Shown: positions 1 to 55,757, counted from the stretch's first letter. The stretch is DNA of 55,757 nucleotides from Bacteroidota bacterium (GCA_021300195.1 JAJTIE010000039.1:1-55757); one strand, 5' to 3'. The notes: generated from the sequence alone by a model not told the origin. Made by a program: numbers and translations.

Positions 1-361
1 AGGGTACACAAAAATAGGACAGACTCTATACGAGCATCCATTGAAAACTTGGTTGCATATGGGGGGAAGCAAAATATCCCTATTTAGCATGCTAAAGGTG
101 CCTCGCGACTTATTTATGGAGTACAAAAGCTATCATTTTCGCCTAAGGGAACTTCGGAAATCAGCCACCTTGCAGCAGTCTGTGCATTTACTGGCTTTCT
201 TTGTCTGCGAAACCCTTTCTGCCCCTAGGGTAGGTTCAGCACCTTGCCGCTTGTAAGCTTTCTATCTTACAGATCTGTCCCCAGCAGGATTTCGCGCCAA
301 CGCAGTTTTTAAGGAGGAGTCCGGTTTTAATCGTAAGGTTATCGTTCCTTGCAGCCGGCTT
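1..361. other. Intergenic stretch, no gene supported
   Basis: This stretch at the window edge has lower GC than what follows. A 71-codon open frame at 41-256 on the plus strand matches no family I recognise. It is rich in stop-poor but low-complexity residues and has no convincing start context. I see no tRNA, repeat or clear terminator. It may be the downstream spacer of siaC, which is read leftward into it, or the decayed end of something outside the window. Confidence 0.5.
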
Positions 362-778
362 CTACTCCGAACCCTTATTCAGGCACACCAGCGAGATATT
401 CACCTCGAATATCGATCCCAGGTCCTTCCCGATCTGCAGGTTGTCCTCGTCGTCTCTCTCGTACACCCATACGAGGTCAACACGCGGGAGGATCCCCGAT
501 TTTTCATAGCCTTTCAGCTTATCTACCAGCATAAACAGCTGCTTGGTGGAGCTGGTATTGATGTAATGTAGAGCCGAAACAAGCTTAAAGGGCTCTGTTC
601 TCAGCATTTCTTTGTGCTTTTCCAGCCATTCCAGCACGGGATCAAACACTTCCAGCGCGTTGGCGGGATAGCAGGCACCCGAGAAGCTGAGAACATTTGT
701 TTCAGCATCATAGTGAATCTCAGGACTGCTTTCGCTGGGAGATCTGTGAAACGGAGCTATGCCGGCGGGCTCATTCAT
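362..778 (-). CDS. SiaC-like regulatory phosphoprotein (DUF1987)
   Basis: The protein has the pattern of the SiaC/DUF1987 family: a PxIxYDxxTNVLSFSG-like opening, SGACYPANALEVFDPVLEWL at about residues 30-52, the conserved NTSSTKQL segment carrying the phospho-acceptor Ser/Thr, and a final WVYERDDEDN stretch. In Pseudomonas, SiaC is phosphorylated and dephosphorylated by partner enzymes and binds a diguanylate cyclase, steering biofilm formation; that role is known for the family and only inferred here. No SiaA/SiaB/SiaD partner is visible in the window. The ATG at 778 is preferred to a GTG two codons upstream. It follows the amidase gene by about 30 bases on the same strand. Confidence 0.75.
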   Translation of the reverse strand: MNEPAGIAPFHRSPSESSPEIHYDAETNVLSFSGACYPANALEVFDPVLEWLEKHKEMLRTEPFKLVSALHYINTSSTKQLFMLVDKLKGYEKSGILPRVDLVWVYERDDEDNLQIGKDLGSIFEVNISLVCLNKGSE

Positions 779-808
779 ATGCACGGCAAGATACGAAAAC
801 CCTGAATA

Positions 809-1582
809 CTAGATACCTCTATACGCCTTGATGGCCTGATAAATGGAGCTGGAAATGTGGTCTTGTCCCTCGTTACTGGTCAGAAACTTCTCCTCATTGG
901 GGTTTGAGATAAAGCCGGTTTCCACCAGCACACTTGGCATGCTGGTACGCCACAGCACCAGGAAGCCGGCCTGCTTTACACCCCGGTCATAGCGCCGGGT
1001 GGTGGTTACTATGCTCTTCTGTATCTTCTGTGCCAGGCTTAGGCTCTCCTGGTGGTGTGCATGCTGCGTTAGGCGGAACATAATGTAGGCCTCGGGGCTT
1101 TTGGGGTTAAACCCATCATACTTCTGGGTGTGGTTGTCCTCCATCAGGATGGAACTGTTTTCTTGCATAATCACGTCCAGCTGGGCCTCGCTCTTGTGCA
1201 TGCCCACCGCATAGGTTTCTATCCCGTGGGCGCTGGGGTCGCTGTTGCTGTTGCAATGGATGCTGATAAAAAGGTCTGCGTGCTTGTCGTTTGCCTCATC
1301 TGCCCGCTCGTACAGGCCCACAAAGGCATCGGTGCTGCGTGTGCGCACTACCTTGATGTTCGGGTCATTGGCCGTTAGCATCTGGCTCAGCTTATTGGAT
1401 ATGGCCAGTGTTACGTTCTTTTCATAGTTACGCTTGCTGGCACCTATGGCACCTGCATCCTTGCCACCATGGCCGGCATCCAGTACAATGAGGCGTACCT
1501 GCCGAACGGGCCTGGGTGCCACCCAGGTGAAGGAGGAAAATGCAAACAGCAGACTAAAAATACAGAGGGAGAGAGGTCGCAT
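809..1582 (-). CDS. N-acetylmuramoyl-L-alanine amidase (Amidase_3)
   Basis: This is a zinc amidase that cuts the amide bond between MurNAc and the stem peptide, used in septal peptidoglycan splitting. Residues 1-22 form a signal peptide. The zinc-site motifs are LDAGHGGKDAG (His38), YERADEAND (Glu92) and FISIHCNSN (His109), and VLVETGFISN near residue 220 carries the catalytic Glu. Length (257) suits a bare catalytic domain; there is no AMIN or SPOR domain. It is divergent from lptD across 68 bases and is followed by siaC. In many Bacteroidota the amidase is followed by an MCE-family gene; here that gene lies elsewhere, at 35392. Confidence 0.93.
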   Translation of the reverse strand: MRPLSLCIFSLLFAFSSFTWVAPRPVRQVRLIVLDAGHGGKDAGAIGASKRNYEKNVTLAISNKLSQMLTANDPNIKVVRTRSTDAFVGLYERADEANDKHADLFISIHCNSNSDPSAHGIETYAVGMHKSEAQLDVIMQENSSILMEDNHTQKYDGFNPKSPEAYIMFRLTQHAHHQESLSLAQKIQKSIVTTTRRYDRGVKQAGFLVLWRTSMPSVLVETGFISNPNEEKFLTSNEGQDHISSSIYQAIKAYRGI

Positions 1583-1595
1583 AGCACTTACTTTT

Positions 1596-1603
1596 TACTT
1601 TTG
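1596..1603 (+). promoter_or_regulatory. -7 box TACTTTTG upstream of lptD
   Basis: TACTTTTG fits the Bacteroidota -7 consensus TAnnTTTG and lies about 48 bases before the lptD start, in the spacer shared with the amidase gene. I do not see a good -33 box at the usual distance. Confidence 0.5.
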
Positions 1604-1650
1604 TGGCGCTGCCCTTGCCAGTACGCGCTTATTGCAAATTTCGCACCTAA

Positions 1651-4407
1651 TTGTCAAAAATAACATACCTACTGCTCCACAGTTGTGCGGTTCTGCTCCT
1701 AGTGGGGGGGTGGATAAGCCCGCTATGGGCGCAGGTGGACGCCGGAGGCCAGCCCACCAACACGCAGGCCGGCACGGCCACAGACAGCCTGCGTACCCTG
1801 CAGCAGGCTGCTACGGATACAACCCGTGAGGCCGACAGCCTATCCAAAGTGCGGGTGCTACAGGCTGATAGCCTGCTGCTGGATAGCCTGGAGCAAAATG
1901 CTACCCTGAAGGCCAGCGTGCGCTATGAGGCGGCAGACAGTGTTGTCTTTGACTTCAGCAGCCAGCGCCTGCTGCTGTATGAGCAGAGCAAGGTAGACTA
2001 TACGGATATGAGCCTGAGCGCCAAACGAATCCAGATAGACATGGCTCAGAAGACCATGGCAGCCCAAGGGGTGGCCGATAGCCTGGGCCAGCTACAGGGC
2101 ACCCCCACCTTTGTGCAGGGCGAGGATAAATACGAAACCGAGTCCATCCGCTACAACTACGCCACCGAGAAGGGGCAGGTTACCTATGCCTACACCACCC
2201 AGAACAACGAGCAGATCCTGGGCGAGCGGGCCCGGAGGAATCCGGACAAAACCTTCTATATAGAGAATGGGCGCTTCACCACCTGCACGCACCCGCATCC
2301 GCACTTCTACATAGGTGCCCGCAGGCTGAAGATGATCCCCAACGACCGAATCATCAGCGGGCCACTCTTCCTCAGCATAGCCGATGTACCCCTGCCCATC
2401 CTGCTGCCATTCGGCTTCTTCCCTTTTCAGAAAAGTCGCTCGAGCGGCCTGCTGTTTCCCGAGTTTGGCGAGGCCCGAGACCGGGGCTACTTCCTCCGCA
2501 ACCTGGGCTTCTACTGGGCAGCCAGTGAGTACTGGGATCTGGCCATATTGGGAGACATCTACTCTCGGGGTGGCTATCGCATCAACCCCCGCATGAACTA
2601 CCGGAAGCGCTATGGCTTCAATGGGTCGTTCAGTTTTGAGTACAGCCAAATAAGCGTAAACTTCCCGGAGGATGAGGGGTTTGCGGATCCCGCCTTCAAC
2701 TATCGGCAAGAGACAAACTTTTTTGTAGACTGGACCCACAGCCAGACCCTAACACCCCAGAGCAGCCTGAATGCTAATGTGCATGCAGGCAGCAGCAACT
2801 ACCTGCGGCGTAATGGGTTTGGCCAAGACATCCTGCGCAATGACTTGCGTTCCAGCATCTCGTACCAAACGCGCTTTCCGAGGCTGAAGGCCAGCCTGAC
2901 GGCCAACCTGGACCACCAGCAGAACCTGAATGCCGTACAAGACCCCACCTTTGGCCTGGCACGCATGCTAAGCCTTACCCTCCCCAGGGTGGCCTTTAAC
3001 AAAGACCGGATGTATCCATTCCGGCCCCTTGTGGGGGCTGCTAGCCGCAGATGGTATGAAAACATAGGCATAACCTACAATGCCGAGGTGCAGAACCAGC
3101 TACGCATACCCGATAGCCTGCTCTTCACCCCCGAGGCCTTTGACAGGCTAAACAGCGGCATGGTGCAGCGCGTGGGCATTAATACCAACCTGAAGCTACT
3201 GCAATACTTCAACCTTACGCCCAGCCTGAACTACAATGAGTACTGGTACCTGGAGGAGGTGCAGCGCAGGCACATAGCCCGTGGCGAAAAGCAGCTGGAT
3301 AGCCTGGCTACCAAGCAGGTACAGAACGGATTTCAGCGCGGCGGAGACTGGAGCCTAAGCCTGAACCTGACCACCAACGTGTATGGCACCAGCCGAAAAT
3401 TTGGCCGAAACCAGCTACAGGTACGCCACGTACTGCAGCCCAACCTGGGCTATACCTATCGGCCAGACTTTAGCCAGACCCAGTCCTACCGCACCATTAC
3501 CAGTACAGACAGCCTGATGACGCAGCTTACCTACAGCCGCTTCGAGGGCCTGCTGTATGGCGGGCCACCCAGGGGCGAGCAGCAGCAGCTAAGCCTGAGC
3601 CTGAACAACCTGTGGGAGGCCAAGTACTATGCCCGAGATGCAAAAGTAGACAGCCTGACCGGCAAGCGCCAGTATACCTACCTGAAGCTGATAGATAACC
3701 TGGGCCTGGCAGGAAACTACAACTTTGCTGCGGACAGCTTTCAGCTTTCCCTCATCAATGCATCGCTACGCACGGTGCTGTATCGCGACCTGCTGAACCT
3801 GAACGTATCGGCCAACTATGACCCCTACGACTTTGTGACCACCGTAAACGAAACAACCCGGGTAGCGAGCTACCGCCGCCTGAATGAGTTTGGGGTGAAA
3901 AATGGCAAGCTTCTCCGCCTGGTGAATGCCAGCTTTGCCCTGGGGGCCACGGTGCGCAGGGGCCAGTTCGACTCGGATAGCCGAAAGGACAACCAGGCCA
4001 GAAGGGCTGCACGGCTGAGCCCTGCCCAGCAGGCCTACCGAAGCCTCTATCAGCCCATCAACTTCGACTGGCGCTTCGGGGCCAACTATACCCTAAATTA
4101 TAGCCGACCCTTTGACGTGGCTACCGAGCAGATACGCCATAGCCTGAACCTGACTGCCGGCCTGAAGCCTACCCCCAACTGGGACCTGAGCCTGAACACG
4201 AACTACGACCTGGAGAACGAAGAATTTGCCTTTACCCAGGTGAACATAAGCCGAGACCTGCACTGCTGGCAGATGACCCTCAGCTGGATCCCCATTGGCA
4301 TCCGACAGAGCTATCTCATTACCCTGAATGTAAAGGCCTCTACCCTGAAGGACCTGAAGATAACCAAGCGAAGAGACTGGCGCGATACCTTTATCGACAT
4401 CCCCTAG
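1651..4407 (+). CDS. lptD: LPS-assembly outer membrane protein LptD
   Basis: LptD inserts lipopolysaccharide into the outer leaflet of the outer membrane as the last step of the Lpt pathway. The protein begins with a signal peptide (about residues 1-28, ending PLWAQ) and continues with an OstA/LptA-like beta region (about 80-220, with ATEKGQVTYAYT). It then reaches the Bacteroidota LptD signature ADVPLPILLPFGFFPFQ and a long Tyr/Asn-rich beta-barrel to the C-terminus. Length 918 is usual for the phylum. The only start consistent with the signal peptide is TTG at 1651; no ATG or GTG lies in frame nearby. lptC is in the same window at 14015. Its stop overlaps a possible GTG of the next frame. 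Confidence 0.92.
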   Translation: MSKITYLLLHSCAVLLLVGGWISPLWAQVDAGGQPTNTQAGTATDSLRTLQQAATDTTREADSLSKVRVLQADSLLLDSLEQNATLKASVRYEAADSVVFDFSSQRLLLYEQSKVDYTDMSLSAKRIQIDMAQKTMAAQGVADSLGQLQGTPTFVQGEDKYETESIRYNYATEKGQVTYAYTTQNNEQILGERARRNPDKTFYIENGRFTTCTHPHPHFYIGARRLKMIPNDRIISGPLFLSIADVPLPILLPFGFFPFQKSRSSGLLFPEFGEARDRGYFLRNLGFYWAASEYWDLAILGDIYSRGGYRINPRMNYRKRYGFNGSFSFEYSQISVNFPEDEGFADPAFNYRQETNFFVDWTHSQTLTPQSSLNANVHAGSSNYLRRNGFGQDILRNDLRSSISYQTRFPRLKASLTANLDHQQNLNAVQDPTFGLARMLSLTLPRVAFNKDRMYPFRPLVGAASRRWYENIGITYNAEVQNQLRIPDSLLFTPEAFDRLNSGMVQRVGINTNLKLLQYFNLTPSLNYNEYWYLEEVQRRHIARGEKQLDSLATKQVQNGFQRGGDWSLSLNLTTNVYGTSRKFGRNQLQVRHVLQPNLGYTYRPDFSQTQSYRTITSTDSLMTQLTYSRFEGLLYGGPPRGEQQQLSLSLNNLWEAKYYARDAKVDSLTGKRQYTYLKLIDNLGLAGNYNFAADSFQLSLINASLRTVLYRDLLNLNVSANYDPYDFVTTVNETTRVASYRRLNEFGVKNGKLLRLVNASFALGATVRRGQFDSDSRKDNQARRAARLSPAQQAYRSLYQPINFDWRFGANYTLNYSRPFDVATEQIRHSLNLTAGLKPTPNWDLSLNTNYDLENEEFAFTQVNISRDLHCWQMTLSWIPIGIRQSYLITLNVKASTLKDLKITKRRDWRDTFIDIP

Positions 4408-4451
4408 TGCCCCGGCGCATACCAAACTATTTGCTTGCTTGCCGGGTTATT

Positions 4452-4697
4452 ATGCCTATGAGCCAGTCTTATCTCCCCATAGATTGCAACCTGTACGACC
4501 GCTACCTGGCCCTGGCTACCCTGCGTAGCCCCATACGCCTGGTGTACCAGCTACCTGAGGTTACCTCCACGTATCAGCTAGAGGATACAATTGCTGATGT
4601 ATATACCCAGGATGGGGCAGAGTGGCTACGCACCACCAACGGAGTCTGCATTCGGCTAGACCACATCCTGCAACTGCAGCCCCTACCCGTAGGCTAG
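4452..4697 (+). CDS. Rof-like Rho-binding antiterminator domain protein
   Basis: The protein (about 81 residues from the ATG at 4452) resembles E. coli Rof (YaeO), a small Sm-like fold that binds Rho and inhibits termination. The opening YLPIDCNLYDRYLALAT parallels the YxPIxCxxYDxLExA pattern of Rof, and the remainder, with a closing LDHI segment, fits the short beta-barrel. A longer reading from a GTG at 4407 would overlap the lptD stop; the ATG at 4452 or 4458 is more natural. It follows lptD closely and may be cotranscribed. The Rho-inhibition role is inferred from the family and unproven in Bacteroidota. Confidence 0.6.
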   Translation: MPMSQSYLPIDCNLYDRYLALATLRSPIRLVYQLPEVTSTYQLEDTIADVYTQDGAEWLRTTNGVCIRLDHILQLQPLPVG

Positions 4698-4845
4698 CGC
4701 GCTGCTGGTGGGATCCTCCGGGGCACGCCGGCACCCTTTCTTCGCACCCGCTACCCGCTCAAAGTCGCCGTGTGTGCCTGTGGCCAAGGGCAGATTGATC
4801 GGCTGGCTGCTAGCCCCTATATTCGTGGGCTATTTTCTGATACAC

Positions 4846-7046
4846 ATGAGAAGAACCTGCCTGCTACTGGCCCTGCTGCTACCCCTGGTTGGGCTGGCAC
4901 AGCCCACCCCCAAACCCCTGAGCCTGGAAGATATCTGGCTGTACTATCGCTTCTATCCGGCGGGTACCGATGGCTTTGCCTGGATGAAAGACGACCGCTA
5001 CTACACCACCTATACCGAGGCCGGAGACCTGGTGCAGCAGGCCGTGGAGCACGAAGACCAGCAGCAGATGCTGGTAGAGGCCAAAGCCCTGAGCCTGAAT
5101 GAAAAAAAGAGCCTGAGTGGCACCGCCTATACCCTGAGCACCGGTGGCGGAAAGCTGCTCTTCAGAACGGAACATAAGCCCATCTATCGCCACAGCGCTA
5201 CCGATCAGTGCTATGTGTACGACCGGCAGGCTCAGCAGCTACAGCCTGTTTTCGATGCCAAGCCTATTATGCACCCCACCTTCAGCCCACAGGAGGACCG
5301 GGTAGCCTTTGTGTATGAAAACAACCTGTACATCCAGCCCCTGGGCCAGGAGGCAAAAGCCATCACCACCGATGGGCAGCGAAACCAGCTTATCTACGGC
5401 GCCAGCGACTGGGTGTACGAGGAGGAGTTTACCCTGGTGCGTGCCTACGAGTGGTCGCCCACGGGCCGCTACCTGGCCTACTACCGCTTTGACGAAACTG
5501 CGGTAAAGCAGTATAGCCTGGACCGCTACGGCAGCCTCTACCCCGAGCCTTATACCTTCAAATACCCCAAGGCCGGAGAGCTGAATGCTGCCGTAAGCCT
5601 GCACGTGTATGATACCCAAACCGGAAAGCACACGGACGTGCAAAGCCCCGCCTCGCCCGATGTGTACTACCCCCGCATCTGGTGGGCAGCCGGAGACCAG
5701 CTGGTGGTGGCCCGCATGAACCGACTGCAAAACCAGCTGGACCTACTGCTGGCCAGCCCCGAAAATGGCAGCACAGCCATCCTGCTACAGGAAAAGAGCG
5801 AAACCTACATACGCGAAATCAGCGAGCAAACCCTCACCTTCCTTGCCGATGGCAGGCGCTACATCTACCTGAGCGAAAAGGAGGGCTTTCAGCACGCCTA
5901 TCTGCGCGAAATAAACAGCAGCAAAGAGATACAGCTGACTAAGGGAGACTGGGAGATTACCCACTTCTACGGTGTAGACGAAAAAGCCGGCCTCATCTAC
6001 TACCAGAGCACGGAGGAAAGCCCCCTGGAGCGCCACATCTATCAGGCAGACCTGAGCGGAAAGAATAAGAAGCGGCTGACCGATGAGCCAGGCACACACG
6101 AGGCCGACTTTAGCCCAGGCCATAGCTACTGGGTGCACACCTACAGCAGTGTAGATACCCCCCCCTTATCCGCCTGCGAAATGCCAAGGGAAAAGTAGTG
6201 CGGGTGCTGGAAGACAATGCCGCCCTAAAGGAACGCATACAAAGCTATAAGCCGGTGGAGAAGCGCTTTTTCACCTTCAAAAACGAAGCGGGTGTGGAGC
6301 TGTACGGCTGGGAGATGCGCCCTGCCAGCCTGGAGCCAGCCCAAAAGTACCCGCTCCTGCTATACAGCTACAGTGGCCCAGGCAGCCAGCAGGTAAGCCG
6401 GGAATACAACCCGCTGGACTACTGGTGGTACCAGTACCTGTGCACACAGGGCTATGTGGTGGTGTGCGTAGACCCCCGAGGTACCGGGGCCAGGGGCCGC
6501 GACTTCCGGGCTGCTACCTACCGCCAGCTGGGCAAGTATGAAACCGAAGACCTGATAGCCACGGCCGACTACCTGGCCACCAAATCCTATATAGACCCCG
6601 CGCGGATCGGGGTATGGGGCTGGAGCTACGGCGGCTACATGAGCAGCCTGTGCATTACCAAGGGGGCACACCGCTTCCGCACGGCCATAGCCGTGGCCCC
6701 GGTTACCAACTGGCGCTTCTACGACACCATCTACACCGAGCGCTACATGGCCACCCCCCAGGAAAACCCCGACGGCTATGACGACAATAGCCCCATCAAC
6801 CACGCGGATAAGCTGAAGGGCAGCTACCTGCTGATACACGGCATGGCCGACGACAACGTCCACCTGCAGAATGCCGCCGAAATGGCCGCTGCCCTGGTGG
6901 AAAATAACCGGGACTTCGAAATGTTTTTCTACCCAAACAAAAACCACGGCATCTACGGGGGCTACACCCGCCTGCATCTGTACCGCCAGATGACCGAATT
7001 CCTCGACCGCACCCTCAAGGGGGCCCAGCCTGGCACACGCCACTAG
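4846..7046 (+). pseudogene. Dipeptidyl peptidase IV-type S9 peptidase, frameshifted
   Basis: This is an exported prolyl dipeptidyl peptidase of family S9B, split by a one-base frameshift. The first frame (4846-6198) has a signal peptide (MRRTCLLLALLLPLVGLAQ) and the eight-bladed propeller, including the paired-glutamate segment DWVYEEEF. The second (6198-7046) has the alpha/beta-hydrolase domain with the nucleophile in GWSYGGYMS, the acid in GMADDNVH and the His in NKNHGIYGG. The break is an 8-C run at 6158-6165: nine C would join DTPP to LIRLRNAKGKVVRVLEDN, the normal family sequence. Everything else is intact, so a sequencing error in the homopolymer is as likely as a real or phase-variable mutation. 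It lies 36 bases before trpS. Confidence 0.88.
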
Positions 7047-7082
7047 GCAGCCCGTTATCACACGCATTTCATACACCCCTTT

Positions 7083-8057
7083 ATGCCCCGCATCCTTACT
7101 GGTATACAGGCCTCTGGTAGCCCCCATATGGGCAACCTGCTGGGGGCCATCCTGCCCGCCCTGGCCCTTAGCCAGGCAGAGCCTAGCCCCAGCTTCTTCT
7201 TCATCGCCAACCTGCACGCCCTCACCAGCCTGAAGGATGCCGCCGCCGTACGCCGCAATACACAGGCTGTGGCCGCCGCCTGGCTGGCCTGTGGCCTGGA
7301 TGTAGAGAAAGATGTATTCTACCGGCAGAGCGAGATACCCGAGGTTACGGAGCTGGCCTGGTACCTCAGCTGCTTCACCCCCTATCCCATGCTGGCAAAT
7401 GCCCACAGCTTCAAGGACAAGCAAGCCCAGCTGGCCGACGTGAATGCGGGCTTGTTTACCTATCCGGTGCTTATGGCGGCAGACATCCTGCTGTATGAGG
7501 CCGAGCTGATACCTGTGGGCAAAGACCAGCAGCAGCACCTGGAGATGACCCGAGACATAGCCGGTGCCTTCAACCGCCAGCTGGGCGACACCTTTCGGCT
7601 ACCCGAAGCGAAGATAAGCGAGGAGGTAATGACCATACCCGGCATAGACGGGCGCAAGATGAGCAAGAGCTACCAAAACTACATCGATATCTTTCTGCCC
7701 GAGCGCGAGCTGCGAAAGGTGGTGATGAAAATAGTAACCGACAGCACCCCCATGGAGGCGCCCAAAGACCCGGATAGCTGCAATGTAGTGGCCCTGTACC
7801 GCCTGGTGGCAGAGCCCGATCAGATAGCCAGCATGGAGCAAAGCTACCGAGCCGGAAACTATGGCTACGGCCATGCCAAGCAGGCCCTATACGAGGCGCT
7901 ACTACAGCGCTTTGCCACCCAGCGGGCACGCCATGCCGAGCTGATGGCAAACCCGCAGGTAATAGAACAAGCCCTACAGCTGGGCGAACAAAAAGCCCGG
8001 GCCATAGCTGGCGCCGTACTGGCGCGTGTGCGCACACAGATGGGAACCACCGCCTGA
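7083..8057 (+). CDS. trpS: Tryptophanyl-tRNA synthetase
   Basis: This class I aminoacyl-tRNA synthetase charges tRNA-Trp. The HIGH-type motif appears as HMGN (residues 15-18) in ASGSPHMGNLLGA, the KMSKS loop is at about 192-196, and the GKDQQQHLEMTRDIA segment between them is diagnostic for TrpS. Length 324 is standard for the bacterial enzyme. The ATG at 7083 gives the usual MPRILTGIQ start. It follows the DPP IV gene on the same strand and is followed by a tRNA-Gln gene. Confidence 0.97.
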   Translation: MPRILTGIQASGSPHMGNLLGAILPALALSQAEPSPSFFFIANLHALTSLKDAAAVRRNTQAVAAAWLACGLDVEKDVFYRQSEIPEVTELAWYLSCFTPYPMLANAHSFKDKQAQLADVNAGLFTYPVLMAADILLYEAELIPVGKDQQQHLEMTRDIAGAFNRQLGDTFRLPEAKISEEVMTIPGIDGRKMSKSYQNYIDIFLPERELRKVVMKIVTDSTPMEAPKDPDSCNVVALYRLVAEPDQIASMEQSYRAGNYGYGHAKQALYEALLQRFATQRARHAELMANPQVIEQALQLGEQKARAIAGAVLARVRTQMGTTA

Positions 8058-8130
8058 AAAACAGCGCAGGTGCGGCCAATTTTTTTGCAAAAAATTACGG
8101 CTCCATACTGGCATTTAACCGAAACGTATC

Positions 8131-8138
8131 TATATTTG
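8131..8138 (+). promoter_or_regulatory. -7 box TATATTTG before tRNA-Gln
   Basis: TATATTTG matches TAnnTTTG and ends 9 bases before the mature 5' end of tRNA-Gln, so transcription would start almost at the tRNA. It could also drive prs and rplY downstream. Confidence 0.65.
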
Positions 8139-8147
8139 CATCCCCAT

Positions 8148-8218
8148 TGCCCCGTCGTCTAAAGGTAGGACAGTTGATTTTGGTTCAATATGTGGGGGTT
8201 CGAATCCTCCCGGGGCAA
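8148..8218 (+). tRNA. tRNA-Gln (anticodon TTG)
   Basis: The acceptor arms TGCCCCG (8148-8154) and CGGGGCA (8211-8217) pair fully, with discriminator A at 8218. The anticodon stem GTTGA/TCAAT encloses the loop TTTTGGT, giving anticodon TTG. The T arm GGGGG-TTCGAAT-CCTCC is canonical. The CCA end is not encoded. It sits immediately upstream of prs, an arrangement common in Bacteroidota. Confidence 0.95.
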
Positions 8219-8235
8219 CTACCTCTTTACACTGC

Positions 8236-9165
8236 ATGCGCCAGTTCCAGCTCTTCTCCGGTTCCGCCTCCCAGTATTTGGCAGAGGAAATAGCAACCGA
8301 GTACGGCTGCACCTTGGGCGAGGTAGAGATACAGCGATTCTCGGACGGAGAGATGCAGCCTACCTTCAAGGTAAGCACAAGAGGGAACGATGTATACATC
8401 ATACAGAGTACCCTGCCGCCAGCAGACAATATGATGGAGCTGCTGCTGATGATGGATGCTGCCAAGCGCAGCAGTGCCAGCGCCGTTACCGTAGTGATTC
8501 CCTACTTTGGCTACGCACGCCAGGACCGTAAAGACAAGCCCCGCGTGAGCATAGGGGCCAAGCTGATGGCAAACCTGCTGGTATCCTCTGGTGCCACACG
8601 GGTAGTAACCATGGACCTCCACGCCGGGCAGATCCAAGGCTTTTTTGATATTCCGGTAGACAACCTGGAGGCTACCTCCGTCTTCATACCCTACATGGAG
8701 GCACTGGCCCTGGAAGACCTGACCATAGCCAGCCCCGATATGGGCGGTGTGGCACGCGCCCGCACCTATGCCAAGCACCTGAAGGCTGAGCTGGTGATGG
8801 TAGACAAATACCGCGAGCGGGCAAATCAGGTATCCAGTATGCGCCTCATTGGCGATGTGAAAGACCGGAATGTATTGATTGTGGATGACATCATCGACAC
8901 AGCCGGTACCCTTACCAAGTCTGCCGAGTACATCATGGAGCAGGGTGCCCGCAGTGTGCGTGCCGCCATTACTCACCCAATCCTCAGCGGCCCGGCCTAC
9001 GAGCGGATAAACGCCTCCGTAATCGACGAACTACTGGTAACCAATACGCTGCCGCTCAGGCAAAAAAGCGATAAAATCAAGGTGCTCTCCATTGCCCCCA
9101 TTTTTGCTGAGGCACTGAAGAAAATCCATCATTACGAATCTGTCAGTTCACTGTTTTTGGTATAG
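8236..9165 (+). CDS. prs: Ribose-phosphate pyrophosphokinase
   Basis: This enzyme makes PRPP from ribose 5-phosphate and ATP for purine, pyrimidine, His, Trp and NAD synthesis. Seen motifs are the start LFSGSASQYLAEEIA, FSDGE, the flexible-loop YFGYARQDRK, the TMDLHAGQIQGFF segment, and the PRPP-binding loop VLIVDDIIDTAGT. Length 309 is normal. It begins 17 bases after the tRNA-Gln gene and ends 6 bases before rplY, so all three are probably one transcript. Confidence 0.97.
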   Translation: MRQFQLFSGSASQYLAEEIATEYGCTLGEVEIQRFSDGEMQPTFKVSTRGNDVYIIQSTLPPADNMMELLLMMDAAKRSSASAVTVVIPYFGYARQDRKDKPRVSIGAKLMANLLVSSGATRVVTMDLHAGQIQGFFDIPVDNLEATSVFIPYMEALALEDLTIASPDMGGVARARTYAKHLKAELVMVDKYRERANQVSSMRLIGDVKDRNVLIVDDIIDTAGTLTKSAEYIMEQGARSVRAAITHPILSGPAYERINASVIDELLVTNTLPLRQKSDKIKVLSIAPIFAEALKKIHHYESVSSLFLV

Positions 9166-9171
9166 ACCACC

Positions 9172-9747
9172 ATGAAAACGATACAATTAAAAGCACAAAA
9201 GCGCGAGGAAATCGGCAAAAGCAGCGTAAAGAAAGTACGCGGTGCAGGTATGACCCCCGCCGTTATCTATACCCCCGAGGGTCCTCATCACATAAAGGTG
9301 GAGACCAAGGAGGTGATTAAGGTACTCTTCACCCCCGATACTTACCTGATCCACCTGGATGTGGCAGGCAAAACTTTCACCACGATTGTAAAGCATGCCA
9401 GCTTCCACCCCCTGCATGACAATGTGCTGGACGTGGAGTTTCAGCTGGTGCATGCCGATAGGCCCATACAGGTGAAGCTGCCCGTACAGCTGAAGGGCAA
9501 CTCCCCCGGTGTACTGGCTGGTGGCCGCCTGGTGCAGAAGTCGCGCAAACTGAAAGTGCGCGGTATGGCACAGCACCTGCCCGAGCTACTAACCGTAGAC
9601 ATTAGCGAGCTGCGCCTGGGCCATAGCCTGAAGGTGCGCGACCTGAAGTACGATACCTTCATTATTGCCGAGAATGGCGATGTGCCCATTGCCTCGGTTG
9701 AGCTGACTCGTACCCTGCGCCAAGAGGCTGCTTCTTCAGGTAAATAG
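9172..9747 (+). CDS. rplY: 50S ribosomal protein L25 (CTC type)
   Basis: This is the long CTC form of L25, which binds 5S rRNA. The N-terminal L25 domain opens with IQLKAQKREEIGKSSVKKVRG, contains MTPAVIY near residue 30 and is followed by the TL5/CTC beta domain (PVQLKGNSPGVLAGGRLVQ, about 103-121). Length 191 fits. It lies 6 bases after prs and is closed by a hairpin terminator at 9771. In many Bacteroidota pth follows rplY; here it does not. Confidence 0.95.
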   Translation: MKTIQLKAQKREEIGKSSVKKVRGAGMTPAVIYTPEGPHHIKVETKEVIKVLFTPDTYLIHLDVAGKTFTTIVKHASFHPLHDNVLDVEFQLVHADRPIQVKLPVQLKGNSPGVLAGGRLVQKSRKLKVRGMAQHLPELLTVDISELRLGHSLKVRDLKYDTFIIAENGDVPIASVELTRTLRQEAASSGK

Positions 9748-9770
9748 CACAGAATATTAACCTCTAAGTT

Positions 9771-9812
9771 AAACGGGAGTCGTTGCTTGCCAGCGAGTCC
9801 CGTTTTAATTTT
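9771..9812 (+). terminator. Rho-independent terminator after rplY
   Basis: The outer stem AAACGGGA (9771-9778) pairs with TCCCGTTT (9798-9805), and the inner stem TCGTT/AGCGA closes a 7-base loop, with one G-G mismatch between the two. A T-rich tail follows. It lies 24 bases after the rplY stop and argues against starting the next gene at the TTG at 9783. Confidence 0.8.
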
Positions 9813-9821
9813 CACCCACGT

Positions 9822-10586
9822 ATGCAGGACTGGGTTACACGCTTTTTTCGCAGGTACCTCATCGGGTTCGACTTTCGGTACATCTCCATCCTGGTGGCGA
9901 TGTTTCTTGTCACCCTCTTTCTGTGGGATACGGTTATTATCCATCCCTTCAAGGTGTTTGTGGTGATGGTACATGAGCTAAGCCATGGCGTGGCGGCCCT
10001 GGCTACGGGTGGGGGCATCTCACACATCGAGATTGAACCCTCGCTTGGCGGGGTGTGCTACACCTATGGGGGCATCTGGTGGATCATCCTGTCGGCGGGC
10101 TACACCGGTAGCATGCTGGTGGGTGCCCTGCTGCTACTGCTAGCCAGCAAGACCAGACTGGATAAGCCTATTTCCATTGTGCTAGGTTCTATTCTGCTAT
10201 GGCTCACTATACGCTATGTGGCCAATGACTACGGCCAGGTGTTCGGTTTTCTGGGCGGCAGTGGGCTCATCCTGCTGGGTATCTGGGGGAGCATGGTGCT
10301 CAATGAACTATTGCTGCAGTACGTAGGCCTTACCAGTATGCTCTATGCTGTCATTGATGTGTACGACGATACCATCGCCCGCCGGTTTGACACTTCAGAT
10401 GCGGGGCTCTTTGCGGATCTTACTGGCCTGAGCAGCACATTCTGGGGCGCTGTGTGGATGCTGTTTTCCATCCTGATCGGGGGCTTTATTCTTTGGCGTA
10501 CGGTGCGTACGGCACCATCCCGGCATCCTGGCAATCTGCCAAGGCCTCAGGCATCCGGCACGGCCACTACCGGCACGGCCACTTAG
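9822..10586 (+). CDS. M50B-type membrane metalloprotease-like protein
   Basis: This is a multi-pass membrane protein with a zinc-protease HExxH motif (VVMVHELSHGVAAL, about residue 50) inside a hydrophobic segment, as in the peptidase_M50B family. Further membrane segments lie at about 17-40, 87-110, 122-140, 152-180 and 215-240, with an Asp-containing DVYDDTIARRF between the last two. The C-terminus is a Thr/Gly/Ala-rich tail. The ATG at 9822 is chosen because the upstream TTG lies inside the rplY terminator. Substrate and role are unknown. Confidence 0.8.
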   Translation: MQDWVTRFFRRYLIGFDFRYISILVAMFLVTLFLWDTVIIHPFKVFVVMVHELSHGVAALATGGGISHIEIEPSLGGVCYTYGGIWWIILSAGYTGSMLVGALLLLLASKTRLDKPISIVLGSILLWLTIRYVANDYGQVFGFLGGSGLILLGIWGSMVLNELLLQYVGLTSMLYAVIDVYDDTIARRFDTSDAGLFADLTGLSSTFWGAVWMLFSILIGGFILWRTVRTAPSRHPGNLPRPQASGTATTGTAT

Positions 10587-10621
10587 GCGCAGGCAATACC
10601 CTCCATCGCCGATACGGCAGC

Positions 10622-10945
10622 CTAGGAAGCGCTTCCGGCCACCTCTTCTACAAAGCGCTCTATCCGATTGCGCGTTAGTGGCTCCAGCCGGTTTTCTACC
10701 AGCTTCAGGCTACCACTGCCTACCCCCTCCAGGCGGAAAAGCACCTGCTGATCTTCCATCACGCATAGCCGCAGCTGTTCCCCCTCCAGGGCCAGCTCCA
10801 GGGCCCAGCCATAGCCGTCTGCCCAGCGGGTTTGGTGTGCCGCTGTTGTCGCCTCCAGTTCCTCGCCCCGCAGGCGCGCTATCATTTCGGGCAGCTCGGC
10901 TTGCAGCCGTTCATACAGTTCGTGTGCTTCCATTTCTTCTACCAT
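10622..10945 (-). CDS. Hypothetical protein, acidic, about 107 residues
   Basis: I do not recognise the family. The first 30 residues are charged and helical (VEEMEAHELYERLQAELPEM), and the middle looks like a small beta sheet (GWALELALEGEQLRLCVMEDQQVLFRLEG). There is no signal peptide or membrane segment. The ATG at 10945 is preferred to one at 10984 because a weak -7-like TACCTTAC lies 7 bases upstream of it. It converges with the M50 gene and precedes the tRNA-His locus. It could be a conserved small cytoplasmic protein of Bacteroidota. Confidence 0.5.
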   Translation of the reverse strand: MVEEMEAHELYERLQAELPEMIARLRGEELEATTAAHQTRWADGYGWALELALEGEQLRLCVMEDQQVLFRLEGVGSGSLKLVENRLEPLTRNRIERFVEEVAGSAS

Positions 10946-11083
10946 TCTGGCCGTAAGGTAGCATGTATGGGCGGAAACATGCACTGACGAAAGTCATCTT
11001 TTGCCCGCAGGCTGCCGGAAGCGGGGTGGGGGAGTGCAAGTTGTCTTTGCCCGTTTCGGGCAGGATGCGCCGCGCGTGGCATT

Positions 11084-11105
11084 AAAAAAGGGCCGAGTAG
11101 GCTCT
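11084..11105 (-). terminator. Probable terminator after tRNA-His
   Basis: Read on the minus strand, AGAGCC-TACTC-GGCCCT forms a short stem with one A-C mismatch, followed by TTTTTT. It starts about 14 bases beyond the tRNA 3' end. Confidence 0.5.
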
Positions 11106-11118
11106 TGTTTCAATATCG

Positions 11119-11193
11119 GGAGGAAGACGGGGTTCGAACCCGCGACCTTTGGAACCACAATCCAACGCTCTAACCAACTGAGCTACATCCTCC
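11119..11193 (-). tRNA. tRNA-His (anticodon GTG)
   Basis: The minus strand reads GGAGGATGTAGCTCAG at the 5' end. The anticodon stem TTGGA/TCCAA encloses TTGTGGT, so the anticodon is GTG. The extra 5' G (-1) faces C73, the identity pair of tRNA-His, and the 3' CCA is not encoded. In this alignment the acceptor stem has a T-T mismatch at pair 6-67. The T arm GCGGG-TTCGAAC-CCCGT is otherwise regular. Confidence 0.93.
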
Positions 11194-11286
11194 ATGTTCC
11201 CAATCCTGCCAAGCACGCTTGGGGAGGGCAAAGATACACATCTTTGGCTTCAGCGTAAGGGGGAGCTGCGGAAAAAAGTACAAAAA

Positions 11287-12078
11287 TCAGTTGTCTTTTT
11301 TCAGCTGTTCGGCCACGGCCCGCAGCTTTTCTACGGCAGCCCGTCCTTTCTGCCCCAGTTCCAGGCTATAGTCATTTACATACAGGGCTATATGCTGCAG
11401 CATCACGGTCTCCTCCATCTCTTGCGCGTGGGCGCGTACATAGGGTAGCACAGCCTCGGGCTGCTGCCGGGCATAGGCAATGCTCGCCCGGATCAGTCTG
11501 GCCAGGTCGGCCCGCACGTCTGGCCGCAGGCTTTCCCGGGCCACAATGCCCCCCAGGGGGATGGGCAGCTGTGTCTGCTGCTCCCAATAGCTACCCAGGT
11601 CGGCTAGCTGTAGTAGCCCATACTGCGGATAGGTGAAGCGGCTTTCGTGGATGATAAGACCTGCATCGTACTCGCCAGCCGCCACGGCTGGCATAATCTC
11701 GCTAAACAGCCGCACGGTCTTGTGCCGGGCCTGGGGTGCGTAGAATGCCAGCAGCAGGTTGGCTGTCGTATCGGCGCCTGGTATGGCAATATGGGCCTGC
11801 GCCAGGTCCTGGATGGGCTGGCGCGCCACTAGCAGTGGGCCTACCCCCTGGCCCAGTGCCGCCCCGCTGTCTAGTAGGCTCCAGCCCTGTAGCTGCGTGT
11901 AGGCGTAGAAGGATACCTTGCATACATCGGCCTGCTGCTGCCGGGCCAGGCTATTCAGGTCCTTGATGTCTTCCAGCACCACCTCAAAGTCGTAGGCGTG
12001 GGGGATAAGCCCCAGCACCAGTGCGCCAAACATGAAGGTGTCGTTGGGGCAGGGGCTATAGGCCAGCTTCAGCTTCAT
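11287..12078 (-). CDS. mqnD: 1,4-dihydroxy-6-naphthoate synthase MqnD
   Basis: MqnD cleaves cyclic de-hypoxanthine futalosine to 1,4-dihydroxy-6-naphthoate in the futalosine route to menaquinone. The start MKLKLAYSPCPNDTFMFGAL carries the family's SPCPNDTF motif; DVCKVSFYAY and GVGPLLVAR follow in a periplasmic-binding-protein-like fold. From the ATG at 12078 the protein is 263 residues; longer readings add unrelated residues within mqnB. It overlaps the mqnB 3' end by 23 bases on the same strand, so the two are translationally coupled. Confidence 0.93.
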   Translation of the reverse strand: MKLKLAYSPCPNDTFMFGALVLGLIPHAYDFEVVLEDIKDLNSLARQQQADVCKVSFYAYTQLQGWSLLDSGAALGQGVGPLLVARQPIQDLAQAHIAIPGADTTANLLLAFYAPQARHKTVRLFSEIMPAVAAGEYDAGLIIHESRFTYPQYGLLQLADLGSYWEQQTQLPIPLGGIVARESLRPDVRADLARLIRASIAYARQQPEAVLPYVRAHAQEMEETVMLQHIALYVNDYSLELGQKGRAAVEKLRAVAEQLKKDN

Positions 12079-12760
12079 CTGCCAGTAACATGAGGTGTGC
12101 AAAAATGAATTCCTCCAGCTTCTTGATAGCCAGGGGTATTTCCCACTTGTTTCGGTCTCGGCCCGCCACAGCATTGCTCACAGCACGGAAGGCATAGAAG
12201 CGCAAGCGGTGCTCCAGGCAGAGCTGGAAGAATGCGGCAGACTCCATTGTTTCCACCTCGGGCTGCCAGCGCTGCTGGCGTTGGGCAATCAGTGCTGCAT
12301 CTCCGGCTACGGTGTTGGCTGTCAGGCCCCGCACCTTGGGCACAGGCAGGCGGCTGGGCCGGGGGTTTACCAGCTGGTTGTAGTAGGGGCTACCGCCCAG
12401 GGTGCCCAGCGGAAAACCCAGCTGCCCCAGGTCGAGAAACCTGCCTGCTGCGTCTGTGGCACCCAGGTCTCCATACAGCTCTTCGGCTATCTCCACCACC
12501 GTGCCGGGGGCGTGCCCCACATAGCTGCCACATATGCCCAGGTTGATGGCCAGGTGGTAGGGCCTGCGGGCCAGCAGCTGGGCCAGGTGGGCAGCGGTAT
12601 TCACCATCCCGATGCCTGTAACCAGCAGGCTTAGCGCATGCCCACCCAGCTCTCCCTCGCGGCAGGCAGCATCCTCCGCTTGTGCGCCCAGGCCCAGCCG
12701 ATCGGCCAGGCCTGCTGCCTCGCCCGCTGTGGCGGCTACCAGCAGGATGTTTAGTTTCAT
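12056..12760 (-). CDS. mqnB: Futalosine hydrolase MqnB
   Basis: MqnB removes hypoxanthine from futalosine, in a nucleoside phosphorylase-like fold. Visible features are the opening MKLNILLVAATAGE, the glycine motif VTGIGMVNTAAHLAQ, NLGICGSY, and ETMESAAFF, which holds the conserved Met-Glu that binds the ribose. The ATG at 12760 gives 234 residues, a normal size. It heads an mqnB-mqnD pair and is divergent from the glycosyltransferase gene across 25 bases. MqnA, MqnC and MqnE are not in this window. Confidence 0.93.
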   Translation of the reverse strand: MKLNILLVAATAGEAAGLADRLGLGAQAEDAACREGELGGHALSLLVTGIGMVNTAAHLAQLLARRPYHLAINLGICGSYVGHAPGTVVEIAEELYGDLGATDAAGRFLDLGQLGFPLGTLGGSPYYNQLVNPRPSRLPVPKVRGLTANTVAGDAALIAQRQQRWQPEVETMESAAFFQLCLEHRLRFYAFRAVSNAVAGRDRNKWEIPLAIKKLEEFIFAHLMLLADEAEAGL

Positions 12761-12785
12761 AGCTGCAAAATGCAGATTTTTACGC

Positions 12786-13997
12786 ATGCACATTGCGCTA
12801 CTGTCTATCCCCGGAAACTTTCACTGCCAGAAGTGGGCTCATGCCCTGCAGCAGGCAGGTGCGCGTGTGAGCATCTATAGCCTGGAGGCGGCCCAGGTGC
12901 CGGGGCTTCGTAGCGTACACATCCGCCCGGCCTATAGCTGGCGCGGGCGCTACCGCTTTCCCAGCTATGGGCATTCGGCCCGCCGCCTGCGTGCCGCGCT
13001 GGAGCAGGACCGGGTAGAGCTGGTGCAGGCCCTGCACCTTACCCCCTTCGGCTGGTGGGGGCTGCAGGCTGGCCACAGGCCCCTGGTGGCATCGGCCCTG
13101 GGGGCCGATGTGCTGGAGTATGTGCCCGGTGCACCGGCCCTGGGCTACAATGCCTCGCGCCCTGGGGGGTGGCTGCAGCGGCACAAGCGCGCCTATTATC
13201 GCCGCATTGTGCAGCAGGTGCTGGCCCGGGCCGACCTGCTAACGGCAGACAACCAGCACCTGGCCCGGCAGCTGCAGCAGCACTTTGGTGTAGCTGCGCA
13301 GCGCGTCATGCTGCTGCCCTGGGGGGTGGCCAGCGCCATCCGGAGGCCTGATGCCAGCCTGCTGCCCGCCCTGTATGCCCGGCTAGGCCTGCAGCCCGGC
13401 CACCCGCTCATCCTGGCACCCCGGGGAGCCAATGGGTTTTATCAGGCCGATGTCATCCTGCATGCCTTTGAGCAGATCTTGCAGGGGCCGAGTGGCAGCT
13501 ATGGGCACCAGCTGGTACTGCTCAGTGCTGGCTATGCCGTGGGGGCCGACATACGGCGGCAGGCACACCGCCTTATGCAGCGCTATCCGGCATTCCGCTT
13601 CTACGAGGGGCAGCTGAGTGCGGCAGAGATGGGCGCACTCTGGAGCCAGACCACCGCCTTTATCAGCGCCCCGCTTTACGACGGCTATTCGGCCACGGTG
13701 GCCGAGGGGCGTACGGTGGGGGCTATCCCCCTTGTGAGTGACCTGCCTGCCTACCGCGAGGAGCTGATACCGGATGAAACCGGCCTTTTTATTGCCCCCT
13801 TTACGCCCAGCCGATTGGCGGCCACGCTGGCCGAGGTGCTGGCCCGCACCCAGGATGGCCCAGCGGCCTATGCCCGGCTAAGGCAGCGCAACCAGGCCTG
13901 GGCCGAGGAGCATGCAGACATTCTGCCGGGTGCCCGCAGATTCCTGGATAGCTGCCAGCAGCTGGTGGCCGCGCACCAGCGCACAGCACGGCACTAA
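12786..13997 (+). CDS. Glycosyltransferase, GT-B fold (group 1 family)
   Basis: A 403-residue cytoplasmic GT-B transferase. The N-terminal half opens with MHIALLSIPGNFHCQKWAHAL. The C-terminal nucleotide-sugar half (from about residue 205) holds ILAPRGANGFYQADVILHAF, LSAAEMGALW and SAPLYDGYSATVAEG, which corresponds to the EGFG/E-x7-E donor-binding region; DETGLFIAP follows. The ATG at 12786 is used because upstream codons lie within mqnB antisense. It is 17 bases before lptC. The acceptor is unknown; LPS or surface glycan synthesis is only suggested by the neighbour. Confidence 0.85.
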   Translation: MHIALLSIPGNFHCQKWAHALQQAGARVSIYSLEAAQVPGLRSVHIRPAYSWRGRYRFPSYGHSARRLRAALEQDRVELVQALHLTPFGWWGLQAGHRPLVASALGADVLEYVPGAPALGYNASRPGGWLQRHKRAYYRRIVQQVLARADLLTADNQHLARQLQQHFGVAAQRVMLLPWGVASAIRRPDASLLPALYARLGLQPGHPLILAPRGANGFYQADVILHAFEQILQGPSGSYGHQLVLLSAGYAVGADIRRQAHRLMQRYPAFRFYEGQLSAAEMGALWSQTTAFISAPLYDGYSATVAEGRTVGAIPLVSDLPAYREELIPDETGLFIAPFTPSRLAATLAEVLARTQDGPAAYARLRQRNQAWAEEHADILPGARRFLDSCQQLVAAHQRTARH

Positions 13998-14014
13998 TTT
14001 GGTATCTTAGGCCC

Positions 14015-14566
14015 ATGAATAGACTCGGGATGGGCGCAGCGATCTTCTGCCTGATTGCACTGGGCATAGCCTGTGGTGGCAGCAAGGATGTGCCACAGGA
14101 CTTGGCATCGCTGCGCAAGAAGGAGCCCCTGGCCACAGGCTTCAGCCCCGAAATTATGTATTCGGATTCGGCCCGCATCAAGGCCCGCATCAAGGCCCGA
14201 TACATGTATGAAGAGCTGGATGCGCAAAACCAGCCCATCTACCGGGCGCAGACCAGTGTGCACATGATCTTCTACAACCGGCAGGGTGCCCAGGAGGCTA
14301 GCCTGACCAGCGACCGGGCCATCCTGTACCAGCAGGAGAACAAAATGGAAGCTTTTGACGAAGTGGTGGTAACAACGGCAAACGGGGACATCCTGGAGAC
14401 CGAGCACCTGGTGTACCTGGCCAACCAGCAGCGGGTGTATACCAACCAGTTTGTAAAAATTACCCGCCCGGGCGAGATTATCCTGGCGGATAGCATGGAG
14501 AGCACCAACAATATGCAGAACTACCGCATCTTCAAGATTCGGGGTATTATCCGGCTGAAGGAGTAG
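14015..14566 (+). CDS. lptC: LPS export protein LptC
   Basis: LptC is the membrane-anchored periplasmic bridge piece that passes LPS from LptB2FG to LptA. A hydrophobic N-terminus ends in a possible but non-ideal lipobox (ALGIAC at about 15-20). The Bacteroidota LptC pattern follows: PEIMYSDSARIKARI, GAQEASLTSDRAIL, NGDILETEHLVY and the final YRIFKIRG. Bases 14172-14195 are a 12-base tandem repeat that duplicates the RIKA unit in frame. TATCTTAG, one base off the -7 consensus, lies 4 bases before the ATG. Confidence 0.88.
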   Translation: MNRLGMGAAIFCLIALGIACGGSKDVPQDLASLRKKEPLATGFSPEIMYSDSARIKARIKARYMYEELDAQNQPIYRAQTSVHMIFYNRQGAQEASLTSDRAILYQQENKMEAFDEVVVTTANGDILETEHLVYLANQQRVYTNQFVKITRPGEIILADSMESTNNMQNYRIFKIRGIIRLKE

Positions 14567-14583
14567 CCGGTGGGCAGGGGGCC

Positions 14584-14615
14584 AAAAAAGAAAGGGCGGC
14601 CTACCAGGCCGCCCT
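14584..14615 (-). terminator. Strong terminator of the phage-like module
   Basis: AGGGCGGCC (14593-14601) and GGCCGCCCT (14607-14615) form a perfect 9-bp stem around a 5-base loop. On the minus strand it is followed by TTCTTTTTTGG. It ends the leftward operon 30 bases after the portal gene. There is no T-run on the plus side, so it does not serve lptC in the classical way. Confidence 0.88.
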
Positions 14616-14645
14616 GGGGTGTTCAGGTGTTTGCGGGGCATGGGC

Positions 14646-15857
14646 CTAGGCCTGCTCGGCCTCGCTGGCCGGTAGCCCGGCAGCTAGCAGGGGCAGGCCG
14701 AAGCGATGGGACAGATACTGGGGGTCTATGGGGTAGCGTTCGGCCAGTTTCAGCAGGTCGGCAGGGCTCAGCTGCTCATAGCGGCTGAAACGGAACTGTA
14801 GCCGGGCCAAGGGAGCCCCCAGCTGGCTGAGCCGGGGCAGCAGCTCGCTGTTCAGCACCCGCTCTACAAAGCGCAGGTCTGCCTGCACCAGCTGCTCCTG
14901 CATGGCCAGGTGCACCTCGGCCTGAGACCGGCTGCTGCCGCTATCGGTGGTCATGGTTTGGCCCAGTATCAGCTTGCTCAGTTCGGTATTACAGCGCTCC
15001 ACCAGTTTGTCATACACGGGGCTGCCATCGCTGCGGGCACTTTCTACAAAGTCCAGTTCCTCCTGCTTGTCCATCACAATGTGGTAGGCAGCCCGCATAT
15101 CGCTCAGCATATCGCTCAGGGCCTGTTTTCGGTCGGGGTCCAGGGCCTCCGTTTTGGCTATGGCCACCGGCATGCCGAATAGTTGGCAGTATTCGGCCCA
15201 AAACTTGGTGGCAGCCCGTTTCCACAGCACGTGCGGGGCGGCCTTGTACAGCAGCCCCAGGTCTTCCGGCTGGCCTACCTCTATCAGCTGCGTTTGCCAC
15301 TGCTCCACGCCCCGGTAGGGTATTTGCCTGCCTGCCAGGTGGCCATCGGCCAGCAGGTTGCCAGATATAGGCTCCACATACTGCATCGGAAATTTATACA
15401 CCCCGCTTAGTTTCCCCTGTTCCAGCGGGCCTAGCTCTATCAGCACATGGCCCTCCAGTCGGCTCTCCAGTATGGCGCGGATTGCATCCTCCAGCCAGGG
15501 CTGGTTCAGCCATTTTTTGGCCAGTGCATCCTCGCGCCCCCGGCTACTCAGCAGGCTGAAGTCTTGCGCCAGCACAGCCTCCTGCCGGTTTCGGATCAGG
15601 GCCGAGAGGTGGGCATCCAGACGTATCTCCTGGTATACCCGTGCCAGCTCTCGCCGCTGGGGGTGTTCTCGGCTTTCGGCATGCCGCAGGGCGCTTCGCC
15701 AGCTGCCTATGTCCTCGTTCATGCGGTGCAGGGTTCGCTGCATCAGCTGCTGGTGCAGCGGGCTGCTGCCACGGTAGGCAGCGTGTATGGGTGTGGGCGG
15801 GGTGGGGGCCTGGCTACTACGCAGCCGGCCACGCAGGGCATCTATCAGCTTGGGCAT
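14646..15857 (-). CDS. Mu gp29-like portal protein (DUF935)
   Basis: The protein matches the DUF935 family, the portal of Mu-type phages that forms the DNA entry ring of the head. The N-terminal segment ARVYQEIRLDAHLSALIRNR is the typical early motif; EGHVLIELG, KFPMQYVEP and ATKFWAEYCQLFGMP (the WAxFxExFGxP-like signature) follow, then LSKLILGQTMTTDSGSSRSQAEVH, a well-conserved loop. At 403 residues it is shorter than Mu gp29 (about 510), mainly at the C-terminus. It is the last gene of the module and is followed by a strong terminator. Codon use looks like that of the host neighbours. Confidence 0.85.
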   Translation of the reverse strand: MPKLIDALRGRLRSSQAPTPPTPIHAAYRGSSPLHQQLMQRTLHRMNEDIGSWRSALRHAESREHPQRRELARVYQEIRLDAHLSALIRNRQEAVLAQDFSLLSSRGREDALAKKWLNQPWLEDAIRAILESRLEGHVLIELGPLEQGKLSGVYKFPMQYVEPISGNLLADGHLAGRQIPYRGVEQWQTQLIEVGQPEDLGLLYKAAPHVLWKRAATKFWAEYCQLFGMPVAIAKTEALDPDRKQALSDMLSDMRAAYHIVMDKQEELDFVESARSDGSPVYDKLVERCNTELSKLILGQTMTTDSGSSRSQAEVHLAMQEQLVQADLRFVERVLNSELLPRLSQLGAPLARLQFRFSRYEQLSPADLLKLAERYPIDPQYLSHRFGLPLLAAGLPASEAEQA

Positions 15858-15911
15858 AAGGCTATGGGGGGGAAAGTGGTTGGAAAAAAATCGAGTGGTT
15901 CGGGGTGGGGG

Positions 15912-16334
15912 CTAAAATGCGCTCAGGTCTTCCTTGGGCAGGCCCCCGTAGCGGATGTCGGTTTCGGGCTGTTCGGCATTGCGTATACGGGCTGGCAGGT
16001 CTGCACTGCGCTCGCCATTCACCACGGCACGCACCCAGTCTGTAGCCTGGCGGTAGCGCTGCTGCCGTAGGTCGGGTATGCTGTGCGGGTTTACACGTGC
16101 AAAGAGGTGATACAGCAGCGTATCGGCCACGGCCTGCACCACCATGGCATGGCGGAGGATACCAGCTTGGCCAAAAATGACATCCGTATCATACAGTCCA
16201 TCCAGGTAGCTGCGCACCTCGGCCAGGGCTGCCCGCTCGGCCTCGTCCAGCAGGGTGGCATCTCCGCCGGTTATCTGTAGCAGCAGTTCCGGCTTCAGCA
16301 GCCGGTTCAGGTCAGTTTGGGTCAAAAAAATCAT
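15912..16334 (-). CDS. Mu gp36-like protein (DUF1320)
   Basis: The 140-residue protein fits DUF1320, relatives of Mu gp36, a head-tail connector-region protein. It opens FLTQTDLNRLLKPELLLQIT, followed by AALAEVRSYLDGLYD and a closing RNAEQPETDIRYGG, a typical end. In Mu the gp36 gene lies several genes after the portal and capsid genes; here it sits between terminase and portal, so order is rearranged or intervening genes were lost. About 36 bases separate it from the terminase stop and 54 from the portal start. Confidence 0.78.
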   Translation of the reverse strand: MIFLTQTDLNRLLKPELLLQITGGDATLLDEAERAALAEVRSYLDGLYDTDVIFGQAGILRHAMVVQAVADTLLYHLFARVNPHSIPDLRQQRYRQATDWVRAVVNGERSADLPARIRNAEQPETDIRYGGLPKEDLSAF

Positions 16335-16370
16335 GTTGTGGGGGAAATGAGTGTGATTGAAGGACGGTTG

Positions 16371-17837
16371 TTAGAAATCTTGTTTGGGCCGGACCCGGTA
16401 CACCGGCCCCGGGGTCTGCTGGTTCTGCTTCATTAGCAGTGCCAGGGCACCCTCCAGGGCATCGGGTCCGTCGTCGTGCGCGCGGCTGCCCGCCTCCAGG
16501 GCCATCAGCTGTGCCAGCAGGGTTTGGGTATCCGGGTCTTGTTGCAGGCCCGCTGCCCAGTACACCAGTCCCTGCTCAAAGAGTGTGGCCATGCGGCCAA
16601 TGCGGGTTAGCTTAGGCTCCTTCTTCCTATTGTCGGCCAGTATGGGTAGGGGGCTACCTGCCTCCAGGCCTTGGGTGTAGAAGGGCTGCAGGAGTGTTTT
16701 CTGGTGGAAGTTTGCCTCCATATACCAGCGGGTAATGGGCAGCTCGGCCTGGCGGCTGTAGCACCAGTGCACCAGCTCCTCCATGCGGCACTGGCGGCAG
16801 AAGCAGGCGAGCACCCAGTAGCGCTGCTGGTGTGCACACAGCACTACTGCGGCCTTGTAGTCGCCGGTCTCGGTCCAGCTGGGGTCTATGTAGGCCAGTG
16901 CGGGGCCGGGGCTGTACAGGGCCTCGTAGCGGATGTGCTCGGCCCGAAAGAGCGTGCCGGTGGCCACCGGGTTGTTGAAGTACTCCTGCTGGCTGCTGCG
17001 GTATCCCAGCCGGCGGATCATCAGCTGGATGTCGGCCAGGCTGTACTTGCCCGGCCAGGCCGATTCTCCGGCTTCGTTCAGTATGTTCACCCGCTGCAGG
17101 CAGGCCCCCGCTACCTGTGCCAGTTTTGTGATGATGCTGTGTGGGGCTATCACGTTGTTCAGGGCCAGCAGGCGTGTGGCCCCTGGGCTGCCCGCCATAT
17201 ACAGGCTCTCCATTACCCAGCGGTGGCTCTGCTCCACGCGTTTCGGGTTTCGGCATTCGTGGTCGTCGTCTATGTCATCCAGCCAGATAAAGTCGGGCCG
17301 CTTTCCTTTCAGCTGCTCCCCGCGCGGGTTCTGCCCCTTCCCGTATGCCCGGAAACCCCGGCCTCCCTGTAGGCTGAAGTCGCCCCTACGCCAGTGCCCC
17401 TGCTGCACTTTCAGCCCATAGTCTTCGCACAGCGCCCGGTTCTCCTCCAGTTCTATTTGCAGTTCGCCCATCAGCTTCAGAGCTTTCTCCCGGCTGCTGC
17501 TGGCCAGTAGGCCGAAGCGTAGCTTGCCCAGGCAGAGTAGCCACAGGATGGCCATGCGGGCGGTGCTGGTTTTGCTCAGCCCGCGCGCCCATTGGCACAC
17601 GATGAAGGCTGCTGGATCGGCCAGCAGGCTATGCGCCATCTGTAGCTGGAAAGGGGCCATTTCGGCCGTAGCTATGTGCGGGAAGTAGTGGGCGCAGAAG
17701 CCCGCAAAGTCGGTTTCAAACTGCTGGAGGCGCTTTTTCAGGCCGTGGTTTTGCTGGGTCTGTCGCTGCTTGTCCAGCAGGTTCTGCCGGTAGGCCGCCA
17801 GCTCTTTCTGTATCCGCTGTGCCTGGGCGGTGGTCAT
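16371..17837 (-). CDS. Phage terminase large subunit (Mu gp28-like)
   Basis: This is the ATP-driven DNA-packaging motor with nuclease domain. It has a Walker A-like ARGLSKTST preceded by CQW (about residue 82), a Walker B FIWLDDIDDD, and a coupling segment RLLALNNV. The RNase H-like nuclease has Asp residues in LAYIDPSWTETGDYKA and HDDGPDALEGALALL. All catalytic acids appear present, and the frame is unbroken over 488 residues from the ATG at 17837. It overlaps the upstream small gene by 4 bases (ATGA), so they are coupled. The intact active sites argue against simple decay. Confidence 0.88.
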   Translation of the reverse strand: MTTAQAQRIQKELAAYRQNLLDKQRQTQQNHGLKKRLQQFETDFAGFCAHYFPHIATAEMAPFQLQMAHSLLADPAAFIVCQWARGLSKTSTARMAILWLLCLGKLRFGLLASSSREKALKLMGELQIELEENRALCEDYGLKVQQGHWRRGDFSLQGGRGFRAYGKGQNPRGEQLKGKRPDFIWLDDIDDDHECRNPKRVEQSHRWVMESLYMAGSPGATRLLALNNVIAPHSIITKLAQVAGACLQRVNILNEAGESAWPGKYSLADIQLMIRRLGYRSSQQEYFNNPVATGTLFRAEHIRYEALYSPGPALAYIDPSWTETGDYKAAVVLCAHQQRYWVLACFCRQCRMEELVHWCYSRQAELPITRWYMEANFHQKTLLQPFYTQGLEAGSPLPILADNRKKEPKLTRIGRMATLFEQGLVYWAAGLQQDPDTQTLLAQLMALEAGSRAHDDGPDALEGALALLMKQNQQTPGPVYRVRPKQDF

Positions 17838-18124
17838 GCCAGCTGGATGATCAACCGGTCCAGCGCCTCTTTCAGCTCCAGAGACAGGGATTCGTCTGTC
17901 TGAATAATCTGCGCCATTAGGTGCCTGCACGCATGGCGAATCAGCTCCGGGTGCTGCTGAATATGATCTGTGCGCAGGGCGCAGCGGTGCAGCCGGTCTT
18001 TCATCCGGGTCAGGATGTCCAGCTCTTTGAGTGCAGTTTCCGGCTCGGCCAGGGCTTCAGTCAGGCGCTCGTCCAGGGCAGCCAGCTGCGCCCAGTCGGT
18101 GGTTTGACGGTTGTTTGCTTGCAT
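17834..18124 (-). CDS. Small helical protein upstream of terminase
   Basis: The protein of about 96 residues is predicted all-helical and charged, rich in Leu/Glu/Arg heptads (DERLTEALAEPETALKELD). I do not recognise a family. Its position, coupled by a 4-base overlap to the large terminase, suggests the role of small terminase subunit or Mu gp27-type helper; that is inference from context. The ATG at 18124 is chosen because TTCCTTTG, one base off the -7 consensus, lies 4 bases upstream; an earlier ATG at 18151 would sit upstream of that promoter. Confidence 0.6.
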   Translation of the reverse strand: MQANNRQTTDWAQLAALDERLTEALAEPETALKELDILTRMKDRLHRCALRTDHIQQHPELIRHACRHLMAQIIQTDESLSLELKEALDRLIIQLA

Positions 18125-18128
18125 GCCA

Positions 18129-18136
18129 CAAAGGAA
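18129..18136 (-). promoter_or_regulatory. Near-consensus -7 box TTCCTTTG of the phage-like module
   Basis: TTCCTTTG differs from TAnnTTTG at one base and ends 4 bases before the ATG at 18124, the same geometry as several host genes here. This would make a leaderless mRNA from a host-type promoter. Confidence 0.4.
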
Positions 18137-18236
18137 GCCCCCTGCTTTCAATCCGCCAAAAGGGCTTTCTTTACGGAGTGCTGTGGCCTACCCGCTTAGT
18201 TTTTCTGCTTACTCCAGCGGCTTTTTGCCCGCCAGT

Positions 18237-19364
18237 CTACAGGCCTTCGTAGAGGTTTTCCTTTAGCTGTCCATCCGGGCCAAATAGCAGCACCATATTC
18301 CAGTGGGGGTACAGCCACTGGTTTGGCTTGGGGGTTACGGGGTCTTGCAGCTGGATGTAGTACTGTGCCTGTTGGCTATGGTGGGAGCCCAGCAGCTGTT
18401 CGGCCTGGTGTAGCCGCTGGTAGTAGGCGGCCTGCAGGGCCAGGTAGCCGCCGCCCCAGCGGGTAGCCAGCTGCTGCCAGGGGTCGGGCCTGGTGGGCAG
18501 GCTGCCCCACCAGATGGGCCTGTGTGCCGGGTTTGCGGCCAGGGCACTATCCAGGCCCGGCCAGATGAGTAGCAAGGGCTTATGCTTGCGCCACAGCACC
18601 TGTGCATCGGAGAGTACCACCAGCTCTAGCAGGTACTCGCCACTGGGCAGGCTGGCTGTTTGCAGCTCATCGGCCAGGGTATTCAGCCCCTGTTTCAGGT
18701 AGATGGTTTCGGCATACTGCTCTTGGCTGTGGTACTGCTGCGCGGGGCTACTGCTTGCCAGGGGCTGTTTTTTGTAGAGGATGGTGCGCAGGGTAACGGG
18801 CCCGCTGGAGGGGCTGTATAGCTGGGCATAGTAGGCCAGGCGCTCATATTGGTTGGGCACAGTGTAGCCCAGGATGGGCAGCAGCTGGCTGGCCTGGTAC
18901 GAGTAGCGTTCGCTCAGGATCAGGTCTGAGCCGCGCAGGCCGTCCGAGCCCGGGTAGGGGATGCTGCAGGGCAGCAGCTGGCTGGCATAGTAGGTGCCGG
19001 TCTGGTCCTTCCAGCTTACTAGCAGCAGGTAGGGCCCGGGTGGGGCTAGCAGCAGCTGCTCGTAGTAGTAGGCCTGCTGTGCCGGTGGCAGGGGCTCCAC
19101 GGTATGCAGCAGGCTGGTGGCCTGTGTTTTCCACTCGGCTACCCGCCGGTGGTGCTGCCACAGGGTGTAGGTTATTTCGGATCGATTTTGGCACTGGTGC
19201 TGCACCTCCTGGTAGCGCAGCAGCTGGGCCGGTATTCGGATGAGGGCCCATAGCCGGGCCTGCCCGGTTTCGCTCAGGCGCTGCACACAGGCTAGCTCCA
19301 GGCTAGGCCGTGCGTGCAGGGTGCCCAGGCACAGTAGCAAACAGATCGAACTCCGTAGCATCAT
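18237..19364 (-). CDS. Exported protein of unknown function
   Basis: The N-terminus (MMLRSSICLLLCLGTLHARP) is a signal peptide. The rest, about 355 residues, is mostly beta, Gln/Leu/Tyr-rich, with repeated segments such as GPYLLLVSWKDQ and SGEYLLELVVLSD that look like Ig-like or MG-type strands. The C-terminal helical part ends HWNMVLLFGPDGQ, faintly like the GWxTD-domain proteins of Bacteroidota, but the GWxTD motif itself is missing. The start at 19364 overlaps the rimO 3' end by 62 bases, which is long but needed to keep the signal peptide. It is probably cotranscribed with rimO. Confidence 0.6.
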   Translation of the reverse strand: MMLRSSICLLLCLGTLHARPSLELACVQRLSETGQARLWALIRIPAQLLRYQEVQHQCQNRSEITYTLWQHHRRVAEWKTQATSLLHTVEPLPPAQQAYYYEQLLLAPPGPYLLLVSWKDQTGTYYASQLLPCSIPYPGSDGLRGSDLILSERYSYQASQLLPILGYTVPNQYERLAYYAQLYSPSSGPVTLRTILYKKQPLASSSPAQQYHSQEQYAETIYLKQGLNTLADELQTASLPSGEYLLELVVLSDAQVLWRKHKPLLLIWPGLDSALAANPAHRPIWWGSLPTRPDPWQQLATRWGGGYLALQAAYYQRLHQAEQLLGSHHSQQAQYYIQLQDPVTPKPNQWLYPHWNMVLLFGPDGQLKENLYEGL

Positions 19365-20646
19365 AGATATCTGCCAGATAAAAAGAACCTGCCTGCAGGT
19401 TGGCACCTGTTATCAGCACCTCATTGTCTACCTCGGGGCTATCGTATTCGGTGCGGCCTATGTACCATTCTCCCTCTTGCCGGTCTATCAGCACCCGCAG
19501 CTGCTGGCCTATGCGCTGCTGGTTCAGTTCTGCCGATATCTGCTGCTGTAGGGCCATCACCTCTTCGGCCCGGGCCTCTTTTGCGTCTTGGGGCAGGCTG
19601 TCTGCATACTGGTGGGCGTGCGTACCCTCTTCGTGGCTGTAGGTGAAGACCCCCAGGCGTTCGAAGCGCATTTCTTCTACAAAGCGCATCAGGGCTCGGT
19701 GGTCGGCCTCGGTTTCGCCGGGGTGGCCCACCAGTAGGGTGGTGCGCAGGGCTATGCCAGGCACTTGCTGGCGGATGTGGTGGATCAGCTCGCGTGTCTT
19801 AGCCTCTGTTATACCCCGCCGCATGGCCTTCAGCACCGGGTCGGCTATGTGCTGTAGGGGGATATCCAGGTAGTTGCACAAGGTGGGGCGCTCGGCCACC
19901 AGGGGCAGGATCTCGGTGGGGAAGCCGCTGGGATAGGCATAGTGCAGGCGCACCCACTCTATGCCGGCTACCTGGCTCAGGGCATCCAGCAGGTCGTACA
20001 GGCGGCGCTTTTTGTACAGGTCCAGCCCATAGTAGGTCAGGTCTTGCGCAATCAGGATCAGCTCCTTCACCCCCCGCTGTGCCAGGAAGTGGGCTTCCTC
20101 TACCAGGCTCTCCAGGCTGCGGCTCCGGTGCTTGCCCCGCATGAGGGGGATGGCGCAGAAGGAGCAGGGGCGGTCGCAGCCCTCCGATATTTTCAGGTAG
20201 GCATAGTGCCCGGTGCCGGTCAGCTTTCGCTCGCCTACCAGCTCCCGGCGGTAGTCGGCACCCAGCGTGCTTAGCAGGTCGGGCAGGTCCTGGGTGCCAA
20301 AGTAGCCGTCCACTTCGGGTATCTCCACCTTCAGCTCGTCGCGGTAGCGTTCGCTCAGGCAGCCGGTTACGTATACGCGCTCTACCTCACCTGCTTCCTT
20401 TCGGCGTACATAGTCCAGTATCGTCTGTATGCTTTCCTCCTTGGCATTGTCTATAAAGCCACAGGTATTGATCACCACGGTGCTGGCCGCATCTGTAGCC
20501 CCCTCGTGCACGGCTGCCAGGCCACTGGCCTGCAGCTGGCCCAGCATTACCTCTGTGTCCACCAGGTTTTTGCTGCATCCCAGGGTGATGACATTGATCT
20601 CGGCCGTACGTGTGCCAGCGCGGCTTTGGGTGGGCTTGGTGTGCAT
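19303..20646 (-). CDS. rimO: Ribosomal protein S12 methylthiotransferase RimO
   Basis: This radical-SAM enzyme adds a methylthio group to Asp of ribosomal protein S12. The N-terminal UPF0004 domain opens INVITLGCSKNLVDTEVM and carries conserved Cys in INTCGFIDNAKEES and VTGCLSERY. The radical-SAM CxxxCxxC is in SEGCDRPCSFCAIPLMRG, and the C-terminal TRAM domain ends DATEFDLFA. Length 447 is normal. The minus-strand -7 box TATTTTTG ends 8 bases before the ATG. It is divergent from bioD. Confidence 0.95.
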   Translation of the reverse strand: MHTKPTQSRAGTRTAEINVITLGCSKNLVDTEVMLGQLQASGLAAVHEGATDAASTVVINTCGFIDNAKEESIQTILDYVRRKEAGEVERVYVTGCLSERYRDELKVEIPEVDGYFGTQDLPDLLSTLGADYRRELVGERKLTGTGHYAYLKISEGCDRPCSFCAIPLMRGKHRSRSLESLVEEAHFLAQRGVKELILIAQDLTYYGLDLYKKRRLYDLLDALSQVAGIEWVRLHYAYPSGFPTEILPLVAERPTLCNYLDIPLQHIADPVLKAMRRGITEAKTRELIHHIRQQVPGIALRTTLLVGHPGETEADHRALMRFVEEMRFERLGVFTYSHEEGTHAHQYADSLPQDAKEARAEEVMALQQQISAELNQQRIGQQLRVLIDRQEGEWYIGRTEYDSPEVDNEVLITGANLQAGSFYLADIYDATEFDLFATVPGHPARTA

Positions 20647-20654
20647 GATTGGTA

Positions 20655-20662
20655 CAAAAATA
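20655..20662 (-). promoter_or_regulatory. -7 box TATTTTTG of rimO
   Basis: This exact TAnnTTTG match lies on the minus strand 8 bases before the rimO ATG, implying a leader of only a few bases. It is arranged back to back with the bioD promoter. Confidence 0.6.
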
Positions 20663-20674
20663 CGAGGTATCTGC

Positions 20675-20682
20675 TAGTTTTG
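20675..20682 (+). promoter_or_regulatory. -7 box TAGTTTTG of bioD
   Basis: This exact TAnnTTTG match ends 4 bases before the bioD ATG at 20687. Transcription would begin at or next to the start codon, giving a leaderless mRNA. Confidence 0.6.
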
Positions 20683-20686
20683 CGTG

Positions 20687-21331
20687 ATGCAAGCGATTGT
20701 AGTAGCCGGAATAGGCACGGATGTGGGAAAAACCGTGGTGAGTGCCGCGCTGGTGCGTGGCCTGGGTGCCAGCTATTGGAAGCCTGTGCAGGCCGGTACC
20801 GAGCCTATGACAGACAGCCAGCGGGTAGCAGCATGGGCTGGCTGTGCGCCCGGGCGCATATTGCCCGAGGCCTACTGCCTGCAGGCCCCAGAGAGCCCAC
20901 ACAGCAGTGCGGAGAAGGAGGGCATCCGCCTGGACACGGGCCGGCTGAAGCTGCCCGCCGACCTGGCGGGGCCGCTGGTGATAGAGGGTGCGGGGGGGCT
21001 GATGGTGCCCCTGAATGAAGAAAGCGTTTACCTGGACGTGATTGTGCAGTGGCAGCAGCCCGTGGTGCTGGTGGCCAGCCTGTACCTGGGGGCCATAAAC
21101 CACAGCCTGCTGAGTGTGGAAGTGCTGAAGATCCGAAACGTGCCTGTGCTGGGCATGCTCTTTACCGGCCCGGCCAGTGCGTCTATGGAGTCGTACATCC
21201 TGCAGTACAGTGGCTACCGGCCGCTGGGCAGGGTGCCCCAGCTAGATGAGATAAATCCTGATAGCCTGCAGTGGGCCTACCAGCACCACATCGACCACGC
21301 CTACCTGGCCTCCGCGCTGGGAAGGAGCTAG
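20687..21331 (+). CDS. bioD: Dethiobiotin synthetase BioD
   Basis: BioD closes the ureido ring of dethiobiotin from DAPA, CO2 and ATP, the next-to-last step of biotin synthesis. The P-loop is GIGTDVGKT (residues 8-16), then WKPVQAGTEP and the VIEGAGGLMVPL switch segment. Length 214 is normal. The ATG at 20687 is preferred to GTG at 20684 because of the promoter spacing. No other bio genes are in the window, though birA, the biotin ligase, is at 34063. It converges with mrdA. Confidence 0.93.
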   Translation: MQAIVVAGIGTDVGKTVVSAALVRGLGASYWKPVQAGTEPMTDSQRVAAWAGCAPGRILPEAYCLQAPESPHSSAEKEGIRLDTGRLKLPADLAGPLVIEGAGGLMVPLNEESVYLDVIVQWQQPVVLVASLYLGAINHSLLSVEVLKIRNVPVLGMLFTGPASASMESYILQYSGYRPLGRVPQLDEINPDSLQWAYQHHIDHAYLASALGRS

Positions 21332-21353
21332 GCTAGAGGTGTGCGCGGCCAAG

Positions 21354-23240
21354 TTAGCGTTTGTTGCGTGCTTTCTCCTCGGCCTGGCGCTGGTAGTAGG
21401 CTTCGGAATAATCGGGCCGCTTGTAGGGTGCCATATAGTCCTTCTCCTTCAGGTAGGTCAGCAGGGCCTTGTCTTTTACTGCTCCCTTTAGGTATTGCTC
21501 CAGCATCAGCTTGGTGATAGGGGCTGCCATTTCTCCGCCAAAGCCCGCATTCTCTACGATCACCGCAATGGCGATCTTGGGGTTGTCTTTTGGGGCAAAG
21601 GCAATGAAGACCGAGTGGTCTTCGCCATGCGGGTTTTCTGCCGTGCCGGTTTTGCCCGCCACCTCTATGCCCTCCACCTGTGCCCACACGCCCGTACCTG
21701 CCGATACGACCTTCGCCATCGCATCTGCCACCAGGTCAAAGTGTTTTCGGGCTATGCCGGTTTCGTGCCGCCGAAACTGGGGCGCGGTCTGGCGGGTATT
21801 GGGGTCCAGTAGTTTCCGGAAGAAATGAGGCTCTATGTAGTAGCCCCGATTGGCAATGGTAGCCATGGCATTGGCCATTTGCAGCGGGGTCATCAGCACC
21901 TCTCCCTGCCCGATGGCGTTGGATACGATGGTCATCCCATTCCAGCGGTTGTGCCTGTACCATTTGTCATACAGCTTGCTGCTGGGTATGTTTCCCCGCG
22001 TCTCATTGGGTATGTCTATCCCGGTGTGGATGCCTGCACCGAAACGCTGCATGTAGTCGTACCAGGTATCGTAGGCCCGATATACATTCTGGAAATGGTC
22101 ATTCTGCATATAGTCCACATACACGCCTGCAAAAAAGGCATTGCAGCTATACTGTATGGCACCATCCACACTCAGGGGTCCGGGGTGTGCGTGGCACTTG
22201 GGCCTGCCTATGGGGCTACGGGCAAAGTAGCCCGCGCAGGGGTATCGCATCTGGGGTGTAAGGGTCTCTTCATTCAGGGCAATGAGGGCATTCAGTACCT
22301 TGAAGATAGAACCCGGGGGGTACTTGGCCTGCAGGGGGCGATTAAAGAGGGGGTTTAGCGTATCCTGGCGCAGCAGGCGGAAGTAGTGGATGAGTTTCTG
22401 CTTGCCCACCAGGTAGTTGGGGTTGTAGGTGGGGGCACTCACAAAGGCGAGAATCTCGCCCGAGCTCGGCTCAATGGCCACAATGGAGCCCAGCTTGTTG
22501 GCCATAATCTCTTCGCCCAGCTGCTGCAGCTTCACATCTACGGAGATCATCAGGTCTTCGCCCTTCTGCGGGATGGTGTCCAGCTCTCCGTTCCGGAAGG
22601 CACCTACCTCCCGCTGGTGCACATCGTATATAATATGCTTTACCCCTTTTTTGCCCCGCAGTAGTTTTTCGTATCGGCGTTCTATGCCGGTTTTTCCTAT
22701 CAGGTCGCCCGACTTGTAGTAGCCGTCTGCTGCCAGGTCTCCCTCATTCACCTCGGATATATAGCCCAGGTAGTTGGCCCCCACTGGGTAGGTGTAGTTT
22801 CGGGTATTGCGTACATCTATATAGATGCCCTTGTACTTCCACAGCTGCTCTTGCAGGCCATAGTAGGTGTCGGTGCTTACAAAGCCCTTGAGCAGGCTCT
22901 TTTTGAATCGGTTGTACGCCTCGGCATGTGCCAGGGTCTCCAGCAGCTTTCGCCTGGGCATCTTCAGCATCTGGCACAGGGCTGCCGTGTCGGGTATATA
23001 CAGCTCGCTGGGTACTATGTAGATGTTGAAAATTGGATCGTTGGTTACATAGATCTTCCCGTTTCGATCGTATATGATGCCCCTGGAGGGTAGCAGCACC
23101 TGCTGCTTGATCACGTTATTTTTGGCTTTTGCGGCATAGTCGTCGCTCACCACCTGCAGGTAGAAAAGCCGGACGATGAATACCAGGCTTACCAGGCCGA
23201 ACATGGCCAGCAGCAGGAGTCTACGCTCTTTGTTCTGCAT
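21354..23240 (-). CDS. mrdA: Penicillin-binding protein 2 (elongasome transpeptidase)
   Basis: PBP2 crosslinks peptidoglycan during rod elongation. One N-terminal membrane helix (about 7-27) is followed by the PBP dimerisation domain (LPSRGIIYDRNGK near residue 50) and the transpeptidase domain. The nucleophile is in YPPGSIFKVLNAL (SxxK, about residue 313), the SxN motif is in YSCNAFF, and the KTG motif is in VAGKTGTAENPHG. Length 628 is normal. It is the last gene of the mreB-mreC-mreD-mrdA run, with a 2-base gap from mreD. rodA, often next in this order, is absent. Confidence 0.95.
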   Translation of the reverse strand: MQNKERRLLLLAMFGLVSLVFIVRLFYLQVVSDDYAAKAKNNVIKQQVLLPSRGIIYDRNGKIYVTNDPIFNIYIVPSELYIPDTAALCQMLKMPRRKLLETLAHAEAYNRFKKSLLKGFVSTDTYYGLQEQLWKYKGIYIDVRNTRNYTYPVGANYLGYISEVNEGDLAADGYYKSGDLIGKTGIERRYEKLLRGKKGVKHIIYDVHQREVGAFRNGELDTIPQKGEDLMISVDVKLQQLGEEIMANKLGSIVAIEPSSGEILAFVSAPTYNPNYLVGKQKLIHYFRLLRQDTLNPLFNRPLQAKYPPGSIFKVLNALIALNEETLTPQMRYPCAGYFARSPIGRPKCHAHPGPLSVDGAIQYSCNAFFAGVYVDYMQNDHFQNVYRAYDTWYDYMQRFGAGIHTGIDIPNETRGNIPSSKLYDKWYRHNRWNGMTIVSNAIGQGEVLMTPLQMANAMATIANRGYYIEPHFFRKLLDPNTRQTAPQFRRHETGIARKHFDLVADAMAKVVSAGTGVWAQVEGIEVAGKTGTAENPHGEDHSVFIAFAPKDNPKIAIAVIVENAGFGGEMAAPITKLMLEQYLKGAVKDKALLTYLKEKDYMAPYKRPDYSEAYYQRQAEEKARNKR

Positions 23241-23242
23241 AC

Positions 23243-23761
23243 TTATCTTCTTTGTGCCCTGTGGAAGACCATGATTACAAACACAAAGGCCCAGAAGACA
23301 CTCATTAGGCTACTGGTCACAATGGTATACAGGGTGCTGAGGTGCATACCAAAATCAATGAGTAAGTTATAGATCAGCTCATAAAATACCAGCAGGGGTA
23401 GCAGGTAGCCTAGCTGCCAGCTAAGTTGATTCCGTTCGATATCGAAGTCATCCAGCAGCTCGGCAGATGATTGACGGCTGATCATCAGGATCCAGCGGGT
23501 GCGGAGTACTACCAGTAGCACCAGGCAGAAGCTACTGCCCCCCAGTGGCCAGCCCAGTAGTACGTCCGTTAGCAGCCCGGTAACAAAAGCGACCATATAC
23601 AGCACCCAGGGGGATAGCGAGAGGGGCAGCATGAGTACGATAAGGGGATAGAGCTTGGGGTACGCATGCCACTCGGGCAGGGCCAGCAGGTCCTTCAGCA
23701 GAAAAGCCTGTATGAACAGGATCAACAAAGACAGTCCCAGGATGCGCAGTAGCTGGTTCAT
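23243..23761 (-). CDS. mreD: Rod shape-determining protein MreD
   Basis: A 172-residue inner membrane protein with about five hydrophobic segments (6-22, 38-60, 62-100, 118-136, 143-165), the size and pattern of MreD. The segment GLLTDVLLGWPLG matches the family's GLxxDxxxG motif. It overlaps mreC by 4 bases and leaves 2 bases before mrdA. MreD is part of the elongation complex with MreB and MreC. Confidence 0.88.
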   Translation of the reverse strand: MNQLLRILGLSLLILFIQAFLLKDLLALPEWHAYPKLYPLIVLMLPLSLSPWVLYMVAFVTGLLTDVLLGWPLGGSSFCLVLLVVLRTRWILMISRQSSAELLDDFDIERNQLSWQLGYLLPLLVFYELIYNLLIDFGMHLSTLYTIVTSSLMSVFWAFVFVIMVFHRAQRR

Positions 23762-24612
23762 GGCTGGTCTGTACGGAGTGAGTCTATCTCTGCCTGGCGG
23801 ATATTCTTTACCAGATAGAGATAGTGTGTGCGATAAAAGTCTGTGGCAATCTTTACCCGGATGTTATAGAACCCCTCGGGTTGCTCCTCATCTACGTAGT
23901 CTATAGTACCCAGTCGGTATCCGGGCGGAAAGATGTTGCTCTGGCTGCTAGTTACCACCGTTTGGCCGGGCTTAACGTGGAAGTGCAGGGGTACATGCTC
24001 CAGATAACCGTAGCGGGGGTTGCCACCGGTCCAGCGAAAGCTGCCCAGCACATCATCCTCCAGTATGCGTGCATTTACCCGCATCTTGCTGTTTAGCAGG
24101 CTCATGGCCAGGGAGTAGTGCTCTGCTACCTCTACCAGCAGCCCGGCTACGCCGTTCTCGCTGATGACCCCCATGCCTACCTCGGCTCCATCTTTTCGGC
24201 CTACATCCAGCTTCAGGTAGTTATACTCACCCAGGGTACCACTATGCAGGGCCCGCGCCGGTATGAAGCGGTACTGCTCGTCCGGTATCAGGCTATCGGG
24301 CAGGGTGTTGTAGGCTGTGCTGAGGGGCTCACGGTACTTGTAGGCTTCCAGCTCCTGGCTGGTGTGCAGCAGGCTCTGCCGCAGCGCAATGTTTTCTGCC
24401 AATAGCTTTTCATTGTCCTCTGCCAGGTTAAAATATCCGCTAACAGCGGCATTGGTGCTGGCCACGGCATTAGCCAGGCTATCTCCCCAGCTATTGAACA
24501 CAAGGGTATGGGCGTTATTGTAGCTGGCTAGCAGCCATACAGAAATAGCCTGTATGGCTATAAACCAAATAAGATTCCGGTAGGCGTAGAGAAAAGCCAG
24601 AAGCCTGCCCAT
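23758..24612 (-). CDS. mreC: Rod shape-determining protein MreC
   Basis: MreC is anchored by one helix (about residues 12-30) and has a periplasmic coiled coil (about 60-95, AEDNEKLLAENIALRQSLL) followed by two beta domains with GVISENGVAGLLVEV and NPRYGYLEHVP. It links MreB filaments to PBP2. Length 284 fits. It starts 6 bases after the mreB stop and overlaps mreD by 4. Confidence 0.93.
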   Translation of the reverse strand: MGRLLAFLYAYRNLIWFIAIQAISVWLLASYNNAHTLVFNSWGDSLANAVASTNAAVSGYFNLAEDNEKLLAENIALRQSLLHTSQELEAYKYREPLSTAYNTLPDSLIPDEQYRFIPARALHSGTLGEYNYLKLDVGRKDGAEVGMGVISENGVAGLLVEVAEHYSLAMSLLNSKMRVNARILEDDVLGSFRWTGGNPRYGYLEHVPLHFHVKPGQTVVTSSQSNIFPPGYRLGTIDYVDEEQPEGFYNIRVKIATDFYRTHYLYLVKNIRQAEIDSLRTDQP

Positions 24613-24618
24613 AGTGGA

Positions 24619-25644
24619 CTACTGCATCAGGTATTTGTATTTTTTAAATTCCTTGAGTGCGATACCAGTACCACGCACCACCGCCCGCAGGGGGTCGTCG
24701 GCCACGTGGATGGGGAGTTTGGTTTTTTCTTTGATGCGGATATCCAGGCCGCGCAGCAGGGCACCGCCCCCGGTAAGGTGTATGCCATGCTCATAGATGT
24801 CTGCCGACAGTTCTGGCGGGGTCATCTCCAGGGCTTTCAGGATGGCATCCTCTATCTTGACAATCGATTTGTTGATGGCATGGGCTACTTCCTTGTAGCT
24901 GATGGAGATCTTCTTGGGGATACCGGTCATAATGTCTCGGCCCTTTATCTCCACATTTTCGGGTGGGTTGTCCAGCTCGGGTATGGCTGCTCCCACCTCT
25001 ATCTTGATTCGTTCGGCAGTTTTTTCGCCTATCTGCAGGTTGTGCTGCCGGCGTACGTACTCCAGTATGTCATTGGTCAGCTCGTCGCCTGCGGTGCGGA
25101 TGCTCTGGTCGCAGATGATGCCATTGAGGGCAATAACGGCAATCTCGGTAGTGCCCCCCCCAATGTCTACCACCATGTGGCCTACGGGTGCCTGCACATC
25201 TATGCCTATGCCAATGGCGGCAGCCATGGGCTCGTGCAGCATGTGCACTTCCTTGGCCCCGGCATGCTCGGCACTGTCTCGCACGGCGCGTTTCTCCACC
25301 TCGGTAATGCCCGAGGGGATGCAGATAACCATACGGTGGCTGGTGGCAAAGAAGCCTCTTTCGGTGTTAATCTTCTTGATGAACTCCCGAATCATGGCCT
25401 CGGCGTTGGTAAAGTCTGCAATCACCCCATCGCGCAGCGGCCGCACGGTCTTGATGTTCTCATGGGTCTTTTCGTGCATCATGAGGGCTTCTTTGCCCAC
25501 GGCTATTACCTTGTTGTTGTTGTTCCGGTCTATGGCCACGATGGAGGGCTCATCTACCACCACCTTGTCGTTATACATGATCAGGGTATTGGCAGTACCC
25601 AGGTCAATGGCAATCTCTCGGGTCAGGAAATCAAACAGTCCCAT
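24619..25644 (-). CDS. mreB: Actin-like rod shape protein MreB
   Basis: This bacterial actin organises the elongation machinery under the membrane. It opens MGLFDFLTREIAIDLGTANT with the phosphate-1 motif, then has VVDIGGGTTEIAVI (phosphate-2), MLHEPMAAAIGIGID and HLTGGGALLRGLD (adenosine motif). Length 341 is typical. It lies 6 bases downstream of purH and 6 upstream of mreC, so it is probably read as part of the long minus-strand transcript. Confidence 0.97.
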   Translation of the reverse strand: MGLFDFLTREIAIDLGTANTLIMYNDKVVVDEPSIVAIDRNNNNKVIAVGKEALMMHEKTHENIKTVRPLRDGVIADFTNAEAMIREFIKKINTERGFFATSHRMVICIPSGITEVEKRAVRDSAEHAGAKEVHMLHEPMAAAIGIGIDVQAPVGHMVVDIGGGTTEIAVIALNGIICDQSIRTAGDELTNDILEYVRRQHNLQIGEKTAERIKIEVGAAIPELDNPPENVEIKGRDIMTGIPKKISISYKEVAHAINKSIVKIEDAILKALEMTPPELSADIYEHGIHLTGGGALLRGLDIRIKEKTKLPIHVADDPLRAVVRGTGIALKEFKKYKYLMQ

Positions 25645-25650
25645 GCGGAT

Positions 25651-27132
25651 TTAATGTCTAAAGTGTCGGGTTCCGGTTATGGCCATGGTCAGGCCCTGTT
25701 GGTTGCAGTAGTCTATGGTCTCTTGGTCTCGCACACTGCCGCCTGGCTGCAGGATGTAGCGGATGCCTGCTGCATGCGCGGCCGCCACCCCGTCTGAGAA
25801 TGGGAAGAAGCCGTCGGAAGCCAGAATGGCGTCTTTCAGGTCGAAGCCCATGCGCCGGGCCTTGTCTATGGCCTGGTTCAGGGCATCTATCCGGCTAGTC
25901 TGGCCGCAGCCAGCCCCGATCATCTGGCCATCTTTTACAATGGCAATGGCGTTGCTTTTCAGCTGCTTAGCGCAGCGCTCGCCCATCAGCAGGTCGGCCG
26001 TTCTGCGGGCATCGGGCTGGGGGCCGGTTACGATCTCCAGTGTTTCCGGGGTGGATACGGCACGGTCGGTTTCCTGCACCAGCAGCCCATTCAGTATGCT
26101 GCGCTGCTCGCGGCGGGGCAGGTTCAGGTGTTTGTAGCGGATGATTCGCCGATTGGCCTTTTGCTGCAGCAGGGCCAGGGCCTCAGTGCTGATCTGTGGG
26201 GCGAGCAGTACCTCAAAAAACTGGCTGTGCATGGCCTGTGCCGCAGCCAGATCCACCGGCAGGTTGGTTATCAGGATGCCGCCAAAAGCACTTACGGGGT
26301 CGCAGGCCAGTGCGCGGCTATAGGCTTCGGCAGCGCTGTTGCCCGTGGCTATGCCGCAGGCATTGGTGTGCTTGATGATGACGAAGGTGCCGGGGTCAAA
26401 GTCTCGGATGGCCCGCAGGGCAGCATCCATATCCAGCAGGTTGTTGTAGCTCAGCGCCTTGCCGCCCAGTAGCTCATACAGTTCGTCTGCATTGCCTATG
26501 TAGTGTGCCTGCTGGTGGGGGTTCTCGCCATAGCGCAGGGGGGCACCGGCCATGTAGCCTGCTATGGCCGTATCGTAGCGCATGGTTTCGGCAAAGGCAC
26601 GTCCGGCCAGGTATCTACGGTCTGCCAGGCTGGTGGCGGCTCCATTGGCCTCTAGCGTTTGGGCCAGGTAGTCATACTCGGCCTGGCTAGCCACTATGGC
26701 TACATCGCGATAGTTTTTGGCACCAGCGCGTATCAGGCTTACGCCACCGATGTCTATTTTCTCAATGATGGTGGCCTCGTCGTCGGTTTCTTCCAGGGTT
26801 TTTTCGAATGGGTAGAGGTCTACCACCACCAAGTCAAAAAAGGGCAGGCCGTGGGCCTCCATGTCCTGTAGGTGTGCGGGGTCGGACTGCCGAGCCAGTA
26901 TGCCGCCAAATACAGCGGGGTGCAGCGTCTTTACCCGCCCACCCAGTATGCTGGGGTAGCCCGTAATGTCGGAAATCTCATGCACGCTACAGCCCAGCCC
27001 CTGCAGATAGGAAGCTGTGCCGCCTGTGCTGTAAAGCTGTACGCCTGCTGCATGCAGGCTCTGTGCAATGCGGTCAAGCCCCTGCTTGTGAAACACAGAG
27101 AGCAGGGCCGAGCGAATAGGTTTTACTTCCAC
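25651..27132 (-). CDS. purH: Bifunctional AICAR formyltransferase/IMP cyclohydrolase
   Basis: PurH performs the last two steps of IMP synthesis. The N-terminal cyclohydrolase domain (about 1-190) has YSTGGTASYL, GYPSILGGRVKTLHP and DLYPFEKT. The transformylase domain has LRYGENPHQQAHY, the catalytic IIKHTNACGIATG, and ends TGTRHFRH as expected. Length 493 is slightly short but complete. The start codon is GTG. It follows purN by 48 bases and precedes mreB by 6. Confidence 0.97.
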   Translation of the reverse strand: MEVKPIRSALLSVFHKQGLDRIAQSLHAAGVQLYSTGGTASYLQGLGCSVHEISDITGYPSILGGRVKTLHPAVFGGILARQSDPAHLQDMEAHGLPFFDLVVVDLYPFEKTLEETDDEATIIEKIDIGGVSLIRAGAKNYRDVAIVASQAEYDYLAQTLEANGAATSLADRRYLAGRAFAETMRYDTAIAGYMAGAPLRYGENPHQQAHYIGNADELYELLGGKALSYNNLLDMDAALRAIRDFDPGTFVIIKHTNACGIATGNSAAEAYSRALACDPVSAFGGILITNLPVDLAAAQAMHSQFFEVLLAPQISTEALALLQQKANRRIIRYKHLNLPRREQRSILNGLLVQETDRAVSTPETLEIVTGPQPDARRTADLLMGERCAKQLKSNAIAIVKDGQMIGAGCGQTSRIDALNQAIDKARRMGFDLKDAILASDGFFPFSDGVAAAHAAGIRYILQPGGSVRDQETIDYCNQQGLTMAITGTRHFRH

Positions 27133-27180
27133 CGTACTGTAAACTGAAGCTGCAAAATCGGTTTGAATGGCAAGTTAACC

Positions 27181-27759
27181 CTAAATTTTGTTAAAAGCCG
27201 TGCAAATCTTTTCCACGGTGGGTGGGTACCAGCGGTGTTCCAGTGCATGAATGGCCTGCTGCAGGTCTGTGGCGGTCCAGCCGGGCAGTATCTCCAGGCG
27301 CTGCTGGGTTATCAGCTCGCCCTCATCGTATCGCTCATTCACATAGTGTATGCTTATGCCGCTTTCCCGTTCTCCGGCCTCTATCACAGCCTGGTGTACC
27401 CGTGCGCCGTACATGCCCTTTCCGCCGTACTTGGGCAGCAGGGCTGGGTGGATGTTCAGGATACGCCGGGGGTAGGCCCGCACTAGCTCCGCTGGTATCA
27501 GCTTCAGGTAGCCTGCCAGCACGATGCAGTGGATGCGGTGGTGCTGCATTAGGTGCACCAGCTGGGTGCCCGATCGCCACACTTCCTGGCTTAGGGTTAT
27601 GGCCGGGATGGCCGCCAGCCTGGCCCGTTCCAGCACATAGGCCTGGGGGTTGTCACTTACTATTAGTGCCACCTCTACCAGGCTGTGCCCGGCAAAATAG
27701 TCGATCATTGCCTGGGCATTGCTGCCATTGCCAGAGGCAAAAATGGCTAGGCTAATCAT
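27181..27759 (-). CDS. purN: Phosphoribosylglycinamide formyltransferase
   Basis: PurN transfers a formyl group from 10-formyl-THF to GAR in purine synthesis. Seen are FASGNGSNAQAMIDYF near the start, VLAGYLKLIPAELV, and the catalytic ILNIHPALLPKYGGKGMYG with the Asn-His pair, followed by SGISIHYVNERYDEG. Length 192 is normal. Its start overlaps the end of the upstream TPR gene by 4 bases. It is paired with purH downstream. Confidence 0.95.
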   Translation of the reverse strand: MISLAIFASGNGSNAQAMIDYFAGHSLVEVALIVSDNPQAYVLERARLAAIPAITLSQEVWRSGTQLVHLMQHHRIHCIVLAGYLKLIPAELVRAYPRRILNIHPALLPKYGGKGMYGARVHQAVIEAGERESGISIHYVNERYDEGELITQQRLEILPGWTATDLQQAIHALEHRWYPPTVEKICTAFNKI

Positions 27760-30700
27760 TCAATGGGTTTGAAATTTTGGGCATGGATTTCGGCCTCCAG
27801 TTTTTTCAGCGAGGTCTCCAGCCTTGTGCGCTCGGCCGGTGTAACGGCCTGGGCTATGGCCAGCTCCAGGCTTAGGCGGCTGTCTTTTTCGAAACCGATC
27901 CCCCAGGCGGCCCAGGCATAGCGCTCCAGCAATTTTGGGTTTTGTGCATCCAGGCGGATGCAGGCACTCCAGTGGCGATAGCACTCCAGTGGCAGGCCGC
28001 GCGCGGCATACAGCTCTGCCAGGGCCTGGTGCCAGGCCAGGTTCAGGGTGTCTTGTTTCAGTGCCTGCTGGTAGCATTGTATTGCCTGGGCCGTGTCTGC
28101 CCGCAGCAGGTGCATCCTGGCCCGTGCTGCCCACACGTCTGGCACGGGCTTCAGCCGCTGCAGGATAGGGTCGGCCTTGGCAGCCTGGCTATCTGCCAGC
28201 CAGCTATTGGCCATAGCCAGCTGTAGGCCCGGGTGACCGGGCTGTTGTTTCAGGCCGGCCTGGTACTGCTCGCGGGCGCTGGCCTGCTCGCCCAGCTGGG
28301 CATACACCCAGCCCATCTCCAGGTAGGGTAGGGCACCCTTGGGGTTCTGCTCCACCAGGGGCTGCAGCGCCTGTACGGCTATGTGGGGCTTATGCCTTAT
28401 ACCCGCATAGTGTGCCATGCGCAGGGCCAGGTCCTCCGTCATGTTTTCAAAGTTCCAGGGGATAAATGCGGCCGGTATGCCGTACACGGAGTCTAGCACG
28501 GCCATTTCCTGCTGGATGGGTACGCGGTAGGCCGGGCTCTGCAGGTTCAGGCTTTGCAGCATCTGGTAGCCCTCCTCGTGGTAGCCCTCATCCAGTAGGG
28601 TGAAGGCTGCCATCAGGCTATCCGCATCCTGCCCCTCGCTGGCAGCCTCCAGAAAGTAGTGCCGGGCGGTGGGCAGGGCATTGTGCCGGTAGGCAAATAC
28701 GCCCATCACATGGGCCGCTGCGCCCTTCAGTTTGGGGTGAAACTGCTCGATGTATTGGTAGTGCGATCGTACCTGCTCCAGGCTATCCATCCGGGCCCGG
28801 GTTATCAGCCGCATCAGCTGGGCATCGGGCAGGCTCTGGTCCTGCTGTGCCAGGCTCCGGTTCAGCTGGTCTGTGGCCTGGTCTGCTGCAGCCAGTTTGC
28901 CGGCTCGGTACAGGGCCAGGGCCTGGTTCAGGTACGCCTGCGCCGGGTAGGCTGCAGCCAGCTCTGTGTCCAGGGGTTCGGGTGGGCCGGGTTTCTTGCC
29001 ATAGCGCAGTAGCATAAACAGGTGGTTCTGCTGCGCGGCCGGGTTCTGTGGGGCTGCCTTGTAGCCCGCCTCGGCAAAGCGCAGGGCCTGCTCCGGGCGA
29101 TTCCAGTCGTGGTACACTGCCGCCATGTTGGCATACAGCAGGGCATTGTTCATATTGGTTTCCAGCCCTTTTTTCAGGTAGTAGAGGGTGCTGTCCGGGT
29201 CGCCGGTGTAGTAGTATAGGGCAGCCAGGTTTGCATACACCCGCTCATCGGCTATGTGTGTCGTATAGGTTTTTAGTTGCGCTTTGGCCCGGTCTATGTA
29301 CCCCAGCTGTGCCAGCAGGCGGCCATAGTTCAGCGCGGTAAACCGAAAGTCTCTGGCGTGGCCGGCCAGCTCGTAGTGGCGCAGGATCTCATTGGCTTCG
29401 TCGCCGGGGGTTATCTCTTGCAGCAGGCCTATCTTGAGTGCAGCCAGGTTCAGGTTGGCCTTGGGGTCGCTCCCCACCTGGCTCATGGCCGCCTCGTATA
29501 GCGATATGGCGCCCGACTGACCGGGTAGGGGTATGCCCCGGTACGATACAACTTCATCCTGGATCTGGCCTGCCAGCAGGGCCTGATCGGCCCGCTTGTT
29601 TAGCTGCGTGGCCCGCACTGCGCGGTAGCCATACCAGTTGCCCATCCCCTCCAGCATAACCAGAAAGACCACGGCCATAAACCATACTGCGGCAAAACGC
29701 ACGCGCCGGGGCTTCATCAGCAGGTAGTACAGGGGCACACGGTGCAGCAGCAGGTCGCCAAAATTGGCCCACAGGTAGAACAGGTAGCCTAGGCCCGTGG
29801 CTACAAAGGCTACGGCCGTAAGGCGGTAGAAGGCCAGGCGCAGGCTCATTTCGCCTAGCATAAAGTCGTAGGCCAGGGTAGCGGTGCCCAGGATGCCCAG
29901 CCCCAGGATGAGCAGGCAGTAGTGCAGGTTGTCGCGCACCAGGTCTTGCACCTGGTGATAGGCGTTCTGGCTGGTAAAGACAGTGAGCAGGGCAGCTAGG
30001 CCTAGCAGCAGCATGGGGCTGACCCACAGCCAGTGCCCAGGCAGTACACCCATCAGTGCCAGTGCGGGGGGCAGCTGCAGCACCAGCAGGCCTAGCCCAA
30101 TGAGAAATAGCCACCTGGGGGCCAGGCGCCGTTTGGGCGTAGCAGCATTGGTAGCCAGGTAGACGTAGGCGGCCATCAGGTCCTTGCTGCACAGCAGCAT
30201 GAACACGAAGGCCAGGATGAGCAGCACTGCATGACCCGTGGTGGCCTGGGCATGCACACCGCCCAGCCCTAGCCGGATGTAGTGGAAGGTGAACAGAAAA
30301 ATATGTAGGCCAACGAAGATAAGAAACTGGCCCAATACATTGATTTTGAAAGGCTTGAGCTTGAAGTAATAGGCCGGCCCCAGAAAGAGAAAAGCCGGAA
30401 CCAGAGACAGGTAGGGCGATGGATTGCCCAATAGGCGCTCGCTGGTGCCGCTGCCATATGTGTAGAGGATGTAGAAGAAGTAGAAGGCATAGAGCGCCAG
30501 CCCCTCCAGGCGCGTGCTGGCCACCAGTAGCAGGCTCCAGCCGATAAGCAGAAAGCCGGCCAGCACCCAGATCATCCAGGGCTGGGGGCTTAGCATGCCT
30601 GCCCCATAGGTGGTGAAGCTGTACGTGGCATTGGCCAGGATATTGATGGCCCGGTAGTTGTGCTCTACTGTTTCCAGCACCACTGGTTCGCTTTTGTGCA

Positions 30701-30893
30701 GGCTGTCGGGCTGCACCGGCACGGCCCACTGGGCCGGGTATTGGTCGGCCAGCACCAGCAGGGCTACCGCCAGCGCCAGCGTAAGCCAGGCTATGCGAAA
30801 CAGCTGCTTGCCGCCCGGGCTCAGCCGGTGGTAGAAGAAGGACAGCGGCACGCGTGGTGGGCTAGTCGGCAGGTCCGCTTGTTTCCGTTCCAC
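27756..30893 (-). CDS. Large membrane protein with C-terminal TPR repeats
   Basis: The N-terminal half has about eleven hydrophobic membrane segments between residues 35 and 415. The C-terminal half, about 600 residues, is a row of tetratricopeptide-like helical pairs (for example NALLYANMAAVYHDWNRPEQAL and GALPYLEMGWVYAQLGEQASA). No enzyme motif is visible. A scaffold or sensor role at the inner membrane is possible but is a guess. The start is uncertain: a reading from 31013 would overlap gatC by 109 bases; the GTG at 30893, with GGAA just upstream and 11 bases after the gatC stop, is preferred. It overlaps purN by 4 bases. Confidence 0.72.
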   Translation of the reverse strand: MERKQADLPTSPPRVPLSFFYHRLSPGGKQLFRIAWLTLALAVALLVLADQYPAQWAVPVQPDSLHKSEPVVLETVEHNYRAINILANATYSFTTYGAGMLSPQPWMIWVLAGFLLIGWSLLLVASTRLEGLALYAFYFFYILYTYGSGTSERLLGNPSPYLSLVPAFLFLGPAYYFKLKPFKINVLGQFLIFVGLHIFLFTFHYIRLGLGGVHAQATTGHAVLLILAFVFMLLCSKDLMAAYVYLATNAATPKRRLAPRWLFLIGLGLLVLQLPPALALMGVLPGHWLWVSPMLLLGLAALLTVFTSQNAYHQVQDLVRDNLHYCLLILGLGILGTATLAYDFMLGEMSLRLAFYRLTAVAFVATGLGYLFYLWANFGDLLLHRVPLYYLLMKPRRVRFAAVWFMAVVFLVMLEGMGNWYGYRAVRATQLNKRADQALLAGQIQDEVVSYRGIPLPGQSGAISLYEAAMSQVGSDPKANLNLAALKIGLLQEITPGDEANEILRHYELAGHARDFRFTALNYGRLLAQLGYIDRAKAQLKTYTTHIADERVYANLAALYYYTGDPDSTLYYLKKGLETNMNNALLYANMAAVYHDWNRPEQALRFAEAGYKAAPQNPAAQQNHLFMLLRYGKKPGPPEPLDTELAAAYPAQAYLNQALALYRAGKLAAADQATDQLNRSLAQQDQSLPDAQLMRLITRARMDSLEQVRSHYQYIEQFHPKLKGAAAHVMGVFAYRHNALPTARHYFLEAASEGQDADSLMAAFTLLDEGYHEEGYQMLQSLNLQSPAYRVPIQQEMAVLDSVYGIPAAFIPWNFENMTEDLALRMAHYAGIRHKPHIAVQALQPLVEQNPKGALPYLEMGWVYAQLGEQASAREQYQAGLKQQPGHPGLQLAMANSWLADSQAAKADPILQRLKPVPDVWAARARMHLLRADTAQAIQCYQQALKQDTLNLAWHQALAELYAARGLPLECYRHWSACIRLDAQNPKLLERYAWAAWGIGFEKDSRLSLELAIAQAVTPAERTRLETSLKKLEAEIHAQNFKPIE

Positions 30894-30904
30894 GTGTTCC
30901 GGGT

Positions 30905-31195
30905 TCAGGATTTCAATACTTTGGGTACACGGAAGTAGTCCGAGTCTTTCTTTGGGGCGTTTCGGAGTGCCTCCTCGTGGCTTAGCTCCTGGTACACGCT
31001 GTCGGCTCGCCACACATTGGTAGCCTCGGAGATGTGGATGAGGGGGGCTATGCCCTCTGTGTCCAGCTCCTTTATTTTCTCTACAAAGTCCAGCATCCTG
31101 GTCAGGTCGGCCTTCAGGGCTTCGCGCCGCTCATCCGGAAAAGAGAGCTTGGCCAGGTCGCCCAGTTTGTTTATCAGCGCATCATCAATTTTCAT
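30905..31195 (-). CDS. gatC: Asp/Glu-tRNA amidotransferase subunit C
   Basis: GatC stabilises the GatA/GatB amidotransferase that converts misacylated Glu-tRNA-Gln or Asp-tRNA-Asn. The 96 residues match the family: INKLGDLAKLSF, a helical DLTRMLDFVEKIKELDTEG, and HISEATNVWRADSV, ending DSDYFRVPKVL. It overlaps plsC by 11 bases. gatA and gatB are not in the window, which is usual for Bacteroidota. Confidence 0.93.
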   Translation of the reverse strand: MKIDDALINKLGDLAKLSFPDERREALKADLTRMLDFVEKIKELDTEGIAPLIHISEATNVWRADSVYQELSHEEALRNAPKKDSDYFRVPKVLKS

Positions 31196-31937
31196 GGGTT
31201 GTAATCTGATGTTGAATCCAGCCGCGCACCTGCTCCTGCAGGGCGGTTACCTGGCTCAAATCCAGGTCTTTTGTAGGAATGGGCGGATGAATATGGGCCC
31301 GGATGTGCACGAAGGGCCGCATCCGGAAGCTTCCATCCCCGCTCAGCATCTTTCGGTTGCCAATCCATGCCACCGGCACGATGGGGGTTTTTGTCTTGAT
31401 AGCCAGGGCGAATGCGCCCTCCTGAAAGGGCAGGAGCGTTTTGGGGTCGGGGTGGCGGGTGGTGCCCTCGGGGAAGATGAAGAGCGAGTCGCCCTGCTTG
31501 AGTGCCTGGGCAGCCAGCTGCAGGCTGCGGGCGCGCGCCACGGGCGAGCTGCGGTCCAGCATAATGTGTAGCCGCCGGTACATGAGCCCGAAAAGGGGAA
31601 TCTTGCCCAGCTCGGCCTTGCCTATGTAGCGGAAGAAGCGGAAGAAAGCTACGTGGCAGGCGGGTATATCCATATAGCTGCGGTGGTCGCTCATGTAGAT
31701 ATAGGTATGGCCACGGGGCAGCCTGCCGTGCCGTATGGGGGTTACCCAGCACAGGCCTATCAGCATGCCATAGTAGCCCCACACGGTGTTGGCGTAGTGG
31801 GCTATCCGGTCTCCCCAGGGGGTTTTGAAGCTAAGCCCCAGCATCTGCACTAGCCACACCAGTGGGTACACACTCAGCCAGCCAAAGGCAAACCACAGGC
31901 TCCAGAGGCGGGTGAAGATACGAGCGGCGGCAGACAT
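31185..31937 (-). CDS. plsC: 1-acyl-glycerol-3-phosphate acyltransferase (PlsC family)
   Basis: This membrane-associated enzyme makes phosphatidic acid from lysophosphatidic acid, or acylates a related lipid. The acyltransferase motifs are MSDHRSYMD (HxxxxD variant with His-Arg-Ser), GKAELGKIPLFG, and FPEGTTRHPDPK (EGT). A hydrophobic N-terminal segment (about 10-32) anchors it. The gene lies 14 bases after the outer membrane protein gene and overlaps gatC by 11 bases. Confidence 0.9.
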   Translation of the reverse strand: MSAAARIFTRLWSLWFAFGWLSVYPLVWLVQMLGLSFKTPWGDRIAHYANTVWGYYGMLIGLCWVTPIRHGRLPRGHTYIYMSDHRSYMDIPACHVAFFRFFRYIGKAELGKIPLFGLMYRRLHIMLDRSSPVARARSLQLAAQALKQGDSLFIFPEGTTRHPDPKTLLPFQEGAFALAIKTKTPIVPVAWIGNRKMLSGDGSFRMRPFVHIRAHIHPPIPTKDLDLSQVTALQEQVRGWIQHQITTHEN

Positions 31938-31951
31938 GGACGGTGGTGGTA

Positions 31952-33361
31952 TTATCGGTACTTGCGTTGGGTAAGCCAGCGCTCGGTAAAGCTGATGCCT
32001 ACCATTAGCCGCAGGTTATTCTCGCGCACCAGGCTATTTCGGGTGGTGCCCTGCTGCGCCCACTGTGCGGCTATGTCCAGTTTATTGGCAGAGCCGCGTA
32101 TAATGGGTATGCCCAGCCCTACCGATGCCCCGTAGGCCTGGATGCGGTCGCTGCCGAACTTCAGGTAGGTCTGCTCATAAAACACACCGGCCCGGTAGGC
32201 TATGCGGCTGTAGAAAGGTGCACTGAAGTTGCCGGTTTCTCTATTGGGATACCATTCTCCGCCCAGGCCTACCTGCAGGCGGTCTTCCAGGCCTTGTTTC
32301 ACCCCATCCAGCTCATACTGGCTCCAGTTTTGTAGGCTAACGTCTAGCCCCAGCTGGTAGCGCAAGTCTCGCTGGAGGCCTATCCCCACCCCCAGGGTGT
32401 AGGGGAAGGTTGCGCCGGCTATTTTGCCGCGCGACAGGGTATCGCTAATGGACCGCTGGGTAGAGCCTCCCCCATTGTTTCTCAGCACCACATCTCTGCT
32501 TACGCCAGCCCATACTGGCAGGTCAGCTATCAGCCCCAGGCGGTATTCCGTGTAGCTGCGTTGCTCCTTACGCATTTGGTTCAGCTTGTGGGCATATCGG
32601 GCACTGTCTTGGCCTACCACCCGTTCACGCATCCGTTCCATCCGGGTACTCACCCTGTACAGGGTATCGCCAAACTGTAGGCCTAGCCGTGTGCGCAGGT
32701 TTTGCGGCTTATTGGTTTCCGTTATCTGGGTCTGTGTGCCGTCCTGTATACCCAGATATCTGCCATCGCTGGATAGATTGGCAAAGGCAGTATTAAAGTT
32801 ACGCTCTACCTGCCCGAAGAGGTAGGATACTTCCAGGCCAGCATTTAGCTGGCGACTTAGCCGCAGGCCGGTGCCCAGGTAGAAGCGATTGAGGCCACCA
32901 TTGCCCTGTGCCTCGCTCAGCAGGGTACGCCCGTCCGGGTCGTTGGTCAGGGTAACCAGGCGCCGCACCTCGTAGCCTGTACGGCTATAGGGTGCCAGGC
33001 CGCCTGTGATGGCAAAATTTAGGTTGGGCTTGGTAAAGAGAAAGGCCAGCTGGTTCAGGCCGCCAGCCTTGAAGGTGGCACTGCTTAGGTCGCTAGTAAA
33101 TGCTTGCTGGCGTATCTGTACGCTGAAGTCCAGCGTAGTAAATTGTACTACGGCGTTTCCTGCGGGGTTTATGCCATGGATGTGATAGCGGTCATATAGG
33201 GCAATGCCCACGCCACCCATGCCAATCTGGTTTAGCAGTCCGGGCTGCTGCAGTTCGCCCACCCCAAACTCTGAGTACGGACTGAACGTCTGCTGCTGGG
33301 CCAGGCCTACCTGGCTGGCAGAGAGCAGTGAAAGGGCAAACAGCAGGCGTTTCATAGGCAT
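31952..33361 (-). CDS. Outer membrane beta-barrel protein
   Basis: A signal peptide (about 1-21, ending VGLAQ) is followed by QTFSPYSEFGVGELQQPGLLNQIGMGGVGIAL and NPAGNAV. This pattern is typical of a Bacteroidota outer membrane family encoded next to coaX and distantly like OmpP1/FadL. The remainder is alternating amphipathic strands with a final aromatic barrel strand. Substrate is unknown. It lies 3 bases downstream of coaX and may be involved in envelope biogenesis given plsC next to it; this is inference. Confidence 0.8.
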   Translation of the reverse strand: MPMKRLLFALSLLSASQVGLAQQQTFSPYSEFGVGELQQPGLLNQIGMGGVGIALYDRYHIHGINPAGNAVVQFTTLDFSVQIRQQAFTSDLSSATFKAGGLNQLAFLFTKPNLNFAITGGLAPYSRTGYEVRRLVTLTNDPDGRTLLSEAQGNGGLNRFYLGTGLRLSRQLNAGLEVSYLFGQVERNFNTAFANLSSDGRYLGIQDGTQTQITETNKPQNLRTRLGLQFGDTLYRVSTRMERMRERVVGQDSARYAHKLNQMRKEQRSYTEYRLGLIADLPVWAGVSRDVVLRNNGGGSTQRSISDTLSRGKIAGATFPYTLGVGIGLQRDLRYQLGLDVSLQNWSQYELDGVKQGLEDRLQVGLGGEWYPNRETGNFSAPFYSRIAYRAGVFYEQTYLKFGSDRIQAYGASVGLGIPIIRGSANKLDIAAQWAQQGTTRNSLVRENNLRLMVGISFTERWLTQRKYR

Positions 33362-33364
33362 TTT

Positions 33365-34066
33365 CTACAGGGCAGACAGAATGCCCACCCCCTCCAGAAC
33401 CAAACTTGGGCATAGCTGCAGGGGTGCAAAGTTGCGGCTTTCCAGGGGTTTTGCAAATAGCTGGGCCTGCCCGCCTGTTAAAAAGACCGAAAGCTGTGGA
33501 AATTGCGCCCGCGCCTGTGCCATGTGCCCCTCCAGCTCGTACAGCAGGCCCTGCTGTACCCCCTGCTGTATGGCTGTGCGGGTGTCGGTGCCCAGGGCGG
33601 GCCAGGGTTCTACCGGCTGCAGGAGGGGTAGCCGGTGGGTGTAGGTGTGCAGGGACTGGTAGCGCAGGTGCAGCCCGGGCGATATGCTGCCCCCCAGGTA
33701 GCGCCCCTGGTTGTCTGCCAGGTCGGTAGTTACAGCCGTACCAACATCCAGCACCAGGCAGGCCCGCCTGTCGGCCCTCAGCCAGGCGGCATGTATGGCA
33801 CACCAGCGGTCGGCCCCCAGGGTGTGTGGGCTTTGGTACAGGCTGTGCAGTAGCCCAGGGCTTAGCCCGTCCAGCGCGGTAGCCTGCCGGGCTTGTAGCC
33901 AGCTGCTCAGGTCGGCTGGGCAGCTGCCCACAGCCGCATAGGCTACCGGAAGCCGGGTGGGCAGGCTATCTGGGGTGCCGGCATAGTCATGCACCTCCGT
34001 CAGGCTGCTGCCATCCCATAGGCCCCATTTTATCCGGCTATTGCCTATGTCTAGTACCAGTTTCAT
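33365..34066 (-). CDS. coaX: Type III pantothenate kinase
   Basis: CoaX phosphorylates pantothenate, the first step to CoA. It has the ASKHA fold motifs MKLVLDIGNSRIKWGLW, LGADRWCAIHAAWL and LVLDVGTAVTTDLAD, then GRYLGGSISPGLHLR. Length 233 is normal for the short bacterial form. The start overlaps the birA stop by 4 bases. panC and panD, which supply its substrate, are also in the window. Confidence 0.95.
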   Translation of the reverse strand: MKLVLDIGNSRIKWGLWDGSSLTEVHDYAGTPDSLPTRLPVAYAAVGSCPADLSSWLQARQATALDGLSPGLLHSLYQSPHTLGADRWCAIHAAWLRADRRACLVLDVGTAVTTDLADNQGRYLGGSISPGLHLRYQSLHTYTHRLPLLQPVEPWPALGTDTRTAIQQGVQQGLLYELEGHMAQARAQFPQLSVFLTGGQAQLFAKPLESRNFAPLQLCPSLVLEGVGILSAL

Positions 34067-34803
34067 CCAAATCGGATTTGCTTCAGATCGAACTGCCGGA
34101 TGCCGGCCTCGGTTTCAAGGTTGAGCAGGCCCTGGGGCGATATGCCTACTATCCGGCCCGTAATCTGCACCTCATTGCCCGCTGTGTCGGCCTGCCAAAA
34201 GGTATGTGGGCGTTCGCGCAGCCACAGCTGCGACCAGTAGGCTTCGTCCAGCGCTGCATATTGCAGCTGCTGTAGCTTCAGGTACCAGGCATTCAGCTGC
34301 TGCAGCAGCAGCTCCAGCAGCTCGCTTTTGCCAGCCGGATGGTGTAGCTGTGTGTGTGTGGCCGGCAGGCCTGCGGGGCTGCTCTGCACATTCAGCCCAA
34401 TGCCCAGTATGCTGTGCTGCACCAGGCTGCCCTGCACGCTGTTCTCTATCAGGATGCCTGCTGCTTTTCGCCCGCCAATCAGTACGTCGTTGGGCCACTT
34501 CACTTGCACGTCTGGTATATCCAGCGCCTGTAGTGCCCCCGCTACCGCCAGGGCCGTCATCTTGTTTAGCATAAAGCTGTGGGTGGCCTGTAGCCTGCGT
34601 GGGTAGATCAGCACACTCAGGGTCAGGTTGTCTCCGGCGGGTGCCTCCCAGCGGTTGCCCTGCTGGCCCCGGCCTGCCCGCTGGTGCTCGGCCACCACCA
34701 CCGTGCCATCTGGCCAGGGCCTATGCGGCTGGCTAAGCCGGAGCCAAGTGTTGGTAGAATCTACCGTATCCAGAAAAAGAAGCTGGCTGCCAATGAGCTG
34801 CAT
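34063..34803 (-). CDS. birA: Biotin--protein ligase BirA
   Basis: This enzyme activates biotin and attaches it to biotin-carboxyl-carrier proteins. It is the short ligase form without the N-terminal DNA-binding domain. Motifs are DTVDSTNTWL, EHQRAGRGQQGNRWEAP (the biotinyl-AMP loop), VKWPNDVLIGGRKAAGILIE and a C-terminal SH3-like segment ITGRIVGISPQGLLNLE. The ATG at 34803 is chosen because the -7 box TACCTTTG ends 3 bases before it; a TTG two codons earlier would overlap the box. It heads the long minus-strand gene block. Confidence 0.94.
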   Translation of the reverse strand: MQLIGSQLLFLDTVDSTNTWLRLSQPHRPWPDGTVVVAEHQRAGRGQQGNRWEAPAGDNLTLSVLIYPRRLQATHSFMLNKMTALAVAGALQALDIPDVQVKWPNDVLIGGRKAAGILIENSVQGSLVQHSILGIGLNVQSSPAGLPATHTQLHHPAGKSELLELLLQQLNAWYLKLQQLQYAALDEAYWSQLWLRERPHTFWQADTAGNEVQITGRIVGISPQGLLNLETEAGIRQFDLKQIRFG

Positions 34804-34806
34804 GCA

Positions 34807-34814
34807 CAAAGGTA
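34807..34814 (-). promoter_or_regulatory. -7 box TACCTTTG of birA
   Basis: This exact TAnnTTTG match lies on the minus strand with only TGC between it and the ATG at 34803. The transcript would be leaderless. It would head the twelve-gene block down to mrdA. Confidence 0.65.
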
Positions 34815-34899
34815 GTTGTCTCTTGCTGTTTTATTTGTGTACCTTGCGTCCTTTAATTTAATGCTACAATCGGTCTGTTTTTCTTCCCCATTTTTTTGA

Positions 34900-35265
34900 A
34901 TGACACATACACAGGTTGCCGCTCCGGTATTGGTAGAAGAAGTGCTGCGGGGCATACGCGAGAAGAAGGGATTCGACATCAGCGTGCTGGATATGCGCGG
35001 CCTGAAGAATGCCGTGGCCGATTTTTTCGTGATTTGCTCAGGCAATAGCGATACCCAGGTAGGGGCTATTGCAGACAGTGTGGAGTATGAGGTGAAGAAG
35101 AACCTGAAAGAGCGCGCCTGGCATGTGGAGGGCGAGCGGAAGGGGGAGTGGATCCTGGTAGACTTTGTAACGGTGGTAGTACACGTGATGCTGCCCCGTG
35201 CCCGCGAGTTTTATGGCCTGGAGGAACTGTGGGGAGATGCGCAGGTAACCCACTACGCCGAGTAG
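34900..35265 (+). CDS. rsfS: Ribosomal silencing factor RsfS
   Basis: RsfS binds L14 on the 50S subunit and blocks subunit joining when nutrients are scarce. The 121 residues carry the family pattern KKGFDISVLDMRG, ADFFVICSGNSDTQVGAIAD, WHVEGERKGEWILVDF and VVVHVMLPRAREFYGLEELW. It is divergent from birA, a common pairing in Bacteroidota; ftsH, often next, is absent here and the gene is instead followed by a probable terminator. Confidence 0.95.
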   Translation: MTHTQVAAPVLVEEVLRGIREKKGFDISVLDMRGLKNAVADFFVICSGNSDTQVGAIADSVEYEVKKNLKERAWHVEGERKGEWILVDFVTVVVHVMLPRAREFYGLEELWGDAQVTHYAE

Positions 35266-35303
35266 CTGCCCGGCTAGTTCCAGTATTACTTTTGGCTTGT
35301 TTT

Positions 35304-35341
35304 ACCTGTCTCGGCTGTTTCGGCAGAGCTGGCAGGTTTTT
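35304..35341 (+). terminator. Probable terminator after rsfS
   Basis: ACCTG (35304-35308) pairs with CAGGT (35333-35337), with a further CTG/CAG inner pairing around TTTCGG, followed by TTTTT. The stem has interruptions, so strength is uncertain. It lies between convergent rsfS and the MCE gene. Confidence 0.5.
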
Positions 35342-35391
35342 GCCCGCCCATGTGCGCTAAAATCGGCAGTTTTGGGTTCATCCGCAGTCCG

Positions 35392-36363
35392 CTACTTCTG
35401 TTCCTTATCCTTTTTATCCTTATCCCTTCGGCCAAAGACCGAGAAGTGCACATAGCGTTTGGGGTGCTTTGTCATGTCTTGCAGCAGGGCGTTTAGCGAG
35501 GCCGTAGTGGCCGTCAGGTTGGCATACAGGGCTTCGTCGTAGAGCAGTTTTCCCAGTGTGCCATCCCCCTGCTTTAGGTTATGGGTTATCTGCTTCAGGT
35601 CCTGGGCCAGGCGGGTTGTTTCGGTGGCCAGCCCCCGCACCTCTGCCAGGGTGGCTGCCAGGCTATCTGTAGCCTGCCGGGTGTTGCCCAGCATCTTTTT
35701 GAAGTCCGGATGGTCAATAAAGTTCTGGTTGGCATTATCGCTCAGGCGCTGGATGCTGGCCACCGTGCCCTTCAGCTGGTTGCTGATAAAGGCGATATTG
35801 GCCAGGGTCTGTTCCAGGTTTTGGATGCTTACGTTGGCCCTAGCATCTTCCCGGCGCATGATTTTATTGATCAGCCCAGTCATTTCTATCAGGTTGTCCG
35901 ACAGGTTGTTTATGCGGTCCAGTGTGGGGTTTACCGTACGGCCCAGCTTGTCGGCCAGGCCAGTGCCCACACTGTCGCGTATGGTGGCTCCATCCTCTAG
36001 CAGCTGCCCCGAGGTGCCTGGGTGCAGCTCCAGCAGCTTCTGGCCAAAGACGGGGCTGGTTTCGGTAAGTAGCAGGTAGCTGTCGGATGGCACCTTGATC
36101 TGAGACTGTATCTCCAGCTCTATCCGCACGGCATCCTGGCCGTCTCCCACAATCTCTCTGGCCCGAACGGTTCCCACGTCCACGCCCCGCAGGCTTACCT
36201 TGTCCCCACGGTTCAGGCCATCGGCACTGGGGAAGTAAACGTAAAAAGTATGGTTGGTACCCAGCACAGAGCGGCCGTTCAGGTAGCTGAGGCCAAAAAT
36301 AAGCATGGCCCCGGCTACTACCACCAGTATGGCTACTTTGGCTTCTTTTGTTATTTTCACCAT
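35392..36363 (-). CDS. MCE-domain lipid transport protein (MlaD family)
   Basis: One N-terminal membrane helix (about 8-24, ILVVVAGAMLIFGLSYL) is followed by an MCE domain with YFPSADGLNRGDKVSLRGVDVGTV, the hallmark start, and ends near LELHPGTSG. A long helical C-terminus follows (about 125-300), as in MlaD-like proteins of phospholipid transport between membranes. The very C-terminus is Lys-rich. The ATG at 36363 is preferred, with -7 box TACCTTTG 7 bases upstream. No MlaE or MlaF gene is adjacent. It converges with rsfS. Confidence 0.88.
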   Translation of the reverse strand: MVKITKEAKVAILVVVAGAMLIFGLSYLNGRSVLGTNHTFYVYFPSADGLNRGDKVSLRGVDVGTVRAREIVGDGQDAVRIELEIQSQIKVPSDSYLLLTETSPVFGQKLLELHPGTSGQLLEDGATIRDSVGTGLADKLGRTVNPTLDRINNLSDNLIEMTGLINKIMRREDARANVSIQNLEQTLANIAFISNQLKGTVASIQRLSDNANQNFIDHPDFKKMLGNTRQATDSLAATLAEVRGLATETTRLAQDLKQITHNLKQGDGTLGKLLYDEALYANLTATTASLNALLQDMTKHPKRYVHFSVFGRRDKDKKDKEQK

Positions 36364-36370
36364 CACCGGG

Positions 36371-36378
36371 CAAAGGTA
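36371..36378 (-). promoter_or_regulatory. -7 box TACCTTTG of the MCE gene
   Basis: This exact TAnnTTTG match on the minus strand ends 7 bases before the ATG at 36363, so the mRNA leader would be very short. Confidence 0.6.
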
Positions 36379-36507
36379 GCAACTATCCATAAAGTCTCGA
36401 AGTCTCGGCTAGCTGCTATCGGTTTGTTGAGTACGTAAAATGGTCCATTTAGCACGGCAAATGTGCAGTTCAAAGAAGAAAATTCACCGTTTAGGGGGGA
36501 CTAAAAC

Positions 36508-36547
36508 ACTTGTACGATGGATTAGCGTACATTTGTTGCGTACAAGT
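36508..36547 (+). promoter_or_regulatory. Promoter of WecA-like gene inside a 9-bp inverted repeat
   Basis: The -7 box TACATTTG (36528-36535) lies in the 22-base spacer of a perfect inverted repeat, ACTTGTACG (36508-36516) and CGTACAAGT (36539-36547). A second repeat, GTTGTT-T-AACAAC, follows at 36546-36558. The first would let a dimeric regulator straddle the promoter; the second lies in the early leader. The gene starts at 36589. No regulator gene is adjacent, so the binder is unknown. Confidence 0.5.
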
Positions 36548-36588
36548 TGTTTAACAACAATAAAGAACCAGCCTAAATAAATAAGGGA

Positions 36589-37728
36589 ATGATCCTGATT
36601 TCATTGTTCTTGCTTACGCTTGCTTTTTCTTATGTGCTCAATGCCGTACTCATAAATTACGCGGGCAGGCTCGGTCAGCTGTCGCAGGGTGTAACCACCC
36701 AGGTTCGCTGGGCCAGTACGAGCAAGCCCCTGGTGGGGGGCATTGCCTTTTTCATCCTTTTTCTCATTGGTGCGGTTGTGTACACCCTTATCCCGCATAC
36801 TGCGGCCTATGAGGCCTCCGAAAACTACCTGCCCTTTCTGCTGGCAGTTACCCTCGGCTTCCTGGTTGGGTTGGCAGACGATGCGTACACTACAAGGCCC
36901 CTGCTTAAGTTTATCGGCCAGCTGGGCTGTGGCTTCATTTTGCTCGGCTTTGGCATCCAAATCCACCTGTTCAACCATGCGCTGGCAGACGGTATGCTAA
37001 CGATGCTGTGGGTAGTGGGGCTAATGAACAGCATAAACATGCTGGACAATATGGATGGCGTTACGGGCAGCACCTCTCTGGTCATTGTGTTTTTCACGCT
37101 AATGGCCATGTACCTTACGGGCCAGACCAGTAATGTGTTTTTCTACCTTTTTGTGGGGATAGCTGGCAGCCTGGCAGGTTTCCTGATTCTAAACTGGCAC
37201 CCCAGCAAGCTGTATATGGGCGATACGGGAAGTCAGTTTCTGGGTGCCATACTGGCCTATGCCGGTATTGTGTATTTCTGGAATATCCACCAGGTGGTGC
37301 CTGCGGCTGCGGGTGTGCCCCAGGTGGTGTTGCCGCTGCTGGTTTTTTTGATGCCGATACTGGACACCGCCTTTGTAAGTGTAGCCCGCCTGCGCCGGGG
37401 GCAGAGCCCCTTTGTAGGGGGGCGAGATCACACAACCCACCATTTGTGCCACTTTGGGGTGCCACAGGCTTGGGTGCCGCTTGTCTTTGGCCTGGCTGGC
37501 AGCATTGGGGGCGGGGCTGCACTCCTGATGATATGGGCCAGCCTGTTTAATATCACCGATGCGCTTATGCTTCTCTCGGTTCCCATTACTGTGTTCGGTA
37601 TCTTTCTATACATCTACCAAAGGGGATTGGCTAAGAGCAAAGTGCGCCAAATGAAAGCGCATGCGCCCATTGTTAGCCTGGGCAAGGATGAACCACGCCA
37701 GGCAGCCTTGGCGGTCTCGGCGCGTTAA
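36589..37728 (+). CDS. WecA/MraY-like sugar-1-phosphate transferase
   Basis: This multi-pass membrane enzyme would transfer a sugar-1-phosphate to undecaprenyl phosphate, starting a surface glycan. Seen motifs are KPLVGGIAFF, GLADDAYTTRPLLKFIGQ, the catalytic NSINMLDNMDGVTG, KLYMGDTGSQFLGA, and the C-terminal GRDHTTHHLCHFG His box typical of WecA-type rather than MraY. About eleven membrane segments are visible in 379 residues. It overlaps the next glycosyltransferase by one base (TAATG), so they act together. Confidence 0.88.
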   Translation: MILISLFLLTLAFSYVLNAVLINYAGRLGQLSQGVTTQVRWASTSKPLVGGIAFFILFLIGAVVYTLIPHTAAYEASENYLPFLLAVTLGFLVGLADDAYTTRPLLKFIGQLGCGFILLGFGIQIHLFNHALADGMLTMLWVVGLMNSINMLDNMDGVTGSTSLVIVFFTLMAMYLTGQTSNVFFYLFVGIAGSLAGFLILNWHPSKLYMGDTGSQFLGAILAYAGIVYFWNIHQVVPAAAGVPQVVLPLLVFLMPILDTAFVSVARLRRGQSPFVGGRDHTTHHLCHFGVPQAWVPLVFGLAGSIGGGAALLMIWASLFNITDALMLLSVPITVFGIFLYIYQRGLAKSKVRQMKAHAPIVSLGKDEPRQAALAVSAR

Positions 37729-38948
37729 TGCGCATCCTCTGTCTGCATCAGTATTTTTGCCCGCCCACAGGCTGGGGAAACGATCGGTCGTATCAGCTGA
37801 TGCAGCATTGGGCCGATGCGGGTCTCGGGATTCGCTGTATTACCAGTAAGGCTTATTTTCCGGATGCCGATGACATCCGCAGGCCCGAGTGGCGGCGGTA
37901 TGGGCAGGTGGAGGTGCTTATCTTGCCAGTGGCCTACCAGCAGTCCTACTCGCGGGTTCGGAAGATCTGGGCCTACCTCCGGTTTGCCGCCTGGGCAGGC
38001 CTGGCTGCCCTGCAAGAGCGGCCCGATGTGCTGTGGGTAAGCATTACCCCGCCGCCACTGGGCTGGGTGGGCGGCCTGCTACGGCGCCTGATGGGGGTGC
38101 CCCTGGTGCTGGAGGTGGTGGATGTGTGGCCCGAGGTGCCCCAGGGCATGGGCCTGCTGCAGGATGGCCCCCTGCTGTGGCTGCTAAAGCGGCTGGCACG
38201 CTGGACCTACCTGCAGGCCCGCCAGGTATACGTACTTAGCCCCGGCATGGCAGCCCAGCTGCAGCCCTACCGGCTACCGGCGCATATCTCCCTATCGGTT
38301 AGCCTGAATGGCACAGACCTGGCACAATTTGTGCCCCGAAGCGCAGGCCCGGTAGGGGGGCCGCCCCCCCTGCGCATGGTGTATACCGGTGCCCTGGGGC
38401 AGGCCAATGCGGTGCACGAGATGATCCTGGCACTGTATGTATGGAAAACTGCCGGGCATACGCACTGGAGCCTGGACCTATACGGCTGGGGAAAGGAGGC
38501 GGGACTGATAGCCCAGCTGATACAGGAATACAGGCTGGCCGATCAGGTACGGCTGCATGCCCCTGTGACCAAGGCTATGCTGAATGAGCGGCTGCAGCAG
38601 GCCCACCTGGGTCTGGTTTGCTTTGCGCCCCATGCTGTGCTGGAGGCCAATAGTGCGAACAAGTTTTATGACTACCTGGCCGCAGGCCTGCCGGTGCTGC
38701 TAAACTACCGTGGCTGGCAGGCCGAGCTGGTGGAGCAGCACCGCTGTGGCTATGGGTGCCCCCAGGGCGACTGGAAGGAGTGGCTGCGACGACTGGACGA
38801 CCTGGCGGCTGACCCCGACGCGCTGCGCACTATGCGGGCAAATGCACGGCAATTGGCTACTGCCCAGTTTGATCGGCTGCAGCTTGCGCAGCAGCAGGCT
38901 CTGCGCTTTCGGCAGTTGGCTGCTGAAACAGCAGGTATACGTAGCTAA
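37728..38948 (+). CDS. Glycosyltransferase family 4 (WcaI-like)
   Basis: This 406-residue GT-B enzyme opens MRILCLHQYFCPPTGWGNDR, the usual WcaI-like start, and has VLWVSITPPPLGWVGG and LVLEVVDVWPEVPQGMG in the acceptor half. The donor half has MVYTGALGQANAVHEMI and APHAVLEANSANKFYDYLAAGLPV, matching the ExxxxNSxNKxxEYMA-like nucleotide-sugar motif. It overlaps the WecA-like gene by one base and probably adds the second sugar. Its last 92 bases overlap the 3' end of the gene on the other strand. Confidence 0.87.
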   Translation: MRILCLHQYFCPPTGWGNDRSYQLMQHWADAGLGIRCITSKAYFPDADDIRRPEWRRYGQVEVLILPVAYQQSYSRVRKIWAYLRFAAWAGLAALQERPDVLWVSITPPPLGWVGGLLRRLMGVPLVLEVVDVWPEVPQGMGLLQDGPLLWLLKRLARWTYLQARQVYVLSPGMAAQLQPYRLPAHISLSVSLNGTDLAQFVPRSAGPVGGPPPLRMVYTGALGQANAVHEMILALYVWKTAGHTHWSLDLYGWGKEAGLIAQLIQEYRLADQVRLHAPVTKAMLNERLQQAHLGLVCFAPHAVLEANSANKFYDYLAAGLPVLLNYRGWQAELVEQHRCGYGCPQGDWKEWLRRLDDLAADPDALRTMRANARQLATAQFDRLQLAQQQALRFRQLAAETAGIRS

Positions 38949-39885
38949 GCCCACCCACCACTACATTCAGCAGCAGCTGGGGCGTGTGTAGCACCAGGGC
39001 TACCATTACGCCCGTATCTTGCCCCAGGCCATACAGCAAAAAGGTGGTGGCTATGGCCTGGTGAAAGGGACCAATGCCCCCTGGCACGGGCAGGGTCATG
39101 CCCACGCCCCCCATGGTAGTGAGCACCAGCGAAAACCAGAGACCATGCCCCCTGCCGATGGGCAGAGACTCTACAAAAAAATAGGTGGTGGCCCAGTAGC
39201 CCACCCAGATAAGCAGGCTAAGCAAGACAAACACCCAGGGATGCCTAAGGTGCAAAATACTCAGCATGCCATTTAGCAGCCTGCGCACAAAGCCCCACAG
39301 GCTGGCCAGTACCGGTATGCGGGCTATACGCCTGCGTAGGCGGAGCAGCAGCAGGCCGATGATGAGCATAACCCCCACGGCAAGCAGAACTGCCCAGAGG
39401 GGTAGGGTATCCAGGGGGTTTTGTGCCAGCTGGAAATAGCCGGTTATCCGCTCGTAGTCTCCCAGCAGCACCGTCAGCAGCAGCAGGCCCAGTAGCAGCA
39501 CGTCTACTACCCGCTCTGTTACCACGGTTCCGCCACTTACCAGCAGGGGTATGCGGTTGGTCTTGATCAGCAGGCTACAGCGGGTTACCTCGCCCAGGCG
39601 CGGCACGGCATAGTTTACCATATAGCCCACCATTACTGCTGCCGAGGTGCGCAGGCTACTCACGGGGTGCCCGGCTGCGCCCAGTAGCATGCTCCAGCGC
39701 AGGCCACGTGCGTAGTGGGCGGCCAGGCTAGCCACCAGGGCCAGCACGATGAGGCCAGTATCTGCCGCCTGCAGGTTATGCCACAGGGCTGCAAAGGATA
39801 TGTTTCGCAGTGCGAGGTATAGCAGCCCGCCCCCCAGGCCAAATCCACCCACATACAGCAGTATAGCCTTTAGCCGCTTGTTCAT
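38857..39885 (-). CDS. Lysylphosphatidylglycerol synthase-type flippase membrane protein
   Basis: A 342-residue protein with about eight membrane segments fitting the LPG_synthase_TM (UPF0104/AglD-like) family. Signatures are ARGLRWSMLL, VNYAVPRLGEVTRCSLL (the YxxPxRxGE motif), TVVTERVVDVLLLGLL, and GGVGMTLPVPGGIGPFH. These proteins move or modify lipids, but the substrate here is unknown. The tail after residue 325 is an Ala/Glu-rich low-complexity end, which lies inside the region antisense to the GT4 gene. It overlaps panD by 4 bases. Confidence 0.82.
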   Translation of the reverse strand: MNKRLKAILLYVGGFGLGGGLLYLALRNISFAALWHNLQAADTGLIVLALVASLAAHYARGLRWSMLLGAAGHPVSSLRTSAAVMVGYMVNYAVPRLGEVTRCSLLIKTNRIPLLVSGGTVVTERVVDVLLLGLLLLTVLLGDYERITGYFQLAQNPLDTLPLWAVLLAVGVMLIIGLLLLRLRRRIARIPVLASLWGFVRRLLNGMLSILHLRHPWVFVLLSLLIWVGYWATTYFFVESLPIGRGHGLWFSLVLTTMGGVGMTLPVPGGIGPFHQAIATTFLLYGLGQDTGVMVALVLHTPQLLLNVVVGGLSYVYLLFQQPTAESAEPAAAQAAADQTGQ

Positions 39886-40217
39886 TGGGCCAGGCGGTTA
39901 TGCAGGTCGGGAAACACCACGATAGGCTCGTAGCTTCTGGCTGCTTGCACCTCCATCAGGGCGTAGGAGATGATGATCAGGATATCGCCCGGTGCAGCCA
40001 GGCGCGCAGCCGGGCCGTTTAGCCCCACAATGCCACTGCCCCGTTCTCCGGCTATGATGTAGGTCTCCAGCCGGGCTCCATTGTTCAGGTTTACAATTTG
40101 CACGCGCTCATTGGGCAGCATTTGGGCAGCATCTACCAGATCCATATCCAGGGTTATGGATCCTACGTAGTTTAGTTCTAGCTGATTCACCCGCACGCGG
40201 TGAATCTTGGATTTCAT
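39882..40217 (-). CDS. panD: Aspartate 1-decarboxylase PanD
   Basis: PanD makes beta-alanine for pantothenate and self-cleaves to a pyruvoyl enzyme. The cleavage site is in ELNYVGSITLD (Gly-Ser), and NGARLETYIIAGERGSGIVGLNGPAARL is diagnostic. Length 111 from the ATG at 40217 is normal; a longer reading from 40274 adds a non-conserved stretch. It is preceded by panC and overlaps the next gene by 4 bases. Confidence 0.94.
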   Translation of the reverse strand: MKSKIHRVRVNQLELNYVGSITLDMDLVDAAQMLPNERVQIVNLNNGARLETYIIAGERGSGIVGLNGPAARLAAPGDILIIISYALMEVQAARSYEPIVVFPDLHNRLAQ

Positions 40218-40270
40218 CATTGTTACCAGCATGGGCCAGGGGAAAAGAGGGACAAAAGTACAAATTCGTT

Positions 40271-41115
40271 TCAAGCAGACACCACATTGTCTATCAGGCG
40301 TACGGGGCCAAAGTAAACAGCTGCCAGAATGGCTACCCGTGGGGGCCGCTGCCCCCCCGTGGGGGGGTGCAGGGTATCATGGTCTACCAGGGTCAGGTAG
40401 TCTATCCGGGCCTGGGGTTCTGTAGCCAGGATGCCGGAGCCTGCCGCCAGCGCCTCCTCCCTGCTTGCGCCGGCCTCCCACTGGGCCAGGCTATGCTGTA
40501 GTGCCCGATACACCACCGGCGCGGCAGCCCGCTGGGCGGCACTCAGGTTTCGGTTTCGGCTGCTCATGGCCAGGCCATCGGCCTCGCGCAGGGTGGGCAC
40601 ATACGCAGCACGATTGGGCTAAATAGGTCTGAGAGCATCCGGCCTACTACGCGGGTCTGCTGCAGGTCTTTGGCACCCATGTATAGGTAGGTGGGCTGCA
40701 CCAAGTTCAGCAGCTTGGTTACTACCAGGGCTACTCCGTCAAAGTGGCCGGGCCGCGCGGCCCCCTCCAGCACCTCGGATACGCCTGCTACATGTAGCTT
40801 CACGGCACTTGGGCCATTCGGATACATGTCCTCTGCCGTGGGCAGCAGCAGGCTGTGGCAGCCAGTGTGGCTTAGCAGGGCCGCATCTTCAGCGGGCATG
40901 CGCGGGTAGCTGCTCAGGTCTTCGGCCCGGTCAAACTGCGTGGGGTTTACAAAGATGCTGGCTACTACGGTGTCGCATTCTTCCCGCGCGGCTTTCACCA
41001 GGGCCAGGTGGCCGGCATGCAGGGCCCCCATGGTGGGAATAAAGCCCACCCGATGGCCGGTGGGTACCTGGGCACGCCAAGCCCGAAAAGCCGAGACGGA
41101 AGAGAGTATTTTCAT
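40271..41115 (-). pseudogene. panC: Pantothenate synthetase PanC, frameshifted
   Basis: PanC joins pantoate and beta-alanine. The first frame (from 41115) has VGFIPTMGALHAGHLALV, SIFVNPTQFDRAEDLSSYPR and LYMGAKDLQQTRVV, then runs out of frame after PIVLR. The second frame resumes with VPTLREADGLAMSSRNRNLS and runs to the normal C-terminus at 40271. One base is missing at about 40600-40603; adding it restores 12 residues between the conserved DL and VP, as in E. coli and M. tuberculosis PanC. The rest is intact and panD is whole, so a sequencing error or a recent mutation are both possible. If real, the cell could not make pantothenate by this route. Confidence 0.9.
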
Positions 41116-41122
41116 AAGCGGC

Positions 41123-41130
41123 CAAAAATA
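41123..41130 (-). promoter_or_regulatory. -7 box TATTTTTG of panC
   Basis: This exact TAnnTTTG match on the minus strand ends 7 bases before the panC ATG. The panC-panD-flippase transcript would have almost no leader. Confidence 0.55.
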
Positions 41131-41203
41131 GTGGAGAAAAAATTGCGAGTTATAAAAAAAAGACAGTAAGTTGCCGCAACTTGATAAATTCGGGTGGATT
41201 CCG

Positions 41204-41211
41204 TACCTTTG
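41204..41211 (+). promoter_or_regulatory. -7 box TACCTTTG of the GT5-like gene
   Basis: This exact TAnnTTTG match ends 27 bases before the ATG at 41239, which also rules out the GTG at 41194 as the start. Confidence 0.65.
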
Positions 41212-41238
41212 CGATCCAGTTCCACTAACTCACCTCTT

Positions 41239-42057
41239 ATGGAAAAACTTCGGATCCTGTACGCCACCATGGAGATTGACCCATTTCTGGTACTGTCCGA
41301 TTCCGCAAATTTTATCCGTTCTCTCCCACAGGGGCTACAGGAAAAGGGCCACGAAATCCGAATCCTGATGCCGCGCTTCGGTGTTATCAACGAAAGAAGA
41401 AACCGGTTGCACGAGGTAGTACGCCTGTCGGGCATAAACATCCGGGTAGGAAATGAAGAGAAACCCCTCACCATCAAGGTAGCTACCATACCCAACGCTC
41501 GCCTGCAGGTATATTTCCTGGATAACGAGGACTACTTTCAGCGCAAGAGCGTACTTACGGACCCGAAGAGCAAGACTTTTCACGAAGACAACCACGAGCG
41601 TTCCATCTTCTTCTGCAAAGGAGTGATCGAAACCGTGCGCAAGCTGGGCTGGACACCCAACATCATCCACTGCCATGGCTGGATGACTGCACTCATCCCC
41701 CTCTACCTGAAAACGCACTTTCGCGAGGATCCCATTTTTCGTGATAGCAAAACGCTGTATACGGTGTATGACAATGAGGTGAGCGAGAAATTACCTGATA
41801 ATTTTGCCGAAAAGGCCCGTCTGGACGGTACGCCCGAGGATCTGCTAAATGAATATCGAGGAGATACCTACCTGGGTGTAAGCCGGGGCGGCATCAAGCT
41901 GGCAGATTTTGTAACCCAGGGCAGCACCACCGTGCACAGCGAGCTGCACAGCACCCTGGCAGAAGTGGAAAAACAAGATAGATTTGCAACCATCACCGCC
42001 GACCACGCAGACGGGGTGGACTCCTACAATGACATCTACAAGAAAATCCTCAACTAG
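41239..42057 (+). CDS. GT5 (starch/glycogen synthase) N-lobe-like protein
   Basis: The 272 residues match only the N-terminal domain of glycogen/starch synthase: RILYATMEIDPFLV, IRSLPQGLQEKGHEIRILMPRFG and PNIIHCHGWMTALIPLYLK. The glycine-rich KxGGL motif that binds ADP-glucose is replaced by LVLSDSANF, and the whole C-terminal donor lobe is absent. It is therefore unlikely to polymerise glucose on its own. Such short proteins recur beside panC and DUF4270/glmS in Bacteroidota, so this is a family trait, not local damage. It overlaps the next gene by 29 bases. Confidence 0.8.
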   Translation: MEKLRILYATMEIDPFLVLSDSANFIRSLPQGLQEKGHEIRILMPRFGVINERRNRLHEVVRLSGINIRVGNEEKPLTIKVATIPNARLQVYFLDNEDYFQRKSVLTDPKSKTFHEDNHERSIFFCKGVIETVRKLGWTPNIIHCHGWMTALIPLYLKTHFREDPIFRDSKTLYTVYDNEVSEKLPDNFAEKARLDGTPEDLLNEYRGDTYLGVSRGGIKLADFVTQGSTTVHSELHSTLAEVEKQDRFATITADHADGVDSYNDIYKKILN

Positions 42058-43420
42058 GCGCATTCATCGTTTTGCGCATACGGCCTCCGGTAGGCAGGCT
42101 CCGCATCAGCGGCTCATTCTCGCTATCGCAGTAGTACTATGTGCGTATGGCCTGGTGGGCTGTAGGGAGCCCGACATTGTGGATGTGGGCCTGAATACCC
42201 CGGCTAATGTGGGCTACCTGGATAGTGCAACAGTAGAACTGGATACGTTTATACCCACGCTGGATTCGCTCTTTACCAAAAATGTGACGGCTGCCGTGCT
42301 AGGCAACTATACCGACCCCGTGCTGGGCCGCGTGAATGCTGAAATTTACACCCAGATTAGCCTCCCCGGGGCCAACGTAGCCTTCGAAGCCGATGCCGTG
42401 GCCGACTCTATCGTCCTGTTTCTGCCACTGGTGGACTACTATGGCAAGCCCAGCAGCAGGCTGAATCTGGAGGTATATGAACTGACAGAGAGTATTGCGG
42501 ATGGCACGAACTACTATGCCACCAGCCGCTTTGCCACAGGCACAACCGAGCTGGGCGGCGGTGCCAGCTTTGCCCTGGCTGCCGATAAGCTTGGTTCTGA
42601 CACAATCAAGATCAAACTGAATGTAAGCCTGGCCCAGCGTATACTAGACGCTACAAGCGATCAGCTGGCCAATAACACGAACTTCCACCAGTTTTTCAAG
42701 GGTTTGCACATCAAGACCCAGCCTGTGGTGGGCGATGTGGGGGTGGTGTACACCGTAGCCCTCCGAAATGTACTGGTGGGGAGTGCGGCACCTGCCTCGC
42801 TGAAGATCTATTACCGGGGCACCGGCGAAAACAAAGTGTATACCCTAACGGTGCAGAGTGGCGTAACACAGCGCACCAACTACCTGGAACGCGGGGATAT
42901 AAGTGGCACCCTACTGGGCCAACTGGTGGGCGATGCCGCACCGATTGGCCGACAAGTGGCTATACTACAGTCCATTTTTCCGGTTCAGGTGCGTGCCAAA
43001 ATCAGCAAGCTGCCAGCCAACCGGATTGCCATCAATCGTGCCATACTGGAGCTGCCGGTGGATACCACCTATGTGGACAGCAATCCCTTCCTGTATTACC
43101 GCCCTATCCCCAGGTCGCTACAGCTCTACCAGGCCGACGAGACCGGAGAGAAGATTGATCGAAAGTCTGCCATCCTGAATCAGAGCGACTTTTTGCCCGC
43201 AACCGATCGGTACGAATTTAATATAACCAGCTATTTGAACCAGTATTATGAGCAGGACGGTGTGATAAATGACCTGCTACTGGTACCAAACTCGCTTGCC
43301 CTGGTGTTCACCAGTAGTGGGCTGCCCACTTTTGCCAGTGCCGCCCGCTCTGTACTGGGCAATATAGACCACCCAACGCGCAGGCCGCGCGTACGCGTGT
43401 ATTACACAAATCTGCCGTGA
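42029..43420 (+). CDS. DUF4270 lipoprotein
   Basis: The N-terminus has a signal with lipobox YGLVGC (Cys at about residue 43), so this is an outer-membrane or periplasmic lipoprotein. The body matches DUF4270: DIVDVGLNTPANVGYLDS, AVLGNYTDPVLGRVNAEIY, ADSIVLFLPLVDYYG and the C-terminal NSLALVFTSSG. It is a beta-rich protein of unknown function, mostly found in Bacteroidota beside glmS. The ATG at 42029 lies within the end of the preceding gene; no later in-frame start precedes the signal sequence. Confidence 0.85.
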   Translation: MTSTRKSSTRRIHRFAHTASGRQAPHQRLILAIAVVLCAYGLVGCREPDIVDVGLNTPANVGYLDSATVELDTFIPTLDSLFTKNVTAAVLGNYTDPVLGRVNAEIYTQISLPGANVAFEADAVADSIVLFLPLVDYYGKPSSRLNLEVYELTESIADGTNYYATSRFATGTTELGGGASFALAADKLGSDTIKIKLNVSLAQRILDATSDQLANNTNFHQFFKGLHIKTQPVVGDVGVVYTVALRNVLVGSAAPASLKIYYRGTGENKVYTLTVQSGVTQRTNYLERGDISGTLLGQLVGDAAPIGRQVAILQSIFPVQVRAKISKLPANRIAINRAILELPVDTTYVDSNPFLYYRPIPRSLQLYQADETGEKIDRKSAILNQSDFLPATDRYEFNITSYLNQYYEQDGVINDLLLVPNSLALVFTSSGLPTFASAARSVLGNIDHPTRRPRVRVYYTNLP

Positions 43421-43426
43421 GTGGTG

Positions 43427-43434
43427 TATCTTTG
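43427..43434 (+). promoter_or_regulatory. -7 box TATCTTTG of glmS
   Basis: This exact TAnnTTTG match lies just after the DUF4270 stop and ends 49 bases before glmS. No glmS ribozyme-like structure is evident in the short leader. Confidence 0.65.
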
Positions 43435-43483
43435 CCTGTTTAGCCCTGTTCGGGTTCTTTTCGTTGAATAATAGGATCATATC

Positions 43484-45322
43484 ATGTGTGGAATTGTAGG
43501 ATACATCGGATTTCAGGAGGCATACCCGATTCTGATAAATGGACTCAAGCGGCTGGAGTATAGGGGATATGACTCTGCGGGTATTGCCCTGCTGGATCGC
43601 GACATTCAGGTATTCAAGAAGAAGGGTAAGGTGGCAGACCTGGAGGCCTACATAGATGGCCAGTATCCACGTGCCACCATCGGTATGGGCCATACCCGCT
43701 GGGCTACACACGGCGAACCCAATGACGAGAACGCCCATCCGCACTACAGCGAGTCCAGAAAATTTGCCATTATACACAATGGCATTATTGAAAACTACCA
43801 GCATCTGAAAAGGCGCCTCATCGACAGGGGCTATACCTTTAAGAGCGACACGGACACCGAGGTACTGGTTCAGCTGATAGAGGAGGTATACCGGGTAGGC
43901 CATGTAAGCCCACAGGATGCAGTACGCATGGCCCTATCCAAGGTAGAGGGTGCCTTTGGCATCGTGGTGCTGTGCAAGGATGAGCCGGATATGCTGATAG
44001 CGGCCCGCCGCGCCAGCCCGCTGGTGATCGGCATTGGCCAGGGCGAGTACTTTGTTGCCTCAGATGCTACGCCGATCGTGGAATTTACCAAGAGTGTTAT
44101 TTACCTGAATGACAATGATATAGCCGTTATTCGCCGAGACGAGCTGACGATCAAGACGATAAAGAATGACCAGGTAACCCCCGAGATCAAAACCCTGGAT
44201 ATCGAGCTAAGTGCGATTGAAAAATCGGGCTATGCCCACTTTATGCTTAAGGAGATATTTGAGCAGCCCAAGAGCATAACCGACAGCCTGCGTGGGCGCA
44301 TAGCGCACGACATGAGCGAGGTACGCCTCGGTGGGCTAGACCACATGGACGACCAGCTGGCAGGAGCCAAGCGCATCATTATTGTGGCCTGTGGCACCAG
44401 CTGGCACGCGGGCCTGGTGGGAGAGTATATTATCGAAGACCTGGCCCGTATACCGGTAGAGGTGGAGTATGCCAGCGAATTTCGATACCGCGACCCCGTC
44501 CTCTATCCGGATGACATTGTGATTGCCATCAGCCAAAGTGGCGAGACAGCCGATACACTGGCCGCTGTAAAGCTGGCCAAGTCTTACGGCTGCACAGTGC
44601 TGGGTGTGTGCAATGTAGTAGGCAGCTCCATACCCCGCGAAACGGATGGAGGGGTGTATATACACGCCGGGCCAGAGATTGGCGTAGCTAGCACCAAGGC
44701 CTTTACGGCCCAGGTAACAGCCCTGGCCCTGATTGCCATCCGCATTGGACAGCGTAGGCAGACGCTGTCTGACAATCGATTCCATACCCTAATCAAGGAG
44801 CTGATTCGCCTGCCAGAGTTGATTCACCATGTGCTACACAGCCTGGATGCGCAGGTGCAAGAGATCAGCGCGCTGTACAAGGACGCAGGTAATTTCCTTT
44901 ACCTCGGCCGGGGCTTCAACTTTCCGGTGGCGCTGGAGGGTGCGCTGAAGCTGAAGGAAATATCCTATATCCATGCCGAGGGTTACCCGGCTGCCGAAAT
45001 GAAGCATGGCCCCATTGCACTGATCGACGAAAACATGCCAGTCGTCTTCATTGCTACGCGAGATAAGAGCTATGACAAGGTAGTATCGAACATACAGGAG
45101 GTAAAGGCACGAAAGGGTATTGTGATTGCTGTAGTTACGGAAGGGGATACCATGCTGCCCACCGTGGCAGAGCATGTGCTAGAGATACCCCGGATAGATG
45201 AAGTATTGAACCCCATCATCGCCGTGATTCCGCTCCAGCTACTCAGCTACTACATAGCCGTACTGCGCGGCTGCAATGTAGACCAGCCCCGAAATCTGGC
45301 AAAGAGCGTAACCGTTGAGTAA
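43484..45322 (+). CDS. glmS: Glutamine--fructose-6-phosphate aminotransferase GlmS
   Basis: GlmS makes glucosamine 6-phosphate for peptidoglycan and LPS. The N-terminal glutaminase begins MCGIVGYIG with catalytic Cys2, followed by RGYDSAG, HTRWATHGEPND and SDTDTEVL. The two SIS domains have VACGTSWHAG and AISQSGETADTLAAVK, and the end is PRNLAKSVTVE. Length 612 is standard. It is preceded by its own -7 box and followed by an AT-rich acyltransferase gene whose earliest start overlaps its stop. Confidence 0.97.
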   Translation: MCGIVGYIGFQEAYPILINGLKRLEYRGYDSAGIALLDRDIQVFKKKGKVADLEAYIDGQYPRATIGMGHTRWATHGEPNDENAHPHYSESRKFAIIHNGIIENYQHLKRRLIDRGYTFKSDTDTEVLVQLIEEVYRVGHVSPQDAVRMALSKVEGAFGIVVLCKDEPDMLIAARRASPLVIGIGQGEYFVASDATPIVEFTKSVIYLNDNDIAVIRRDELTIKTIKNDQVTPEIKTLDIELSAIEKSGYAHFMLKEIFEQPKSITDSLRGRIAHDMSEVRLGGLDHMDDQLAGAKRIIIVACGTSWHAGLVGEYIIEDLARIPVEVEYASEFRYRDPVLYPDDIVIAISQSGETADTLAAVKLAKSYGCTVLGVCNVVGSSIPRETDGGVYIHAGPEIGVASTKAFTAQVTALALIAIRIGQRRQTLSDNRFHTLIKELIRLPELIHHVLHSLDAQVQEISALYKDAGNFLYLGRGFNFPVALEGALKLKEISYIHAEGYPAAEMKHGPIALIDENMPVVFIATRDKSYDKVVSNIQEVKARKGIVIAVVTEGDTMLPTVAEHVLEIPRIDEVLNPIIAVIPLQLLSYYIAVLRGCNVDQPRNLAKSVTVE

Positions 45323-45344
45323 CCAGCGAGACCTGGAACGAAAT

Positions 45345-46520
45345 ATGGACCTGTTGCATCCTTCTATCGGCGAATCTTCCAGAGAAGCGCACAGAGAAAC
45401 CAGACCACCCCTGCTGCCAGCACTCACCTCTTTGCGCTTCTTCTTTGCGTTCGTAGTATTTCTTTCGCATTTGAGATTTCTTCGCGCCAATGAAGCATAC
45501 AAAGAAATCTATGACAATTATTTTGAGGAAGGCTTTCTGGGGGTAAGCTTCTTTTTTATTCTATCTGGCTTTATTATTACATACAATTATTTTGATAAAA
45601 TAGTAGAAAAAAGAATAAGCTATAGAGTCTTTTTTCTGAGAAGATTATTCCGTGTTTATCCACTTCATTTTCTTACATTGATTCTATCTTTAATCTCATT
45701 TATAAATAGCGATAAGCATCATGAATTTTTTTATATTCATTTTGTTCTAAATATTTTTCTTTTGCATAGTTTCATACCAAGTTCGGCATTTTACTTTAGT
45801 TTAAATAATGTTTCTTGGAGTATTTCTAATGAACTATTTTTTTATTCTTTAGCACCCAAAGCCATTCGAATTCTGAATGGAATCTCTAAAAATATTATAT
45901 TTTTCCTTTTCTTATTCGTTATAATATTGGGGTTTATTTTTGTTTCACTGTTCTTGAGTCTGGATTTTCATAGGGGCATAAATCATGCAATTGTTTACGT
46001 TAATCCTTTCTTTAGGTTCATGGATTTTATTCTTGGCATGTTGTTATGTAAATTATATTATGAGGGCAAAAGAATTACATTTATTCAGCGGAATTCTTCT
46101 CTAATTCAAATATCATCTATTGTGCTTTTTTCTTTGTTCTTTAGCTTTCATCTCATTGTTGATGTCACATTCAGGTATTCCGTTTATTACTGGATACCGA
46201 TGTTAGCTATTATTTTTTCATTTAGCTTCTCGAATGGATTTTTTGCATATACTCTGAAGAATAGGATACTGGTATACTTAGGAGAGATTTCATTTGCTTT
46301 CTACTTGCTTCATTTTCTTGTAATTCGTTTTACGTCCTCCTTAGCACTAAAATTATTTCCTTTATTAGGAATACCATTTGCTGGATTGGAGGCCGAGCTG
46401 GCTATTCTATGCTTTATAATTACATTAATTCTCAGCATCCTCTCGTTTGAATTTTATGAGAAGCGCATGAACGCGCTGCTTACAAAGTCGCTGCTACCTG
46501 TGCGGGGTAGCCTCAGCTAA
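45345..46520 (+). CDS. Acyltransferase 3 family membrane protein, AT-rich
   Basis: This is an OafA/YrhL-type O-acyltransferase with about ten membrane segments. The catalytic His is in LTSLRFFFAFVVFLSHL, followed by FLGVSFFFILSGFIITY, RRLFRVYPLHF and NVSWSISNELFFY. Such enzymes decorate LPS, O-antigen or other glycans. The central part (about 45540-46450) is very AT-rich: three 60-base blocks I counted gave about 28% GC, against 57% in a glmS block. The first 60 or so codons and last 20 or so have host-like composition. A TTG at 45315 overlapping the glmS stop is a possible earlier start. The stop overlaps that of the next gene, on the other strand. Confidence 0.87.
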   Translation: MDLLHPSIGESSREAHRETRPPLLPALTSLRFFFAFVVFLSHLRFLRANEAYKEIYDNYFEEGFLGVSFFFILSGFIITYNYFDKIVEKRISYRVFFLRRLFRVYPLHFLTLILSLISFINSDKHHEFFYIHFVLNIFLLHSFIPSSAFYFSLNNVSWSISNELFFYSLAPKAIRILNGISKNIIFFLFLFVIILGFIFVSLFLSLDFHRGINHAIVYVNPFFRFMDFILGMLLCKLYYEGKRITFIQRNSSLIQISSIVLFSLFFSFHLIVDVTFRYSVYYWIPMLAIIFSFSFSNGFFAYTLKNRILVYLGEISFAFYLLHFLVIRFTSSLALKLFPLLGIPFAGLEAELAILCFIITLILSILSFEFYEKRMNALLTKSLLPVRGSLS

Positions 46521-47104
46521 AAACTGAATACCCGGTGCCGCATGGGGTAACCGGGCTGCTCTTCGCTTTGGGCTGGCAAGTTTTTTAGCATGCTGCGGGG
46601 CAGGAGGGTATGTCGTATCATGTTGGCGCCCAGGTAGTCGGTGCAGTTCAATTCAGCTATTTCTATGCAGGTTGTGGCTGAGTGGCCCCAGACTTTTTCC
46701 CGATACATATCTTGCCAGTGTCGCATGGGGCTTCTTGCCTCTGCCAGGCAGAGTATATCGGGGGTTTTGGCCGGATTATACACCCGTATCAGGGTGTCGG
46801 CCAGGGTATAGGTATGCCGGTATGCTAGCCATACGATGGGGGCGTCGGGTAGGATAAGCCAGTGGCAGGGAGCACCCAGGGCTATTTTTTTTGCAAGAAA
46901 ATGACCCGGTCCCACCACCAGCTTGGGCTGTGCACCGGCATCTGCCAGCGAGTCTAGCAGGGGTTGTGCCATCTGCCTGCTGTACGGATCGCAGTAGACT
47001 ACTACCCGCCCTGCATCTGTGCAGGCCACCCCGGCCAGAGATGCCGCCAGATAGACAATTATCCACCCCTGGCGTATGCGCTTAGGGTAAGCTAATCTCG
47101 GCAT
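46517..47104 (-). CDS. Lipoprotein, possibly periplasmic-binding-like
   Basis: A signal with lipobox LAGVAC (Cys at about residue 28) marks a lipoprotein. The body begins VVVYCDPYSRQMAQPLLDSLADAG and continues GPGHFLAKKIALGAPCHWLILPD. This order resembles ModA-type substrate-binding proteins (a strand, an ion-binding loop, then a Gly-rich helix), but the protein is short (about 195 residues) and the match is faint. Function unknown. It overlaps folB by 23 bases, and its stop overlaps the acyltransferase stop on the other strand. Confidence 0.55.
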   Translation of the reverse strand: MPRLAYPKRIRQGWIIVYLAASLAGVACTDAGRVVVYCDPYSRQMAQPLLDSLADAGAQPKLVVGPGHFLAKKIALGAPCHWLILPDAPIVWLAYRHTYTLADTLIRVYNPAKTPDILCLAEARSPMRHWQDMYREKVWGHSATTCIEIAELNCTDYLGANMIRHTLLPRSMLKNLPAQSEEQPGYPMRHRVFSF

Positions 47105-47429
47105 AGGCTGTGGCACAAATACCCCCAATGGGCGGATTCGCCTTGGCTACCCGCACCGTAGCGCGCTGCACATCTGGCAGGCCCAGCAGTGCCTCGGCTA
47201 TTTCCAGGGTTAGGGTCTCGAGCAGCAGGGTGGGCTGTGCCATGCGTTGTGAGATAAGCAGGTACGCCTCGGCATAGTCTACCGTATGATCCAGGCGGTC
47301 TCCGGGCTTTACCTGGCACGCCATTTCTACCGAAACTTCGTATCGATTGCCGAGTGTATGCTCCTCTGCATATACGCCATGCGTGGCAAAAAAAGACATG
47401 CCCGTTAGCCCAACCTTTACTGTGTTCAT
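47082..47429 (-). CDS. folB: Dihydroneopterin aldolase FolB
   Basis: FolB cleaves dihydroneopterin in folate synthesis. The 115 residues have VGLTGMSFFATHGVYAEEHTLG with the GxxGVxxEE-type catalytic loop (GVYAEEHTLGNRYEVSVEM), DHTVDYAEAYLLI and the closing ANPPIGG, with the conserved Lys-Ala-Asn-Pro segment. Length is standard. It overlaps the lipoprotein start by 23 bases and follows the membrane protein gene by 48. Confidence 0.93.
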   Translation of the reverse strand: MNTVKVGLTGMSFFATHGVYAEEHTLGNRYEVSVEMACQVKPGDRLDHTVDYAEAYLLISQRMAQPTLLLETLTLEIAEALLGLPDVQRATVRVAKANPPIGGICATAYAEISLP

Positions 47430-47477
47430 GTGTTTGAATTTAATAAGTAATAACCAATATGCTGGATTGAAAAAAAT

Positions 47478-48038
47478 CTATCCGGTTGTGGGTCTGGTGG
47501 TGCCTATTCGCCGAAACAGAAAAAGTAGATACGCCCCCACGGGTAGCTGCCAGGCCAAAGCCCAGAATGGCCCTATGCCTGGTATCCAGCCTTTGGGCGC
47601 AACCTGCGGGCCTACCAGCAGGATAAGCAGGCCGCCTGCAGCTCCACATCCACCTGCTGCCAGGGCCGTGATACAGCCTGGGTATTCTGCCACATTCACC
47701 AGAAAGAGCGTAATGTAAAACAGGAAGAATGCAGCGGAGAAGCCTCCTACTACAAAAAGAAAAGACAGATTGCTAAAGGGTGCCTGCTGCATGCCCAGTT
47801 GGGGGGTGGCTTGGTCTTCCGCCAGGATGGTTGCCGGCAGATAGAGCGCCAGATAAAGGAAAATAAGGCAGACAGGCACATAAAACAGGGCAACAAAGCG
47901 GTAAACAAAGTAGCGGCACAAGCCCGCTGTAAGCCCCAAGGCAAAGCCCATGCCCGGCCAAACGGGCAGCAGCCACTCTGCGGCAGCTCCCAAGACGGCA
48001 AGCCCGATAAACCAGGCCCATTCATGTACGCTTCTCAT
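47478..48038 (-). CDS. Membrane protein of unknown function
   Basis: A 186-residue protein with about six hydrophobic segments (8-24, 28-44, 50-68, 90-116, 121-143, 152-176). I do not recognise the family and see no catalytic motif. A -7-like TATCTTGC lies 6 bases before the ATG at 48038. It precedes folB on the same strand and is divergent from the paa operon. Confidence 0.6.
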   Translation of the reverse strand: MRSVHEWAWFIGLAVLGAAAEWLLPVWPGMGFALGLTAGLCRYFVYRFVALFYVPVCLIFLYLALYLPATILAEDQATPQLGMQQAPFSNLSFLFVVGGFSAAFFLFYITLFLVNVAEYPGCITALAAGGCGAAGGLLILLVGPQVAPKGWIPGIGPFWALAWQLPVGAYLLFLFRRIGTTRPTTG

Positions 48039-48256
48039 CTGGGGGCAAGATAGGACTGGCTGCTAACATTTGCTATACCGGGTCTACCCCATTAAGCCTA
48101 GGTAGGCCGATACCTGTTTGCTTGGCAGGGCTTATTCGGTACCTATCGGCGCGGACGGCTGGGTGCTGAGGCTATAATTGCGGCAAGTTTGGCGGCGCTT
48201 TTGGGGTAGTACGAAAAGTAGCTTGCAGTTTATCTGCGAAAGGCTTGCGTTTTTGC

Positions 48257-48270
48257 CTAACGATCGTTAG
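48257..48270 (+). promoter_or_regulatory. PaaR-type operator, perfect 14-bp palindrome
   Basis: CTAACGATCGTTAG is a perfect palindrome and fits CNAACGNNCGTTNG, the operator reported for PaaR of Thermus thermophilus. It ends 12 bases before the TetR gene, placing it over the promoter or start. A half site, CGTTAG, lies at about 48948-48953 upstream of paaA. The match and position imply autorepression and control of the downstream operon. Confidence 0.8.
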
Positions 48271-48282
48271 CTTTACTAGGCA

Positions 48283-48915
48283 ATGGCAGATCTACCCGTT
48301 CATATAGGCACTAGCCAGCGGCAAGATACGCAGAAAGGAGGCCAATCTGGCACACGGGCCGTTATTTTGTCGGTAGCCGCCCGTCTGTTTGGCGAGGTAG
48401 GCTACCATGGGGCTGGCATGCGCCAGCTGGCAGACCTGGTGGGTATAGAGCCGGCCAGCGTATATAGTCACTTTAGGTCGAAGGGCGAGATCCTGCAGGT
48501 GCTGGCCTGGCAGTGTGCGGATGACTTTGCTGCCACCCTGAGGCCCGTGTATGAAAGCGAGCTGAACACGCGCAGCAAGCTGCAGCGCATGATCGAGCTG
48601 CACGTAGAGGTTTTGATACGCAACCTGGAGCAGGCACCTGTATTTAACCGCGAATGGCAGCACCTGGAGCCGGAGGCGAAGGCTGAGTATGCACGGCTGC
48701 GGGATAATTATGAAGGCATGTATCGGGCGGTGATTCGCCAGGGGATCGCCCAGCACCTGTTTAAGCCCATGGACGAAAAGTTTGCCGCCCTTACGCTGCT
48801 GAGTGCCCTGAACTTCATGCCGCAATGGTATAGGCCCGAGGGCGAAAAATCGCCCCAGGAGCTGGGTGAAATACTGGCAAGCATGCTACTACAGGGATTA
48901 TTAAAAAGCTTTTAG
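48283..48915 (+). CDS. paaR: TetR family repressor, PaaR-like
   Basis: The N-terminal TetR helix-turn-helix is clear (VAARLFGEVGYHGAGMRQLADLVGIEPASVYSHFRSKGEILQVL, residues about 30-73); the C-terminal helical domain would bind phenylacetyl-CoA. The operator just upstream and the paaABC genes just downstream give the assignment as the phenylacetate-pathway repressor, released by phenylacetyl-CoA. About 103 bases separate it from paaA, so paaA may have its own promoter. The length (210) is typical. Confidence 0.83.
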   Translation: MADLPVHIGTSQRQDTQKGGQSGTRAVILSVAARLFGEVGYHGAGMRQLADLVGIEPASVYSHFRSKGEILQVLAWQCADDFAATLRPVYESELNTRSKLQRMIELHVEVLIRNLEQAPVFNREWQHLEPEAKAEYARLRDNYEGMYRAVIRQGIAQHLFKPMDEKFAALTLLSALNFMPQWYRPEGEKSPQELGEILASMLLQGLLKSF

Positions 48916-49018
48916 ATACGGCCAATAAACCCGATACCAGCTTTCTGCGTTAGCTAGAAAATAAGCAAGTAAGTCCGAATAGGCCCGGATAATAAAGAGA
49001 ACCCAACCCAAACCTACC

Positions 49019-50008
49019 ATGTACGGAAGCTTAACCATAACCGACGTAGAGAACTACGGCAAAAAGATACAGGACGAAGATCCGGAGCGGCTGGCCGCGT
49101 TTGAAGCCCGGATCGTGCGTGGTGAAAAGATAGAACCCCAGGACTGGATGCCCTACGAGTATCGGCGCCAGCTGATCCGCATGATCGAGCAGCATGCCCA
49201 TAGCGAGATCATTGGGGCACTACCAGAGGGTACGTGGATAACCCGTGCACCTAGTTTTAAGCGAAAGCTGGCCCTCATTGCCAAGGTACAGGATGAGGTG
49301 GGACATGCCCAGCTGCTATACGCCGCCGCAGAGACCTTGGGCAAAACCCGAGAAGAAATGATAGACGACCTGCTAAGCGGAAAAAGTAAATACAGCAATG
49401 TATTTAACTATCCCGCCGAAACCTGGGCCGATATATGTGTAATTGCCTGGCTGATAGACGCTGGCGCAATTATAAACCAGGTAGCCAACAGCAAGGGTAG
49501 CTATGGCCCCTACTGCCGGGCGCTGGAACGTATTTGTGCCGAAGAAAGCTTCCACCTGCGCTATGGGTACGACCTATGCGTGCACATGGCCACCGGCACC
49601 CCCACCCAGCGCCAGATGCTACAGGAAGCCCTGAACCGCTGGTGGGAACCCATCATGCACTTTCATGGGCCGCCAGATACGGTAAGCCAGCACACCCAGA
49701 CCCTGATGCGCTGGAAGGTGAAAATGGCCAGCAATGACGACATGCGCCAGCAGTTTCTGGACATGTATGTACCGAAAATATGGGAGCTGGGCCTAAGCCT
49801 ACCCGATCCGAACCTGCGGAAGGACCCCGATACCCAAAAATGGCTGTACACAGAGCCAGACTGGAACGTGTTTATGCAAGTAATAAATGGCAACGGCCCC
49901 TGCAATGCCGAGCGCCTGGCTGTGCGCCGCTATGCCGAGCAGCAGGGTGCCTGGGTACGCCAGGCCCTACGCCGCCAGGAAGAAGTATACATTACCCCCC
50001 TGGCCTAG
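49019..50008 (+). CDS. paaA: Phenylacetyl-CoA epoxidase catalytic subunit PaaA
   Basis: PaaA carries the diiron centre that epoxidises the ring of phenylacetyl-CoA. The iron-ligand segments are [34 protein letters not shown] (ExxH, about residue 98) and [14 protein letters not shown] (second ExxH, about 180). Length 329 is normal. It is the first structural gene after the TetR repressor. Confidence 0.95.
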
Positions 50009-50017
50009 TGTAGCCCT

Positions 50018-50290
50018 ATGCAGAACGACGACCGCATATATGAGGTACAGGCAGACATGCTGATAGAGCTGAAAGGCATGCGGGGCGAGCTAAACGGTCT
50101 GCGTACCGACGTGCAAGAGCTGCGCGTGGATGTGGAATACATGAAGCAAGAGCAGCAGAAGACCAACTTGGCGATCGGAGAGCTGCGCCTGTCCGACCAC
50201 ATTCCGCAGGTATTGAAGTACGAAAAGTGTATCACACGCCTGGAAGACCAGGTGTTTCCGTATGGTGCAAAAAAGCAAGAAAATGACTGA
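50018..50290 (+). CDS. Small coiled-coil protein within the paa operon
   Basis: The 90 residues are charged heptad helix (ELKGMRGELNGLRTDVQEL and VDVEYMKQEQQKTNLAIGEL) ending in a short non-helical tail. I see no family motif or signal. It starts 9 bases after paaA and overlaps the paaB start by 8 bases (ATGACTGA), so it is translated with the operon. No canonical paa gene has this place or size. A role as an assembly or scaffold partner of PaaA/B/C is a guess. Confidence 0.65.
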   Translation: MQNDDRIYEVQADMLIELKGMRGELNGLRTDVQELRVDVEYMKQEQQKTNLAIGELRLSDHIPQVLKYEKCITRLEDQVFPYGAKKQEND

Positions 50291-50750
50291 GAAATCACTG
50301 GACCCCCGGGTAAACCGCATCGCCATGCCCCAGCAGGCCGACCCCAAACAGGCCATGGACCAATGGCAAACCTATGAGGTGTTTGTGCAGCAGAGTAGGG
50401 GAGACCAGCACCAGCATGTGGGCATTGTGCATGCCCCCACCGCAGAGCTGGCCATTCTGTTTGCTAAGGAGCAATATGCCCGCCGCCTGCAGTGCGTAAA
50501 TATCTGGGTGGTAAAAACAGCCGATGTGCAAGCCACCTCCTACGAGGATTCGGATATGTTCGATCCGGCTTTTGACAAAAACTACCGCGAAAGCCACGGC
50601 TATAACCGCGTGCGCCACCTGATAGACGACTGGAAAACGCGCACCGGACAGCAAACGGAACCTACCCCTACTGGCGAAACCGAGGCGGTACCCAGAAAGC
50701 GCACCATCATCACGGGCAAACCCGGCATTGTAATAGGTAAGAAAAAATGA
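50283..50750 (+). CDS. paaB: Phenylacetyl-CoA epoxidase subunit PaaB, extended C-terminus
   Basis: PaaB is a small structural subunit. The core (about 28-90) matches the family: YEVFVQQSRGDQHQHVGIVHA, AKEQYARRLQCVNIWVVKT. A C-terminal tail of about 60 residues (from SYEDSDMFDP on), rich in Thr/Glu/Lys and ending IVIGKKK, exceeds the usual length of about 95. The ATG at 50283 is used; an earlier one at 50262 lies within the coiled-coil gene. It overlaps paaC by 4 bases. Confidence 0.88.
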   Translation: MTEKSLDPRVNRIAMPQQADPKQAMDQWQTYEVFVQQSRGDQHQHVGIVHAPTAELAILFAKEQYARRLQCVNIWVVKTADVQATSYEDSDMFDPAFDKNYRESHGYNRVRHLIDDWKTRTGQQTEPTPTGETEAVPRKRTIITGKPGIVIGKKK

Positions 50751-51505
50751 GCGAAGCCCTTAAGCACCTGCTATACCCCCTGGCTGACGATCTGCTGATC
50801 ATGGGCCACCGAAACAGCGAATGGACCGGGCTAGGCCCCGTGCTGGAAGAAGACATTGCCTTTAGCAGCATGGCACAGGACAAGCTGGGCCACAGCCTGG
50901 CCTTCTATGAGCTGCTGCATGCGCTGGGCGAGCCACCGGCAGATATGATTGCCTTCAACCGGAAGGCCGCACAGTTCTACAGTTGCCAGCTGGTGGAGTA
51001 TCCCATCGGTGCGTATGATTTCAGCCTCATCCGCCATCTGCTGTTCGACCTAGCCTATGCCACCCGCCTGGAGGCACTGAAGGGTAGCAGCTATGCTCCC
51101 GTGGCGGCCCTGGCTGCACGCCTGGCACGCGAAACCAAGTACCACACCCTGCATGCCCGCACCTGGGTGCAGCAGCTGGCACAGGGCACTGCCGAGGGCC
51201 GGGACCGCCTGCAGCGCAGCCTGGATGAAACCTTGCCCATGGCCTATAGCATATTTGAGGTAACAGCACACACACAAGCCATAGCAGATGCGGGCCTGCA
51301 AGCCCATGAGGATGTGCTGCTGGACCACTGGCTGCAGCAGCTGGCAGCGGTATGCCAGCAGGCGGGGCTGGTGCTCCCTACGGTTACGGCAGCGGCGGCA
51401 CAGGCCCACATGGGGGGGCGCACGGGCCTACACACCGAGCACCTGCAGCCCCTGCTGGATGAAATGACCGAAGTTTTTCGGTTAGATCCAGAGGCCTCCT
51501 GGTAA
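50747..51505 (+). CDS. paaC: Phenylacetyl-CoA epoxidase structural subunit PaaC
   Basis: PaaC pairs with PaaA as a ferritin-like partner without its own iron. Recognisable parts are YPLADDLLIMGHRNSEWTGLGPVLEEDIAFSS, SMAQDKLGHSLAFYELLHALG, and AARLARETKYHTLHARTWVQQLA. Length 252 is normal. It overlaps paaB by 4 bases (ATGA). The operon ends here: no paaD or paaE follow. Confidence 0.93.
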   Translation: MSEALKHLLYPLADDLLIMGHRNSEWTGLGPVLEEDIAFSSMAQDKLGHSLAFYELLHALGEPPADMIAFNRKAAQFYSCQLVEYPIGAYDFSLIRHLLFDLAYATRLEALKGSSYAPVAALAARLARETKYHTLHARTWVQQLAQGTAEGRDRLQRSLDETLPMAYSIFEVTAHTQAIADAGLQAHEDVLLDHWLQQLAAVCQQAGLVLPTVTAAAAQAHMGGRTGLHTEHLQPLLDEMTEVFRLDPEASW

Positions 51506-51700
51506 GAGGAACCTTGCTTTATTTACCCTCAAGGGTTGTAGTAGTGCTGTATAGTTTACCCGGAATAACTTGTAGAGCATGTGCAGTCCAGGCGGAATAA
51601 AAGCGTATTTCCTCTCTACAGGGCCTTTGAAATGGAAGCCCACCTCGACTTTTGGATTGCTCGAGCTTTGCGTTTCAACCCGGAACTTAAGTAACTAGTA

Positions 51701-52216
51701 CTAGCGGGTTTCGCAGCGTGCCTTTAGGGCTTGGTTCATAGCCATAAAGTTTTCCAGGGTTTGCTGGCCAATCTTTTTCATAATTGGCTTGCGTAGCATC
51801 CCACCAAAGTACTCGCCTTGCACAAGTAGGGTTTGCCCGTTTAGCTTTTGAAGTTCAAAAGAGTGGCGTCCGTCAAAGAGGCCGGGGATGCCCAGATGGC
51901 CCAACCATTCTAGTCGTTTGTAAGGTTGAAAGTCTGTGATTTTTGGCTTAAAAACGAGGGTTCTCGCCCCATTTCGCATTACATTTCTGATCCTTTTGCC
52001 TAGGATCAGGGGTTGGGTACTTTCGATGATAAAGGGGTTCCAAGTGGGCCAAGCTTCTCGGTCGATCAATACGTTCCAGACGGTTTCAATTGGGGCATCA
52101 ATTAGAATTTCGGTGCGAATCTTTTTCATAGGGTGTACATTGGACTGGGCTTGTGCAGCACCCACCAGTGTGAAGGTAAGCGATATAGCGAATAGAGCGA
52201 TGGGTATGCCATACAT
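51701..52216 (-). CDS. SRPBCC (START-like) protein with signal peptide
   Basis: The body matches the SRPBCC fold (RTEILIDAPIETVWNVLIDREAWPTWNPFI, TDFQPYKRLEWLG), a small cavity that binds lipids or other apolar ligands. The N-terminus MYGIPIALFAISLTFTLVGAAQAQ is a signal peptide. The ATG at 52216 is supported by the -7 box TACCTTTG 3 bases upstream. Many members of the family are cytoplasmic, so a periplasmic form is notable. A start at an inner Met (52129) would give a cytoplasmic version. Function unknown; it lies next to crp-like and corA genes. Confidence 0.7.
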   Translation of the reverse strand: MYGIPIALFAISLTFTLVGAAQAQSNVHPMKKIRTEILIDAPIETVWNVLIDREAWPTWNPFIIESTQPLILGKRIRNVMRNGARTLVFKPKITDFQPYKRLEWLGHLGIPGLFDGRHSFELQKLNGQTLLVQGEYFGGMLRKPIMKKIGQQTLENFMAMNQALKARCETR

Positions 52217-52219
52217 GTA

Positions 52220-52227
52220 CAAAGGTA
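52220..52227 (-). promoter_or_regulatory. -7 box TACCTTTG of the SRPBCC gene
   Basis: This exact TAnnTTTG match on the minus strand has only TAC between it and the ATG at 52216, implying a leaderless mRNA and selecting that start over 52237. Confidence 0.65.
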
Positions 52228-52273
52228 CCCAGCCCATATCCCCCCTTCCTTTACAATTGTTAAGTAGTGCTAG

Positions 52274-52864
52274 CTAGTGATCGGTATCCGGCCTTTCTGC
52301 CAATCTTCTGCGGATTCGGCTCAACGACACAGGGGTTATCCCTAAAAAGGTGGCCAATATATGCAGCGGTACGCGCTGTAGTAGCTCAGCCTGTGTGCTC
52401 AGTAGCCACCTATATCGCTGCTCATGTGTGTGGGTAATGTGTGTGTATAGCAGCTGCTGTACATGGATCATCCGCTGCTCTAGCAGCTTTCTTACGAATG
52501 CATTTAGCCGAGGTACCCGCTCATATAGCTCCAGGAGCGCCGTATAGGGGAGTGCCAGCAGTACCGATGGTTCTAGGGTTTGTACATACTGCATCGAGGG
52601 TTGCTGGGCTACCATGCTCTCTAGCGAGCCAATGAAATGATACTCTGGTGCAACAAAGAGGGTCTTTTCCTCGCCATCTACTATGTAGAATATACGCACC
52701 AGGCCCTGCCGGATGAAATAGATATGGGTAGCAGGTTGGCCATGTGCCACCAGATTGTGCTGGGCGGGTACTTCCAATAAGCTGAGGGCATCCTGGATGG
52801 TGGCGAGCTCAGACGTGCTAAAAGCTTCGAATGAGTGCAAGTACTGGCAAAAATCGGAATACAA
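52274..52864 (-). CDS. Crp/Fnr family transcription regulator
   Basis: The N-terminal cyclic-nucleotide-binding fold spans residues about 5-115 (LVAHGQPATHIYFIRQGLVRIFY, LFVAPEYHFIGSLES), and the C-terminal helix-turn-helix is at 165-190 (LHILATFLGITPVSLSRIRRRLAE). Residues that bind cAMP in Crp (the Arg of RxS) are not present, as is common in Bacteroidota. It begins at TTG two bases after the corA stop. Targets are unknown. Confidence 0.85.
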   Translation of the reverse strand: MYSDFCQYLHSFEAFSTSELATIQDALSLLEVPAQHNLVAHGQPATHIYFIRQGLVRIFYIVDGEEKTLFVAPEYHFIGSLESMVAQQPSMQYVQTLEPSVLLALPYTALLELYERVPRLNAFVRKLLEQRMIHVQQLLYTHITHTHEQRYRWLLSTQAELLQRVPLHILATFLGITPVSLSRIRRRLAERPDTDH

Positions 52865-52866
52865 AC

Positions 52867-53802
52867 CTACAGGTTTCGGTTAATGCGGAACACCATAATG
52901 CCGATCAGGCTGAGCAGCAGGCCTCCCACACTCACATATACAAACGCGTTCGGGTCATCCTCCAGGGGCAGGTGGATGTTCATGCCATAGATGGAGGCCA
53001 GCAGGGTAGGGAGCATCAGGATGATGGTGATCTGGGTAAGGCCCTTCATTACCCGGCTCAGGTTGTTATTGATAACGCTGGCAAAGGTGTTGGCCGTGCT
53101 CTCCAGGATGCTGGTATAGATGTTTGCCATCTCTATGGCCTGGGCATTGTCGATAATCACGTCCTCCAGCAGCTCCAGGTGCTCGTCGCTAGCGGTGCGG
53201 AAGAAGCTGGTGCGCTTGATGCGCTCCAGCATAAACTGATTGGTCTGCAGGCTGGTGCGAAAGAACACCAAGCTCTTTTCCGTGTTCAGCAGCTTCAGCA
53301 GTTCCGTATTCTTCTGGTTGGCCCGCAGGCGGTCTTCTATCTCCTGGCTGTGCAGGTCCAGGTCTTTCAAAAACCGCAGGTACTTCAGCGTGGCACGGTC
53401 GAAGATATTCAGCACAAACTGAATACGATCGCTGGGGTCTGCGGCTACCCGCCTCATGTTTTGCACTTCGTCCAGTATGCTGTTTGGCCGTGTGCAGATG
53501 GTAACCAGTATGTGCGGGGCCAGGATGATGCCCAAAGGGCGGGTAATGTAGGGCACCCCGTCTTCCAGGTCTTCGCTGCGGATGGGTATCCGCAGGAGTA
53601 TGAGCATTACGTTGTCCTCTACCTCAAAGCGGGCACGCTCTTCGGGGTCCAGTGCGGCCGTCAGGAAGTCGAGCGGCAGCTCGTACCGGCCTTCTACCTC
53701 AGCTAGCTCCGTATGGCTGGGGTTTGTCATGCTTACCCAAGTAACCCGGTTTGCCCCAGGGTCTTCTACCAGGCTAGCTTTTTGGTCGTAGAGGGCAATC
53801 AT
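52867..53802 (-). CDS. CorA-family divalent cation transporter
   Basis: The large N-terminal cytoplasmic domain and long helix are followed by two C-terminal membrane segments (about 253-270 and 290-306) with the signature YGMNIHLP near residue 268 (GMN selectivity motif). This is the Mg2+/Co2+ channel family, active as a pentamer. Length 311 is normal. A -7 box lies about 47 bases upstream. The Crp-like gene follows after 2 bases and may be cotranscribed. Confidence 0.92.
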   Translation of the reverse strand: MIALYDQKASLVEDPGANRVTWVSMTNPSHTELAEVEGRYELPLDFLTAALDPEERARFEVEDNVMLILLRIPIRSEDLEDGVPYITRPLGIILAPHILVTICTRPNSILDEVQNMRRVAADPSDRIQFVLNIFDRATLKYLRFLKDLDLHSQEIEDRLRANQKNTELLKLLNTEKSLVFFRTSLQTNQFMLERIKRTSFFRTASDEHLELLEDVIIDNAQAIEMANIYTSILESTANTFASVINNNLSRVMKGLTQITIILMLPTLLASIYGMNIHLPLEDDPNAFVYVSVGGLLLSLIGIMVFRINRNL

Positions 53803-53848
53803 GCGGCTGACAGGCGGGGCAAATGGGAGACGGTACTACATCGCAGTG

Positions 53849-53856
53849 CAAAATTA
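53849..53856 (-). promoter_or_regulatory. -7 box TAATTTTG of corA
   Basis: This exact TAnnTTTG match on the minus strand ends about 46 bases before the corA ATG. Confidence 0.55.
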
Positions 53857-53935
53857 GCTCTTTTTTACGAATTAGACTTTGGTCGTCATTCTTTAATGAA
53901 TACCGCCAAAAGAAAATAAATTTGGTAGAATTGTG

Positions 53936-53962
53936 GTCAATAATTTAGTATATTGACTTTTG
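53936..53962 (+). promoter_or_regulatory. Inverted repeat overlapping the arsR promoter
   Basis: GTCAATA (53936-53942) and TATTGAC (53951-53957) are a perfect 7-bp inverted repeat with an 8-base spacer. Its right arm overlaps GACTTTTG (53955-53962), one base off the -7 consensus and 47 bases before arsR. A homodimeric ArsR-type regulator could bind here and repress its own gene. Confidence 0.6.
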
Positions 53963-54009
53963 TAAGCGATTGATAACGAGAAAATCATAAATCACTAAAC
54001 GCATAAAAC

Positions 54010-54327
54010 ATGACAATTACAGACCTAAAACCAGAACCCCGCCTCCGCTTGGAACGCCTGGACGATGTGGCGTATGTGCTCCGCGCGGTTTCGCACCCCA
54101 TTCGTCTTGCCATTATAGACGTGCTGGACCAGCGCGATAGCATATCGGTGGGCGAGCTGTGCGGCATCCTTTCGGTAGAGCAGAGCCTGCTGAGCCACCA
54201 CCTAGCCAAACTGCGCGAACAACGGATTGTGAAAACCCGGCGGGAGGGCCAGCATGTGCGCTATACGCTGGCCGAGCGGAGGATTACCGCCATTATTCCC
54301 TGCATACAGGCATGCATAAACAAATAA
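54010..54327 (+). CDS. ArsR family winged-helix repressor
   Basis: The 105 residues have the ArsR/SmtB fold: AVSHPIRLAIIDVLDQRD, the recognition helix SVEQSLLSHHLAKLREQRIV and the wing TRREGQHVRYTL. Cys residues are in GELCGIL and the C-terminal PCIQACINK, which could sense metal, sulfide or persulfide, but they do not align cleanly with the SmtB or ArsR Cys sites. The gene is linked to a TauE exporter and has an inverted repeat in its promoter. Confidence 0.88.
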   Translation: MTITDLKPEPRLRLERLDDVAYVLRAVSHPIRLAIIDVLDQRDSISVGELCGILSVEQSLLSHHLAKLREQRIVKTRREGQHVRYTLAERRITAIIPCIQACINK

Positions 54328-54329
54328 TC

Positions 54330-54337
54330 TATCTTTG
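54330..54337 (+). promoter_or_regulatory. -7 box TATCTTTG of the TauE gene
   Basis: This exact TAnnTTTG match lies two bases after the arsR stop, giving the exporter its own promoter about 69 bases upstream of its ATG. Confidence 0.6.
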
Positions 54338-54354
54338 CCTCCCCATCTCAGGGG

Positions 54355-54374
54355 ATATGAATTATTTTTCATAT
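54355..54374 (+). promoter_or_regulatory. Inverted repeat upstream of the TauE gene
   Basis: ATATGAA (54355-54361) and TTCATAT (54368-54374) are a perfect 7-bp inverted repeat with a 6-base spacer, between the -7 box and the gene. It may be an operator for the linked ArsR regulator or an RNA hairpin in the leader. It is not identical in sequence to the repeat at 53936. Confidence 0.5.
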
Positions 54375-54406
54375 ATTCATGCCCCAAGGTTGATGTTTCG
54401 AGGTAA

Positions 54407-55201
54407 ATGGAGATAATCGGATACATAGGTGCCATCCTGGTGGGCATCACGCTGGGTATGCTTGGGGGTGGGGGCAGTATACTCACTGTGCCCATTCTGG
54501 TTTACCTACTGGGTATAGGGGCCGAGGTGGCCACCGCCTATTCCCTCTTTGTGGTGGGCTGGGCCTCGTTTGTGGGGGGGCTTCGCTACCTCAGGGTTGA
54601 GCGGATCCCCATACGGGTTGCCGTCCTGTTTGCCCTGCCCTCGCTTGTGGCTGTTTTCAGCATACGCAGGTGGGTAATGCCCGCTGTGCCAGCCCAGCTG
54701 TACCTCTCTCCCACGGTGGTCATCCCCAAGGATACGGCTATTCTGGTTTTCTTTTCGCTCATCATGCTGCTCAGCGCCCTGCGCATGCTCGCCTCGCGCA
54801 CGGGCCATATAGATGTGGCACCTATTCGCCCCTACTCATCCTTGCTCATTATCCTGGTAGGGCTGGTAGAGGGTTGCATTACTGGCATCGTGGGTGCCGG
54901 CGGTGGTTTTTTGATTGTGCCCGCACTTTTCCTGCTGGCCCGCATCCCCATGAAGCAGGCCATAGGCACCAGTCTGCTCATCATCGCCTTCAAGTCCATC
55001 CTGGGCTTTACTGGCGACGTATTGCGGCCCGATCTGGCCATAGACTGGCCCTTTTTGGTGGCATTCACGCTCTTTGCACTCTTGGGCGTGTACCTGGGCA
55101 CCCGGCTTTCGCACCGCATATCCGGCAAGCGACTAAAAGTTTGGTTTGCCTGGTTTATTCTCTGCATGGCCTGTGTCATGATCCTCCGGGAGCTGCTATA
55201 G
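54407..55201 (+). CDS. TauE/SafE-type membrane exporter
   Basis: A 264-residue membrane protein with about eight segments in two halves, each with a glycine motif: GMLGGGGSILTVPILVYLL and GIVGAGGGFLIVPALFLL. The TauE/SafE family exports sulfite, sulfoacetate, taurine or related anions. The linked ArsR gene is consistent with regulation by a sulfur or metal signal; the actual substrate is unknown. Start ATG at 54407. Confidence 0.88.
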   Translation: MEIIGYIGAILVGITLGMLGGGGSILTVPILVYLLGIGAEVATAYSLFVVGWASFVGGLRYLRVERIPIRVAVLFALPSLVAVFSIRRWVMPAVPAQLYLSPTVVIPKDTAILVFFSLIMLLSALRMLASRTGHIDVAPIRPYSSLLIILVGLVEGCITGIVGAGGGFLIVPALFLLARIPMKQAIGTSLLIIAFKSILGFTGDVLRPDLAIDWPFLVAFTLFALLGVYLGTRLSHRISGKRLKVWFAWFILCMACVMILRELL

Positions 55202-55282
55202 GTATGGGCCGCGCGCACACTTTTTACTTATTGAGTCAATTTGGGGCGGTGCCGGATCGTACGACGGTATTTTTTTCATAAC

Positions 55283-55290
55283 TACCTTTG
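55283..55290 (+). promoter_or_regulatory. -7 box TACCTTTG of the secreted-protein gene
   Basis: This exact TAnnTTTG match lies 102 bases before the ATG at 55393, so the mRNA leader would be about 100 bases. I see no known riboswitch in it. Confidence 0.55.
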
Positions 55291-55392
55291 TAAGGCAACC
55301 AATCCGGCTAGCTGGTGCGTATACTGGTAGACGTGGCGGAGTATGCCTTTTTTTCGATTAACGCCAACCAATCCAAACCAACCGATGTGTAT

Positions 55393-55757
55393 ATGGTAAA
55401 GCACTTTGCCCGCCACGGATGTTCAGCTCTGTTTGCCCGCGTGCTCTTTCTTGTGCTCTTGGTGTTCCTGTTTCATTCGGCTCAGGCCCAGGTGGGCATA
55501 GGTACCACTACGCCCAATGCCAAGGCCTTGCTGGAGCTAAACATAGGCACCACCGCCCGAGGCCTGCTGCTGCCGCGCATGAACGAAGCCGCCCGCGACG
55601 GCATGAGCCTTACCGCCACCGAGCGCGGTATGCTGATCTACAACACCACCCAGGACCGGGTGCAGGTGTGGAATGGTACCCTCTGGCAGGATGCCGGAGG
55701 CAGTTCTGGTCCCTGGATGCAGACTGGTGACAATGTGTACCCGACCGATAACGCAGC
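55393..55757 (+). CDS. Secreted surface or adhesin-like protein, 3' end cut off
   Basis: The frame from ATG at 55393 has no stop before the window end (121 codons plus two bases). It has a signal peptide ending HSAQAQ, then QVGIGTTTPNAKALLEL, RGLLLPRMNEAARDG and GMLIYNTTQDRVQVWNG, the opening used by many Bacteroidota secreted repeat or tail-spike-like proteins. The full protein is probably much longer. A shifted frame at 55419-55730 is a shadow of it. Confidence 0.85.
   Translation, partial: MVKHFARHGCSALFARVLFLVLLVFLFHSAQAQVGIGTTTPNAKALLELNIGTTARGLLLPRMNEAARDGMSLTATERGMLIYNTTQDRVQVWNGTLWQDAGGSSGPWMQTGDNVYPTDNA

Follow-up and report, generated by a model that had tools for sequence, protein, structure and literature searches.

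A packaging locus among host genes

The window, i.e. the whole stretch of 55,757 nucleotides from a Bacteroidota genome (G000) that was analysed, carries at positions 14593-18136 a compact locus of four intact minus-strand genes (locus 1). In the order of the minus strand, these encode a small terminase-like protein, the large terminase TerL, a gp36-like adaptor and a Mu-type portal, and they are flanked by host genes, with a rimO/exported gene on one side and lptC on the other. The features are as follows, with the box in the first line also occurring at the head of the clpP operon on contig C28 and at both operon heads of a second genome (G001):

18122-18139, minus strand: promoter-like box GGCTTCCTTTG-N3-CATG, immediately 5' of terS
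17834-18124, minus strand: terS-like gene, the first of locus 1, 96 aa; predicted helical throughout, no N-terminal HTH
16371-17837, minus strand: TerL, large terminase, 488 aa; phrog_38 (E 5e-63), Terminase_6C
15912-16334, minus strand: gp36-like head-tail adaptor, 140 aa; PF07030 (E 4e-9), phrog_195
14646-15857, minus strand: Mu-type portal, 403 aa; PF06074 (E 2e-73), without a fused MuF domain
14593-14615, minus strand: intrinsic terminator-like hairpin 3' of the portal gene; 10-bp stem and T tract

The terS-like reading frame starts at 18124 and yields the 96 aa given above. TerL starts at 17837, where its ATGA overlaps the terS stop, and its length is thus 488 rather than 519 aa. The profile matches (PF06074, PF07030, phrog_195 and phrog_38) bear out an earlier note on this DNA, which had described an intact minus-strand packaging set in this order. 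The same is true for the Walker and nuclease acids that it had reported as intact: Walker A (RGLSKT), Walker B (DD) and the nuclease acids of TerL are all conserved in alignments with phage homologues. A solved structural relative of TerL was not found by sequence. The strong terminator of the earlier note corresponds to the hairpin downstream of the portal gene, and the composition of the locus is host-like as it had stated (GC 0.619 versus 0.615-0.630 in the flanks). Its remark that gp36 is out of Mu order is correct with respect to Mu itself, but not with respect to Bacteroidota Mu-like relatives, 66 of 66 of which have the order TerL-gp36-portal, so that gp36 is not misplaced within this group.

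Neither an integrase nor a transposase is found at locus 1, and the window beyond this locus contains no further phage-related gene that we could detect, with the exception of one ORF at 31952-33361. Its one match is an ORF of L075, a phage-bearing Bacteroidales contig (E 1e-23), and may be a host gene there. The window also includes an AT-rich gene for an acyltransferase-like membrane protein (45315-46520; GC 0.39-0.45 versus 0.57), which is likely to be a recent horizontal gain.

Capsid, tail and lysis genes on a different contig

That capsid and tail genes are missing is true for the neighbourhood of locus 1, but not for the genome as a whole, and the designation of the module as an 'orphan' has to be given up at the genome level, since capsid, protease, lysis and tail genes are all present on another contig (C28). 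These genes form locus 2, and a third locus lies nearby:

C28:6132-16086, minus strand: locus 2, cluster of about 10 kb with host genes on both sides
C28:14404-15318, minus strand: major capsid protein (MCP); own MCP profile (E 7e-49), phrog_267
Locus 2 (C28), minus strand: ClpP-type head protease; phrog_94 (E 2e-43)
Locus 2 (C28), minus strand: amidase endolysin; PF01520
Locus 2 (C28), minus strand: holin; PF05105
Locus 2 (C28), minus strand: lipoprotein-like gene
Locus 2 (C28), minus strand: tail-region proteins of 302 aa and 221 aa
Locus 2 (C28), minus strand: short tape measure, 363 aa
Locus 2 (C28), minus strand: virion structural protein, 824 aa; phrog_15220
Locus 2 (C28), minus strand: 464-aa protein
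C28:1596-4125: locus 3, separated from locus 2 by about 2 kb of host genes

Locus 2 also includes a hub/receptor-binding region. The MCP was detected with a profile built from 23 Mu-like MCPs of Bacteroidota, which gave exactly one match in G000 and one in G001 (contig C71, E 8e-48) and was positive in four of six prophage-bearing control genomes. By contrast, Pfam models for MuF (PF04233), gpT (PF10124) and the HK97 capsid (PF05065) had zero matches in G000 or G001. The capsid is thus visible only with a purpose-built profile, and a search with Pfam alone would wrongly have confirmed an orphan module.

The MCPs of G000 and G001 are 75% identical, whereas identity does not exceed 37% in 395 further genomes of the class and mostly 44-52% to the nearest IMG/VR phages, which have the full phage set. 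In the MCP tree, G000 and G001 are grouped with a support of 99, and their sister is L102 (IMGVR_UViG_3300037311_000081), a 5.9 kb phage contig with a ClpP-type protease, a MAGLNKE-type capsid and an HTH-bearing TerS, which represents the best proxy for the ancestor of the domesticated capsid. Long branches make the TerL tree unreliable, and a portal scan of IMG/VR gave zero relatives. A further genome of the same order (G002) has many relatives of the tail genes at 30-40% identity in several places (L121, L124, L127 and L130-L132, on C17, C47, C52, C58, C63 and C78), with a Mu-like capsid or portal being absent there; they may belong to several further prophages or to particles derived from tails.

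Among the phage relatives, 67 loci contain both genes; the distance between MCP and TerL does not exceed 3.4 kb in any of them, and in 62 the two lie on opposite strands. In G000, the two genes are found on different contigs with host genes between, at a distance of at least about 30 kb, which is a lower bound given by the gene distances to the ends of the two contigs. In G001, host genes on contig C132 (for an ABC transporter, a PLP enzyme and a TPR protein) stand between the tail end and terS. The Mu-like phage arrangement, i.e. MCP beside TerL and MuF after the portal, is not present in G000, and neither MuA/MuB genes nor Mu ends were seen at loci 1, 2 or 3. With its parts spread out between host genes, the element would probably be unable to package itself as one piece.

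The same three loci in a second genus

With targeted profiles applied genome-wide, the system was found in two genomes only, both of them draft assemblies. G001 (MAG ACE_BAC9, JAHBTG01), the one other genome of this family that the analysis covered, belongs to a different genus from G000 and has loci 1, 2 and 3 with intact frames. Its locus 1 is distributed over C132 (terS-terL) and C30 (end of terL-gp36-portal), and its locus 2 comprises the same genes in the same order across C71, C8 and the start of C132, with every contig break falling inside a shared gene. In a scan of 84,980 species' genomes, G001 was the sole close match; all others had at most 33% identity, were mostly Bacteroidales and in many cases had phage-like surroundings. 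The set is therefore not confined to one strain, whereas the earlier note had named such confinement as speaking against its reading.

Between G000 and G001, identity is 58-61% for TerL, 58% for the portal and 51% for the gp36-like adaptor. The terS-like gene, which encodes 99 aa at the same place in G001, is poorly conserved (21%). Overall, identities are mostly 38-75% (lower for terS), as compared with 47-81% for eight host genes on the same contigs. This similar divergence fits vertical descent from a family ancestor, which two genomes cannot prove; with only two draft genomes, co-diversification rests on matching divergence and not on congruent trees. In every alignable pair, codon position 3 differs more than position 2 and the frames are open, i.e. 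there is no sign of the relaxed selection that the earlier note had considered as a second counterargument. GC3 of the system genes (0.61-0.80) is like that of host genes. Domestication, as it had been proposed, is thus supported on several counts: the set has persisted in more than one genus, its codon positions are constrained, its GC3 resembles that of the host, and host genes flank it.

These data also bear on whether we are dealing with decaying, scattered remnants of an old prophage that survived by chance. In line with such decay, the loci are spread among host genes, TerS is shortened, MuF was not found and Mu transposition genes were not seen at loci 1, 2 or 3. Yet the frames have stayed long and intact in both genera at 40-75% identity, differences are in excess at third positions and two operon heads have promoter boxes in common, none of which chance survival would be expected to leave behind. 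This explanation is quite improbable.

The conserved position that the earlier note had proposed to look for in related genomes was not recovered: G001 has the four genes as well, but the neighbours of its locus 1 are glnA, which encodes a type III glutamine synthetase, and a TPR gene, not lptC. Such different positions in the two genera show mobility or rearrangement after domestication. One could therefore envisage a satellite or split mobile element, in which the packaging module moves alone and uses a capsid made elsewhere, and the change from the rimO/exported gene and lptC to the TPR gene and glnA would be in its favour. However, locus 1 lacks an integrase or transposase, and the capsid gene belongs to the host itself, is present in one copy and is conserved to the same degree. 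In addition, satellites usually have specific packaging signals and a TerS with a DNA-binding domain, a domain that is missing here. We regard a satellite as very improbable indeed. A further observation on synteny concerns glmS (window 34063-45322, L093:8436-19689): the G001 capsid locus is about 6 kb from glmS and the G000 packaging locus about 25 kb, hinting at an ancestral common neighbourhood.

A regulatory locus and a shared promoter-like box

Locus 3 was first found on contig C70 of G001 by a gp37-like match to a profile of the MuF-gpG-gp37 arm. It consists of a CI/S24-like repressor gene (HTH_3 and Peptidase_S24 domains) divergent from a gene for a small acidic protein, together with genes for a Gam-like DNA-end protein (PF07352, E 1e-5, under the family cut-off), a small HTH-like protein and a gp37-like protein; one small protein of this locus has 73 aa and matches phrog_17154. 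Set and order are identical in G000 (C28) and G001 (C70). The repressor genes are located as follows:

L091:3379-4125 and L151:10601-11329: CI-like repressors of locus 3 in the two genera

The S24 serine/lysine pair is present in the G001 repressor and replaced by alanine/arginine in G000. The latter protein is thus probably not self-cleaving, which suggests that the repressor of one genus has become uncoupled from SOS-type cleavage. The MuF-gpG-gp37 arm profile detected MuF in the control genomes G011, G019 and G097 but in neither G000 nor G001, and targeted profiles did not find a gpG counterpart in these two genomes either, so the head-completion set may be incomplete. The unlinked Mu-type genes anticipated by the earlier note have therefore come to light for capsid and tail, but not for MuF.

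The near-consensus host promoter described upstream of locus 1 exists as a box, but in a variant form, TTCCTTTG, whereas ordinary leaderless promoters of G000 read TANNTTTGN3-5ATG (TANNTTTG). In both genomes, GGCTT(T)TCCTTTG-N3-4-CATG is found immediately 5' of the first ATG of loci 1 and 2, with one of these four operon-head boxes reading CGTTTTCCTTTG. Across the two genomes, the motif TTCCTTTGN3-5ATG has 6 and 5 occurrences, as compared with 2 and 5 for the reversed control. In each genome, only three of them precede real gene starts: those at the heads of loci 1 and 2 and one before a further gene, which is mtnA in G000 (C4:8242, L109) and bioA in G001 (C46:3797, L110). As the remaining TTCCTTTG matches precede mtnA, bioA or no real gene, the motif gave no further locus. 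The box is absent from the terS and clpP starts of the nearest phages examined.

A domesticated particle could also serve another purpose, such as the killing or lysis of competitors, the transport of cargo other than DNA or a controlled lysis of its own cell. The lysis and tail sets are complete and the hub in G001 has a lectin-like domain, both of which would suit such a function. Killing needs no terminase, however, and yet TerL, portal, adaptor and capsid are constrained, the ATPase and nuclease acids are intact and the packaging and capsid operons have the same promoter box. A purpose other than DNA packaging thus seems unlikely.

A short small terminase-like protein without an HTH

In phage relatives, TerS has 143-255 aa (median 151 aa) and an N-terminal HTH in 68 of 69 cases, the one exception having 112 aa, as compared with 96 aa in G000 and 99 aa in G001. 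With hhalign, the terS-like protein could be aligned to phage TerS in its C-terminal half only, and weakly so (E 0.0033, probability 9.8%). Its predicted structure is helical with low confidence (pLDDT 62.6), and a fold search with this model gave no meaningful match. A shortened, HTH-less TerS has been proposed as a mark of gene transfer agents (GTAs) (PMC6854486; PMC11841831), with the GTA-type protein being encoded directly before terL, 10-50% shorter than phage TerS, helical and free of an HTH (PMC6854486). Position, shortness, predicted helical nature and lack of an HTH are in line with this for the proteins of G000 and G001; homology to TerS is weakly supported.

A probable dispersed GTA-type system

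Overall, we propose, with a probability of roughly 0.7, that locus 1 serves DNA packaging in a domesticated GTA-type particle system whose genes are dispersed and which originated from a Bacteroidota Mu-like phage. The particle would probably pack pieces of the bacterium's own DNA. Among the options raised by the earlier note, a GTA-like system with its other parts elsewhere is the one borne out, with capsid, protease, lysis and tail genes being unlinked in G000 and again in G001.

In such a system, the repressor and the shared promoter box would switch the loci on together, and MCP and protease would form capsids around the portal. TerL and the TerS-like protein without its usual DNA-binding domain would then pack host DNA with no sequence choice, probably by a headful mechanism. 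The short-tailed particles would exit via holin/endolysin lysis and could deliver DNA to kin. Mu itself uses headful packaging and packages host DNA attached to its own genome, so a Mu-like ancestor could plausibly have come to package host DNA at random in a short step, by losing the DNA-binding domain of its TerS.

GTAs are defined by particle proteins derived from tailed phages, full endogenization, often at several loci, mostly vertical inheritance with co-diversification with the host, own genes that are not packaged as a whole, and particles that hold mostly random host DNA and deliver it to other cells (PMC9662315). Here, terminase, portal, adaptor, protease, MCP, endolysin, holin and tape measure all belong to tailed-phage families, and three loci are endogenized among host genes in both genomes. 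A dispersed, constrained and apparently co-controlled set without seen means of self-transfer thus agrees with this definition in its phage-derived particle genes and in their endogenization at several loci.

Few GTA lineages have been established by experiment, and most of these are alphaproteobacterial. In our literature search, the coverage of which was incomplete, no paper reporting a GTA in Bacteroidota was found. We consider it reasonably probable, if less firmly held than the GTA-type nature itself, that this is a new independent GTA lineage of Mu-like ancestry, apparently the first in Bacteroidota, which has lost the DNA-binding part of TerS, has retained a Gam-like DNA-end protein and relies on a CI-like repressor that lacks the self-cleavage residues in one of the two genera. 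If true, this would mean an independent GTA origin and a new route of gene exchange in a phylum that plays a key part in the breakdown of polysaccharides and in the communities of gut and aquatic habitats. The transition from phage to GTA, a long-standing question, would become directly testable, and apparently orphan phage genes could hide such systems.

Comparison with known systems

The GTA of Rhodobacter capsulatus (RcGTA, Rhodogtaviriformidae) is alphaproteobacterial and has a single core cluster of about 15 kb. As in the system described here, its genes for head, tail and packaging stem from a phage and have been retained by the host at several loci, and a short HTH-less small terminase is encoded 5' of TerL (PMC6854486). 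The Bacteroidota system differs in its host phylum, in its Mu-like portal, gp36 adaptor and Mu-like capsid and in being split into packaging, capsid/tail/lysis and regulatory loci; it matches the GTA definition (PMC9662315) in those genomic traits that could be established here. BaGTA, Brachyspira BhGTA (VSH-1), Desulfovibrio Dd1, Methanococcus VTA and FpGTA I are likewise independently domesticated tailed-phage systems, but of separate origins and in other hosts. FpGTA I of Faecalibacterium has a possible TerS without an obvious DNA-binding domain beside TerL, portal and MCP (PMC12946183).

Bacteroidota Mu-like prophages (for example L098-L103 from IMG/VR, L083 from Alkaliflexus, and those of Porphyromonas and Bacteroides) have clearly homologous TerS-TerL-gp36-portal and protease-MCP-tail arms. 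In these prophages, however, the arms are adjacent and usually divergent, an HTH is part of TerS, and MuF is encoded after the portal or fused to it, whereas in the system described here the arms are split, both the HTH and MuF are absent and each piece is flanked by host genes.
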